Assembly (NCBI RefSeq): GCF_029873635.1
Contig: NC_080423.1
Location: forward strand, 94,358,191 to 94,422,190
Direction: 5' to 3'
Length of the DNA stretch: 64,000 nt
Source of the DNA: Malania oleifera
Lineage: Eukaryota; Streptophyta; Magnoliopsida; Santalales; Ximeniaceae
Shown here piece after piece: positions 1-64,000 of this stretch; within the stretch, counting starts at the first letter, position 1, and each line of letters starts with the position of its first letter. The notes beneath the pieces were generated by a model that had not been told where the DNA came from, did not search any database, and saw nothing but the letters and a program-made list of their open reading frames with translations. The position numbers and the translations under genes are program-made.

Positions 1-398
1 TAGTTGTCGAAACTGCAAAGGAAGTCTTAAGGCTTACTGGTTTAGTCAGAAAGCTGGGGTTACAACAAGATGGAGTAGTGTTGCGTTGTGATAGTTAGAG
101 TGTCATTTACTTGGTGAAGAATCAAATTTATCATGCTAGAACCAAGCACATTGATGTGAGATTTCACAGGGTTCGGGAATTGATTGCTTCGGATGACTTT
201 GTGTTGGAGAAGGTTCACACTTCTGAAAATGCAGTAGACATTCTAACTAAATCAATTACTTTAGAGAAGTTCAAGCATTGCTTGCACTTACTCTATGTCT
301 CCATGTGATAGAACAAAGACATATCCAACTAGGCATTCTCAAGTTCAAGGTGGAACAATTCATGTTTTTGGGATTCTCCTAAGGGGTGTATAATTGCC
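1..398 (+). pseudogene. Ty1/copia RNase H, C-terminal remnant
   Basis: This is the last part of a copia polyprotein that enters from the left of the window. The frame from the first bases reads as the RNase H region. An in-frame TAG sits where copia proteins usually have Gln in a D-S-Q-S motif (near 98), which fits CAG-to-TAG decay. The open part (111-308) has the familiar copia segment NQIYHARTKHIDVRFHRVRE, followed by the tail that ends polyproteins of this group (VDILTKSI). A polypurine tract and a 3' LTR follow, so this is the 3' end of an element. The copia gag-integrase remnant at 47592-49673 follows an LTR end of the same family. Confidence 0.85.
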
Positions 399-409
399 AA
401 GGTGGAGAT

Positions 410-961
410 TGTTGTTTGTGGCTCTTTGGTTTTAGTAAGCAAATAAGGAAGAGAGAAAAATATGAAGGGATAGCATAGTAGGCGTTCGTCGACGAATACT
501 GTGTTCATCAACGAAGAGACAGTAAAGACTTGTCAACGAAGGTTCTATGATCGTAGATGAGAAAATACCGAGAGCAAAAAAATTTTAGAGTTCTAGACTC
601 ATCGACGAAAGTCTATTCACATCGACAAATCCCTGTTCTCGTCGACGAGATGTTCTAAGCTGCGAGCATTTTTTTTGAATTTTTGAATTTGAACGTTAGG
701 TGGTTGGGTAAACAGGGGGAAACCTCCGAGAGACTCTTTTATATGTCATTATGGGCATATATGTGAGAGTGAGTGATCATTTGAGAAAAGTATTGTGTAC
801 ATTGTGATTTCCATGGTGAAATTTGTGTGTCGTTACTTCCGTAGATGTAGGCTTTGTCGAACCACGTAAATCTTTGTGTTATTCTTGTTCTGGTTGTGTT
901 GCAATTTACTTGTTTGTTTTATTCTGTTGTGCATCTTCATTATTCGATCCATATCACAACA
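410..961 (+). mobile_element. 3' LTR of copia element
   Basis: The LTR starts with TGTTG right after a purine-rich tract (about 399-409, AAGGTGGAGAT) and ends ATCACAACA. The end is fixed by comparison with 47462-47592, where a near-copy of the last 130 bp is followed by a tRNA-Met type primer-binding site. The U3 part holds several degenerate copies of a GTCGACGA motif, such as TTCGTCGACGAA near 484 and CTCGTCGACGAG near 640. No downstream TSD can be checked because the 5' end of the element lies outside the window. Confidence 0.75.
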
Positions 962-1292
962 CAAAATGTAAATTTTTTTTGTCCTCTAAAATTTTGGTCA
1001 AGATTCAAAGTGTTGCTCTAAAACTTTCTAATATGGCATTTCAACACTCGATCCCTTTTATTGTCAATGGCTTCTTGATGATCCTCCTCAATTAAGCATA
1101 TAAAGAAATTTTGTTTTTGAAACTAGTGAATGAAAATTATGTAAATTTTTTTTGGATTTATGGCCATAACATTTAATATAATGAATGAGTTACTAAATAT
1201 AAGATACATTCTTTAGCTCGCATGAAGGGTAGACATTCGGCTAATTGTAATTGATTGAATTTATTAGACTCCTGACAAGTTATGCATCCTAT
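962..1292. other. AT-rich spacer, no gene seen
   Basis: This lies between the copia 3' LTR and the start of the PMEI segmental duplication. The open frame at 823-1095 is mostly LTR sequence and resembles no protein I know. I see no other structure. Confidence 0.5.
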
Positions 1293-1904
1293 AGAAAACT
1301 TGGAGTTTCAGACACAACCTCTTTGGATTATAAATTATAATAGAGGTTGGATATCAAACATTTGTAGTACATGGTTTGATTGGACATTGAGTTTTACTTA
1401 TTAATCCCATGAAGAATATCGACCTACATACTTTTTGGCCAAATTAGATACTAGTGAACTGATTAATTTTTCCCTAATTTTCTATCTCCCACAATGTTAA
1501 ATAAAAATAATTTAATTTATTTTTGATATTTTAGAACTTAAATTTTAATTAACTACACCTTAATTCTTATATGTATGCTAAGTACTCAAATTGGATATTG
1601 ATTTAACAATTTTTTTCTATTTTTTTAGAGGGAATGATGGAGAATTGTTGTGCCGGAAATTTAGTGATTCCTTCAAAAGAAAAGATACTAAAATATAATT
1701 TTTTATATTAATTTATTTTTATTTTAAGGTGTTGATTATTATTTAAAAATGTGTAATAAAATATAATTAAATAAGAAAGACCATTCAAAATTAGTTTTAT
1801 TAATAGAATTAGCGCGTAGCCATCCTTATTAATTAGGGGTAGGATTTATTTTTATTTATTTTTTATTACATAGTAACTCCATATCCTCTCCCCAGGTCAG
1901 CTGA

Positions 1905-2639
1905 TCAGGCGTAGGATTTATTATCTAACCTGCTTTGAATATAAAACTTGAACATCGCCTCCCCAATGCTCGTGTGCTCCGTGGCCCTATTAACCAAAGC
2001 CTCCACCGCCACCACCGCGAGATCCTTTTCCGGCAGCATCTCCTTCACTCCGTCCATGCACGTATTCTCGTCCGTTATGGCTCCATCCATCCTCGTTTGC
2101 ACGTCTGCTGCTATGTCCTTAAACCTCTTAGTCGAGCTGTTTATGCTGACTAGCTTAGTCAACGCCCTCGCGGACGATATAATCTGTTCGCGGGCGGAGC
2201 TGAAGTTCTCGGAGCAGTCGCCGAAGGCGGAGGCGGCTTTCTTATCGGCTTTTTTCCCGATTCTGGAGATGTTCGCCTTGATGGAGGTGACCCTGTACGC
2301 GGAAACGGCGATGGCAACGCAAGCTAAGTTGGCCGGGTTCTGGTTCACGTCGTCGGCATAGGGGGAGAGCGAGCTGTTGCAGAGGTCGACAGGAATATCT
2401 GTTCTGTTGCAGCTAGCGAGAATGTAAGCGAGGTTTTTGCCGCAAACGTATGGTTTGCAGGAGATTGCGCTTACATTGCAAGTTTGCCAGACGAAGGTGG
2501 TCTCGTTGGCAGCGGGGGCGGGGCGGGGAGCGTTGCTTTGTGGAGGGGCGGCGGAGGCGGCAGCGGCTGTGGGGACGGGGCGGAGGAAGAGGAGGAGAGC
2601 TAAGGAGGAGATGAAGAGGAGAGAGCTTTGGGATTTCAT
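1905..2639 (-). CDS. PMEI-domain protein (pectin methylesterase/invertase inhibitor-like), copy A
   Basis: The protein has 244 residues and no intron. Residues 1-26 form a hydrophobic signal peptide, followed by an Ala/Pro-rich linker to about residue 45 and then a PMEI-type four-helix domain. The two Cys pairs expected of the family are C77/C87 (ASCNRTDIPVDLC) and C142/C194 (SAFGDCSEN and DENTCMDG). The C54, C61, C66 and C107 residues are extra. Several N-x-S/T sites suit a secreted glycoprotein. Family members are apoplastic inhibitors that bind pectin methylesterase or acid invertase 1:1; sequence alone does not tell which. The protein is longer than typical PMEIs because of the linker and Cys-rich N-terminus. 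The start is the first Met, directly before the signal peptide. Its paralogue at 56590-57324 has the same length. Confidence 0.85.
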   Translation of the reverse strand: MKSQSSLLFISSLALLLFLRPVPTAAAASAAPPQSNAPRPAPAANETTFVWQTCNVSAISCKPYVCGKNLAYILASCNRTDIPVDLCNSSLSPYADDVNQNPANLACVAIAVSAYRVTSIKANISRIGKKADKKAASAFGDCSENFSSAREQIISSARALTKLVSINSSTKRFKDIAADVQTRMDGAITDENTCMDGVKEMLPEKDLAVVAVEALVNRATEHTSIGEAMFKFYIQSRLDNKSYA

Positions 2640-2772
2640 GTTGTAACGAATATGGAAATGTGTGGTTTGGAGTTGGGAATGATTTTGGAGAAGTGCAGGG
2701 GCGGGGTTTAAGTAGGGCTTTAAGCCTCTGTTGTGTAATTATTTCCCTAGGCATCCCTACAGGCAGTTGCAT
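2640..2772 (-). promoter_or_regulatory. PMEI copy A 5' leader and possible core promoter
   Basis: Reading the minus strand, a TA-rich motif (ACTTAAACCC, about 2705-2716) lies about 70 bases upstream of the ATG, then a C-rich leader that ends GTTACAAC before the start codon. Copy B keeps the same layout at 57325-57457. The TATA assignment is inferred from position only. Confidence 0.3.
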
Positions 2773-5251
2773 TTTATTATTATTTTTTGTTCTTAATTGA
2801 ACGGTGAGAGAGTAGGAGTAAGCTTACAGCAAGCATGATAATCATAATTAAGGTTATAAGTAGGCGTGACAAATTTTAATTGATCGAGCATTATGAATAT
2901 ATAGGGTCCTTTTAGGTTTTTAGGCATATTTTATTTCATAATGACTGATAAATTATTGTTTTATTGCAACACATCTAATTATATGATAGTTCTATTTAAT
3001 TGTGTGCGCCTTTTTTTCATCATACTATCTTTGTAATTCAAATGACTTGTGAGGTCCTAATCCAATCCTCCGTGAGAGGAGTTGAGGGCTCTGACTCTGT
3101 GTCTCGGGCTAATATGAAAATACTTTCTGTATAAGGTTCGAAATAGTGAATTAAGGTACAATAGACCGACCTTTATTAGATTTTTTTTTTTTTAACAAAC
3201 AAAATTAAGGGAGTTGTTTTTTTTCATTAAATAAAACATTATGTTTTTCTAGTAATTTCGGAAGGATTTTGATTATTATTTTATGTTACAAATTTAAAAA
3301 GGAAAAAAAAAAAAATGAGTAGTGGTAATGCTAGGTGTCAGTCTAACCTTTTTACTTACCCTACGTACTATATTCCTATATTGTGTCTTGAAATTTTCTT
3401 AAAAGTAAAAACTGTTCCCATACATTAACTAGTACTCACGAGATAAATATGACTATGTGCCAAATAATTCAAAAAAGTTTATCAAGAAAAATAAAAAATA
3501 TATCAAGTGTAATTTTACATATTATTAATATTTAATTTTTCTTAATTTTTAATCATATGAAAATAAACTTTCATTTTTAATAGAATTGAAAATAGAAAAA
3601 AAATATAATAAAAATAAATTTCCTCCTTATTTTATTTTCTATTTTTTTAAAAAAATAAAATCTTAATTCAAATGAACTCTTATGAAACTTCCAATTAATT
3701 AAAAAAGCAAATAAAAAAAGGATTCGTAGAGCCACAATGAATGTAATTGTAGCCTTTTCGTTTTTTCTATAAGATTTTTTATCAAGTTAAATAACATGCT
3801 TCTTAAAACAAACCTTCTATTTACAATTAAAACAAAATAAGTCGTTAATTTAGACACTATGTTTGCAAATATTTTAAATATAATATCGTATCTTAAGAAT
3901 TTGGAAAAAGATCGGTCATGAGAGCAGATTTCGTACGTCAACATCATCTAAGAATCTAAAATCTTTTTAGTCCCGTTGTAAAAAATTATGAAAATAGAAA
4001 TAAAAACAAAAAATAATAATTTAGAAATGGGGGCTTACCGTTAAATAATAATGGAAAATAGGGTGAAGCAAACAAAAAAGAGAGAATAATAATTTGAGTT
4101 ATTTTTCTTAAATCAATATGATTTGTATTCTTGAAATTGCCTATTGCATGTGCAATAATGAATAAAGTGAAAATGGGACGAGACAAAAGAAGAAGGCAAG
4201 AAAATAAAAGAAAGCGTAACAAGTGGGAAAAGGAGAATAAAAAATAGGTGAACAGAGTGTTTATTATTATTTCTAAATATTGCTTAAAGAAATGCACACT
4301 TACCACCCATGAGTCATCTAGTAACAAAAGCTCCTCCCCCACCCTACCTCGCCAACCCTAATTTTTAAAAGTGAAACTTAAACCTCGAATTATCCTTTTT
4401 AGTCGCAAAATATGCCTTCTAATAATGAACGATTATTAAACTTAATTTATCTATTCAAGTACATAGTGCACGCGTTATTATTAGACTGTTTGGCAAAAGT
4501 ACTCTTATATGTTGGATAAACAAAGTGGGAAGTGAGTTATTATTAAACACCGAATGATGCCTAAAATTGTGTCATTAGTATTTCTAATAAAACTCAAACA
4601 ACCTCGTGCAATATTCGTTACATATAAAATGCCTTAGGCATGTATGTCTAATTCAACATTGTCACTAAAGAATAAGCTAATCTTTGGTTATTATTGCACC
4701 CTTGTAACTACTAAGGTTATGGCATGCATCTAAGTATCTCGATAGGTTTTGGTCCTTGAATATTTTGTCATTTGGTTTTGGAAGCCATGTAAGGATAGTT
4801 TACCTGTCGCTCAATTAAAAGTTTCCAAGTTTAAAGTTGCTAATCACATTAGCTCATCTTTTGTGAGGAATCCAATTTAAACGATCCATCACCATACCTA
4901 ACGTCATACACGCAAGTTGAATTTTTATAACAACTAATAGAAGATAATTCACATAATGTTGAGTTGTAAGTGCTAAAATAGACGAGGAATTGTGGCAGAG
5001 GTAGTAATAGGAAAAAGACTCCAATTTACCTTTACTCAACCATATTCTAAGTATATGAAATATAGGATTAGATTGCCTTGAATTGTGGATAGAAAAGGAG
5101 CATGCACTTGATTCTATTTTATCTTTTAATTCAATACAACTTGTATTTGTATGGCGAGCTTATTGCATGTACAATTATGAATAATGTGAAAATGAGCCGA
5201 TAAAGAAGGTAAAAAGGTCAAAGAGAGCGAAAAAAAAATGGGAAATGAAAA

Positions 5252-5289
<38 letters not shown>

Positions 5290-6047
5290 ATTGAATAATT
5301 AGAAAGTCTACTGTACTTTTGAGTTTTATTTTTTTTATTTATAAATATTATTTCTTTAAAGTCGAACTTAAACATCCAATTACTCTTTTTAGTCGCAAAA
5401 ATACATTAATAAATTATTATTATTATTATTATTATTAAATTTGATGTAAATAATGCATGAGTTATTATTAGATTTATTTGGTGAAATTATTGTTAGATGT
5501 CGAATAAACAAAGTGGGAAGCTATTGGAGATAAATATAATTTCACATCCACCAAACATATTTGTTGCAAATTTCTTTCATCATATGTTTTGGAACATAAA
5601 TTTTGAATTGTGTGAATTCGAATAAAGAGTGCAAAATTTTATTATAAAAAATCAAAAATAAAAATTAAAAACTAGAAAAGAAAACTTAAAATTTTTAAAA
5701 TCAACCTTGTGGTTCATTTATGTAGACCTCAAACAAATTTAAACTTGGATTAAACAAATGTTAAATTTTATCCTTTAACAAAATAACAATTACAAAACAT
5801 GATTAAAATAATAAAAGTACAAACAAATATAAAATTTTTTTTAAAAAAAATACTATAATTAAAATAAAATTTGCAATAATTTTTTATTTAATTTTTTATA
5901 TTTGTCTTAATTTGGATAAAATGTAATGTAAAATTTATCCAAATCCGCTCAAATCCAAATTCAAGATCCAAAATTCATGCTCCCAAAAGCAACATAAACA
6001 AATTTTAATCAATTCAGTGTCAATATCAAGAGAAAGCATGCAGACAT
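2773..6047. other. AT-rich region upstream of PMEI copy A, no gene seen
   Basis: About 3.3 kb of AT-rich DNA is conserved as a block in copy B (57458-61410). Small open frames here (for example 3699-3947 and 3986-4342, minus) recur in B, but only because the DNA is duplicated. They are low-complexity, rich in Phe, Leu and Lys, and match no family I know. A (GT)18 run lies at 5252-5287 and an (ATT)n run at about 5415-5437. Confidence 0.6.
5252..5287. repeat. (GT)n microsatellite
   Basis: An uninterrupted TG/GT run of about 36 bases. The matching site in copy B (about 59959-59971) has only a few units, so it expanded or contracted after the duplication. Confidence 0.9.
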
Positions 6048-6455
6048 TGTTAGAGATGGAGCCAGGAGACACAGCTGGAGACGCGTTGCAAGCTAGGAGC
6101 TGAATCAGAAATGCGGTGCATTTATCCACCATTAACCTCTCCGTTGTAACTTCCATTCATGATTGATTTTATTTTAATTGTGATTTAAATTCCAAGCCCT
6201 ATAAATAAAGGGTTGTGGAAGTTGTAATATTGTGTGCAGAGAGAGTGCAGATAGAGTGAGAAGCTCAGAGAGAGCAGAGAGGAAGAAGGGAGGAAGAGAG
6301 AGAGAGAGAGAGAGTGTGTGTGTGTGTGTGTGAGTTGTAATTTTTTCAGCAATAGTAAATATTTGGTGTGTGTTCCGTGGACGTAGGTCATTATTGACCG
6401 AACCACGTTAAAGTTTTAGTGTCACTTTGATTTGGAGGCTCACAGGTTCCTAACA
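6048..6455 (+). repeat. 5' LTR of Tnt1-like element
   Basis: 408 bp, TG...CA. It contains a TATA box at 6199-6207 and a (GA)n/(GT)n stretch at about 6297-6331, which is shorter in the 3' LTR. Length and point differences between the LTRs argue against a very recent insertion. Confidence 0.9.
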
Positions 6456-6821
6456 AGTGGTGTCAGAGCCCGGTTGAAGCAGAAAAGTCAGATCGGAAGT
6501 GATCCCAAAATCAGAGCTCCGTCTAGTGGATCCAAACCAAGTTTTGAGGCCACCATCGCATTTAGCTCGCCGAGATGAAGAGAATCATGCAAACCAGAGC
6601 TCGAAAGGAGTTCAGTAGAAGCTTCACACGCCCTGCTGAAACAAGATGCTTCGCCATGCGCCGGTGACCAGTCCCTCACGCGCTGCACGCGTTGCACGCG
6701 TCTTCCTCACTCAGACAGACTCGACCCGACCTGCTGAGAACCCAACCCAACCCGAACACAAACTCAGCCTGGGTTAACCCGAGAACCGGTTCCTGACCTG
6801 GGTCCGACCCTCCGCCTCAAT

Positions 6822-7057
6822 GCCACGTCAGCCGCCACGTCAGCGCGTCATGTCAACCACCACGTCAGTGGGGTGGGTGCCACGTCAACAGGAGGTGCCA
6901 CGTCAATAGCTCATTGCCACGTCAACAGTGGACCCCCACTACCACGCTAGCAGGTGGGCCCCACCCTGTCACATCATCAATTGGTCCCACATTGCCACGC
7001 CGGCAGGTGGACCCCACTACCATGTCAGCAAGTGCCACGTTAGTAGGTGCCACGTCA
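6822..7057 (+). repeat. Degenerate array of GCCACGTCA in the copia leader
   Basis: The untranslated leader between the primer-binding site and gag holds six perfect copies of GCCACGTCA (starting 6822, 6834, 6879, 6897, 6916 and 7049), one CCACGTCA (6860) and several one-off variants (near 6942, 6994, 7022 and 7033). The reverse complement, TGACGTGGC, has the ACGT core recognised by plant bZIP factors. Spacing is irregular, so this is a degenerate array rather than a strict tandem repeat. Confidence 0.8.
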
Positions 7058-7206
7058 GCAAGTTTGACTAGGTTTAACTGAACTTTTCGGAGTCATTTTG
7101 GATCCGTTTTTCGAGCGACTTGAATCATTTCTAAGGTTTTCGATTGTTTTGGATCCAACCGCACTATTCATTTGAGCTAATTCCATCTCTAAATTAGCAA
7201 ATCAAG

Positions 7207-8073
7207 ATGTCGAATAAAAAGAACTCAAAAATCGAAATGTTCAATGGAAACAATTTCGATTTTTGGAAGATGCAGATTGATGATTATTTGTTTGGGAAGG
7301 AATTGCACTTACCATTGAAGGGTAAGCCAACATCCATAAACGAGGACGAGTGGGAGTTGCTTGATCAAAAAGCCCTCGGAGCCATCAGAATAACGTTGTC
7401 GAAATCTGTGGCATTCAATATCAAGCATATAACATCCACCAAGTCTCTGATGGATGTGCTCTCTAATATGTACGAGCAGCCTTCAACCTCAAACAAGGTA
7501 CGTCTCATGAAAAGACTATTTATGATGAACATGTCTGCAGGTGAAAGTTTCAGCAAACATTTGAATAACTTCAATGAGTTGTCTGATCAACTCGCCTCAG
7601 TCTAGATAACATTTGATAATGAGATTCAGACCCTACTGATTCTCAGTCAATTTCCTAAAAGTTGGAATGGTGTCGTTACTGCCATCAATAGCTCCACAAG
7701 AAAATCAAAACTTGTATACGATGAAGTCGTCAGCATGATTTTGACGGATGAAATAAGAATGCAGTCGAACCATGGCTCCACTTTGAGTTCAGCCTTGAAC
7801 ATGGAGAGTCAAGTTAGAGGAAACAAGCATGGACGATCAAACAACCGCGGCAGATCTAGGCCTAGACGGTCTAAATTCGGAAATCCCAAAGGTACTCAGG
7901 ACATAAGTTCCCAGAGTACAAAAGTTATTGAGTGCTGGAACTATGAAAAGACTGGTCATTGCAAAAACCAGTGCAGGAGTCAGAAGAAAGAATTCGAAAC
8001 GAGGGCAAATACAGAAGCAAATATTGCTTCCGAGAATGATGAAATGTTGATCTGCTCTTTGGAAAGCAAGTAG
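7207..8073 (+). pseudogene. copia Gag (Tnt1-like), broken
   Basis: The frame 7207-7605 starts with ATG and has the copia Gag opening (MFNGNNFDFWKMQIDDYLFG). It stops at a TAG where QxS-type Gag sequence would continue. The reading resumes after this stop to about 8073 and includes a basic segment and a zinc knuckle, CWNYEKTGHCKNQC. The second Cys of the C-x2-C-x4-H-x4-C motif is replaced by Tyr, so the knuckle is defective. A TAG at 8071 ends the second frame just before the protease-like region (SWVLNSGASSHVT). Confidence 0.85.
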
Positions 8074-9250
8074 GAGTCTTGGGTCTTAAACTCCGGAGCC
8101 TCATCTCATGTCACATGCTGCAGAGATTGCCTAGAGGAGTACACACCAGGTAATTTTGGTAAAGTGTACCTTGGCAACGATCAACTTTGCGACGTAACCG
8201 GCAAGGGAGTTGTGAAGATCAATATAAACGGGTCAGTATGAAAGCTGAAGGATGTCAGGTATATTCTAGACCTGAGAAAGAATTTAATCTCAGTTGGTCA
8301 GTTGACAGATGAGGGATACACGACAAAATTCATTGGCGATGAATGGAAAGTTTCAAAGGGTGTACTAACAATTGCACAAGGTAAGAAAAGCTGAACACTT
8401 TTTCTAACCTCCAATATCTTCATGTCTATTTCAGTTACTGCAAGAAATGACGACGGCAACATCTGGCACCAACGACTTGGTCACACGAGCGAGAAGGGAC
8501 TCAGGGTGATGCACTCAAAGGAAAAATTGAGTGGTCTACAATCAGTACAGGTTGAAATGTGTGAGGATTGTATAGTCAGGAAACAGAAGAGGGTTAGCTT
8601 CCAGATAAACACCCATGCCCCAAAGAAGAAGGGACTAGAACTGGTCCACTCAGAATGTGTTGGGACACATCAGCAGAATGCCGAGAATCCTCAGGTTGAG
8701 GAACCAATGGAGCAGATCGTCGCACCACCGTCTCCTACTCCACCTCCAGAGCTTAGGAGATCTACTCGATCCTATATACCAAACAGAAGGTATATTGATT
8801 ACTTACTTCCGACAGATTGAGGAGAGCCCGAATGCTACGATGAAGCATGTCAGGTGGCAGATACGAGCAAGTGGGAGCTTGCGATGAAGGATGAGATGAA
8901 GTCCCTCACCTCCAACAGAACGTGGAAGTTGCCCAAAGGCCTTTACAACAAGTGGGTGTAAAAAATCGAAGAGGAGCATGACAGCTCCAAAAGGTACAAG
9001 CCTTGGTTGGTTGTCAAAGACTTTGAGTAGAAGGAAGGGATTGACTACACCGACATCTTTACACCAGTTGTGAAACTAACAGCCATTAGATTAGTCTGCA
9101 AAAATAGAGCAGACAGGAAGGTGGCAACTATAGAGAAGCCGAAGTTGTATTCAACTTCAGTTGGTCTTCATGCTTGAAGACACATATTTTGAACACATCA
9201 TTTATTCATGATACTGGTTGAGGAGGCGTCTCTGTCTCCAAGTAGGAGAT
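8074..9250 (+). pseudogene. copia pol remnants: protease, pre-integrase, RT leader
   Basis: After Gag, a protease-like stretch has NSGASSHVT in place of the usual D-S-G-A. The open frame 8422-8820 holds the pre-integrase zinc-finger region (NIWHQRLGHTSEKGLRVMHS, then CEDCIVRKQK). It jumps at about 8660 directly to the Pro-rich linker before RT (PPPELRRSTRSYIPNRRYI), so the integrase core is deleted. The RT start (WELAMKDEMKSL, IDYTDIFTPVVKLTAIRL) follows with stops and is then cut off before YVDD. Confidence 0.8.
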
Positions 9251-9625
9251 TGTTAGAGATGGAGCCAGAAGGCAGCTAGAGACACGTTGCAAGCTAGGAG
9301 CTGAGTTAAAAACGCGGTACATTTATCCACCATTAACCTCTCCGTTGTAACTTCCATTCATGATTGATTTTATTTTAATTGTGATTTAAATTCCAAGCCC
9401 TATAAATAGAGAATTGTGGAAGTTATAATATTGTGTACAGATAGAGTGAGAAGCTCAGAGAGGAAGAAGTGAGGAAGAGAGAGAGAGAGAGAGTGTGTGA
9501 GAGTTGGAATTTTTCCTGGCGATAGTGAATATTTGGTGTATGCTCCATGGACATAAGTCGTTATTGACCGAACCACGTTAAAATTTTGGTGTCACTTTGA
9601 TCTGGATGCTCACAAGTTCCTAACA
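9251..9625 (+). repeat. 3' LTR of Tnt1-like element
   Basis: 375 bp, preceded by a purine tract and followed by the TSD copy AGACAT (9626-9631). It differs from the 5' LTR by small deletions in the GA-rich part and by scattered substitutions. Confidence 0.9.
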
Positions 9626-9687
9626 AGACATGTAGATCCAAATCTGGTCTCCAAGATACTTAACTGTTACTTTGCCCATGCTCTGCT

Positions 9688-11663
9688 GCAACCTTGTTTT
9701 TCCAGTTTCATATGTGCTAAATTTTAACAAACGGATTATTAGAAAAAGAAAAAAATAAAGATAAAGAAAAATAATGGAAAGTTAAACTGATTTTTATTGA
9801 TTTATGAAAAATTCTTAAAGTGCTCTGAACTATATAAATGAATTAATCACATTCGGTACATAACTGAGCTTATTACATTTATTAGACTAATATTTGAGAA
9901 TATAGATTTAAGTTTTGAATTTAAATTTGTGTGAAATTTCTCTAAAAAAAAGTTAATGCACTTAATATTCACGTAAATCTAAATTTAAAACTAAAATTTA
10001 TATTCCAAACACAGTAAGAGCCGAGGACAAAGACTGACTAAATAAGGGTAGTGGAAAAGTGCCAAATACAAGAAGCCACCATGCACCATGACATCATAGC
10101 CAATCAAGCATGAACAAGTAAAATCTCTTAAACATATTACGTACATCGTTATTAGCAGTATATAAAAATACCAATCAGGCATTAACAAATAAAATCTCTT
10201 AAACATACTACATTCAAAAGAGCCAGCGTTTTTTTCTAGGAAAAATTAAGAGTTAACAGCAACACGAGAGATAGCATGAAAGAAATTAATTTAATTCCAC
10301 TCGAGAAATTTAAACATACAAAAACAACTCCCCACGATTCAAAAAACAACTTCATCATTGAAAAGCCAATGAAAACCTGCAATATTCAACAAAATAAATA
10401 ATGAATAGAAAATTATCTAAAAGTTCAGATTTTGCTCACCAAAAAAAAACCATTGGAAAATCAGACACTTCTCCACTGCACATAGAGTAGAACAGACACT
10501 GAAGAAAGAACAGACAGAGCAAAAAAAAAAAATGACAGAAATTAGGAAAACATCATAATCTGAATGAATATCTTGCAGAACGATATTATCATTATTAGCA
10601 TTATTAAAGGTCAGTGCCATGAGAATTTATAGATCACCAAATACCACAATCTCAATAAAGAAATGGGAGAAGAAATTTGAAGTTGGCAAAGGTTAAGATG
10701 TGCTCTCATGACCCAATCAAGGCAAATAATCAAAAGAAGAAAATCAATCATGCATTTCAATTCATTCCGGCAAACTCAGCAAACAAGGATGGTAAAATAA
10801 GTGTTTTTTGTTAATTTTACTCTCTAAACTATGCAGATCATAACTAATGATTTATGGTGCCAAAAAAGTAATGCTATCATATCTTCTGTTGTTGAAAGAG
10901 CTGCATATTACACTGAAATTGACGATAGAAATAATAATGTGTAACGATTTAGGCTGCCAAAATGGGAGAGGCAACATCAGCATTACAGTAATCAGGTACT
11001 TTCAAGGTTGAAAAGAAGACCCACCGCACAAAATATATATTAAGCCAAATTAAAAGATATATATTAAGCCAAATTAAAAGTTTAATGAGAAGTAAAGTTC
11101 ATAAATCTTACAATTGTTCTGGGAAGATTGTAAATTGACAAGAACATTTTGTACAGAGAACAGCCATATTTTTCGATGATTCATGAGCATCTGCCAAGCC
11201 CGGCCTAGTGTATTGACCTCGTACCCCTTCAAGAGAATGAAAATAAAACTGGGCAAGAGTAATTTAGGCAGCACCAGAACCACCACTATGGCACAATATT
11301 TATTTAGGGGATAGGGGGGGTGGCTGGGAGAAAGATAAGCCACCCCCTCCCTTCCTGTCTCTCGCGTATAGGTTAGGATTTTAACTTCATTCCAGCACCA
11401 GAACCACCATCATCATTCATCAACATGAATCATCCCATCATCAGCACGACCCTTATTATAGCCCTGAATCTGCTCACGCATGAGCACCTATAGCTCCATC
11501 AAGACCCTGCATGCCCAAATCCCCCTTCAGAGACCCTCAGGCTTCCATCGATCTTCTTCTTCTTCTTCTTCTTCTTCTATGAGAGAGGAGAGTGAGCAGC
11601 CTGCAAAGCAACAGCGTTGATGAGCATGACTATTGCTGCAAATCCTGGCAAAGAAAATTTAGC
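9688..11663. other. Spacer left of the nested copia, no gene recognised
   Basis: AT-rich single-copy-looking DNA. Two short direct repeats are visible: a 37-bp unit at about 10102 and 10171, and a 24-bp unit at 11032-11080. From 11300 to 11460 there are two blocks (a GGTGGCTGGGAGAAAGATAAG block and an ATGAATCATCCCATCATC block) that recur at 37970-38075, on the other side of the nested copia. A (CTT)n run lies at about 11551-11577. Minus-strand frames across the join 37364/11663 show no family I know. Confidence 0.5.
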
Positions 11664-11668
11664 AACAG

Positions 11669-11852
11669 TGAAAACAGAATGTAATTTCTGTATTTCTTGA
11701 ATTAAATTGTACAGACCAATTTACAGTATTTATAATACAATCGAAAGATCTAAATATGGAAAAAATCTCCTAAACAAATCTCTCTTAATAATATATAATA
11801 TATACTTCCCTAAATTACTCCAAGATATTCGAAGATTCTCGGGATTTCTACA
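11669..11852 (-). repeat. 3' LTR of the RPL6-carrying copia
   Basis: On the minus strand it starts TGTAGAAATC after the purine tract CTTGAGGGAGAG (11853-11864) and ends CTGTTTTCA. TSD AACAG follows at 11664-11668. Confidence 0.92.
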
Positions 11853-11859
11853 CTCTCCC

Positions 11860-14800
11860 TCAAGTTGGATCATAGATATTGATTATATCCAACTTGCGAA
11901 TGAAATCATCAAAGCATTGGCGAGCTAGCCCTTTAGTAAAGATGTTTGCAGTTTGTTCCTTGGTAGGTACGTAAGTCAAACATATGGTTCCTTCTTCAAC
12001 CTTCTCTTTGATAAAATGTCGGTCCACTTCTACATGCTTAGTCTTGTCATGTTGAACTAGATTGAGAGAGATACTAATGGCTGCTTTGTTGTCATAATAG
12101 AGTTTGATAGGAAATTTCACCGGGATTTGTAATTCTTCCAAGAGTTTCCGTAACCACAGTCCTTCACATATCCCTTGTGCAACTGCCCTGAATTTAGCTT
12201 CGGCGCTGCTTCGAGCCACTACATTTGGTTTTTTGCTCCTCCAAGTTACCAAATGTCCTCATACAAAGGTGCAAAATCTGGTGGTAGACCTTCTATCTTT
12301 CGTTGATCCTGCCCAATCCACATCTGTGAAAATTTATACTTCCTTACTTTCACATTTCTTTAAGAAGAGTCCTTTTCCCGGAGAACCCTTAAGGTACCTG
12401 AGGATCTTATACTCAGCATCTAGGTGAGTCTTTTTCGGTGAATGCATGTGTTGACTTACCACACTTACCGCAAATGCAATGTCGGGTCTAGTATGTGATA
12501 GGTAAATTAGTTTACCAACCAATCTCTGATACCTCTCCTTTTCAACTGGTATTCCGCAGTCTTCGACCCTCTTTACTGCTTCAATCGGGGTTTCACTAGG
12601 TTTACATCCAAACATGCCAGTTTCGGTTAGGAGATCAAGAATTAACTTTCGTTGAGAGACACTAATACCCTTTATGATCTAGCAACTTCCATTTCCAAGA
12701 AGTACCACACTTGTCCCAGGTCTTTAATTTCAAACTCAGAAATTAGGACTTTCTTTAATCTTTCCATCTTCACTGTATCATCTCCAATTAGGATTATATC
12801 ATCAACATACACTATCAGAATTGTTTTATTACCACTTTCAAACTGTTGGAAGAACATAGTGTGATCTGATTGCTCTTGTCGATATCCTTGATTCTTTATC
12901 ACTTTCGCAAATCTGTCGAACCATGCTCTAGGAGATTGCTTGAGTTCATACAAGGACTTCTTGAGTTTACATACTTTGTTTTCTTTACCCTTCTTACTGA
13001 AACCCGGTGGTATCGTCATGTAGACTTCTTCTTCTAACTCGCCATTTAGAAATGCATTTTTAATGTCAAGTTACTATAGTGGCCAATCTAAGTTAGCTGC
13101 CAAGGACAAGAGGACCCAACCTATATTCAATTAAGCCACTAGTGCAAATGTCCCTGTGTAGTCAATGTCATAGGTTTGTGTAAACCCTTTTGCAACGATT
13201 CTGGCTTTATATTGTTCAACTATCCCATCAACTCCATATAGACCCATTTACAACCAACTAGCTTCTTCCCTTTGGGAAAATTTGTAACGTCCCAAGTTCC
13301 ATTCTTTTCTAGAGCCCACATTTCCTCTATGACAACTTCCCTCCATTTAGGAATCTCCAAGGCTTCCTGGATATTCTTTGAATTTTTATCTTGTCAAGGT
13401 TAGAAGTAAAAGCACAATATTCTGTAGACAGACTTTTATAAGACATGTATTTTGACCAAGGATATTGAGTACATGACTTGGTTTGTTTTCTAACTGCAAT
13501 GGGTAAATTGATGTCATCAGATACAGGCTTATCAGAAAGGAGCTCATGACAATCTATTACCTGATCGGGATTGGGCGTAGACTCATGGTTGCTCAGACCT
13601 ATCACCGGTTCCAACTCTCTTGGTGCCTTAGGTATGAGATTATCCCTGTTTTTTGTGTTTGGCTTTCTTGAGTAAACAAGTATTTATGTGTTGTTTTGTT
13701 TTTCTGCATCTCCCCCTGAAGTTAAATGATCTTTTGTACATGACAGGTCAGGAAATGAGGCAATGGTAGACTTAGGAAATGATGCAATGGTAGACTCAAT
13801 GTATGGCACAGATTCATCAACAGAGAAATCAAAGAACCGATCTTCACTCTATTTCTCCCCCTAAAGAGAGGGCTTTGGGAAGTAAGGAATGGTTTCAAAG
13901 AACGTGACATCAAGGCTAACAAACAATTTTTTTTGTAACAAGAACATAACATTTGTAGTCTTTCTGAGTAGGAGAGTAACCAATAAAAACGCACTTAAAG
14001 GCACAAGTTTCCAATTTATCCCAATTGTGAGCATGAACATGGACAAATGCAGTACATCCAAATATTTTAAAAGAGAGATTGGAGTGGAGCCGAGTGTTGG
14101 GAAACCATTTCTGGAGTTTCTGGAAAAGGGTAGCAAAAGAAAGAACTTGACTAGGCATTCGATTAATGAGATGTGTAGTTGTTAAAATGGCATCGCCCCA
14201 AAAATATTTTTTCATATTTGTAGTGAACATCAATGCTCAAGCTACTTCAAGAATATGCCTATTTTTACGTTCAGCAACCCCATTTTGTTGAGGCGTATCC
14301 ATACAAGAACATTGATGAACAATTCCATTTTCTTGAAGATAATGTCACAAGATATCATTGAAATATTTTGTACGATTATCAGTACATAAAATTTGAATAT
14401 GAGTTTGGAATTGTGTTTGAATCACGGAGTGAAAACTGGAAAAAATAGAACGGACTTTAGTTTTATCTTTCAACAAGTAAACCCGACAAATACGAATATG
14501 ATCATCAATAAAAGTAACAAATCATCTCGTGTGAGTGCGATTAAGAGAGCGTGAGAGCCCCCATAAATCACTAAAAATCATAGTAAAGGGTTTGGATGTT
14601 TTGTATGTGGATTTTGAAAAGGAATTACGCTGGTGTTTTGCAAGTTCACAAATTTCACACTGAAATTCAGAAGATGTTTTATTTAAAAAAATGGAAGGAA
14701 ATAAACGTCTTAGATATTAAAAATTTAGATGACTCATCCTAGAATGCCATAACAAAATTTCACTATCACTAGAAACAGATGCAAAATCACAAATAGTAGT

Positions 14801-15284
14801 TTTACTATGTTCACTTACATTAGCCTCCTCAAAGTAGTGGAGTCCCTCCTACTCCTTAGCACTGCCAATCGTCTTCCCCGATGATAGGTCCTGAAAAACA
14901 CAATGAGAGGGAAGAAATTTAGTAGAACAATGAGAGTTTTTAGTTAACTGGCTAATGGATAGTAAGTTACAGGATAAATTAGGAACATAAAGAACAGACT
15001 CTAGTGTGATGGAGTCGGAGAGTCGGATATTCCCTTTGCTTGCGACAGACGAGAGAGATCCATCTGCAATTTTTAACTTTCAAATTTCTATCACATGGTG
15101 AATATGATGAGAAAAGACGATGGGCAACAGTCATGTGGTCAGAAACACCAAAGTCAATAATCCAAGAAGTTTTGGATTTAGAGGTTATATTCAAGGCTTG
15201 TAAAAAATTACCTCTTTGGGCTAAAGAACCCAAAGAAATATTTGTGGAAGATGAGAAAACCTTTTCATCTTGTGTGTAAAGGCA
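11860..15284 (-). pseudogene. copia Pol (protease-integrase-RT-RNase H), broken
   Basis: The minus-strand reading gives Pol in the normal copia order. Protease: WIIDFGVSDHMT near 15155, where the active-site D-S-G has become D-F-G. Integrase: [19 protein letters not shown] near 14240-14320, then CTAFVHVHAHNWDKL and VFIGYSPTQKDYKC (13916-14233). RT: VCKLKKSLYELKQSPRAWF and the catalytic LIVYVDDIILIGDD (12672-13019). RNase H: RSSAEAKFRAVAQGICEGLW and IKLYYDNKAAISI (11860-12252), ending just before the polypurine tract. Several frameshifts and stops separate the frames. The upstream end joins RPL6 sequence in frame instead of a Gag with a zinc knuckle. Confidence 0.9.
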
Positions 15285-15453
15285 AGCTTTCAAGTTTGGA
15301 ACTCCATTAATTGATGCTATCAATGGTGCATCAACAGTTTTCTAATCATCTTTTTTCTGCTGCGGGAGCGCTGTCTTTTCCTCTTTTTCTGTCTCAAAAA
15401 ACTCATTTTCCCCTTTCTTTTTCTTCTTTTCTACTTCCTTAGCAAAATACTTG
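15285..15453 (-). pseudogene. RPL6: Ribosomal protein L6 (eL6) retrocopy, C-terminal part
   Basis: On the minus strand, directly after the MULE target site, the frame reads KYFAKEVEKKKKKGE, then a Glu/Lys-rich stretch to KKDD, a TAG, and KTVDAPLIASINGVPNLKA. These segments follow the order of the C-terminal third of plant cytosolic eL6. The TAG replaces the usual Gln codon (CAG to TAG). The frame then runs without a break into copia protease sequence (CLYTQDEKVFSSSTN ... WIIDFG); the RPL6-like and protease segments are in the same phase and separated only by that stop. The last 25 or so eL6 residues are missing. The N-terminal part lies at 36375-36874, across the MULE. Confidence 0.88.
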
Positions 15454-15852
15454 GAGTTTTTTCCCATTTTATTATAGAAAAGAAATAAAATATAAAATAA
15501 CACTCTGATTGGGAAAAATTTTCCCAAAATAATACTCACGTAATCTCGCAGCTTCATGCTGCGAGATTTAAACTGATGGCCACTCTACCTTCGACGCGTG
15601 GCAAAGAGAGAAACAGGGGGCAGGTGACGTGTGGCAACGCTTGAAGAAATCTCGCAGCTCCAAGCTGCAAGATTTAATGAGGCATCGAACTAGAACGTGA
15701 CGCGTGGCGGAAATCTCACAGGACTAAGCTGCGAGATTTGCGCCTGAAATCCATCTGCGTGGTGACACGTGGTAAATCTAGCAGGATCGTCCTACGAGAT
15801 TTGTTTCGTCTGCTGAAATCCTTCCCGAGCCCTCTCAGAACACAATATTGCA
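15454..15852 (+). repeat. MULE left terminal inverted repeat with four hairpins
   Basis: About 399 bp that matches, inverted, 36006-36374. It contains four imperfect palindromes built from AATCTCGCAG / CTGCGAGATT, at 15541-15570, 15647-15675, 15711-15739 and 15774-15802. Each has a stem of about 11-12 bp and a loop of 5-7 bases. GC-rich segments with CACGCGTC-like words lie between them. Confidence 0.9.
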
Positions 15853-16547
15853 GAGGAGAAAAGTTGTAGACCGTTCAAGCTTGTAGAGGATCGTTGGCAG
15901 GTTACCGTTCGAGGTGGCAGGTGACCGTTTGAGCGAAGGCGAGGCGAGGCTATTTAAGGGCCGAAGATGGGGTATGTTATTTGTTATTTAGAAAAAAACG
16001 TGAATATATTATTTAACTTACTGGGATTTATTTTATGTTTTGAGTTGGTTTGATATCATATTTGCGTTCCGACTATTTGGGTTCGTTGCTGCATCTAGAG
16101 GAAGGTTAGTTTTTTTAATTAATAATTTCATTAACGTTTGTGTCTCTATTAGTATGTGTATATACTCCGCATAATGATTTGTAGAATTTGGTATTGCCGT
16201 ACACTTAGGGCCTGTTTAGTTCTTGAAAATAATTTTTTTTTTCATTTCTAGGTTTATTATTACTATCTTTAGAAATTGAATGTTAAATTTCAATTGTGTC
16301 GCTTGAGTAGTTTTGAATATTTCAGTTTAGAAAATTTATTTATTATTTGCTTAATTGATATTACTTAAGATTCTATGTTTCATAATAAAAAATCGAACCG
16401 CAACATCAAACCAAACCAAATCGAAAAATTGGTTAACCATTTCTTTGGTTCAATTTTGGTCACAAAATTTTAATTTTTTTCATTTATCAGTTTGGTTTTT
16501 ATTTGGCCCATTCAATAATCACAATTAACCAAACCAAACCGATATAC

Positions 16548-16593
<46 letters not shown>

Positions 16594-16950
16594 GCATATT
16601 ATGTATAATATCATGTAAATTTTTAATAATTTAATCTTGAATATTTTAAATAAAAAAAAGTATATTGATCTAATATTTATGCTTCAAATTTTATCTTCAA
16701 TATTTTAAATTTACATATTCATTAATATCAAAGAAGAAATACTGTTTAAGACTTTTGTTTGTTTGTATTTTTTGTATTGTTTGTGGGTCTTAACTCACTT
16801 TGATAAAGTTCTTTAATTACAAACCCATTATTAGATGAATTGATCCATAATTTACATTATCTAGTATTTGGGTGTACTAGTTATGCGTGTCTCCTTGATC
16901 ATCAAGTATAAATTAAGACAAAGAGTTAGGATAGTTTAACATGTAATAGA
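15853..16950 (+). promoter_or_regulatory. MULE subterminal region with possible promoter and 5' intron start
   Basis: There is no coding sequence. A TATA-like CTATTTAAGG lies at 15950-15959. Then GAAG followed by GTTAGT at 16105 could be the donor of a leader intron whose acceptor would be TTGTGTAG at 28407, 30 bases before the MURA ATG. This intron is inferred, not proven. A (TA)n run of about 40 bases is at 16551-16590. Confidence 0.35.
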
Positions 16951-17278
16951 TGTTAGAATTGGTGTATTCCCAAGAGGGGGGGTGAATTGGAATTTTAAAA
17001 TTTATCACCTAGGTTGAACTGGATAAATAGCAATATATACACAACTTAGGGTATGCCTATTCAATTTCCAAATGCGTAGATAAATATAATGTGAAAATTA
17101 AGTCATACGCATCATTCACCCATAACATACATGTGCGGTAAATATAAAGTGCGGAAATAAAAATGAACACACGATATGTTATCGGGGTTCGGCCAACCGT
17201 GCCTACGTCCCCGCCTCAAGCTCGCAAGCTAGAGGATTCCACTAATAGCTCACTTAAGGGTGGAGCGGCACCGTTTAC

Positions 17279-17430
17279 AACCAGGTCAAATTAACACAGG
17301 GTTGACCTCAACCTTAACCAGGTCAAATTAACACAGGGCTGACCTCAACCTTAACCAGGTCAAATTAACACAGGGCTGACCTCAACCTTAACCAGGTCAA
17401 TTAGCGGGGCTGACCTCAACCTACACGCCT
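17279..17430. repeat. 37-bp tandem repeat inside LTR
   Basis: The unit reads CCAGGTCAAATTAACACAGG then GTTGACCTCAACCTTAA or its variant. There are three full copies and a partial fourth. The same array is at 24588-24739 in the other LTR. The solo LTR at 33576-35829 has fewer copies (about 35440-35505), and the older relative at about 42240-42280 has one, so copy number grew within this family. Confidence 0.85.
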
Positions 17431-18454
17431 TAACAGGACGATGCACCTAGCTTTCCTAACCGGGTCTAAGCCAATCCGGGACTATTCCAGGGCTAGTCTC
17501 CCTCTTCAGGCCCGTGCCTGGAAATACAATCAAAGTGTATTACAATGAACTGGTACAGTGATTGTGCTTTTAAGTAAAGCAGATATGTACCCAAATTCGC
17601 ACAATAATATACACCACAAATATGAAATAATTTGTAAGCTCAATGTGGTCAATATGGTTCAACTCTCAAAGTATATTCTATCAGTGTAATGTGTGCGTGA
17701 GAGTGTCGAACTAACAGTCTTTGTATCACAAGATATGTTCAATAAATAGGTTCACACAAAGATGTCAAGTCTTGTATATTTCGATCATTTAGATATTTCA
17801 AGCATGTAAGTATTAAACGATGTATATGCTTGATTTGCAAAAGACGTGTAATCTTTGTATTCAGCAAATGATATATGAGTGAAAGAATGTTGCAACAAAG
17901 ATCACAATCACACAAGCAAATATCTCTTCAAAGTATTTTGCAACATAAAAGTACAATAGATATTTGAAAGTGTTTTGAAAAGTTTTTGCAGACAAAAGCA
18001 AATACACTCTTCTCAAGATCTTGCAATGAAGGTGCAAGCTTAGAAGATCTAACAAGGTCTTCTTAGGAAATGCTTTATTAGCAAAAGCCTCCTAAGAATC
18101 CTAAGGTTTGGCTCCCAAGAAAATCAAACGAGTAACACAAGGAGAGCAAACCTATTAAGCAAAACACTCAATCAACTTACAAAATATGTAGGGAATGCTA
18201 GAAGGCAAGTATGAGTGGTTTGAGTAATAAAATGAGTATTATAGGGTTTTGGTTTTTCAAAGAATTTTTCCCTAATCAAGGTGGCTAATCACTTTAATCT
18301 TTTGCAAATGAAGACATATATATAGGCAAGGGAGAAAATATGACCGTTGGGGACCTATAGGGTATTATTAGAAAAGTTTAATGGAGTTTAATGCATTTTA
18401 ACCCTGTTTAGAAAAATATTAACCACGGTAAAAATGGGAACAACCCGAGAGGTC

Positions 18455-18981
18455 CGGTCGACCAAAAGTGGTTCGGTCGACCAGGACTCAAGTAGCTCGG
18501 TCGACCGGGAGCATTTTGAACTGAGTGGTCGGTCGACCGGAAAAAGGCGATTTTCAAAAATACCGCGGTTCGGTCGACCGAGGCCTTTTTGAACTGCTCG
18601 GCTCGGTCGACCGGGTTGTTGGGAATTTTCCCAAGACCCTTCGGTCGACCAAGTAGTTGGAGTACAATTTTGGTCGGTCGACAGGGAGGTCAAAATGTTG
18701 ACTCTCAGGGTGTTCGGTCGACCGAGGTCAAATGACCTATAAGGGGTCGGTCGACCGGGACCGGGTCAAATAGTTGACCCGGACCGGTTTCGGTCGACCG
18801 GGCCAATTTGAACTGAGTTGGCCGGTCGACCGAAGGTGCACCAAGTGTGCATTTCGGTCCCTTCTTGCAACATAAAAACCTTATTCAAGTGCCTATTACA
18901 TACAAGTGCAAAGGTGAGTGTCCTAAGGTCACTTGGGGTCCAATTTTGAAGACACCGAAGAAGTCCGGTGTCGGTCGACCG
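18455..18981. repeat. Array of palindrome CGGTCGACCG, 3' LTR
   Basis: Thirteen copies of GGTCGAC-cored sites lie in about 530 bp, most of them the full 10-bp palindrome CGGTCGACCG or one base off. Spacing is irregular (about 25-60 bp; the last copy is about 140 bp away). They lie in U3, upstream of the LTR TATA box on the minus strand. The matching array in the other LTR is 25764-26290. Confidence 0.9.
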
Positions 18982-19267
18982 AAGGTACACCCTAAGGTCT
19001 TTCTATGGTTCGGTTTGAGCTTACAAAGTAAATCATTCATGTGATGTGTGTGAGCTTATTACAAACCGAAAAACCCTAATTACTATTACAGACAATTTCA
19101 CTGGAAAATATTATAATTAAGAGTTTATGAAATTGTCTTCAAGCCTTTCTTGCTTTGTGCACATCTTGATCTTATCATTCTTGATTCCTGCACAAAAACT
19201 CAACTACTCATTAGATACAATGAGTATTTGTCATAATCAAAACCGGGCGTGACCAATAAGGTCAACA

Positions 19268-20051
19268 ATCTCCCCCTTTTTGATGATGACAAATGCGACA
19301 AGCGAAAATATAGGGTTAAGCCTAATAAGGCTCCCCCTCACAATATGCATCTAATGTATTTAAATAAAACCATTAACCCATTATTTTTGCCTTTTTCATC
19401 TCCCCCTTTTGGCAACAGCAAAAAGGGTCATTTGAATTTAAAAACCTAGGCAATGAGTGATGAGTGTACTTATACATGATGAATTTTGGAAAGATGTTGG
19501 AAAAATTTCGACAGAGTGCCGTTCGTAAATTGGACTTTCCAAAGGTAAATCTGTATAAATGTAACCTGTTTGAGTTTATATTTCCTAACAGTTTATCCAC
19601 AACTACTCAAACAGTTCAGCATGGTCCAATTTTAGCAAGTGAAATATTAAACATGAATTGGACAGGTTGTGCAATAAAGGTATAACGTGTGCGCACAATC
19701 AATATAACTGGTGATTCTAAGATGTAGATGACATAGCAAACAAGATTAAACCAGAAATATACAAAACCCTTTAACAATGAAACATATCATAAAACCCGTG
19801 GAAGATTTGAGTTAGGGTCACACGGCATATGATACTAAAAAGAAGGTTTGAGCATAAATGTAGTCTAACTAATTCACATGCATTTTCACATATTATCAAT
19901 GAGCCAGTTATATAACGCACCACCCTTAAGATATGACATAAAATTTTAATGCATGGAAAGAACAAGTCATGTAGACAAGTAAGCACACTAGCAAGACATA
20001 TAATATATCCAATATGAGTTCAGTTTCTGCTTTTATAAATAGATATAGATA

Positions 20052-20088
<37 letters not shown>

Positions 20089-20710
20089 CCCTTAAATATG
20101 TGCAAAAGGAGTTGGGGGAAGTTGCTTGAAAAGAAGAGAACTTTTTCTGGTTTGTCAATTATGCGCATACTCATTTATATCCAGAAAAATCATAACCATA
20201 GTGATCCAAAATTTTTGGATTTACATGCATGATCATATGGCAAATCAAGTAGCAGTGGCAACATGAACATATTTCAATTTAAGACATTCCATTTAAGCAC
20301 AAACCACACTTGATTTAAAGTACATCCAATCCCAGTATATTTTGTGAGCAAGACAAGATGGATATTTGTTTTTAGATGCTCCCCCTAAATGTATGCAAAT
20401 TATGAAACAAATACTTCACATGTATATATACATTTGGCACACACAGGTAATGTTTCAATCATTTGGGCAAATATCTACAGAAAATTCGGCAGCATGCCGG
20501 CAGTAAACAGGACATTTCCCAAATTTTACCTGCACAAAAAAACGTTCTCAAACAACCAGTATTATAAAAGTAAGGCACACGAGAACCTATCATCTACCAG
20601 CAGGCAATTCTCAACAACTGCATCCGCCATGCAGTAGGCATTCTATACTACTCATGCATTTCAATACCATACACAATTAATCACAAGAGCATGCAAGTAA
20701 AGATACTGCA

Positions 20711-20755
<45 letters not shown>

Positions 20756-20997
20756 TAAATAACTAAGGTAGTATGTCAATAATATCATAAGAGTACAAGA
20801 TAAAGCGAAAGAGCTGTTTTATTTAATACAGATCAGATGATATAACATAACAACAAAAAGAATCAAGGCCACGCTATCTGATCTGTGGACAACTCTGGAG
20901 TCTAGATCTCCCCTCCATCATCTCCTCCATCTTCTCCTCCATCACCACCATCGGCGGCATCAAAATCAAAATCCATCGTCATCCGATCTCTCTCATC
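19268..20997 (-). other. 3' untranslated interior of the Sirevirus-like element
   Basis: No coding sequence. On the minus strand, motifs of the type AGGGGGAG occur at the true polypurine tract (19268-19281) and again at about 19310, 19400 and 20380. Two (TA)n runs are at about 20058-20087 and 20716-20752. Confidence 0.6.
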
Positions 20998-22098
20998 CTA
21001 CATCTCTTGAATGCGATCACTCAGCTCACTGAAGCCTGTTGTCATGGTCCGCTCCAAGTCTGTAAGGCGGCTATCAGTGGAGATGGAGTGCTGCTGGAAC
21101 TCCTGCCGAAGTGCAGTGGATGACGATGCAAGATCCTGTAAGTCAGACTGGACTGATCCTCGAAACTGCATAAACATGTCTGACAAGCCAGAGATAGCAG
21201 TCATGAGATCCGCCATCGATGGCTGTGGAGGCTGTGGTGGCTCCTGTGGGGCCCCAACATGTGCTACTCTAGAGGACGCCCAAACGTTCCCTACGAGCTC
21301 ATACCCCATTAGTCTAAGGGTTACTCCAGAGAAGGTGTCCGCCGGTCGTCTCCTCTTCAGTGAAGCCACATTCGTCCTCGTGACTCCAATGCTTCTGAAC
21401 AATTTGTTCAGGATACCTCCATATGGCATGATCACTCGGTGGCCAATCATCTTGGCCATCATCCATCGGATAATCAAACTTGGCAGGTCCAATTTCTTCC
21501 GAGCAAAGAGGCACCACATGACAAAGCAATCCAAAAAGGAGACGTGCACTCTAGATCCCACCTTGGGCAGGATATTGTATGTGATCAAATGGTGCACGAT
21601 CTTAGCCTCTAGGCTGAACTGTCTGTACTGGGGAGGATGGATCTGGCTAGCAGTTCCAGGGTCAGACATGGTCAGATTGGCGAATGTGGCTACGGTAAAT
21701 CCCTGATCAAGGATCCAGGTGTTACCCACCTCGGGGCACTGAAAATCACCACGGCCAATGTCAAGGACTTCAGAGATATATTGTGCATCAAAACGCACAT
21801 CTGTCCTCAGGACACGAGAGAAATACCCGTTCTCGTCATTGCCAAGGTTGGCATAAAACATCCTGACGAACGTTGGGTAATGTCCCCCAGGTTGGTAGGA
21901 GATAAATGATCTCCACCCCTGATACTCGAACAAGTCTAATATATTCTGAAAGTATTGACCCATAAAGACTAAGTCAAGTATCTTACCAAGTATGACCTCC
22001 TTGGGACGGAACTCCCGTATGTACCGCATCTTGCATCTGTCAGAGAGAAAGTACTCATCCTCGGCATGTGCAAGATCGTGAGCTTCAATATGTGCCAT
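20998..22098 (-). CDS. Second ORF of the element, putative plant transposon protein domain
   Basis: An open frame of 366 residues starting MAHIEAHDLAH. Its first 250 residues resemble the conserved plant family usually called putative plant transposon protein, found as an extra ORF in LTR elements. Landmarks are GWRSFISYQPGGHYPTFVRM then FYANLG, VLDIGRGDFQCP, and VSFLDCFVMWCLFARKKLDL. The last 100 residues are Gln/Ser-rich with a likely coiled coil (SMADLMTAISGLSDMFMQF to TGFSELSDRIQEM). Its biochemical role is unknown; it is not a recognisable transposase. It lies downstream of gag in the same orientation, where sireviruses may have an env-like ORF. It is fully open, which fits the young LTRs. 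Confidence 0.75.
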   Translation of the reverse strand: MAHIEAHDLAHAEDEYFLSDRCKMRYIREFRPKEVILGKILDLVFMGQYFQNILDLFEYQGWRSFISYQPGGHYPTFVRMFYANLGNDENGYFSRVLRTDVRFDAQYISEVLDIGRGDFQCPEVGNTWILDQGFTVATFANLTMSDPGTASQIHPPQYRQFSLEAKIVHHLITYNILPKVGSRVHVSFLDCFVMWCLFARKKLDLPSLIIRWMMAKMIGHRVIMPYGGILNKLFRSIGVTRTNVASLKRRRPADTFSGVTLRLMGYELVGNVWASSRVAHVGAPQEPPQPPQPSMADLMTAISGLSDMFMQFRGSVQSDLQDLASSSTALRQEFQQHSISTDSRLTDLERTMTTGFSELSDRIQEM

Positions 22099-22896
22099 GG
22101 GAATGATGATATGAGGCTAGAATATAAGGAAATACAAGAAGGGAATGTAAAGTCTCTCAAGGATCTCGCGCAAATGGGCTGAAAACGAAGAGATTTAACA
22201 TATATATCGCAGCTCGGTCGACCAGGAGTAGATACGGTCGACCGACGCTTGAAATTCCCCAGGTACCGACACCTTTCGGTCGACCGAGGCAAAAATGAAC
22301 TAGAATGGTCGGTCGACCGTAAGGGTGTATTTTGCCAGGTTTCGGTCGACCAGGGGGAAATCGAGACTTTCGGTCGACCGAGACATTTTGTTCATGAAGG
22401 TTCGGTCGACCGTGAAGGGTCAAAGTCAACATGGTCCGGTCGACCGAGGCATTTTATAACTACAGTGCTCGGTCGACCGAGAACAGTTAAATTTCCCAGT
22501 TTTTCTTGATTTTTGATCCAGAGTTCTCCCTAAGGTCCAGATTTGATGTGTAATAGCATAACCATGATTCTTAGGGGTTCTTGGTGAAGAAATATCGCTC
22601 AAGTGAGGTGTGTACCAAGAAATGATTCTATCAATTTATTTTAGATACCGGGCACTACGGAGTATGACGCTTTTCTTAACTTGGACTCAAAGGTGATTGG
22701 ATAGTGTCCTATAGAGATGATGACATGAAGGAGTAGGGATACGAACCAAGAACGAGTTAAGACTCACCGAGTATGACTTGCGGTTTTGGTGAGGGCTACC
22801 TATGAAAGGGATAGGTGAGTGCGTGTACCACGATTATCACTATACCCAATGACCGCTTTTCAATCCTATCGTCATCACAACATTTTAAATGTGAGC
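22099..22896 (-). other. Spacer between the two ORFs of the Sirevirus-like element
   Basis: Non-coding. It holds a second cluster of nine CGGTCGAC-cored sites between 22214 and 22480, outside the LTR. Confidence 0.7.
22214..22480. repeat. Internal array of palindrome CGGTCGACCG
   Basis: Nine copies in 267 bp, each with CGGTCGAC intact, most extended to CGGTCGACCG. Sequence between the copies is unlike the LTR array, so this is not a simple copy of LTR sequence. Confidence 0.88.
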
Positions 22897-24204
22897 CTAG
22901 GAACTAAGGAAATATGTCAAGAATGTATTCTCGATTTGAATTTGCTTTTCCTTGAGTTCTACAAGATTTGCTTCGCTGATTATCCATCTCATTTCCTTTT
23001 CAAGTCCTCTCTCGCTGCTTGGTAAGCAGTTAAGCCACGTATGCCACACAAATTTGCAAAATAAACAAGCATGGCATATATGTGAAGGATTGTGCTTGTT
23101 TATTCCATCTTTTTTTGGTGAGACTGGATTATTCGTTCTATGTGAGCAACCCGAACCCCTTTTAAAATGAGTTTTCTTTTTAGATCTAAAGGGTTTATCA
23201 TGATTATTCGTATTAATCTCAGGAGCAACTTTCGAATAATCATTTGTTTCTTCATCTAAGCATGCAATATTCAGTATCTTCTCAACCTTTTTCTTTTCAA
23301 GAATAGCATGAAAAATTTTTAGCCCTTTTAATTGATTTGCTATTCTTTTGTTCTCATTCTTTAGGCGTATTTCATGCTTAGAAGTTCCAACTATAAACTT
23401 GTGCATTTTCAATAAGGTCTTTTCTAGTTCTTCATGTGATAGCATGCTTTTAATATTCAAATCAATACATGATTCATCAAGAGAATTACAACGGTCTTCA
23501 TATGAATCACTATATGCATGCTCAATAGGACTATCATGAGGCACAAGAGATGATTCATTCCTTAGTAGACTACAACATTCAATATATGAATCATCACAAA
23601 CATCACTATCAAAATTATCATGATTTTCAACAGATGGTCCAGCATTTGATATGTCACAAAAACAACCATATGATTCATCGCAGGATTTTTCATAGTAAAT
23701 ATCGCATGAACCATTCACAGCATTATCAACAGATGATTCAGTATATGACCCAATACAGCATTCATTACATAAATCATCAGGAGGGCTAGAGTAAGAATCA
23801 TATACCTCATCTTTGATGTCTAGCTCTTGAATTACCTCCTCTTGATAATTTAAGCTTGGAGCATCTGGAGGAGTTACTATTTCTAATTCCTGGGATTTTC
23901 CATATTTCTTTTCCAATTTGTCCCAGATTTCCTGTGCACTTTGATATGCCACAAACTCAACAAAGATATCAGAATCTAAAGCAAGATGCAACATGTTCAT
24001 GGCATTAGAGCTGATCATATTAAAATCATTTTCATGTATTTGTGCAAATCTTCCTTTGACAGTCACAAGCCAGACCCTCCAGTCTATAGATTTCAAAAAT
24101 ACGGTCATTTTAACTTTCCACACGGTGTAGTCGACACCATAAAATACTGGAGGACTGGAAAGTGACTGTCCCTCAACGAATGGGGATACACCAATGTGAG
24201 CCAT
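22897..24204 (-). CDS. Gag-like protein with zinc knuckle
   Basis: An open frame of 435 residues starting just downstream of the primer-binding site. Residues 15-100 show the copia Gag fold region (PPVFYGVDYTVWKVKMTVFL and VAYQSAQEIWDKLEKKYG). Then come an acidic region of about 130 residues rich in Asp, Ser and Cys, a Lys/Glu-rich stretch likely to form a coiled coil, and basic KKKTHFKRGS. A perfect C-x2-C-x4-H-x4-C knuckle (CLFCKFVWHTWLNC) is at residues 380-393. The protein would form retrotransposon particles and bind RNA. No protease or pol follows in any frame before the second ORF. The start is the first Met after the leader. Confidence 0.85.
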   Translation of the reverse strand: MAHIGVSPFVEGQSLSSPPVFYGVDYTVWKVKMTVFLKSIDWRVWLVTVKGRFAQIHENDFNMISSNAMNMLHLALDSDIFVEFVAYQSAQEIWDKLEKKYGKSQELEIVTPPDAPSLNYQEEVIQELDIKDEVYDSYSSPPDDLCNECCIGSYTESSVDNAVNGSCDIYYEKSCDESYGCFCDISNAGPSVENHDNFDSDVCDDSYIECCSLLRNESSLVPHDSPIEHAYSDSYEDRCNSLDESCIDLNIKSMLSHEELEKTLLKMHKFIVGTSKHEIRLKNENKRIANQLKGLKIFHAILEKKKVEKILNIACLDEETNDYSKVAPEINTNNHDKPFRSKKKTHFKRGSGCSHRTNNPVSPKKDGINKHNPSHICHACLFCKFVWHTWLNCLPSSERGLEKEMRWIISEANLVELKEKQIQIENTFLTYFLSS

Positions 24205-24244
24205 TGCGATCTTTTTACAAAAACGTTTAAGTCAAGTGCAACGA

Positions 24245-24257
24245 GGCTCTGATACCA
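24245..24257 (-). other. Primer-binding site of the Sirevirus-like element
   Basis: Minus strand TGGTATCAGAGCC, complementary to the 3' end of initiator tRNA-Met, two bases after the 5' LTR end (CTAACA then AT). It fixes the element's orientation. Confidence 0.9.
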
Positions 24258-24259
24258 AT

Positions 24260-26576
24260 TGTTAGAATTGGTGTATTCCCAAGAGGGGGGGTGAATTGGA
24301 ATTTTAAAATTTATCACCTAGGTTGAACTGGATAAATAGCAATATATACACAACCTAGGGTATGCCTATTCAATTTCCAAATGCGTAGAAAAATATAATG
24401 TGAAAATTAAGTCATACGCATCATTCACCCATAACATACATGTGCGGTAAATATAAAGTGCGGAAATAAAAATGAACACACGATATGTTATCGGGGTTCG
24501 GCCAACCGTGCCTACGTCCCCGCCTCAAGCTCGCAAGCTAGAGGATTCCACTAATAGCTCACTTAAGGGTGGAGCGGCACCGTTTACAACCAAGTCAAAT
24601 TAACACAGGGTTGACCTCAACCTTAACCAGGTCAAATTAACACAGGGCTGACCTCAACCTTAACCAGGTCAAATTAACACAGGGCTGACCTCAACCTTAA
24701 CCAGGTCAATTAGCGGGGCTGACCTCAACCTACACGCCTTAACAGGACGACGCACCTAATTTTCCTAACCGGGTCTAAGCCAATCCAGGACTATTCCAGG
24801 GCTAGTCTCCCTCTTCAGGCCCGTGCCTGGAAATACAATCAAAGTGTATTACAATGAACTGGTACAGTGATTGTGCTTTTAAGTAAAGCAGATATGTACC
24901 CAAATTCGCACAATAATATACACCACAAATATGAAATAATTTGTAAGCTCAATGTGGTCAATATGGTTCAACTCTCAAAGTATATTCTATCAGTGTAATG
25001 TGTGCGTGAGAGTGTCGAACTAACAGTCTTTGTATCACAAGATATGTTCAATAAATAGGTTCACACAAAGATGTCAAGTCTTGTATATTTCGATCATTTA
25101 GATATTTCAAGCATGTAAGTATTAAACGATGTATATGCTTGATTTGCAAAAGACGTGTAATCTTTGTATTCAGCAAATGATATATGAGTGAAAGAATGTT
25201 GCAACAAAGATCACAATCACACAAGCAAATATCTCTTCAAAGTATTTTGCAACATAAAAGTACAATAGATATTTGAAAGTGTTTTGAAAAGTTTTTGCAG
25301 ACAAAAGCAAATACACTCTTCTCAAGATCTTGCAATGAAGGTGCAAGCTTAGAAGATCTAACAAGGTCTTCTTAGGAAATGCTTTATTAGCAAAAGCCTC
25401 CTAAGAATCCTAAGGTTTGGCTCCCAAGAAAATCAAACGAGTAACACAAGGAGAGCAAACCTATTAAGCAAAACACTCAATCAACTTACAAAATATGTAG
25501 GGAATGCTAGAAGGCAAGTATGAGTGGTTTGAGTAATAAAATGAGTATTATAGGGTTTTGGTTTTTCAAAGAATTTTTCCCTAATCAAGGTGGCTAATCA
25601 CTTTAATCTTTTGCAAATGAAGACATATATATAGGCAAGGGAGAAAATATGACCGTTGGGGACCTATAGGGTATTATTAGAAAAGTTTAATGGAGTTTAA
25701 TGCATTTTAACCCTGTTTAGAAAAATATTAACCACGGTAAAAATGGGAACAACCCGAGAGGTCCGGTCGACCAAAAGTGGTTCGGTCGACCAGGACTCAA
25801 GTAGCTCGGTCGACCGGGAGCATTTTGAACTGAGTGGTCGGTCGACCGGAAAAAGGCGATTTTCAAAAATACCGCGGTTCGGTCGACCGAGGCCTTTTTG
25901 AACTGCTCGGCTCGGTCGACCGGGTTGTTGGGAATTTTCCCAAGACCCTTCGGTCGACCAAGTAGTTGGAGTACAATTTTGGTCGGTCGACAGGGAGGTC
26001 AAAATGTTGACTCTCAGGGTGTTCGGTCGACCGAGGTCAAATGACCTATAAGGGGTCGGTCGACCGGGACCGGGTCAAATAGTTGACCCGGACCGGTTTC
26101 GGTCGACCGGGCCAATTTGAACTGAGTTGGCCGGTCGACCGAAGGTGCACCAAGTGTGCATTTCGGTCCCTTCTTGCAACAAAAAAACCTTATTCAAGTG
26201 CCTATTACATACAAGTGCAAATGTGAGTGTCCTAAGGTCACTTGGGGTCCAATTTTGAAGACACCGAAGAAGTCCGGTGTCGGTCGACCGAAGGTACACC
26301 CTAAGGTCTTTCTATGGTTCGGTTTGAGCTTACAAAGTAAATCATTCATGTGATGTGTGTGAGCTTATTACAAACCGAAAAACCCTAATTACTATTATAG
26401 ACAATTTCACTGGAAAATATTATAATTAAGAGTTTATGAAATTGTCTTCAAGCCTTTCTTGCTTTGTGCACATCTTGATCTTATCATTCTTGATTCCTGC
26501 ACAAAAACTCAACTACTCATTAGATACAATGAGTATTTGTCATAATCAAAACCGGGCGTGACCAATAAGGTCAACA
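24260..26576 (-). repeat. 5' LTR of the Sirevirus-like element
   Basis: 2317 bp, same length as the other LTR, with about 10 substitutions seen by eye. It has the palindrome array (25764-26290), a 37-bp tandem repeat (24588-24739) and a TATA box (about 25620-25631). Confidence 0.95.
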
Positions 26577-26581
26577 ATAGA

Positions 26582-28437
26582 TATTTACATTATCAAAATG
26601 ACTTAATTGAGATACCTTTGGCTGTCGCACCAACTAAATTATTATAACATTGTGGACGTAGAAAAAGTTAATCTTTTACCAATATTTATTATTTATTAGA
26701 GTCACATGAAAGAAAATGAAAAAAAATAAGAATTGTTGTTATTTTTAGACTTCTTACATGAGGAGTGACAGCGGTAGCCACCTAAAAAGGATAAATTAGT
26801 AGGTAGACTTCTACCTCATAAGCTACATGGGTTAAACCAATTAGAATTAGACAACACATACATAGAAGTACTACATAAGCTGTTTTTTACACTTAATTGT
26901 TAATTTTTTGAAAACCATTCTTACAATTTTTCAAATCGAAAAAGAAATTTATTCTTTTGACATGCATATATGCAAATAAAAGGGCTATATATTTCAAGAT
27001 TATCATACATTATGTTGAAATATAAAAGGATTGGTTACATTAAATAAGACAATTCGCTTAAATGAAGTTACTTAAATTTTAAAAATCAATACGGCACCAC
27101 GAGCTCATAATATCAAACACTAAAAATTACATAGAGAAAAAAATATTTCACCAAATTAATCAATGAAAACACGGGATGTGTTCATAACAACCCTTATTTA
27201 TCTCGAGTAATTAATTACTTTTAAAATGTTTGTCCTTAATATCTTAATTAGCTAGTAAGTAAATAAACATGATAAATACAAATACATATTTGAAACAATC
27301 GAATTTTTGAAGGAAGCTAAACAAAATAAAATAAAGTAGAGAGAGATTGTGAGTAATAAGATAGGAGGAATTTGATAATACAAACTATATAAATGACAAA
27401 AGGTATGTGGTTAACTAGTTCCCTTTGTGAGATAATTATTTAGATGTATCATTGTAGTGTCATCTTCATCAAGCTTTTCGCATCACTTCTCTATATTGAC
27501 TTATCAAAATTTTTAAATTATATTGTATTTGATGACACAAATTTGAAACTTTATATATAAATTTGTTAAAATTTAGATAAAATTCAACATAACCTAAACT
27601 TGAATCATAACTGATGTGTGGATTCTCACTCCTCCCATATTTTGTTTAAGAAAAAATAGAAAAATGAATCTCATTTTCTTTCTTATGTATAAAAAATAAC
27701 TTTCTAAATTAGTGACAAGATGAGTTCATTGGAGATAAATGATATATTAAAAATAATTTTTTATTAATGTTTGGCAGCAATGTGAATATGATAGTGGCAT
27801 GCATATAAGTTGAAGGAATTATAAGTTAATTATTTAGTATACACTCAATGGCACATGATGTTTTGGAGCTTTTGAATCTATATTTGAGATATGTATATAC
27901 ATACATATATATATATAATTAATTTTATTATATAATATAAATATAAAATGTTAATTAATTTTTATGAAATATTAAATAAATATTTGTGACACACGCATTA
28001 ATTGAAGGCTTGCTTACAAAAAAGTTTCAAAGATATTATATGTTATATCTAAAAGTATTTTTTTTCTAAGCGCGAATTTAAATGCCTCTTGCATGGCTGA
28101 TGCAGTGATATGAATTGCATGCTGGTAGATATCATAGGTTCTCACATGCTTAAACTATATTATTATATTATCTGTAAACGTTTAAGGGTCATTATAAAAA
28201 TGGGTAAATATTCAAATTACACTTGACATGCTGCCGAAATTTCGATACGACTTTTCGTAGAGAAGTCAGAATTGCATGCAAGAATATTTTCAAAGTGACA
28301 AGTGAAACATTTAGAGAATATTGCATGCACATGAACGTATTGAAAATAATTTTTGTTCACTATTCACTTAGCATATGACTTATACATAAAATTATTGTTT
28401 TGTGTAGGTCTTTTATATTTCCCGGGCGTCAATCTAG
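26582..28437 (+). other. AT-rich MULE interior before MURA
   Basis: Continues the MULE after the Sirevirus-like insertion (ATAGA TSD). No protein-coding signal; mostly AT-rich. If the proposed leader intron is right, most of this is intron, and the acceptor would be at about 28407. Confidence 0.5.
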
Positions 28438-30630
28438 ATGGCAGGAAGTTCAAGCAGTATTCCGGTTCCGGTATTGTTGTACATGGGGGGTAACATTATA
28501 ACCGGACAAACCGGTGTTAGTTATAGTATTCCGCCAATTCAACCTATTAGAATTGGTCATAGGTGTAAATTAACTAAATTGCATGCGAAGATATACAAGT
28601 ATTTGCATATTGATCCAAATCAATATGCATTGCGGCTAACTGCAAGATACTCGGTAAGGGGCATCATGATACAATCTTCTATGAGGTTATTCCCGTAACT
28701 AGTGATTACGGTTTGCGCATGTTGTTGGATGCACACTACGTAGGGACGACATATTTGACTGTGCAACTGTATGTCGAACTCATTCCTCAGATGGGTGTCG
28801 CCGCAGATGGGTAGTCGGGAACGTCTATTGAGCACGTGGTTGAAGCGGAGGAAGAAGATGCAGATGTTCATGGGATGCCTGTTGTGGATATGAACGAATG
28901 TCCACGATCGTCATTTGAGGCGCAGACGTACGAAGGAACTACTATTCATACGAATTATCATGGTGTTTGCGAAGATGTTTCAACAGAACAACCAGGATCG
29001 TTGTCCGCAATAGCAAACAACGCGCTGGACGTGGGGAGGAACATCACGAACGATGTTCATTTACAAGATGACACGTATAAGGAGGAAATTGGTGAAGGGA
29101 CGACGAGTTCCCCGAGGATGTCGACCCACCCCCCCCGGTCAATCGAACGATGCCACGTATACGGCAGATTTCATGGACGAACCTCCTATGTATGGTGTAA
29201 TTGACGTAGATGCTGCAGATTTGTCCCATGGTGACGAGCTTCCTATACGGGTAACTCGTTGGAATGAATCATCTGAACTGAGTAAAGGGATGCTATTCGA
29301 GTCGAAAGATCAATTTATAGCTACTGTACGAATATACCACGCTCAAACGCACCATGACTTCCACATCCTGCAGTCGACCCCACTATTATGGGTTGTTAGG
29401 TGTAAGAACTCTGAATGCAGTTGGAGACTGCGTGCGATGTATCGTCAGAAACATCGATTCTTCGAAATCACTCAATATGGTGGTCCGCACACATGCTTGA
29501 ATGAACTCCTCTCGCAAGACCACAGCCAAATCACGTCATCCCTTATTGCTAGGGAGATTGTGAATATGATAAGGGGTGATGCGTCGACCTCAATCGCTAC
29601 ATTGAAAGAATTCATAGATCGTCGTTTCGGCTATTCCATCTCATATAAGAAAATTTGGTTAGGAAAACAGAAGGCAATTGCCCAAGTATTCGGCGATTGG
29701 GAGAAGTCTTATCAGACATTACCTAGGTGGATGGAAGCAATGTGCACTTATAATCCTGGTACTGTCGTCAAGTGAAGGTGGAACCCTATACCAGGCAGCG
29801 ATCAGACCGTAACATTTGTATCAGTCTTTTGGGCGTTCGCAGCATCTATTCAGGGTTTTCCCCACTGTCCTCCTGTGATATGTATAGATGGGACACACTT
29901 GTACGGTAAGTACAAAGGAAAACTCCTTATTGCGATGTGCCCGGATGCAAATAGGCAAATATTTCCCCTTGCATTCGCTATTGTGCAAGAGGAAAGTTTG
30001 GACAATCTCGATTGGGATGACATTTGCCTTATATCAGATAGGCATCCAGGGATCATCGCTGCAGTGTCTCACAATCTCGATTGGCAGCCACCGCATGTGC
30101 ACCACCGATTCTGCCTTCGACACGTTGTAAGCAACTTCAGCACGAAAGTGCACAGTGTCAATCTGAAGCGAATCTGAGTGCGCGAGAAGGGAGCATCATG
30201 TCAGAAAGTTTAACATGTGGATGAAGAAGATCTTCGATGAGGGTGGGGAACCTACAAAGACGTTTTTTGATCAAATCGCTCCCCATATGTGGACTCAGTG
30301 CCACGACGGTGGCAGAAGGTATGGGAACATGACGACAAACCTCGTCGAATGTTTCAACGCCGTCCTTAAGGGCGCTCGTAGCCTTCCAATCACTGCCCTT
30401 GTGCAACTGATATTTTATCGCGTTGCACATTATTTCAACAGCCAAAGGGAGGCTACTCGTAATGCAATATCAGGAGGAAATGCATTAACTCCTCATATAT
30501 TGCTTGCGATGGAAAGAAGGAAGTTGAAGGCGACCGGACATCGCGTGACGACGTTCAACTAGTCTAGAGGTACTTTCAGCATCACAACTGCGCAGATGCA
30601 GATTTTCAGACGATAGCATGCCACGCACGA
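28438..30630 (+). pseudogene. MURA-type transposase of the MULE, broken
   Basis: It starts with ATG and MAGSSSSIPVPVLLYMGGNI, a MULE N-terminal region, with a frame change near 28655 and a TAG at 28812. The frame 29053-29775 carries the FLYWCH/MuDR-like zinc region (VVRCKNSECSWRLRAMYRQK ... GGPHTCLN). The transposase core follows: PPVICIDGTHLYGKYKGKLL (first Asp), DDICLISDRHPGI (second Asp), the C-x2-H motif FCLRHVVSNF, and TTNLVECFNAVLKGARS with a candidate third acidic residue. About 15 residues seem missing between EESLDNL and DDICL. A TGA at 29773 stands for an expected Trp, and a frameshift lies near 30177. A frameshift near 29130 falls in a C8 run. The SWIM zinc finger expected at the C-terminus is absent; PMD sequence takes over. 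Confidence 0.88.
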
Positions 30631-31704
30631 GCCCACTTGTTGCGTTTGATTTGTGGGGTGATCTTCTCTGATGTTCCCGGCAGTTATGCGCATCTGATGT
30701 TCCTTCCACTCCTTGAGGACTTCGGAGCTTGTCACTCGTACAGTTGGGGGTCCGCCACTTTGGCGTGGTTGTACAGGGAGATGTGTCGCGCTGCGCACCA
30801 CTCAAAGACACAGATTGCGGGCCCCCTTTGCTTACTCCAGGTTTGGGCTTGGGAGAGATTTCCTTCTTTAGCGCCTACACGATGAGGTTTCTTGCAGATT
30901 AAGAGGGGTCAGGACGGTCGTCCAGTTAATCCTCTCCCACTAGCATACCGGTTAGTACAAATTTTATCTATCCCTTCTCATTCACTCAATAACTATTACA
31001 AATACTAATTCGTAATACGTAGTAGTCTTGCATTTGGGAACTTACGTTTCATCTTATACAGATGGAGGGATGACTTGAGGGCATCGATGGTTGCGCTTCA
31101 CACATTGCCCTAGTACAGGTTCGAGTTGGACATGTACTGGGAGCATGAGGTATAAATCAATTAAAGTATAGCACACGATATTCTTTCTTTCTTTTAATTG
31201 TGTATAGTCCGCTTATCTTTTTGTTTTGTCTAACTACAGTTTTTATGGATGCCCTACACAGAAGATATTTTAGCCGACATGCCGCCTGCCTATGCAGACG
31301 AGAGGGACCTGTGGGTAGCTCGAGTGCCACTCATATGCTTTCATATTATTGAGTAGTATCTCCCCGATCGAGTCATGCGACAGTTCGGGTTTCAACAGGT
31401 CATTCCCGCCCCATTTATGACTTCGGGGGTAGATATTGTTGGGGACGATCTCCACAGCATGGATGGGCGTGGTCGAGGGGTCACAGACTGGTCGAGTACG
31501 CACGCGATATTCGTCACTGCATGGGAGCATCGGCACGACTACATCGTACGAGGAGTGGCGGAGCACAGTCCGATGCGTCTAGATGACCCATACTTCACTT
31601 GGTATAGGTCTATCACACGCCGCTTCGTCGACAGGACCGTAGCTGTATATTTGAGCCTCGTAAGAAGACTAATGCCACAACTCATTTTATGATATATATC
31701 TATA

Positions 31705-31741
<37 letters not shown>

Positions 31742-32391
31742 GTTCCGATTTGAATACGTTAATAATATATGTTCATATCCTGCAAGCTGACATAGTCATT
31801 GAGGCAGACCAGATCTCATCGGATCCTGCGATCCACCGATTGATGAGTGCTGCACTGGACCTCGTCCACAAGGACGGTCGACGGATCCCAGAACGAGGAG
31901 GACAACCTGATGTACCAGCACGAGGAGGTCGACCAGCTCCAGTACGAGGAGGACGACATGCCTCCTCTAGTCGTCAAAGGACTCCCATGTCCTCCCCACC
32001 AGTCGTACAGGCCGAGTACTTATTCGGCCCGTCAGCACCTTATGCGCCTTCCACTGCAGCTGATATTGCTGGACCGTCAAGCAGACCGATTGATGACCCA
32101 TCCGAGTCTGCTGCTACCCCATCGATGTCATTTTTATTGGACGATCTTTTCGATGGGGTGGAGGTCGATGCACCCCCTATGCCGCCTCGTTCTCGTCCCG
32201 AGACATCGTATCATTTCTCACCGTGTGCGCTCCGCATGGCTGATGATGATTTTGCAGCACCTCTTGGGGGAGAGGATCCACATCCAGCACGACGGGCCAG
32301 GACACCTGATGATGCTGACCAGCAGGGAGAGGGTAGAAGCAGACGGCAGCCACCACGACCCCGGAGACGACCTCACTGCGGCACGGAGTAG
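30631..32391 (+). pseudogene. Plant mobile domain (PMD) part, with three introns
   Basis: Directly after MURA the reading becomes PMD (the domain of MAIN/MAIL1-type and PP7-long-form-like proteins): DVPGSYAHLMFLPLLEDFGA, SYSWGSATLAWLYREMC, QIAGPLCLLQVWAWERFPSL. Three GT-AG gaps restore the reading: 30951-31061, 31150-31239 and 31660-31786. The exons between give ASMVALHTLP, then FLWMPYTEDI and VMRQFGFQQVIPAPFM, DYIVRGVAEHSPM. The last exon encodes an Arg/Pro-rich tail to a stop at 32391. In-frame stops at 30883 (TGA), 31111 (TAG) and 31354 (TAG) fit CGA, CAG and TGG codons altered by transitions, so the gene is dead here. Whether MURA and PMD were one transcript is inferred. Confidence 0.8.
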
Positions 32392-33575
32392 TTTAGCATT
32401 ATTTTCATTGCATTTTAGTTGTATGTATATCAATGATTGTTTTTATTTCATTTATATATAATTGATTATATTTTTTATTCTTTTGTATATATCATTTAAT
32501 ATTTCGTATCTCTAAAGAATTCAATACTGCAAAATATAAAAAATGACACATAATTCGTATTGCTAAAATTTGCATGTCTAGTTAAGTTAATTCCTTAAAT
32601 TGAATTGTCTTTTACTGCAAAATTCGTATCGCTAAAATTTTTATGGTATTTGGTTAATGGATTTTACTTTTTGCGGTGTATTTAGTGTCGTTAGCAGTCA
32701 AAGTAAGATTACTTGTGTGTGTATTAAAAACAATTTTATACCTTATCTCAAAATAATAAATTAAATAAGACTAATCTACCTACCCATATGATAGTATCCT
32801 AATTTCATATAATTTTAATCATTTCTTAGTTAAAATTAACAATGTGTTTTATTAAAATTTAATTATAATTATATTTAATTATAATTTAAAATATAAAATT
32901 TAAGTTTATAAATTTTATAAAAATTAAATTTAAAATATAACAATTGTTTAATTGTTAAAATATAACTTTCCCTTATAAATTTAAAATTTAATTAAATTTA
33001 ATTTTTTTAAAGTTATAATTTAAATTTAATTATAATTTTCCCTTTCTACAAATTTAAATTTAAATTTAAATAATAAATTTAAATTTGTCTTGCAAAATGT
33101 TTAATTGTTAATTTTAAATATTACATCCAATAAACATTTTGTAGCATTATAATTACTAGGCATTTTTATAACTTATTGAGAAATTTATTTTTTTTCAATT
33201 ATTTTTTTATAAAATTTTGAAATAATACAACTTATTTTGTCATACTTATATAATTAGTTGGCCCAAAGCATCAAAACAGTCAATTCGAAAAAAATTTTCG
33301 GTCTCTAATCTACTTATTTGACTTTAATCATTATATTAATCATATATATTTTTTTATTTACTAAATTAATGTCATTTTAAAATATCATTTTATTAAAGAC
33401 AAATTTTGTTATTCCACATGCATTTAATTTAATAGTTAACTACCAAATTATTCATTTCGTCAATAAAATTAAATTATAAGAAATTTTTTTGTATTTTTTT
33501 ATAATTTCAGGGGTTAGAATCATATTTTGAAATTTTTTTTTGAATTTTAACCAAATTTTTATGTCTAAATACTTA
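32392..33575 (+). other. AT-rich MULE 3' region, no gene
   Basis: Very AT-rich with short ATTTAAATTT repeats around 32850-33070. It ends at the ACTTA target site of the solo LTR. I see no ORF of interest. Confidence 0.5.
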
Positions 33576-35829
33576 TGTTGACCTTATTGGTCACGCCCGA
33601 TTTTGATTATGACAAATACTCATTGTATCTAATGAGTGTTTAAGGTTTTGTGCAGGAACTAAAGGTGTTAAAATAAAGATGTGCACAAAGTTAAGAAAAG
33701 CCCAAAGACCAAAGTTTTATTTCATAATGTAATATATTTAATTGGTCTATAATAGTAAGTAGGCACTTGGTTTGTAATAAGCTCACACACATCACATGTA
33801 TGATTTACTACGTAAGCTCAAACCAAATCATGAATGAGAAAGAACCATAGAAAGACCTTAGGGTGTACCCTTCGGTCGACCGACACCGGACTTTTTCGGT
33901 GTCTTCAAATTGGACCCCAAGTGCCCATAGGAAACACACATTTACACATATGTTTGTTAGACACTTGAATAGGACTTGTTAGGTTCAATACAGGACCGAA
34001 AATGCACACTTGGTGCACTTTCGGTCGACCGGCCAACACAGTTCACTTTGGCCTGGTCGACCGAACCGGCCCTGGGTCAACAGTTTGACCAAGGCCCGGT
34101 CGACCGAACTTCACAGTTCATTTCTTGTCGGTCAACCGAACCACCTGGGAGTCAACATTTTGACCTCCCAATCGATCGACCACTTTTGTATTCCAACTAC
34201 CTGGTCGACCGGAGGGTCCTCAGAAGAATTCCCAGCGGTCTGGTCGACCCAACCATGAAGTTCAAAAAGGCCCGATCGACCGAACCTCAGAAATTTGGAA
34301 AATCTCCTTGCCCTGGTCGACCGACCATTCAGTTCAAAAGTCCCTTGGTCGACCGAGCCATTTGAGTCCTGATCGACCAAACCATTTCTGGTCGACCGGA
34401 CCTCTCGGGTTACCCTGTTTTTTTACCGTAGTTAATTTTTTTAAACAAGGTTAAAATACTTTAAACATCATTAAACTTTTCTAATAATACCCAATAGGTC
34501 CCCAACGGCCATATTTTCTCCCTTGCCTATATATATGAGTTCATTTGAGAAAATTAAGTCAGATTAGCCACTTTGATTAGGGAAAATTCTTTGAAAAACC
34601 AAAACCCTATAATATTCATTTCCAAGCTTCACATACTCAATCTTACCTTCCCATATTGCCTACATCATTTGTAAGTTGGTTTTGAGTATTTGTCTTGATT
34701 GGTTTGCTCTCCTATCTTTGGATTGTTTGACTTATTTATGAGAGTTAAACCTTAAGTGTTCTTAGGGGACTTTGGTAATAAGTCTTTCTTAAGAAGACTT
34801 ATATAAAACTTCTGAGTATTGCATATTCATTGCAATATCTTAAGAAGTTTGTATTTGTATTTTGGTTGCAAAAACATTTTCAAATATCTACTGTGTTTGT
34901 ATCTTGAAAATATGATGAGATATTTGCTTATGTGATAAAATCTTTGTTGTAATATTCGTTAACTCATATATCCTTTGCTGAATACAAAGATTGAATATCT
35001 TTTGGCAAACCAAACATATACACTTCAAGAGCATCATACAATTGAGAAAACCCGCTCTTTGAAATATACACATATATTGCTTAGCTAGTATCTTCGTGTG
35101 AACATCTTACCTGAATATCTTGTGATACAAAGATCATCTAGGTTTGCACTCTCATGCACTCATTACAACTATAGTAAATCTATTTGAGAGTTGAACCATC
35201 TAGATCACATTGAGCTTACATATTGAATCATACTGTGGTATTTGTAATTAAGCGTATTTGGGTACACATCTGCTTTACTTGAAAGCTTATTCATTGTACC
35301 ATTTGATTGTATTTCAAATACTGTTGTATTTCCAGGCACGGGCCTGAAGAGGGAAACTAGCCCTAAAATAGTCCCGGATTGGCTTAAATCCAGTTAGGAA
35401 AGCTAGGTGCGTCGTCCTGTTAAAGCATGTAGGTTGAGGTCAGCCCCGCAAATTGATCTGGTTAAGGTTGAGGTCAGCCCTGTGTTAATTTGACCTGGTT
35501 GTAAACGGTGCCACTCCACTCTTAAGTGAGCTATTAGTGGAATCCTCCTGCTTGCGAGCTAGAGGCGGGGACGTAGGCATAGTTGACCGAACCCCGATAA
35601 CATATCGTGTGTTCATTTACATTTTCGCACTTTATATTTACCGCACATGTATGTTATGGGTGAATGATGCGTATGACTTAAAATTCCACATTATATTTAT
35701 CTACGCATTTGGAAATTGAATAAACTGACCCTAGGTTGTGTATATACTGTTGTAGGATAGATTAACTTAGGAGAAAAAGTTTTAAATTCCAATTCACCCC
35801 CCCTTCTTGGGAACACACCAATTCTAACA
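33576..35829 (+). mobile_element. Solo LTR of the Sirevirus-like family
   Basis: It starts TGTTGACCTTATTGG, ends CAATTCTAACA and is flanked by ACTTA (33571-33575 and 35830-35834), with no internal sequence. That is what recombination between two LTRs leaves. Its orientation is opposite to the element at 16951. It is clearly more diverged than that element's two LTRs are from each other. It has a TATA box (CTATATATATG near 34528) and a degraded array of 13 GGTCGACC-like sites. Confidence 0.93.
33872..34399. repeat. Degraded GGTCGACC array in the solo LTR
   Basis: Thirteen sites, many now TGGTCGACCGA, CGATCGACC or GGTCAACC. They mark the position of the palindrome array in an older copy and show its decay. 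Confidence 0.85.
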
Positions 35830-36005
35830 ACTTATTTATAATCAATAATTTCTTTTATGTAAATCTTTTTAAAAAAATTATATATTTAAAATTTGTAAAA
35901 AAAGTTAGTATTATTTAATAATTTCTTTATTTTTTATAATAAAATGGGAAAAAACTCATTTTAGTTTCCCACAAGAGGAAGCAAGCAGAGTAGAAGGAGT
36001 TTTTT

Positions 36006-36374
36006 GCGATATTGTGTTCTGAGAGGGCTCGGGAAGGATATCAGTAGGATCGTCCTGCGAGATTTACCACGTATCACCACGCGGATAGATTTCAGGCGCA
36101 AATCTCGCAGCTTAGTCCTGCAAGATTTCCGCCACACGTCACGTTCCAATTCGATGCCTCATTAAATCTCGCAGCTTGGAGCTGCGAGATTTCTTCAAGC
36201 GTCGCCACGCGTCACCTGCCCCCTGTTTCTCTCTTTGCCACGCATCGAAGGCAAAGTGGCCATCAGTTTAAATCTCGCAGCATGAAGTTGCGAGATTACG
36301 TGAGCATTATTTTGGAAAAAGTTTTTCCAATCATAGTGTTATTTTATTTTTTATAATAAAACCGGAAAAAACTC
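36006..36374 (-). repeat. MULE right terminal inverted repeat
   Basis: The inverted partner of 15454-15852. Hairpins at about 36041-36065, 36100-36128, 36163-36192 and 36270-36298 match those on the left. Just inside it, 35935-35958 repeats the terminal 24 bases of the element in the same orientation. Confidence 0.9.
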
Positions 36375-36874
36375 AAAATACTTGTCATCAAACTTTTCTA
36401 CATTAATTGCAGAAATGTCAACCTTGGTAGAAGTTGCAATCACGTAAGACTGGTTTACGCGCCTTAAAGGAACACCATCAACCTTAAATGGGCCAATAAC
36501 CAGAAGCAACCCAGATGGAAGTTGTCTCATAAAAACAACTCCCTTCCCCTCAAATCTCCCAGCCAAGAGAACCAAAACCGTCCCAGGCGTAATGGCGTAA
36601 TGGCGTAATGCTCGGTCTGAGCTTGGTGAATTTGGGCTTGCGCTTGTTAGCGAGTAGCTTTTTTACATTTTCGGCGGGGTAGATCTTGGGCGGTTTCTCC
36701 GCTTGCTTCTGCGGCGCCGGCTTGGGGGTCGTGGAAGAGGAAAACGCCGCCGTGTTTGACCTTGATGGCCCAAATACCACGCTTGTGACACATCTTGGAT
36801 CTCGAGAATTTCCCGATACCTCATACCATTTCTGCGTTCTAGGTAGTTCTGGGTTTCCTAGCCGCCGACGCCAC
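36375..36874 (-). pseudogene. RPL6: Ribosomal protein L6 (eL6) retrocopy, N-terminal part
   Basis: On the minus strand the start codon has become GTG (36872-36874), followed by ASAARKPRTT, stops, and [21 protein letters not shown] frameshift leads to [20 protein letters not shown], then SITP, a 16-base insertion (ATTACGCC repeated three times), [20 protein letters not shown] and [20 protein letters not shown], ending FDDKYF at the MULE target site. These match plant eL6 (60S subunit) in order, without introns, so this was copied from mRNA. The leader at 36989-36997 has AAACCCTAA on the plus strand, the telo-box common in ribosomal protein gene leaders. It continues at 15285-15453. Confidence 0.92.
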
Positions 36875-37174
36875 AGGTGAAACCTTCACGGCTCTCTGAA
36901 TCAGGGCGAGGGTTGTCACAGACTCACGAGACTCTGCCAGCGAGCGAGGGGCGGTAGTCGGCGACAGTGACAAAAACTGAAGGTAATGAAACCCTAACTC
37001 GAGAGGTCTTCTGTATGATGCAGAGACGGGGCGAATCACAGGCTGAAACTCTGTTGGAGGACCTCATGAAACTCTGTTGGAGGATCTTGTGAGATTCAGA
37101 GGTCATCGAACCTCTACTTTGGCCGGCAATGTCCGCCATTGATAGTTAGGTTTAATCTCCTAGCTCTAATACCA
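36875..37174 (-). other. copia leader with primer-binding site and captured RPL6 5' UTR
   Basis: 37159-37174 is the primer-binding site (minus TGGTATTAGAGCTAGG). A short ATG frame, MADIAGQSRGSMTSES, starts at 37139 and may be the old copia Gag start. A direct repeat of AAACTCTGTTGGAGGA lies at about 37046-37092. From about 37005 down to 36875 the sequence looks like a ribosomal protein gene leader (telo-box, TC-rich). Confidence 0.6.
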
Positions 37175-37358
37175 TGAAAACAGAATGTGATTTTTGTATT
37201 TCTTGAATTAAATTGTACAGACCAATTTACAGTATTTATAATACGATTGGAAGATCTAAATATGGAATTAATCACCTAAACAAATCTCTCTTAATGATAT
37301 ACAATATATACTTTCCTAAATAACTCCAAGATACTCGAAGATACTCGAGATTTCTACA
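37175..37358 (-). repeat. 5' LTR of the RPL6-carrying copia
   Basis: 184 bp, about 8% different from the 3' LTR, with TSD AACAG outside it at 37359-37363. Confidence 0.92.
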
Positions 37359-37363
37359 AACAG

Positions 37364-38154
37364 TGATGGATGGTGGCTGGAACTGCTCAAGAGCCCTTTG
37401 CTGCTGCTGGAGAAGAATAACAAGGAAGAAACGACAGGGCAGAGCATCTCAGTTTCACCAGATCGTTGTGGTGACTAGCAGCTGATGGCAGTTTGTCCAA
37501 TTGTGATCCCCAGCAAATGCGATGATACCTCAGTTTCACCTTGTCAAGAGCTCTCTCCAATCCAGTCAGCCAATGTTCAGTCATTCAAGAGCATTACATG
37601 AGTCACCTGAACCACTTTGGTAGCAATGAGAGTAATATTCTAGCCAACCACAAATTCATGTGGGCCGGAGTCATAAACATAAAAAATAAAAAAATAATAA
37701 TATTAAAAAAAAAAAACCCCATCAAGCAACAGCACACACGATACACACATCATTTCATGCATGTATGAAAGGGTATTTCATACATGTATGCAAGGGTATT
37801 TTCTTTTTACATTATTCAATTAACAAGGCAACAGTAAATTCATTTACTCAATAGTTCAAGTTACAACACAAATCCCTAGTATAAATAGGGTCACTAATCT
37901 TGGGGAGTAACACAAAAGCCCTAGAGAGTGGGAGAGAACAAAACACACAGATTTGGAAAGAAAAAGAGAGGGTGGCTGGGAGAAAGATAAGCCCCCGCGC
38001 CCCTGGTCGCCTTATAATCATTGATCAATATGAATCATCCCATCATCATCATAATGACCCTTATCATTGTCAAGGGAACAGCAAATAACAAAAGATTTCT
38101 TTTCTTATTTTAGTCTATAATTATTTTCTTATTTTTCCATTCATTATTCTTTAC
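37364..38154. other. Spacer right of the nested copia, no gene recognised
   Basis: Continues the host sequence interrupted at 11663. The open frame 37387-37584 (minus) resembles no family I know. Two short blocks at 37970-38075 repeat 11300-11460. An ATGTATGAAAGGGTATTTC-type direct repeat is at about 37760-37800. Confidence 0.45.
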
Positions 38155-39235
38155 AGTTAGCACATATTTTGACAGATTATAGTTTACATGTATAGAGTTA
38201 GAATCATGCTGGAACTTATTTACTTTCCATGCATAGCATTCTTGTAAAGTCTATATATAATATAAAGATTTCAAGGCCAAACAATTCAGCCATTCACACA
38301 ATACTTTGACATGGTATCAGAGCTTGCCGACTGCTAATTTTTTTTCCCTCAAATTTTTTTGCCTTCTCGATTTCGGAGGTGTCTCTTGTTTCTGTGGCTG
38401 TCGTGGGTCTATCCTCTTATGGTATTTTTTGGTTCTCTATTTTTCAGTATTTCTATGACTAAGTGGCTGTCAGAACAGCTTTCTGTTTCTGTTCCAGTGC
38501 TTCTCCGTCCTTATAATTCTCAGCACAGCAGGTTTCTTGGTTTGCAATTTATTTTAGTGCAGGCAGGTCAATCGAAATAGCTTTCTAGCGCTTCTCTGTC
38601 CTTGTGATTCTCAGCACAACAAGTTTCTTGGTTCAAGATTTATTTTTTAGTGCAAGCAGGTTGTTCTTGGTTCTTTCTGTTGTTGTTTCAAGTGCTTCTC
38701 TGTCCTTGTGATTCTCAGCATAGTAGGTTTCTTGGTTCAAGATTTATTTTTTAGTGCAGGCAAGTTGATCTTTTTTTTTTTTTTCTACCTGTGTTGATTT
38801 ATTTTTGAGCTTTTCGATTTTCTAGTAGTATTTTTCTTTTGGCACAATTTGTTCTTTTTTTTTATTTGGTTTCTCAATTTTCTCCTCTCTTTAGCATGGA
38901 CTCCACACCTGTGTTTGCCAAGTTTACGACAACAATTATTCTATGTGGGCTTTTCAATTTGAACTTTTCATGAAGGGAAAAGATCTTTGGGGTCATATTG
39001 ATGGCATAGATTGTGCACCCAATCCTGATAAATCCAAGGATCAAGCGGCTTGTCCTTCATGGGTTGTGCTTGATGCCAAGGACTCAACGGCTTGTCCTTT
39101 ATGGGTTGTGCTCAATGCTCAGATTCTGTCTTGGCTTCTTGGCTCGGTCGAGCCACATATTTTAAGTTCAATGATTCAGTGGCCGTCACTTCAATGCCTC
39201 GCCTATCATGTTATGATTGTGTGAAAGATTGACTA
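38155..39235 (+). mobile_element. copia 5' remnant: LTR end, leader repeats, gag
   Basis: An LTR end (about 38155-38311, ending TTTGACA) is followed by the primer-binding site TGGTATCAGAGC (38312-38323). The leader holds about three degenerate copies of a ~110-bp unit (CTTCTCTGTCCTTGTGATTC etc., 38485-38770). Gag follows: the frame 38943-39224 reads MWAFQFELFMKGKDLWGHID and AQILSWLLGSVEPHIL, typical of copia Gag. A 42-bp tandem duplication (39043-39126) repeats a 14-residue segment, ACPSWVVLDAKDST / ACPLWVVLNAQ. The rest of the element is missing. Confidence 0.7.
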
Positions 39236-39284
39236 CAAAACAGAGTCCAACTATTAGATATATACAAACATATATCTATATACA

Positions 39285-39873
39285 CAATGTTTTAAAACAC
39301 GACAACGTAAGGCAAGGCGTTTTAACCCTTAAAAGGCAAGGCATAAGCCTTTTAAGAATTTATTTTTAAGATTAAAAAAATGTAAATAAATTTTATATAT
39401 TTTAAAAATAAAGAAAAATTAAAATATAATGTAAGAAAAAAAAATTATATATACTTTGCAAACTACTTGTCGACCATTCAAAAAATGCTAACTTGAATAA
39501 ATGACATAAATCATGACAAGAAGTAACCATACTATTACAAAGTTCAAACTATTTTCATGATTTAAGATTCAATTCTCTATTATTTTGGAAAGATTGAGCT
39601 TCAAGATTTCTAGAAATCAACTCATATTATGATATTCCTTTTTATATAAACATGTAGTTAAAATTTTTTAACCAATTTTTACTTGATAATCAGACGACAC
39701 AGATCCAAGATGCGTAAGCCTCAACTAAAAAGGCATGTCTTTTGTAAAAATATGTTAGCCTCAACATATAATACGTTAGCCTTTTTGGAATTTGGTATTT
39801 TAGATTGAGCCTCAAGGCATTTTAGGCATGTTGTGCCTTGAGGCAAGCCTCCACTGAGCCTTTTAAAACACTG
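39285..39873. mobile_element. hAT-like MITE
   Basis: Ends CAATGTTTTAAAA and TTTTAAAACACTG form a 13-bp inverted repeat with one mismatch. The flanking 8-mers TATATACA (39277-39284) and TATATATA (39874-39881) differ by one base, as for an hAT TSD. Inside, GGCAAGGCG / GCCTTGAGGC words near both ends extend the inverted structure. It has no coding capacity. Confidence 0.65.
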
Positions 39874-39927
39874 TATATATATAGTTAAAAAAAAAAAGGA
39901 AGAAAAAATGTAACATAAATAAATGCA

Positions 39928-40700
39928 AGAAGATTAGGTGGTCGAGCTTGAAGGGAGAAAATATAGTAAAATTCAAAAAAAAAATCATTGAAGAGAGTAA
40001 TTGGACAATGGGAGATGAGGTAGATGCGAACACTATGTGCAATAGAATGGCTCACTCAAATTTAAAGATAGCAAAAGAGTTTTTGGGTAAATCCAAAGAA
40101 AAATACTCGGGCAGTAAAGAAAGTTGGTCGTGGGATCAAGATGTCCAAAAATCTGTAAAGAAAAAATGAAATTGGAATAAAAAATGGCAAAATTGTAGAA
40201 ATATAGAAAATCTTGAAAAGTATAAAAAGGCAAAAAAAAAAAATATGTAAAATAGGTTATTAGTGAAGCTAAACATAGAGCTTATGATACTTTATATATT
40301 AGACTAGGAACAAACAAAGAAGAAAGAAATACTTATAAACTTGCAAGATTTAGAAAAAAAAAAAAATGCAAAGATTTAGGTAATATAAAATGTAAAAAAA
40401 GATGAAAATGATAATGTCTTAATCAAAGAAGAAGACATAAAAGAGAGGTGGTGAAAATATTTTGATGAGTTGTTTATTGAAAAGCAAACTAAAAGCTTCA
40501 GCTTGGAAGTGACAAATGAACAAAAGACTAAAAATAAGGAGATTTATTTGTAAAATTGAAGTCCTTAAAGTTAACATGGCTTTAAAAAGGATGAAAAGTG
40601 AGAAATCTATGGGTCCAAATAACATACAAATTCAAGTTTTGAAATGTTTATGGGGAAAAGGAAGCAAATGGTTGACAATCAACAAAAGAAAAGGACAAAG
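39928..40700 (+). pseudogene. RTE-type LINE remnant (endonuclease-RT region)
   Basis: The plus-strand reading gives IRWSSLKGENIVKFKKKIIE, DEVDANTMCNRMAHSNLKIA, KEFLGKSKEKY and ESWSWDQDVQKSVKKK, then IKERWWKYFDELF and MALKRMKSEKSMGPNNIQIQ, with many stops and poly-A-like insertions. The order and motifs match the linker and first RT block of plant RTE/non-LTR elements. It ends before the RT catalytic motif. Confidence 0.65.
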
Positions 40701-40741
40701 GAGTTTACCCCAGGCAAGACAACAAGGGCACTCGCTAACCC

Positions 40742-41230
40742 TTTTTTTTTTTTTTTTTTTCACTTTATTGTATTCCATCCTGATGAAATCCCAACCATTT
40801 CAACCGAGATATATAAGAGGAATAAAAATCATAACAGGTAAAAAAAATCGCTAAACAATTCAACATTCCATGAAAGACGCATCAACAGTCCAGCTGAGAA
40901 CGAAAAATTAATTAAAGAATCAATGGGGAAACAAGCACAGCACATGTCCATTGAAAGAAATCGAAAAAGCAACCCTAAAAATTTCAGGGCAAAAAAACTG
41001 TAAATCGATCCAGAAACGAGCCAACAGACTAAACACAAAAATTCAAAAGCAACAAATAAAGAAAATGAAATTAGCTCCTTGTTTTAGCAGACGAAGGACA
41101 CAAATAAAGCGAAAGAAATCATCAATCGAACCTTGCCCTTTCGCTGAGATTCTAATGCAGAATTGCCCTCACAGAAGAACACAAAGCCGCATCACCACTC
41201 ATGTATGCAAGGACTAGTCCCTGATTGCAC
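40742..41230 (-). other. Possible poly(A)-tailed retrocopy
   Basis: A T19 run (40742-40760) is preceded, on the minus strand, by AATAAAG (near 40764-40769). The minus strand from about 41230 down has a TAGGGTT leader-like section. It could be a retroposed transcript or the 3' end of a non-LTR element. The signal-to-tail distance (about 3 bases) is too short for a normal mRNA end. Confidence 0.3.
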
Positions 41231-41289
41231 ATTTCAAGATTTGGCGAGGAGGAGGATAGTAAACGCACAGGGAACATACCACTGTAATG

Positions 41290-42330
41290 GAGAATCAAGC
41301 TCTATATATCAGGGTTCATTTGCTCAGATTAGGGAGAGATTAGCATTTTGATTTTGTTAATTAGGGTTAAACAGGGTTAATTTTCTTAAATCCATTTAAA
41401 ACAAATTTAATAATTTCCTATGTGTCCCAACGGTTATAATTTAGGTCTCCTCTATATATAAGGGTTCATTTGCTTAGATTAGAGAGAGATTAGCATTTTG
41501 ATTTAATGAAAATCCTCTGAAATTTTTCAAAACCTATTTTTCATACAAAGCCTATACTCTCTCATACACTCATTCTTTTGCTAAACCAAACCTTGTGAGA
41601 GTTATTTGAGTGGTTATACATTATCCTCATTTGATAGGAAACTCTCATTGTATTGTGTTTTTGATTTTCAAATTGAGACTTGAGCATAAGATTTTTCCCT
41701 CGATTTTATTTGATAAATCAGTTTGTAGGAAAATCTATTGGCTAGTGAGTCTTTGCATTATCATTGCAAGACTCATTGAGTTTGTATTTTTGAGTGTGCG
41801 AAAATATTTTCACAAGCTTTGTTTTTGAATATCTCTTTGTGCTTTGGTTTTGAGAAATTTTTTTTTTTTTGAGATATTCTAATTACTCTTGGTACAAATC
41901 TTTGAAACTCTAAACTGTGATTGAGATTTTCATTTTTACATAGTTTTATAGATTAACTTGTTGATACACTCTTGTGCTTTAAATTGAGATGGTTATTACC
42001 TTAAGTGTTGTTTGCACATATGCACCACTGAGCTTATAGTTCTTACATTATTGGTATGCATTGATTAATACTGGTACAAATCTTCTTGGTTGAGAAGCAT
42101 ATATTTTGTACACATCTTGTATTGTAATTGATTGTATTCCAGACGTGGGCCTGAAGAGGGAAACTTGCCCTGATAAAAGTCCCGGATTGGCTTCCACCCG
42201 GTTAGGAAAGTTAGGTGCACCATCTTGGTAAGGTGTATTTGTAGGTTGAGGTCAGCCCCGTTAATTGACCTAGTTGTAAACGGTGTGTCGCTCCATCCGT
42301 TAAGTGAGTCGTAGTAGAAATTCTTTCTCT
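41290..42330 (+). mobile_element. Old Sirevirus-like LTR fragment
   Basis: Diverged relative of the LTR at 33576-35829. It shares the CCCAACGG to TATATATA section (41425-41500 against 34500-34545) and the block GGGCCTGAAGAGGGAAAC to GTAAACGGTG (42145-42290 against 35341-35510). A 52-bp segment occurs twice (41305-41356 and 41452-41505). The 3' end is cut by a copia LTR at about 42330. Confidence 0.65.
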
Positions 42331-45087
42331 GCTATCTTTCTTATTTATTTTCTTTTCTTCTTTCTTTTGCACACACATTCTCGATCATCTGCTCCTCCTT
42401 ATATAGTTGTGGGAGGAGCAGCAGATAAGGGGTTTCTTATATTTAATAGGGCAAGTGGATGGACATCCTGTGATGCCTCGATTTTCATACCAATTTTTTT
42501 TAAGATAATAATAAATAAATATTCACTCGTCATTAACAGCATTCACAAATTGGCCGCGTCACCAACCCTATCACCATTCATATGACCCGACCCGCATTGG
42601 GTACCAGGTAAAAGTCATTTTATTTATACAACCTAATAATGGAAGATAATATATACTTAACAACCAGAACACAATACCCAGAGTATCAACATACATATAC
42701 GAACACATTACCATCTCATACTAAAAAACAACTCAAGTCTAGGGGAATTACACCTCCCCTAGTCCAAAAACTCACCCTATGTGTCAAGGTCTCAACTCGC
42801 TAAGGTCCCGGAACTCTATCACCTGGCCTATCCCTGTTCCTTGAAAAATTTAGATAATTTGGGTGAAACACATCTCAGTAAGAAGGAATAAATTATTTAC
42901 AGTGTGTGGTCATATGAGTTCAGTTATAATACAGTTTACTTTTCAAATCAACATTTCATCTGAGAAAAATACACTAATAAATATATTCTCATATTCATAT
43001 AGATATACAACACAAGTTTTTATAAGCTTTAAAATCATTTCTCAAATTCAATCATTTCCAACACATATTTACCCACGAAATTCCTAAGAATAGGGAAGAT
43101 TACCCGCCCATACAAGTAGCTTCCTTCTACCCTAACACGTTATGCAGTCAGGTATGGCCACATCTGATACCTGTCAAGGCACTCACCTTACTCGGTAAGC
43201 CCTTAGGCAGAGAGTTTCACTTCGCCTCAATTATTTATATTATTAACTCACACGGTTCCATTTCCCAATTTTACTATTCTCTATTTCTCGATTTCCATTA
43301 TTTCTTTCATTTTTCATTTTAACATGTTTTATCATTCTTTCACTTTTCGTTTCTATTTTACTATCCAGCTCATGAGTATCCTTGGTACCTATTATCAACA
43401 TCGCGTCTGTAACTCATGGCTACCTTGAGGATCTTTCTTTACAAGTCATGCTTTCCTCCATGGCCAAGGTTGTGCGGCCCAAAGGCTGGATCTAACTGCA
43501 GTTGGCCGACTTGGTTAGATCAAAATATCATATCACATATCGCGTATGTAGTACGACTAGTCAGCCTATAACCCTGATCCAGACTCAGGGGGCACAATAA
43601 CTCTACAAAATAGCACAGTCGACTATCACGCCACACGCTCTAAGAGTCCGTGTGGCTGCACTACACCACTAGCAACGGTACCGTGATCAATATCACAACC
43701 CATCATTAGGGTTTCCATAACCATCCATCAGGGTTCACTACGACATACCTGCAATCATTATGCGGTATTAGCATTTCATCAATCATATTTCAATTCCATA
43801 TTGTAGTATTCATATTTCCCAGTTTCACATTTCAGTATTTCTATATAATATACATCATTATTCTCATATCAGTATATCTCAATTTATCTCAATATAAATG
43901 TTCTCATCGTTTTATGTGCATATTTTATCATTTCATAATAGTACATATCGTGTTTCACGTATTTAAACATTTCTCAAAATACCCATTTCAGTAATTCACA
44001 AAATCTCATTTTTCATGCAAATCATTTTTACTCACATATAAATACCATATTTCATTATTTTCCACTAATCACAACAATAATTCTCATTTCAATATTTCTC
44101 AAAAATTGCTCATCGTTATATTTCACATTTTTCAATACACGTCATATGCCACACAATTCTCATCTAATATTCATAATATATTAATTTCACACACCAAAAT
44201 ATCACAATTTAATATTACTCAAATGTCACACAATTTATCTGATATTTACATCATAATAATTTCCCGACAAAATATCATATGCTCATTTTCACATATTAAT
44301 TCAAATAGTAGTTCTAAAAATACTATTATAATTTATTTCCCTTACCTGACTTACTAAAAGTCTCGTTAACACCCAGATCCTACGCCCTTGGCGCCCAAAA
44401 CTCAAATCCTGCAATTTGCATTTTCCCTAGATTAATTAACTTATTTCCCCAAAATGATACTCATCTAACCTTCCCTAAGCTCCATATACCCCAAATTAAT
44501 ATTTAAACTAATATTTAATACCCTCCCTTAATTTTCTAAAATATGCCTGTGGGGTCCCGAATTACACCCGCGGCGCTCACCCAGACCATAAATTTCAAAA
44601 ATCCTACTTCAACCTCAGATGCTCAATATTCCAGCATTTCTAAATCAACACTAATTAAATAATAATAAGCCCCTTAATAACTCCCTTATCCCAAATTTGG
44701 GGTTATGCCTACGACGACCCCACTAGAAATTGGCTCCGCTAGACTTGTAGAGAATTATCACTAGATTCTCGTGGTGGTGTCCGATCGTCGATTGGGCTTA
44801 TAATTTACAAGAAATTGAGGAAAAAGAGAACTTTTGGCTTACCCCAGGAGTTACGCCTACGCCGCTCCCACAACCAATCCACTACGATAGAAATGATGAC
44901 AGCGGAAAATGGAGTCCAACGGCATCTTCTGATTTTCGATTGGACAAGAATCCGTCATGGAACTGAGGAGAGAGTGGGAGAGAACGAGATGAGAGAGAGT
45001 AACAGTGGGGGGGCTACTCCTGCGTAGCTCTCTAGAATGAATCCTGAAGCTTCAACAAGCTTCAGATGGTTTATAATAATAATAATA

Positions 45088-45120
<33 letters not shown>

Positions 45121-45574
45121 TAATTAATATTAATAATAATATTTAATTAATATTAATCATAATATATTTTATTAATAAAAAAAATTTAATTATAATTTTT
45201 TTTCCTTTTTTTATAAGCTTAATTAATTAATTAATTAATTACTTTTTATTTTTTATTTTTTTTGGAATCACCCCACTAATCTTGTATAATCATTTTTTTT
45301 TTGTTATTACACATCCAATAATGATGGCATGGGGAACATGAAGAGACAGGTGAGAGGGACAAACACTAATTGTTTCATAACACTCCCCTTGGCTGTCACT
45401 CACATATTAACTCATTCTATTAAAATCTTTAAAAATGACTCATTCCGATAAGATTAACCAATTTCTTGAATGTTGTCGTAGGTAAAGATTTAGTGAATAA
45501 ATTGACTAGATTATCACTTGATCAGATCTGCTGAATATCTATATCATCATTCTTTTGGAGTTCGTGTATATAGA
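42331..45574 (-). mobile_element. copia 3' end (minus), LTR split by a gypsy solo LTR
   Basis: On the minus strand, RNase H tail sequence (SSDNLVNLFTKSLP, about 45480-45530) is followed by the polypurine tract CCAAGGGGAG (45386-45395) and an LTR starting TGTTATGAAACAATTAG at 45385. The LTR continues to 45312, is interrupted by the solo LTR 42468-45311, and resumes at 42467 down to about 42331 (TATATAAGG TATA box near 42398; end ATAGCA). Upstream copia sequence is lost. Confidence 0.7.
42468..45311 (-). mobile_element. Ty3/gypsy solo LTR
   Basis: The plus-strand ends are TGTGATGCC and TGTTATTACA, i.e. TGTAATAACA ... GGCATCACA on the minus strand. They are flanked by CATCC (42463-42467 and 45312-45316). 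No interior. It shares blocks with the gypsy LTRs at 49674-55039 (ACACATCTCAGTAAG, and CCCGCCCATACAAGTAG). An (AAT)/(ATT) inverted stretch lies at about 45074-45150. Confidence 0.88.
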
Positions 45575-45956
45575 AGAATTTTGGAGAGATTACAAATTTC
45601 AATGATGAAATTTTATAAAGAGGGGAGGTTGTAAGAACCCAAACCGTGATATATGAAATAAATAAATAAAAAGAAGGGTAAAATAGTAAATTGAGCAGGC
45701 TTTGTCGATGAAGCTAGAGTTTGTCGATGAAGGTCCTTCTGCTATTTGACTACGAAATGCAGGTGCTCGTCGACGAGGAGAAGCCGAGAGGTTTCAGGAA
45801 TCCGAAAATCTCAAGCTCATCGACGAGGCCACCGCTTCTTCAACGAACTGTCTACATTGACTTGTTGACGAAGACGCCACCTTGTCAATGAAGTTGGTTG
45901 AGTCAAAGGGCTATAAATATCTTTTTCCATTGCTTCTTAGTTAAGAAATCAAAAAT

Positions 45957-46020
<64 letters not shown>

Positions 46021-47461
46021 AGAACTCGAACCTCACTCTCTCTTTCTAGATTTCTTTGTCATACGTTGCTAGAATCAACGATTCAAAGTTACTATGAGGA
46101 TCAAAGAAGGATTCTCTTCTAGATTTGTGGAACGGATCTTTGTTTTGAGCATTTTTTGGTTTTGGCTCAAAATCAAGGTAAGGCTCGGTTTTCAATTCTC
46201 TTTTGGTAGTTCTGTAGAGAATGGAATTGTGAGTATGTTTTGTACTAAGATTTATAGGTTTGGGAACTCGGTTCGTTGTTTAGGGGTTGTAGAGTTCAAG
46301 TTTGGATTTTTGGGAAAAGGTAAGGGGATTTTGTTTATGTCGGTTATTTTCGAAATCAGACTCGATAGAACTGTGGTATACGGTCCTGTGTGTATTTTGG
46401 TTACTCATTTGGGGTAATCTAACAGGTAAAAATTATAGGTTTTTCATGTTACAGTTTTGGGAAAAAGGGGGCATTGCGTTGTATCTCTGGTTTCATTGGA
46501 AAACCGTGAATATATTGTGTTACAGAGATGGTCATGCCTTCACTTGTATTAAACTGTATTTTTGAAAATCATGATTGTTGAGATTACCAAATAAGTGTGG
46601 ATTGATTTGTTATATCAACATGCATGGTTGTGATTTTCTGAAATGAGATATAGGAACAAAGTTATGAATTGTTCCAGATTGTGAAAGAGTATCCAACTCT
46701 ATATCCGAGGGTGTGAAATATCACCTGCCAAAGAATTGGCAAGAGTGTTCAGCTCTATATCCGAGGGCATGAGCCTTACCGGCTGATCACTGAAGGGTGT
46801 GGATCCACCAGCTGTATTGGTACGATGCCATGGGAGCCTGGGGCTGCGCCATGTGCTGGGGATGCCGTGTAATGCGAGCCAGCTTCGGGGCGAAGGGTGT
46901 GACGACATCGGATTATTTGATGTGCATGATATGCATTATACTCGAACTGTTTTGTGAAAATGTTAGAATTGTATTGAATTGTGTATGTTTTATGTCATGA
47001 TAACACTCATATGCTACACACCGATATAACCTCGATCTGCCTTACTAAGAGGTGTCTCACCCCTATCGTACGTACATGTTTTTTTAGGTCCTTCGAGTAA
47101 CCAGAACTAGCGTCCTTGTGTTGGGAGCGTAGTGGTTGGTGTATTGCAGGAAGTACTTGAGTAAGTACTAGGACTTTATCGGGTTGTCTTTTTGGGGTTT
47201 TTGGCTGGCACCCGGGTTTGTGTTTTATGTTATGGAGCCTAGACTCCTTTTGTATAGACTCTGGTATGATACAAAATATGTATAGAAAGAATATTTTTCC
47301 GCTGCGTATTTTTCATGTATATGAATGTGTAAAAGGTGTATGGGAACCCCATGGGGATGAACCCTCATTCATTATTGTATCATTGGTATTTTGTATGATA
47401 CAGGGATAGGTTAGGTTACTAATTCACCCGTGGATCCCATTACCGGGTTTGAGGCGTGACA
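45575..47461 (+). mobile_element. Ty3/gypsy 3' end and LTR
   Basis: 45575-45629 holds the end of a gypsy polyprotein region (the AATTTCAATGATGAAATTTT-type tail) and the purine tract AAAGAGGGGAGG. The LTR runs 45630-47461, TGTAAGAACCC ... GGCGTGACA. TATA box CTATAAATA is at 45911-45919, followed by a (CT)31 run (45958-46019) in the expected transcribed leader. U3 has degenerate GTCGACGA motifs (45700-45895). The rest of the element is absent. It is chromovirus-like by LTR ends. Confidence 0.8.
45958..46019. repeat. (CT)31 microsatellite in gypsy LTR
   Basis: 62 bases of uninterrupted CT, 39 bases after the LTR TATA box, so it would be near the transcript start. Confidence 0.95.
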
Positions 47462-47592
47462 CATTGCTTCTATGGATGTAGGCTTTGCCGAACTACATAA
47501 ATCTTTGTGTTGTTCTTATTTTGGTTGTGTTGCAATTTACTTATTTGTTTTCTTCCACTATGCATCTTCATTATTCGATCCATATCACAACA
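47462..47592 (+). repeat. Truncated 5' LTR end of copia
   Basis: Near-copy of the last 130 bp of the LTR at 410-961, ending ATCACAACA. It is followed by the primer-binding site TGGTATCAGAGC (47596-47607). The upstream part of this LTR is replaced by the gypsy LTR. Confidence 0.85.
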
Positions 47593-49673
47593 TATTGGTA
47601 TCAGAGCGATTTTTTTCATCGCATCGGGATCATCTCTTGCAATATTTGACGTTGCCAAATTTGATGGAACCGAAAATTTTGGTTTATGGCAAAGGAAAGT
47701 GAAGGACGTTCTTGTGCAACAAGGGATGACTAAGGCTCTACTTGATACTCAATAGGAAGGAATGGATGAGGCAACATGGGTAGATTTGAAAGCAAAGGCT
47801 GCGTCCACAATACGCTTGTGTTTGGCCGACGAAGTTCTCTATCGGATGATGGAGGAGGATTCTCCAGCGGCTATCTGACGAAAGTTAGAAAGCCGGTACA
47901 TATCTAAATCCCTCAATAACAAAATTTTTCTTAAGCAACATTTATATTGGATTAAGATAGTTGAAGGATCGAGTTTGGATCAACACATCAATGCCTTTAA
48001 TCAAATCATAGGTGATTTGATCAGGGTTGATGTTAAGTTTGATGAGGATAATAAGGCTTTGATGCTGTTAAATTCTCTGCCCTCAACTCACACCTACAAA
48101 AATCTTGTGACTTCTCTTACATGGGGGAAAAGAGATTCTTGATCTGTAAGAGGTAACAAGTGCCTTGTTAAATTTTCATCAAAGGTTAAAGATATGTGAG
48201 GAAGGAGAAGGACTTGTTGTAAAGGGTAGTAATGAGCGAGGCAAAGGAAAGTTAAAGAATGGGTCTAGTTAGAAATATCAAAATTAATCCAAGAAGAAGG
48301 AAATTTATAAATGCGGTAAAAAAGGAGCATGTGAAACCGGAGTGTCCGGATTGGAATAAGAGAAATGCTGAAAAGCATGAAGGGGTTTCAAAATCTGTGA
48401 ATGTTCTTCAAGAAGAAAATTCAGCAGATGATGATGTTTTATCAGTTTCAGCGGGGTCAGATAATCTAATGGACTCTTGGATACTTGACTCGACATGTTC
48501 TTATCACATAACTCCAAATAAGGAGTGGTTCAACACTTACAGGTTAGTAAATTCTGGATTCTTATGGATAGTGATGCTTCTTACAAGATCGTTGGCATAG
48601 AAAATGTAAAGATCAAGATGTTTGATGGTGCTATAAGAGCATTGTGTAATGTAAGAGATATACCTGAGTTGATAAAGATTTTGATATCTCTTGGAACTTT
48701 GGATTATAATGGCTACAATTACAAGTCTAAAGGTGGAGTCTCGAAGGTTTGGAAATGTAATCTGACTATAATGAAAGGGCAGAAGTTGGATGAGAATATA
48801 TACACGTTGCAGGAAACTACCATTGTTGGTAGAGTTGCAACTGTGGATGCTAAATCAGATGAGACCATCTTGTGGCATATGCGTCTTGGGCATATGGGGG
48901 AGCACAACATGAAGGAACTACACAATAGGAAATTCTTGAAAGTCTTAAAATCATGTTAACTGGAATTTTACAGGATTTGTTTTCTTAGAAAACAGAACAG
49001 GGCAAAGTTTAAACCAGCTATTCAAAAGACAAAGGGTATTCTTGACTATGTACATTCAGATGTTTGGGGCTCAGTTAGAGTTGCATCAAAGGGAGGACAT
49101 ATGTATTATGTGAGTTTCATTGATGATTACTCACAAAAGGTCTGGGTTTACTTGCGTCACAAATCAGATATGTTTGCTAGGTTTAAGATTCGGAAGGCTA
49201 AAGTGGAGAACTAGACGGAGAGGAGAATACAATGTTTAAGGTCGGATAATGGGACCAAATACACTAATTCTCGGTTTATGGAGTTTTGTGCGGACTAGGA
49301 CATCAAGAGACATTTTACAGTTCGCTAGACACCTCAACAAAATGGTATGGTAGAACAGATGAACCAAACTCTTGCTGATAGGGCTCGATGTCTCAAATTG
49401 AAAGCAGGGCTACCGAAAAACTTCTGGGTTGAGGAAGTTAGTATGGCTTGTTTTGTGGTGAACAGATCACCAAGAGTGTCACTAGAGGGTAAAGTGGAGG
49501 AAGAGGTATGGACGGGAAATGCAGTAGATTATTCCGAATTGAAATTATTCAGGTGTCCAGCCTAAGTTCACGTGTCTAGTGAGGAGATATCTAAGCTTTA
49601 CCCGAAGTCTTGTCGTTGCATCTTTTTGGGGTATCCAATGGGTGTAAAGGGGTACAATTTTTGGGATCCAGTA
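47593..49673 (+). pseudogene. copia gag-protease-integrase remnant
   Basis: Reading with several frameshifts and stops: Gag (KFDGTENFGLWQRKVKDVL, then LESRYISKSLNNKIFLKQ and LNSLPSTHTYKNLV), protease (SWILDSTCSYHITPNKEWF, where D-S-T stands for D-S-G), pre-integrase (ETILWHMRLGHMGEHNMKEL), and integrase (PQQNGMVEQMNQTLADRARC and GLPKNFWVEEVSMACFVVNR). It is cut at 49673 by the start of a gypsy LTR. RT and RNase H are absent. The LTR matches the element at 1-961, but the window gives no evidence that they are parts of one insertion. Confidence 0.85.
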
Positions 49674-52600
49674 TGTAACACCCTAAACCCCTACGTGGGC
49701 CCGGAGTGCTACTAATACATTCATTTACCTGATAATCTACTTATCATGTACGCAACGGAAAACATAAATACAATCTCCGCAAATATAATTCTAGAGTTTA
49801 CTATCCCTATCTACCAACCATAATAAATTAATCATCCACTTGTATTCAACATATATAAATATCCACAAAACATCCAGTATTCACAACCATTCCTATCTCA
49901 GAAAACTCAAACATAAATTTATACATCTCAAAATTAGCATAAAAGTATATCATTTTCTCTTTCTATTTCCCAAAAATGCTATAAAACCTCGAGCTCTCTA
50001 AGTTCGATCTTGAGGAAATCCTGAAAAGATAAATTCATATTCAGGTAAGACACATCTCAGTAAGGGAAGAAACAATATATTAAAACAGTGTGTGGCCAAC
50101 ATGAGTCTATATATACAACATATTATTTATCATTTGCAAATCATTAACATAGTTTCTGAAATCATTTTCTGAACGTAATCAATCCCAAGCAAAAGATTTA
50201 ACTCACGAGATTACCCAAGGATATGGGTGATTACCCGCCCACACAAGTAGCACCCCTCTACTCTGATACTTAGGCAACCCGAAGGTCACAACTGAAGCAT
50301 ACCAAGGCACTCACCTTACTTAGTAAGCCCTCAAGTGATAAATTAATCTCGTACTCACACAGTTCATACAAAAGTTTACCAGCGAAAACCCTAAGAATAG
50401 GGAAATCTACCCGCTCATACAAGTAGGTTCCCTCTACCTTAGTACGTTATGCAACTGCTGTCACATCTGAAGTTAGTAGTGCACTCGCCTTACTCAGCAA
50501 GCCCTCAGGCGAAAAGTACACCCCGCCCAATCATAACGTGTTCTATGTACATAGATACTCTAATATCATAATACATTATTCTTTTCCGTCATTATTCAAT
50601 CATACACATCCATTCATATTCATAGCTTAAACATTGCATTTCATTTCACTTTACGTAATCTTCAACATTATATCGTTCACATTTGTCATTTCATTCCATT
50701 TCGTTCTTTTCCATTTCATTTTCATTTCATTTCATAACATTCCCAGCACCTTTTCGGCCGTTGTTGGTTAGTTTCGGCATCTTTTCAGCTGTGGTTGTTT
50801 GGCATCTTTTCAGCCGTAGTTGTTCGACATCTTTTCAACCGTGATTGTTCGGCATCTTTTCAGCGGTGGTTGTTTGGCATCTTTTCGGCCGTGGTTGTTT
50901 CCATGATTGCATTAACACTCACATGCAGCATATTTCATATATCATTTTCATACTTAGTTCATTTTCTGTATATCTTGCATCTCTTATATATAACATAATT
51001 CCACACAAAATTCTATTTTACTCATGCCACACAATTTAGCAGTAAAATTCATACATATATTTCCTATAAATATCTTTCACTTTCATCAGTTCATTTTCGC
51101 ATATACGTATCTAATAAATAGTCCTAAGCTCGGAAAACGTAATTTAAATGATTGACATTTTTAAACTCATATCGAAACATATACACGTATATATAACACA
51201 GTTTATTTTTTCATTAAATTCATAAAAATTCTGATTTAATATATATTTTTTCCCTTACCTGGTTTCTTGAACTACACCAATAGGAACCCCAAAAAATACC
51301 CACAGCGCTCACCTGGACTTTGAATCAAAAATCCTAATTCCATCAAATTAATCCTAAATAAAATATTATTTTAATATTTCCTAAGGCCATAAATTCTAAA
51401 TAAACGATTATACCCTCAAATATAACCAATTTTCCAAATCTCACTCTCACTTTGGAGTGGAGTCTAGAAAATTTCAATTGAAAATTTACTTATGCCAAAA
51501 TGACGACGATCATGACTAGGATCCCGTGGTGGTGTCTGATCGTCGATTCAACAGCAAATTTAACGAGAAATTAAGAAATTAGGGAAAAGTTGCCTTAGCC
51601 TAGGAATGGTGTCTATGCCGCTCTCACGATAAATCCGCTTTAGTAAAAATGTCGGTGGCGGAGTTAGGAATCCAACAGCACCTTCTGTTTCCCAATCGGC
51701 GCTCGTTAGGCCAACAAAATTGAGGAGAGAGATAGAGACAGAGACGAAGAGGCGAGACATTGAGAGAGAGACGTGGAGAGGCCGCTGCTTCCTAAGGAAG
51801 ATTTCTTCCTCAGGAAGTTTATAAATAATATATATATTATTATATTATTAAATCTTATATATATATATATATATATATCTTTATTCGAATTTTTTTTTCA
51901 TACTATTTTTTTTATTTTTTTATTTAATATATTAATTTAATAATGTTTAACTAATTAATTGATTAATAATTTTAATTAATTAACTTTTTTTAATTTAATT
52001 TTTTAATTAATTTTTTCCCAGGTTATTATATTCTTCCCTCATTTAAAGAATTTCCTCCTCGAAATTTCTTTACTAATCAATCATTTCCTCATTTCAGGAA
52101 TTCTTAACTCAACACATCTCACATATCCTAACATCTATCCAATGAATTCTTACATTATCCACAATGAAATAAAATCATCATATAAACTTATCAATCATCC
52201 ATAGCCAAAATAAATCATTATTATCTTAATCATAAACATATATCTGCGCCCCTAACATTATCTGGCTCAGTTGGGATCAACGAGTACACTCGTCCTAGTC
52301 CACCTCTACCTAGAGGTACTTGTTGATTTTTCCTGATATCATAACCTCTAAAATCAACTAACCAACCTCATACCACACATTTCCATATACTCCAAGTTAA
52401 ATATCAAACACTCAACTTGACCACAAACCATTAAACCATATCATTTAAATTATTCTCCTTCACAAAAATTTTTTCCTCCCTAAATCAACTAGCCTAACCT
52501 TCAAGTTCAATTTCCAAGTTCTAATTTATCTACTTGGAAATATCACCATCGATGGATTTACTATGATTTTCAAAAACTAGCTACTTCTTCAGAAAAACAC

Positions 52601-55039
52601 AGAAGACCGTCAAGAGATTTTTGCCCCCAAGCTTACAAACACAACTCGGAATTCCTAATGATATATTAATCTACCCATCCCTATCTTTTTCGCAACTCAA
52701 TTCTATACTCTAGTATAAATCATTCCTAACCTAATGCTCTAACATTTTCATATCCAGGTTATGTGAAATTAATCACACTTCCAACTGGACATTACTCTGA
52801 TACCATTTGTAATGCCCCGACCCCCTATGTGGGCTCGGAGTGTTACTAATCTATTCATTTACTTGATAATCTACTTACAAATATCATGTACGCAACGAAA
52901 ATCATAAATACAATCTCCACAAATATAATATCAAAGTTTACTATCCCTATCTACTAACCATAATAAATTAATCATCCACCTGTATTAAACATATATAAAT
53001 ATCCCCAAAAACATCTAGTATTCACAACCATTCCTATCTCAGAAAACTCAAACATAAATTTATACATCTCAAAATTAGTATAAAAGTATACCATTTTCTT
53101 TTTCTATTTCTCAAAAATGCTATAAAACCTCGAGCTCTCTAAGTTCGATCTTGAGGAAATCCTGAAAAGATAAATTCATATTCAGATGAGACACATCTCA
53201 GTAAGGGAAGAAACAATATATTAAAACAGTGTGTGACCAACATAAGTCTATATATATAACATATTATTTATCATTTGTAAATCATTAACATAATTTCTGA
53301 AATCATTTTCTGAACCTAATCAATCACATGCAAAATATTTAACCCACGAGATTACCCAAGGATAGGGGTGATTACCCGTCCATACAAGTAGCACCCCTTT
53401 GCTCTGATACTTAGGCAACCTGAAGGTCACAACTAAAGCATACCAGGGCACTCACCTTACTCAGTAAGCCCTCAAGTGATAAATTAATCTTGTACTCACA
53501 CAGTTCATACAAAAGTTTATAAGCGAAGACCCCAAGGATAGGAAAATCTACCCGCCCATACAAGTAGGTTCCCTTTGCTTTAGTACGTTATGCAGCTATT
53601 GTCATATTTGAAGTTACTAGTGCACTCATCTTACTCAGCAAGCCCTCAAGCGAAGAGTACGCTCCACCCAATCATAACGTGTTCTACGTACATAGATACT
53701 TCTAATATCATAATACATTATTCTTTTCTATCATTATTCAATCATACATATTCGTTCATGTTTATAGCTTAAACATTGCATTTCATTTTGCTTTATGTAA
53801 TTTTCAACATTACATCATTCACATTTGTCATTTCATTCCATTTCGTTCTTTTCCATTTCATTTTCATTTCATATCATAACATTCCCGGCACCTTTTCGGC
53901 TGTTGTTGGTTAGTCTCAGCATCTTTTCAGACGTGGTTGTTCATCATCTTTTCAGCCATAGTTGTTCGACATCTTTTTAGTCATGGTTGTTCGGCATCTT
54001 TTTTCAGCCGTGGTTGTTTCCATGATTGCATTAACACTCACATGCAACATATTTCATATTTCATTTTCATACTCAGTTCATTTTCTGTATATCTTGCATC
54101 TCGTATATATAACATAATTCCACACAAAATTCTATTTTACTCATGCCACACAATTTAGCAGTAAAACTCATACATATATTTCCTATAAAATAAGTCAACC
54201 CACATTTAACATTTATATGCTGAAAATATACCTTTCATTTCTTACATAATTATCCTGAAAATATCTTTCACTTTCATCAGTTCATTTTCGCATATACGTA
54301 TCTAATAAACAGCCCTAAGTTCGGAAAACGTAATTTAAATGATTGACATTTTTAAATTCATACAAAAACATATACACGTATATATAACACAGTTTATTTC
54401 TTCATTAAATTCATAAAAATTCCGGTTTAATATATATTTTTCTCCTTACCTGGTTTCTTGAATTACACCAACAGTGACCCCAAAAAATACTTGCAGCGCT
54501 CACCCGGACTCTAAATCAAAAATCCTAATTCCATTAAATTAACCCTAAATAAAATATTATTTTAATATTTTTTAGGGCCATAAATTCCAAATAAACTGTT
54601 ATACCCTCAAATATAACTAATTTACTAAATTTTTCAAATCTCACTCTCGCTTTGGAGTGGGGCCTAGAAAATCCCAATTGAAAATTTACTTACACCAAAA
54701 TGACGACGATCACGACTAGGACCCCGTGGTGGTGCATGATCGTCGATTTAACAGCAAATTTAACAAGAAATTGAGAAATTAGGAAAAAGTTGTCTTACCC
54801 CAGAAATGGTGCTTACGCCGCTCCCACGACAAATCCGCTCTAATAGAAATGTCGGTGGCAGAGTTAGGAATCCAACAGCACCTTCTATTTCTCGATCGAC
54901 GCTTGTTAGGCTGACAAAATTGAGGAGAGAGAGAGTGACGGAGATGGAGAGGCGAGAAATTGAGAGAGAGACGTGGAGAGGTCGTTGCTTCCTGAGGGAG
55001 ATTTCTTCCTCAGGAAGTTTATAAATAATATATATTATT
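49674..55039 (-). mobile_element. Internally deleted Ty3/gypsy element with two LTRs
   Basis: The 3' LTR is 49674-52030 (plus-strand start TGTAACACCC). The polypurine tract, on the minus strand AAATGAGGGAAGAA, is at 52031-52044, with the gypsy tail ATTTCGAGGAGGAAATTC beyond. The primer-binding site TGGTATCAGAGT (minus) is at 52794-52805, and the 5' LTR runs 52808-55039, where it is truncated. Only 777 bp of interior remain, including a Gag/protease-linker-like scrap (RGGLGRVYSLIPTE, about 52260-52320, minus). It is non-coding and cannot move alone. The element cuts the copia remnant at 49673. Confidence 0.85.
50745..50902. repeat. 25-bp tandem repeat in gypsy LTR
   Basis: About six copies of GGCATCTTTTCAGCCGTGGT plus TGTT(C/T). 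The other LTR has a matching, partly rearranged array at about 53882-54022 with fewer clear copies. Confidence 0.85.
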
Positions 55040-56040
55040 AGAAAACTCGGAGTTTCATACACAACCTCTTCGGGTCATAAATTATAATAGAGATGGGATA
55101 TCAAACATTTGTAGTACATGGTTTGATTGGACATTGAATTTTACTTATTAATTCAATGAAGAATATCGACATACAGAATGATTGCGCACTTTTTTATGGT
55201 GAATTCTAAAATGCAAACAAATGTTCAGAATGTGGTGAATTGAGGTATAAAACTAATTAAAAGAAGGGTAAAATGATCATCCAATTAGTTTTGCAATATT
55301 ATCAATTAATACCGAGGTTTCAAAGATTATACATATGTAGAAAGACTGCTGCAGATATAAGATGATATAAAAAGAAACGTCTTCAAAAGAAAAACACCCT
55401 TAGCCATTCAACGGATTCGAAAGCTGGGGCTAAGTTTGATAAAATGCATTCGTGGTTTGTTAGTGATCCTCGCAACATCAGACTTGACCTTACTTCAGAT
55501 GGTTTCAATCCTTTTAGTAACATGAACAACTCGTATAGCATGTTGTCAATTATGATGATGTTATACAATTTGCCACCATGGCGATGTATGAAAGAACCAT
55601 TCATTTACATGACCGAGGGCACCTACTAATGATATTGATGTTCACCTGAGACCGTTGATTGATGAGTTGAAAAAACTATGAGAAAAATGAGTGGCGACAT
55701 TTGATGTTGAAACTAGGAAAACATTTTGAATCCAACGGCACCTTCTGTTTCCTGATCGGCGCTCGTTAGGCCGACGAAATTGAGGAGAGAAAGAGAGAGA
55801 GAGAAAGAGAGAGAGGTGAAAATTTGAGAAAGAGACGTGGAGAGGCCGCTGCTTCCTAAGGGAGATTTCTTCCTTAGGAAGTTTATAAATAATATATATT
55901 ATTAGAAAACTTGGAGTTTCATACACAACCTCTTCGAGTCATAAATTATAATAGAGGTCTGATATCAAACATTTGTACTACATGATTTGATTGGACATTG
56001 AGTTTTACTTATTAATCCCATGAAGAATATTGACGTATAT
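54868..56040. repeat. Direct repeat pair flanking a tnp2 fragment
   Basis: About 310 bp occurs twice in the same orientation (54868-55175 and 55728-56040). Each copy contains the end of the gypsy LTR, the junction TATTATTAGAAAACT, and the first part of the PMEI duplication. So the junction formed first and was then duplicated around the CACTA fragment. Confidence 0.85.
55176..55727 (+). pseudogene. CACTA (En/Spm) tnp2 transposase fragment
   Basis: The plus-strand reading gives RLQRLY-type sequence with TAADIR, then HSTDSKAGAKFDKMHSWFVS, DPRNIRLDLTSDGFNPFSNM and MMMLYNLPPWRCMKEPFIYM, and then NDIDVHLRPLIDELKKL and TFDVETRKTF. These are the well-known blocks of the transposase family tnp2. Stops and a small gap break it, and the ends of the transposon are not seen. 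Confidence 0.85.
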
Positions 56041-56193
56041 ACTTTTTGGCCAAATTAGATACTGAAAGCGTTGATGTAGTGAACTAATTAATTTTTCCCC
56101 AATTTTCTATCTCCCACAATGTTAAATAAAATTAATTCAATTTATTTTTGATATTTTAGAACTTAAATTTTAATTAACTACACCTTAATTCTT

Positions 56194-56249
<56 letters not shown>

Positions 56250-56589
56250 TAAGAACTCAAATTGGATATTGATTTAACAAATTTTTTCTATTTTTTTTAG
56301 AGGGAAAGATGGAGAATTGTTGTGCCCGAAATTTAGTGATTCCTTCAAAAGAAAAGATCGTAAAATATAATTTTTTATATTAATTTATTTTTATTTTAAG
56401 GTGTTGATTATTATTTAAAAATGTTTAATAAAATATAATTAAATAAGAAAGACCATTCAAAATTAGTTTTATTAATAGAATTAGCGCGTAACCATCCTTA
56501 TTAATTAGGGGTAGGATTTATTTTTATTTATTTTTTATTACATAGCAACTCCATATCCTCATTCCTCTGCCCAGGTCAGCTGATCTGGC

Positions 56590-57324
56590 CTAGGATTTAT
56601 TATTTAACCTGCTTTCAATATATGACTTGAACATCGCCTCCCCAATGCTCGTGAGCTCCGTGGCCCTATTAACCAAAGCCTCCACCGCCGCCGCCGCCGG
56701 ATCCTTTTCCGGCAGCATCTCCTTCACTCCGTCCATGCACGTATTCTCGTCCGTTATGGCTCCATCCATCCTCGTTTGCACGACTGCTGCTATGTCCTTA
56801 AACCTCTTAGTCCTTCTGCTTATGCTGACTAGCTTAGTCACCGCCCTCGCGGACGATATAATCTGTTCGCGGGCGGAGCTGAAGTTCTCGGAGCAGTCGC
56901 TGAAGGCGGAGGCGGCTTTCTTATCGGCTTTTTTCCCGATTCTGGAGATGTTCGCCTTGATGGAGGTGACCCTGTACGCGGAAACGGCGATGGCGACGCA
57001 AGCTAAGTTGGCCGGATTCTGGTTCACGTCGTCGGCATAGGGGGAGAGCGAGCTGTTGCAGAGGTCGACCGGAATATCTGTTCTGTTGCAGCTAGCGAGA
57101 ATGTAAGCGGGGTTTTTGCCGCAAACGTTTGTTTTGCAGGATAAGCTTGCGCTTACATTGCAAATTAGCCGGACGAAGGCGGTCTCGTTGGCAGCGGGGG
57201 CGGGGCGGGGAGGGTTGCTTTGTGGGGGGGCCGCGGCGGCAGCGGCAGCGGCTGTGGGGACGGGGCTGAGGAAGAGGAGGAGAGCTAAGGAGGAGATGAC
57301 GAGGAGAGAGCTTTGGGTTTTCAT
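56590..57324 (-). CDS. PMEI-domain protein, copy B
   Basis: 244 residues, intact, closely similar to copy A. It has a signal peptide, an Ala-rich then Pro-rich linker and the PMEI domain with the same Cys pairs (ASCNRTDIPVDLC; SAFSDCSEN and DENTCMDG). Most differences are in the N-terminal linker and Cys-rich segment (AFVRLICNVSASLSCKTNVC against TFVWQTCNVSAISCKPYVC) and in the last helices (RRTKRF, DPAAAAVEAL, SYIESRLNNKS). It is likely secreted and probably inhibits a pectin methylesterase or invertase; the target is not known. Both copies being open suggests both may work. Confidence 0.85.
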   Translation of the reverse strand: MKTQSSLLVISSLALLLFLSPVPTAAAAAAAAPPQSNPPRPAPAANETAFVRLICNVSASLSCKTNVCGKNPAYILASCNRTDIPVDLCNSSLSPYADDVNQNPANLACVAIAVSAYRVTSIKANISRIGKKADKKAASAFSDCSENFSSAREQIISSARAVTKLVSISRRTKRFKDIAAVVQTRMDGAITDENTCMDGVKEMLPEKDPAAAAVEALVNRATELTSIGEAMFKSYIESRLNNKS

Positions 57325-60097
57325 GTTGTAACGAATTTGGAAATGTGTGGTTTGGAATTGGGAATGATTTTGGAGAAGTGCAGGGGTGGGGTTTAAGTAG
57401 GGCTTTAAGCCTCCGTTGTGTAATTATTTCCCTAGGTATCCCTACAGGAAGTTGCATTTTATTATTATTTTTTGTTCTTAATTGAACAGTGAGAGAGTAG
57501 GAGTAAGCTTACAGCAAGCATGATAATCATAATTAAGGTTATAAGTAGGCGTAACAAATTTTAATTGATCGGGCATTATGAATATATAGGGTCCTTTTAG
57601 GTTTTTAGGCATATTTTATTTCATAATTGCAGATTAATTATTGTTTTATTGCAACACATCTAATTATATGATAGTTCTAATTAATTGTGTGCGTCTTTTT
57701 TTCATCATACTATCTTTATAATTCAAGTGACTTGTGAGGTTCTAATTCAATCCTCGGTGAGAGGAGCCAAGCGCTCTGACTGTGTGTCTAGAGCTAAAAA
57801 TACTTTTTATATAAGGTTGGAAATGGTGAATTGAGGTACAATAGACCGACCTTTATTAGATTTTTTTTTTTTTTTTTGACAAACAAAATTAAGGGAGTTG
57901 TTTTTTTTCATTAAATAAAATATTTAATGATTAGGTTTTTCTAGTAATTTCGGAAGGATTTTGATTATTATTTTATGTTACAAATTTAAAAAAGAAAAAA
58001 AAATCAATAGTGGTAATGTTAGGTGTCGGTCTAACCTTTTTACTTACCCTACGTATTATGTTCCTATATTGTGTCTTGAAATTTTCTTTAAAAGTAAAAA
58101 CCATGAATATATGGCTACCATTTGTTCCTTTGGTCGGCCATGTTCCCATACATTAACTAGTACTCACGAGATAAATATGACTACGTGCCAAAATAATTCA
58201 AAAAAGTTTATCAAGAAAAATAAAAAATATATCAAGTGTAATTTTACATATTATTAATATTTAATTTTTTTTATTTTTAATCGTATGAAAATAAATTTTC
58301 ATTTTTAATAGAATTGAATATAGAAAAAAATATATAATAAAAAATAAGTTTCCTCATTATTTTCTATTGTTTTAAAAAAATAATATCTTTGATTCAAATG
58401 AACTCTTACGAAACTTCCAATTAGTTAAAAAAGCAAATAAAAAAAGGATTCGTAGAGCCACAATGAATGTAATTGTAGCCTTTTCGTTTTTTCTATAAGA
58501 TTTTTTATCAATTTAAATAACATGCTTCTTAAAACAAACCTTCTATTTACAATTAAAACAAAATAAGTCGTTAATTTAGACACTATGTTTGCAAATATTT
58601 TAAATATAATATCGTATCTTAAGAATTTGGAAAAAGATCGATCATGAGAGCAGATTTCGTACGACAACATCATCCGAGAATCTATAATCTTTTTAGTCCT
58701 GTTGTAAAAAATTATGAAAATAGAAATAAAAACAAAAAATAATAATTTAGAAACGGGGGCTTACCGTTAAATAATAATGGAAAATAGGGTGAAGCAAACA
58801 AAAAAGAGAGAATAATAATTTGAGTTATTTTTCTTAAATCAATATGATTTGTATTCTTGAAATAGCCTGTTGCATGTGCAATAACGAATAAAGTGAAAAT
58901 GGGACGAGACAAAAGAAGAAGGCAAGAAAATAAAAGAAAGCGTAACAAGTGGGAAAAGGAGACTAAAAAATAGGTGAACAGAGTGTTTATTATTATTTCT
59001 AAATATTGCTTAAAGAAACGCACACTTACGACCCATGAGTCATCTAGTTACAAAAGCTCCTCCCCCACCCTACCTCGCCAACCCTAATTTTTAAAAGTGA
59101 AACTTAAACCTCAAATTATCCTTTTTAGTCGCAAAATATGCCTTCTAATAATGACCGATTATTAAACTTAATTTATCTATTCAAGTACATAGCGCACGCG
59201 TTATTATTAGACTATTGGGCAAAAGTACTCTTATATGTTGGATAAACAAAGTGGGAAGTGAGTTATTATTAAACACCGAATGATGCCTAAAATTGTGTCA
59301 TTAGTATTTCTAATAAATCCCAAACAAGCTCGTGCAATATTCGTTACATATATGTCTAATTTGACATTGTCACTATAGAATAAGCTAATCTTTGGTTATT
59401 ATTGCACCCTTGTTACTACTAAGGTTATGGCATGCATCTAAGTATCTCGATAGGTTTTGGTCCTCGAATATTTTGTCATTTGGTTTTGGAAGCCATGTAA
59501 GGATAGTTTACGTGTCACTCAATTAAAAGTTTCCAAGTTTAAAGTTGCTAATCACATTAGCTCATCTTCTGTGAGGAATCCAATTTAAACGATCCATCAC
59601 CATACCTAACGCCATACACGCAAGTTGAATTTTTATAACAACTAATAGAAGATAATTCACATAATGTTGAGTTGTAAGTGCTAAAATAGACAAGGAATTG
59701 TGGCAGAGGTAGTAATAGGAAAAAGACTCCAATTTACCTTTAATCAACCATATTCTAAGTATATGAAATATAGGATTAGATTGCCTTGAATTGTGGATAG
59801 AAAAGGAGCATGCACTTGATTCTATTTTATCTTTTAATTCAATACAACTTGTATTTGTATGGCGAGCTTATTGCATGTACAATTATGAATAATGTGAAAA
59901 TGAGCCGATAAAGAAGGTAAAAAGGTCAAAGAGAGCGAAAAAAAAATGGGAAATGAAAATATGTGTGTGTGTACATTGAATAACGAGGAAGTCTATAATA
60001 CTTTTGAGTTTTATTTTATTTATTTATAAATATTATTTCTTTAAAGTTGAACTTAAACATCAAATTATTCTTTTTAGTTGCAAAAATACTTTAATAA

Positions 60098-60159
<62 letters not shown>

Positions 60160-60631
60160 ATTTGATGTCTTTGTTCGCATGAGTTATTATTGGATTTATT
60201 TGGTGAAATTATTGTTAGATGTGGAATAAACAAAGTGGGAAGCTATTTCACATCCGCCAAATGACTACAATAAGAATTACACTCCATAATATTCCATTCT
60301 TCTCCATCGTTCAAACATGATTTTTGAATTTTAGATTTTAAATTGTGTGAATTTGAATAAAGAGTGCAGAATTTTATTATAAAAAATCAAAAATAAAAAT
60401 TAAAAACTAGAAAAGAAAACTTAAAATTTAAAAACTCAAGGTTGTAGTTCATATTTGTAGACCTCAAACAAATTTAAACTTGGATTAAATAAATGTTAAT
60501 TTTTATCCTTTAATAAAATAACAACTACAAAACATGATTAAAATAATAAAAGTACAAACTAATATAAATTTTTAAAAAATATTATAATTAAAATAAAATT
60601 TGCAATAATTTTTTATTTAATTTTTTATATT
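57325..60631. other. AT-rich region upstream of PMEI copy B, no gene seen
   Basis: Counterpart of 2640-5910. It has an extra 60 or so bases around 58098-58160 and other small indels relative to copy A. The open frames here are low-complexity shadows. Confidence 0.5.
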
Positions 60632-61245
60632 TCAAAATTTACTTTATAAGAACAATCTCATTATATATGACAATTATATATGACAATAAATATATAGTAA
60701 AAATATGTTTAATAAATAAAGTTTAATATTGTTATTCGTTGAAATTTTATAGATATTTATTATTTTAATTTATATTTTAAATTCACATTAACTTTAATTA
60801 AAAAGTAGGAATAAACAAATGATTTAATCTAAAATAAATAAATTTTGAATACTAAAATATTTCACTAATAGGTTGCTAAAATAACTAAAAAACATAAAAT
60901 TCAGTTTTCAATTTTTTTCAGAAACTAAAGTCAATAAAAATAAGGACCGACAAGATAAACAAGCATATTTTTATAAATTTATTTACTGTATAGAAACAAA
61001 AACATAAAACCAAAAGGAAAAACAACACTAAATAAGTCCTCACAAATTCACCCAAATTCATCTTCCCTTCAAACATACAACAACAACAACAACAAGTCTA
61101 AAGTCTCACTAGTTGAGTCACTCACATAAATCCTTTTCTCGAGACGTGCTCCAGCAAATTTCCTCAAAAAAGATTTTGAGGCATTATAGGGGGCTAAGAT
61201 ATCATGCTATAAACATGTTAGTAACCCTATATTTGAAAAGGTCTT
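60632..61245. mobile_element. Copy-B-specific insertion, possibly SINE-like
   Basis: About 610 bp lacks a counterpart in copy A, where the flanks (TTTTTATATTT and GTCTTAATTTGG) join. It contains ACAACAACAACAACAAGTCT followed by TCTCACTAGTTGAGTCACTC, a layout I associate with 3' ends of some plant retroposons. I cannot define exact ends or TSDs, and a deletion in copy A is possible instead. Confidence 0.4.
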
Positions 61246-61471
61246 AAATTTGTATTTGTATTAAATTTGGATAAAATGTAATATAAAATTATATTAAAAT
61301 TTATCCAAATCTGCTCAAATCCAAATTTAAGGTTCGAAATTCATGCTCCCAAAAGTAACATAGACAAATTTTCATCAATTCAGTGTTAATATCAAGAGAA
61401 AGCATGTAGACATGTAGATCCAAATCTGGTCTCCAAGATACTTAACTATTACTTTGCCCATGCTCTGCTAC

Positions 61472-64000
61472 CAAGGCTGGCTCTTCCATTAGGCAGGTGA
61501 GGTGTTTACTAAATTTTTTTTAATATAATAATATATTTTTGAGACCCCAAATTTTTTTTAATTAAATAATTTTAACATTATTTATTATGCTCTCTTCCCA
61601 TGCATTAACTTCCCAACTAACAAATAAATGAAATTGTATTTTACAATGTAAAATAAATGAAATTTAATTCTTTTTTTTTTTTCAAGTCTCATTGACTTCC
61701 CAACTAATAATTTTATTATATTTTTAACTATCTATTACTCTCATCTCTCTCTCTTAACATCTCTAAAAAAAATCTTTCCATCTCTCACACTCTCTCACTC
61801 TGATCTCTCGATCTCTCTATGATTTTTGTTCTAACTCCTATGTTCATCATCTTCGGGCCTCCGATTCTCTATAATTTTCATCAACCTTAATTTTGATTTC
61901 AATGTTTGTGCATTATTTTTCTATTATTTTCACTCTAAATTTTTTTTTTTCTATTTTTTTTAGATTTTGGAAGCTTTGAGGTTAGAGCGTTGTATCCGGC
62001 AAGAATTCGATATCTCTAAAGTCTCACTCGCCGATCGATTTGCAATAATAATAATATTAATAATCAAGTTATATTGTTTCAATCTATTATTTCTATAGAT
62101 TTATTAAATTTATTTTTATTTGTTTACATAATTTGTCAATTTATAGTTAGTGTTAATTTTGAAATTTAATTATGTCATCGAGAAAATATGAATCCGGATA
62201 TGAAAAACGAAGAAAGGAAAAAAAAAAATTAATGTCATCTCAAAAGGGAGCTCTTGATAAATTTATTTTTAGTTCTAAACAAAATATAAATAAGCAAGAT
62301 GAAAATCCTCCAAAAAACGAGCAATCAATTCCGGATATGGAATTAGAATCTAATAATAATAATAATAATAATAATAGTGATAAAGATAACATTGATATAC
62401 AAGAAATGCTAACTAATGATGTTTCTTTTGAAAGATATTTTAAAAATATAAAAGAAAAAAAATAAATAATGATGATAATATTTATGATCCAAAATATTGG
62501 AAAAATATAGACACCAAATTATGAAATTTACTAGTTGAAAAAGATCCTATTAGGGATAATGATTTAATTTTTCCAAAAGATGAAAATTCAAGACATTTTT
62601 CAAATATATATTATATTTGAAAATTATCAAATGAAGAGAAACATGATAGAAAATGACTTGTATATTCCAAATATTTAGATAGAGTTTTTTGTTTTTGTTG
62701 TAAGTTATTTGGCCAAAAATTAAATAACCAACAACTAACTAATGAAGGGTGTAAAGATTGAAAAACTCTTAGTACTAAGCTTAAAAGTCACGAAATTAGT
62801 GAAGAATATATTTTCAATATGAGTAAATGGGATGATTTAAAATTAAGATTGTTAAAAAATACAACAATTAATAAAAATATGGAAGAACAAATTAATAAAG
62901 AAAAAGAACACTGGAAAAAAGTATTATTGAGAATTATTTCTGTTGTGAAACCTCCTGTTAAAAATAATTTGGCATATCGTGGGAAAAATGAATGAATTTA
63001 TCAAGAGAATAATGAGTTTTTTTAAGTTTAATTGAAATGATAGCAGAATTTGATCCAATAATGAAAGAACATATTCGACGTTTTTAACATGATGAAATTC
63101 ATAATCATTATCTTGGTCATAATATGCAAAATGAATTGATAAATTTGTTAACTTTTAATATTAAAAAAAAAAATTATGAAGCAAATCAATGAAGCAAAAT
63201 ATTATTCAATCATACTCGATTGCACTCTGAATGTAAGTCATCAAGAATAAATGTCTTTAATCATACGATATTTGAATTTTTCTACAAGTCCAATTAAAAT
63301 AAAAGAACATTTTATAGAATTTTTAAAAGCAGATGATACGTCAGGAGAAGGACTTTTTAATGAATTAATAAACGTCATATAAAAATTTGAACTTGGTATT
63401 GAAAATATAAGAGGGCAAGGATATGATAATGGATCTAATATGAAAGAAAAACAACAAGGTGTACAAAAGAGACTATTAAATATAAATTTTAAAGCATTTT
63501 ACACTCCGTGTGGTTGTCATAGTCTTAATCTAGTACTTTTTGATATGGCTAATTGTTGTTCTAAAGTTATAACTTTTTTTGTAGTACAACGAATATATAC
63601 ATTATTTTCTTCTTCTATGAAACGATGGAAAATTTTAACCGAGTATGTACCAAATTTGACTGTAAAATCATTATCACAAACACGTTGAGAAAGTCGAATA
63701 GAGAGTGTTAAGGTAATAAGGTTTCAAACTTCTCAAATTAGAGATGCTTTACTTCAATTAGAAAAAACTAGTAATGATCCAAAACAAAGAGTGAATCTTA
63801 TTGTATAACAACTTATGAAATGGAAAATTTTGAATTCTTACTAGGAATGATAATCATTTGGTATGACATATTATTTGCTGTTAATTGTGTTAGTAAAAAT
63901 TTACAATCAAAAGATATGCGTATTGATGTCGCCATTAATTAATTAAAAGGTCTTATTGTTTTTCTAAAAAATTATAAAGAGAATAAATTTATATCTTCTA
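61472..64000 (+). mobile_element. hAT element, left part (runs off the window)
   Basis: It starts about CAAGGCTGGCTCTTCC at the point where copies A and B stop matching. The subterminal region is AT-rich with CT-rich stretches (about 61730-61830). The transposase starts at 62172. The right end and TSD are outside the window. Confidence 0.6.
62172..64000 (+). pseudogene. hAT transposase, ZMYM1-like (TTF zinc finger, DUF4371), broken
   Basis: It opens MSSRKYESGYEKRRKEKKKL then SQKGALDKFI, the usual start of plant ZMYM1-like hAT proteins, with an Asn repeat near residue 62. A TAA at 62463 breaks it. The reading continues with many stops: NIYDPKYWKNIDTK, LVEKDPIRDND, the zinc-finger region YLDRVFCFCCKLFG, then NIRGQGYDNGSNMKEKQQGV (second catalytic Asp region) and PCGCHSLNLVLFDMANC. 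Several stops and frameshifts make it non-functional as shown. The C-terminal dimerisation domain is off the window. Confidence 0.85.

Follow-up and report, generated by a model that had tools for sequence, protein, structure and literature searches.

The window, the whole 64,000-nucleotide stretch of Malania oleifera DNA that was analysed, contains a minus-strand copia element with 184-bp LTRs and a spliced copy of RPL6 at the gag position. The features are given below in the direction of the element.

37359..37363, minus strand, upstream copy of the copia target site duplication CTGTT
37175..37358, minus strand, 5' LTR of the copia element (184 bp)
36901..37174, minus strand, primer-binding site and copia leader, which contains the element's first ATG and a telo-box-like motif
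36375..36900, minus strand, 5' part of the RPL6 copy (end of the host 5' UTR and N-terminal codons)
15454..36374, plus strand, Mutator-like element, a later insertion into RPL6 (transposase pieces on the plus strand at 29014-30177)
15285..15453, minus strand, 3' part of the RPL6 copy, in phase with the protease region
11853..15284, minus strand, short shared copia tail, protease, pre-integrase, integrase and RT/RNase H, with stops and frameshifts
11669..11852, minus strand, 3' LTR of the copia element (184 bp)
11664..11668, minus strand, downstream copy of the copia target site duplication CTGTT

The LTRs had TG...CA ends and were identical at 169 of 184 positions. CTGTT lay directly outside both, and on the plus strand this is the AACAG that an earlier note on this DNA had described as enclosing the whole arrangement. 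Paired TG...CA LTRs with a 5-bp target duplication are those of a Ty1/copia element, as are the protease and pre-integrase that adjoin after the gag position (Pol_BBD and gag_pre-integrs in the collinear sister copy L012), and integrase was predicted to precede RT. The slot of the window element contained no gag or zinc knuckle, as had been noted before, and was occupied by RPL6 in the window and in three other copies. As the slot holds RPL6 and gag is present in siblings, the window element is a gag-less derivative and not a complete copia. The copia leader was common to relatives up to about 36905. The telo-box that had been assigned earlier to a leader of the RPL6 copy is present as the telo-box-like motif TAGGGTTT near 36989-36996, but it belongs to the copia leader and was also found in relatives without RPL6, such as L047 and L049.

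The host RPL6 gene has four exons separated by GT-AG introns and all three introns were missing from the copies, confirming that an intronless RPL6 lies between the primer-binding site and the protease. The captured sequence began about 30 bp 5' of the host ATG, and the start codon was altered in the window copy. The C-terminal part and the protease shared one phase and ran on from one to the other, apart from a single in-frame TAG in the window copy, in agreement with the earlier reading. The host reading frame lacked its final 53 bases in the copy, the coding 3' end being cut off where the protease region begins. The two halves (about 36900-36375 and 15453-15285) were split by a 20.9-kb Mutator-like element (15454-36374) that the earlier note had not mentioned. 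This insert was flanked by exact 10-bp duplications of CAAGTATTTT at 36375-36384 and 15444-15453, each within an RPL6 half. Its terminal inverted repeat measured 399 bp (86%), and it encoded a MULE transposase domain (PF10551, E 9e-14), with PF03108 just under the cut-off. Terminal inverted repeats, a duplication of the 8-11 bp class and a MULE transposase together identify it as a Mutator-like element. L012 and L013 were without this insert.

The identical RPL6-protease junction was found at three further places, a nearby duplicate that shares its flanks and two loci on other contigs, so that the chimera occupies three positions unrelated to one another, besides the local duplicate. Since the same arrangement recurs at three other places, it is not a chance juxtaposition. 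The copies had the 3' junction and substitutions in common, and in L012 a single uninterrupted frame of 425 codons ran through RPL6, protease and pre-integrase (Ribosomal_L6e, Pol_BBD and gag_pre-integrs). The shared junction and substitutions support the earlier proposal that the chimera was mobilised as a unit, as judged from sequence comparison. As in Bs1, an intronless, sense-oriented host piece lies within the LTRs and was amplified together with the element. The chimera copies are decayed. Each RPL6 carried one to three in-frame stops, and Ka/Ks of RPL6 was 0.45-0.82 by a simple Nei-Gojobori script (0.55-0.82 between the copies), which is near neutral; neither Ka/Ks nor the stops in the copies gave a sign of functional maintenance. 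A stop at codon 12 was common to three of the four copies, so the spread of RPL6 may have started from a copy that was already defective. The RPL6 copies also had the end of the leader and the 3' tail in common with L047 and L049, suggesting that RPL6 probably took the place of an earlier insert. Among predicted proteins, no Pol domain appeared in the Pfam column of RPL6 entries, neither in the best 120 of 823 nor in the best 120 of 2130.

The possibility of a single odd copy was rejected, as other members of the family also carried inserts in the slot. Relatives with the same LTR contained RPL8, RPL21, RPS2, RPS16 and SKP1 (two forms), as well as ArfGAP with CCDC124, glycyl-tRNA synthetase and pieces without a database match. 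Other relatives with the same LTR retained a gag recognised by Pfam. The earlier note had proposed one event or a small family, and a family was found: nine database-identified host genes occupied the slot, RPL6 being one of them, and at least five were ribosomal protein genes. Captures matched the Pfam families L6e, L21e, S9/S16, S5, Skp1 and ArfGap, and further matches were obtained for RPL8 (E 5e-63), SKP1 (1e-47 and 5e-34) and glycyl-tRNA synthetase (9e-7). Some captures were two-gene mosaics such as ArfGAP fused in frame to CCDC124, the latter identified through protein homologues with no direct Pfam match. Two predicted Malania proteins, LOC131149732 and LOC131145587, resemble products of ArfGAP-CCDC124 chimeras. 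A BORCS6-like piece (L048, also as L032) fell under the Pfam cut-off. An arginine/serine-rich piece (L023, L036, L078, L084 and L090) and the L079 piece had no match in Pfam, PDB or NCBIfam. The L047/L049 insert resembled an AAA-ATPase by eye but likewise had no match in these three databases. In a random draw of 40 protease sites, 18 had only gag or gag remnants and 14 had a database-identified host piece; an internally deleted gag was seen at 7 of the 40. Host fragments in the slot were sense-oriented, and splicing was demonstrable for RPL6, for which the splice borders were inspected. Pol was broken in the full-length copies listed.

We consider it likely that host mRNA has repeatedly landed at the gag position of this copia family, by template switching and with gag supplied in trans. 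Host mRNAs, often those of abundant proteins such as ribosomal proteins, would be co-packaged into copia particles, where reverse transcriptase would switch from element RNA to host mRNA and then return, thereby replacing gag. The resulting chimera could then be mobilised with Gag from gag-bearing siblings. Capture, co-packaging and helper action are all steps that we infer from sequence. Help from another copia had been guessed at before, and the existence of gag-bearing relatives fits this guess. In-frame joins would be favoured because pol remains translatable from an upstream start. In 9 of the 11 captures that were tested, host and protease frames coincided (P 0.0014 assuming independence), a test biased by the selection of captures as open pieces. 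Hybrid frames were predicted to be open in capture-bearing copies, and in L070, L081 and L094 the first ATG opened a frame that entered the host piece without a break. In 4 of the 11 captures, and for RPL6 in one of the two copies inspected, the first ATG lay in a frame other than that of the host sequence.

With the capture route unchanged, the captured pieces could instead be neutral passengers, gag having been lost or replaced at random and the in-frame pattern reflecting chance plus the easier recognition of open frames. We give this reading somewhat less than an even chance. The stops and near-neutral Ka/Ks of the RPL6 copies, the two captures off the protease frame and the frequency of internally deleted gag all agree with it, but the predominance of in-frame captures and the three unbroken frames from the first ATG do not. 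Chimeras could also arise by read-through transcription from a copia beside donor genes followed by splicing, or by recombination at the DNA level. Read-through transduction is a known route in the portion of PMC13317346 consulted, but here both borders of the inserts lie within the element and a single slot was used by several donor genes and mosaics, making this origin unlikely. It is also quite unlikely that the family depends on the slot, with Gag acting in trans and selection retaining host mRNAs that give protease and pol an open, in-frame N-terminal partner; the basic RNA-binding proteins RPL6, RPL8, RPL21, RPS2 and RPS16 would then be favoured and partly replace the RNA binding of Gag, as exchangeable Gag substitutes and not passengers. 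Finally, RPL6 is intronless as an ordinary retrogene would be, but its separate, later insertion into the copia is extremely improbable and was ruled out because the 3' junction is shared at four places, and the signs of such an event that were sought pointed the same way, as RPL6 was flanked by neither a separate target duplication nor a poly(A) tract, its coding end was truncated where the protease joins and the four chimera copies were without gag.

The recurrent filling of the gag position by host mRNA, as proposed here, has partial precedents. Bs1 of maize, with which the earlier note aptly compared the element, is described in the sections consulted of PMC13317346 as an LTR element with spliced-type pieces of three host genes and a hybrid frame. 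Both took up host gene pieces, but Bs1 is one element type, whereas the Malania family combines gag-bearing members with many different captures at one position, and the captured genes include at least five for ribosomal proteins. Host gene fragments within LTR elements have likewise been listed in excerpts of surveys of rice (672) and sorghum (1343) (PMC3726574) and of maize, where at least 189 captures gave rise to 425 elements (PMC2774510). The maize excerpt reports no element with more than one standard nuclear gene, in contrast to the two-gene mosaics found here, and the parts consulted of both surveys describe no family whose gag slot was filled anew. Additional ORFs in plant LTR-retrotransposons are similar in being extra coding sequence on copies of a family; however, in the extract of PMC7264820 they are located in most cases downstream of pol and ahead of the 3' LTR, and the majority are considered not to derive from host gene transduction, whereas the Malania captures are at the gag position. 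In the literature searched, we recognised no description of the Malania capture family.

LOC131149732 and LOC131145587 look like chimera products, which is a warning for annotation. Host gene capture by plant LTR elements was already documented in individual elements and in genome-wide inventories. Here one slot was filled repeatedly with gag-bearing siblings in the same genome, providing replicate events. These allow tests of which mRNAs are taken into copia particles, of the sites at which reverse transcriptase jumps, and of whether an element helped in trans needs an in-frame pol.

The copia element of the window was read in the order primer-binding site, leader of about 270 bp, RPL6 (eL6) sequence, protease and remaining pol, and CTGTT flanked both of its LTRs on their outer sides. 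The RPL6 copy reported in the earlier note was present, but it was split by a Mutator-like element absent from that account, which carried a MULE transposase domain (E 9e-14).

37358 to 11669, minus strand: copia element, LTRs of 184 bp, 92% identical
15454-36374: Mutator-like element splitting RPL6, exact 10-bp duplications CAAGTATTTT, 399-bp inverted repeat of 86% identity
16951-19269 and 24260-26578: two direct repeats within the Mutator-like element, 2319 bp each, 99.6% identity

The 2319-bp repeats were taken for the LTRs of a nested element; the span they delimit (16951-26578) includes a Transposase_32 domain as well as a gag-like frame of copia type. An inverted repeat related to them (79-89%) at 33566-35830, also within the Mutator-like element, is probably a solo LTR. 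At 60001-64000, G+C fell to 0.234, far lower than in the rest of the window.

The host RPL6 gene (L015, on contig C11) has four coding exons and three GT-AG introns, and translating its joined exons gives exactly P0001, the eL6-like protein annotated in Malania oleifera. Comparison with its exon junctions confirmed that the copies are intronless: all three host introns were missing, and RPL6 in the copia element therefore derives from a spliced mRNA. The copies start about 30 bp upstream of the host ATG and lack the final 53 bases of the host coding sequence.

A genome search with the RPL6-protease junction matched the window, L012 (C8), L013 (C7, about 6 kb past the window), the C6 copy (L014/L053) and the host gene; five more matches of 34-37 bp covered the protease side only. 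A second query (leader plus the RPL6 5' part; 40 of 178 candidates scored) found the identical four places and the host gene among the matches listed, the others being leader only, with the longer ones stopping near query base 264, the RPL6 start. L013 had both flanks in common with the window copy and is thus a local duplicate. The flanks of L012 and the C6 copy differed from those of the window copy, bearing out the idea that the chimera itself had been copied. The target duplication was GAGTT/GAATT in L012 and CTGTT in the window copy, and none was recognisable at the element ends of the C6 copy. LTR divergence (K80) was 0.087 for the window copy, 0.047 for L012 and 0.10 for C6. The copies shared substitutions relative to the host, which suggests that they stem from one capture. 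L012 retained a single uninterrupted 425-codon frame with Ribosomal_L6e, Pol_BBD (taken to be protease) and gag_pre-integrs. RPL6 of the C6 copy (L046 ~3190 to L053 ~2688) was also split, by several kb without assigned identity, paralleling the Mutator-like element in the window copy.

The census used a protease-region pattern which is biased to this subfamily (two gag-bearing copies found through their LTRs, L026 and L029, deviate in it) and which, with up to two mismatches, occurred 200 times in the genome, compared to 0 for the reversed pattern. Places were listed for 100 of the 200, 89 of them exact; 10 exact sites already read were set aside, 40 of the other 79 were drawn at random, and their slots, between leader and protease, were classified by BLASTN against reference slots. 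Gag alone or gag remnants filled 18/40 (11 full or truncated, 7 internally deleted), gag plus a host piece 2/40, and a database-identified host piece without gag 12/40. An identified host piece was present in 14/40 in all, one of them (L074) identified by 77 bp of RPS16. A serine/arginine-rich piece (3/40) and another piece (1/40) were not database-identified, and BLASTN against the reference slots gave no match for 4/40. The internally deleted gag was common to L054, L057, L063, L065, L066, L085 and L086, which apparently form a further non-autonomous lineage that has been successful.

The slots read yielded nine identified host genes in total, five of them encoding ribosomal proteins. Pfam identified RPL6, RPL21, RPS16, RPS2, SKP1 and ArfGAP pieces, and RPL8 and CCDC124 were also identified. 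A glycyl-tRNA synthetase (GlyRS) piece matched over 41 residues (E 9e-7; NCBIfam 5e-7, scoring below the whole-protein cut-off as expected for a fragment), and a BORCS6-like piece scored under the Pfam cut-off. Two SKP1 forms, one in L070 and the other in L094, were 75% identical across 377 bases and were each identified by PDB search, so SKP1 was probably captured twice. Leader matches directly adjoined SKP1 matches at seven places among the matches listed, making the L094 form a multi-copy lineage.

Leader-SKP1 adjoining sites (genome G000): C11:79996395, C11:44927325, C3:122382782, C3:121418606, C4:107874572, C3:28519584, C13:20886957

RPS2 and SKP1 each also had genomic matches whose two stretches lay kilobases from one another, the pattern that genes with introns would give, but one divided RPS2 match (C2) sits within a copia copy. 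Two-gene mosaics joined RPS16 and SKP1 (L070), RPS16 and GlyRS (L073), and ArfGAP and CCDC124 (L081). In L032 (2493-2804, plus strand) a C-terminal part of RPS16 seemed to precede what we take to be a stretch from nearer the N terminus, an order that two jumps into one mRNA would give. The M. oleifera proteins P0121 (LOC131149732) and P0122 (LOC131145587), annotated 'uncharacterized', also join ArfGAP and CCDC124 sequence and terminate within or close to the tail found in copia slots; both are apparently gene models built on such chimeras.

About 120 bp adjoining the protease motif was common to the RPL6 copies, L047, L049 and L007-L010, and other member types shared just its last 80-90 bp. 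The RPL6 copies, L047 and L049 also shared the leader up to an identical end point. Between these same borders L047 and L049 held a different insert, so RPL6 probably took the place of an older insert, or the replacement went the other way. In translation, a second tail type was common to RPL21, RPS16, SKP1, RPS2 and ArfGAP-CCDC124 members.

Host and protease frames coincided in 9/11 captures whose host frame a database match defined, the sub-threshold BORCS6-like piece included (binomial P 0.0014 against one third; 8/10, P 0.0034, for the first ten). These P values are optimistic, because open length was one of the criteria for picking pieces and tips the selection towards in-frame cases, and because junctions with a common tail are not fully independent. 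GlyRS in L073 and ArfGAP in L022 were out of frame. The first ATG past the primer-binding site was in the host frame in 7/11, counting RPL6 by L012, with which L013 disagreed. In L070, L081 and L094 the frame opened by this ATG continued without interruption into the captured sequence.

The pol part of L012, L013, L047, L048, L049 and C6 was collinear with the window and free of inserted host sequence, with deletions in L012 and L013, and in the copies listed pol was broken across several frames. Among capture-bearing copies Ka/Ks was 0.38-0.94 for RT and 0.48-1.11 for protease/pre-integrase, compared to 0.20-0.27 for both against gag-bearing L050, which argues that pol was constrained on deeper branches and has mostly decayed later. 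The Ka/Ks comparison proposed for RPL6 gave 0.45-0.76 against the host and 0.55-0.82 among copies; that captured pieces are neutral passengers is a serious rival to a role for the in-frame joins, which would preserve pol translation.

Sense orientation, RPL6 intron loss, breakpoints within coding sequence, mosaics and internal position fit a reverse transcriptase that would switch templates in a particle also containing host mRNA, a mechanism described in general in PMC13317346. Gag-bearing siblings share their LTR, primer-binding site and protease motif with capture-bearing members and are candidate helpers. Host-gene capture as such is known from Bs1 (PMC13317346), from lists for rice and sorghum (PMC3726574) and from a maize survey (PMC2774510); in contrast to the mosaics here, that survey, under its conditions, reports no element in which fragments of two or more standard nuclear genes are combined. 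The open-licence literature searched yielded no description of a family whose gag slot has been refilled time and again, mostly in frame.
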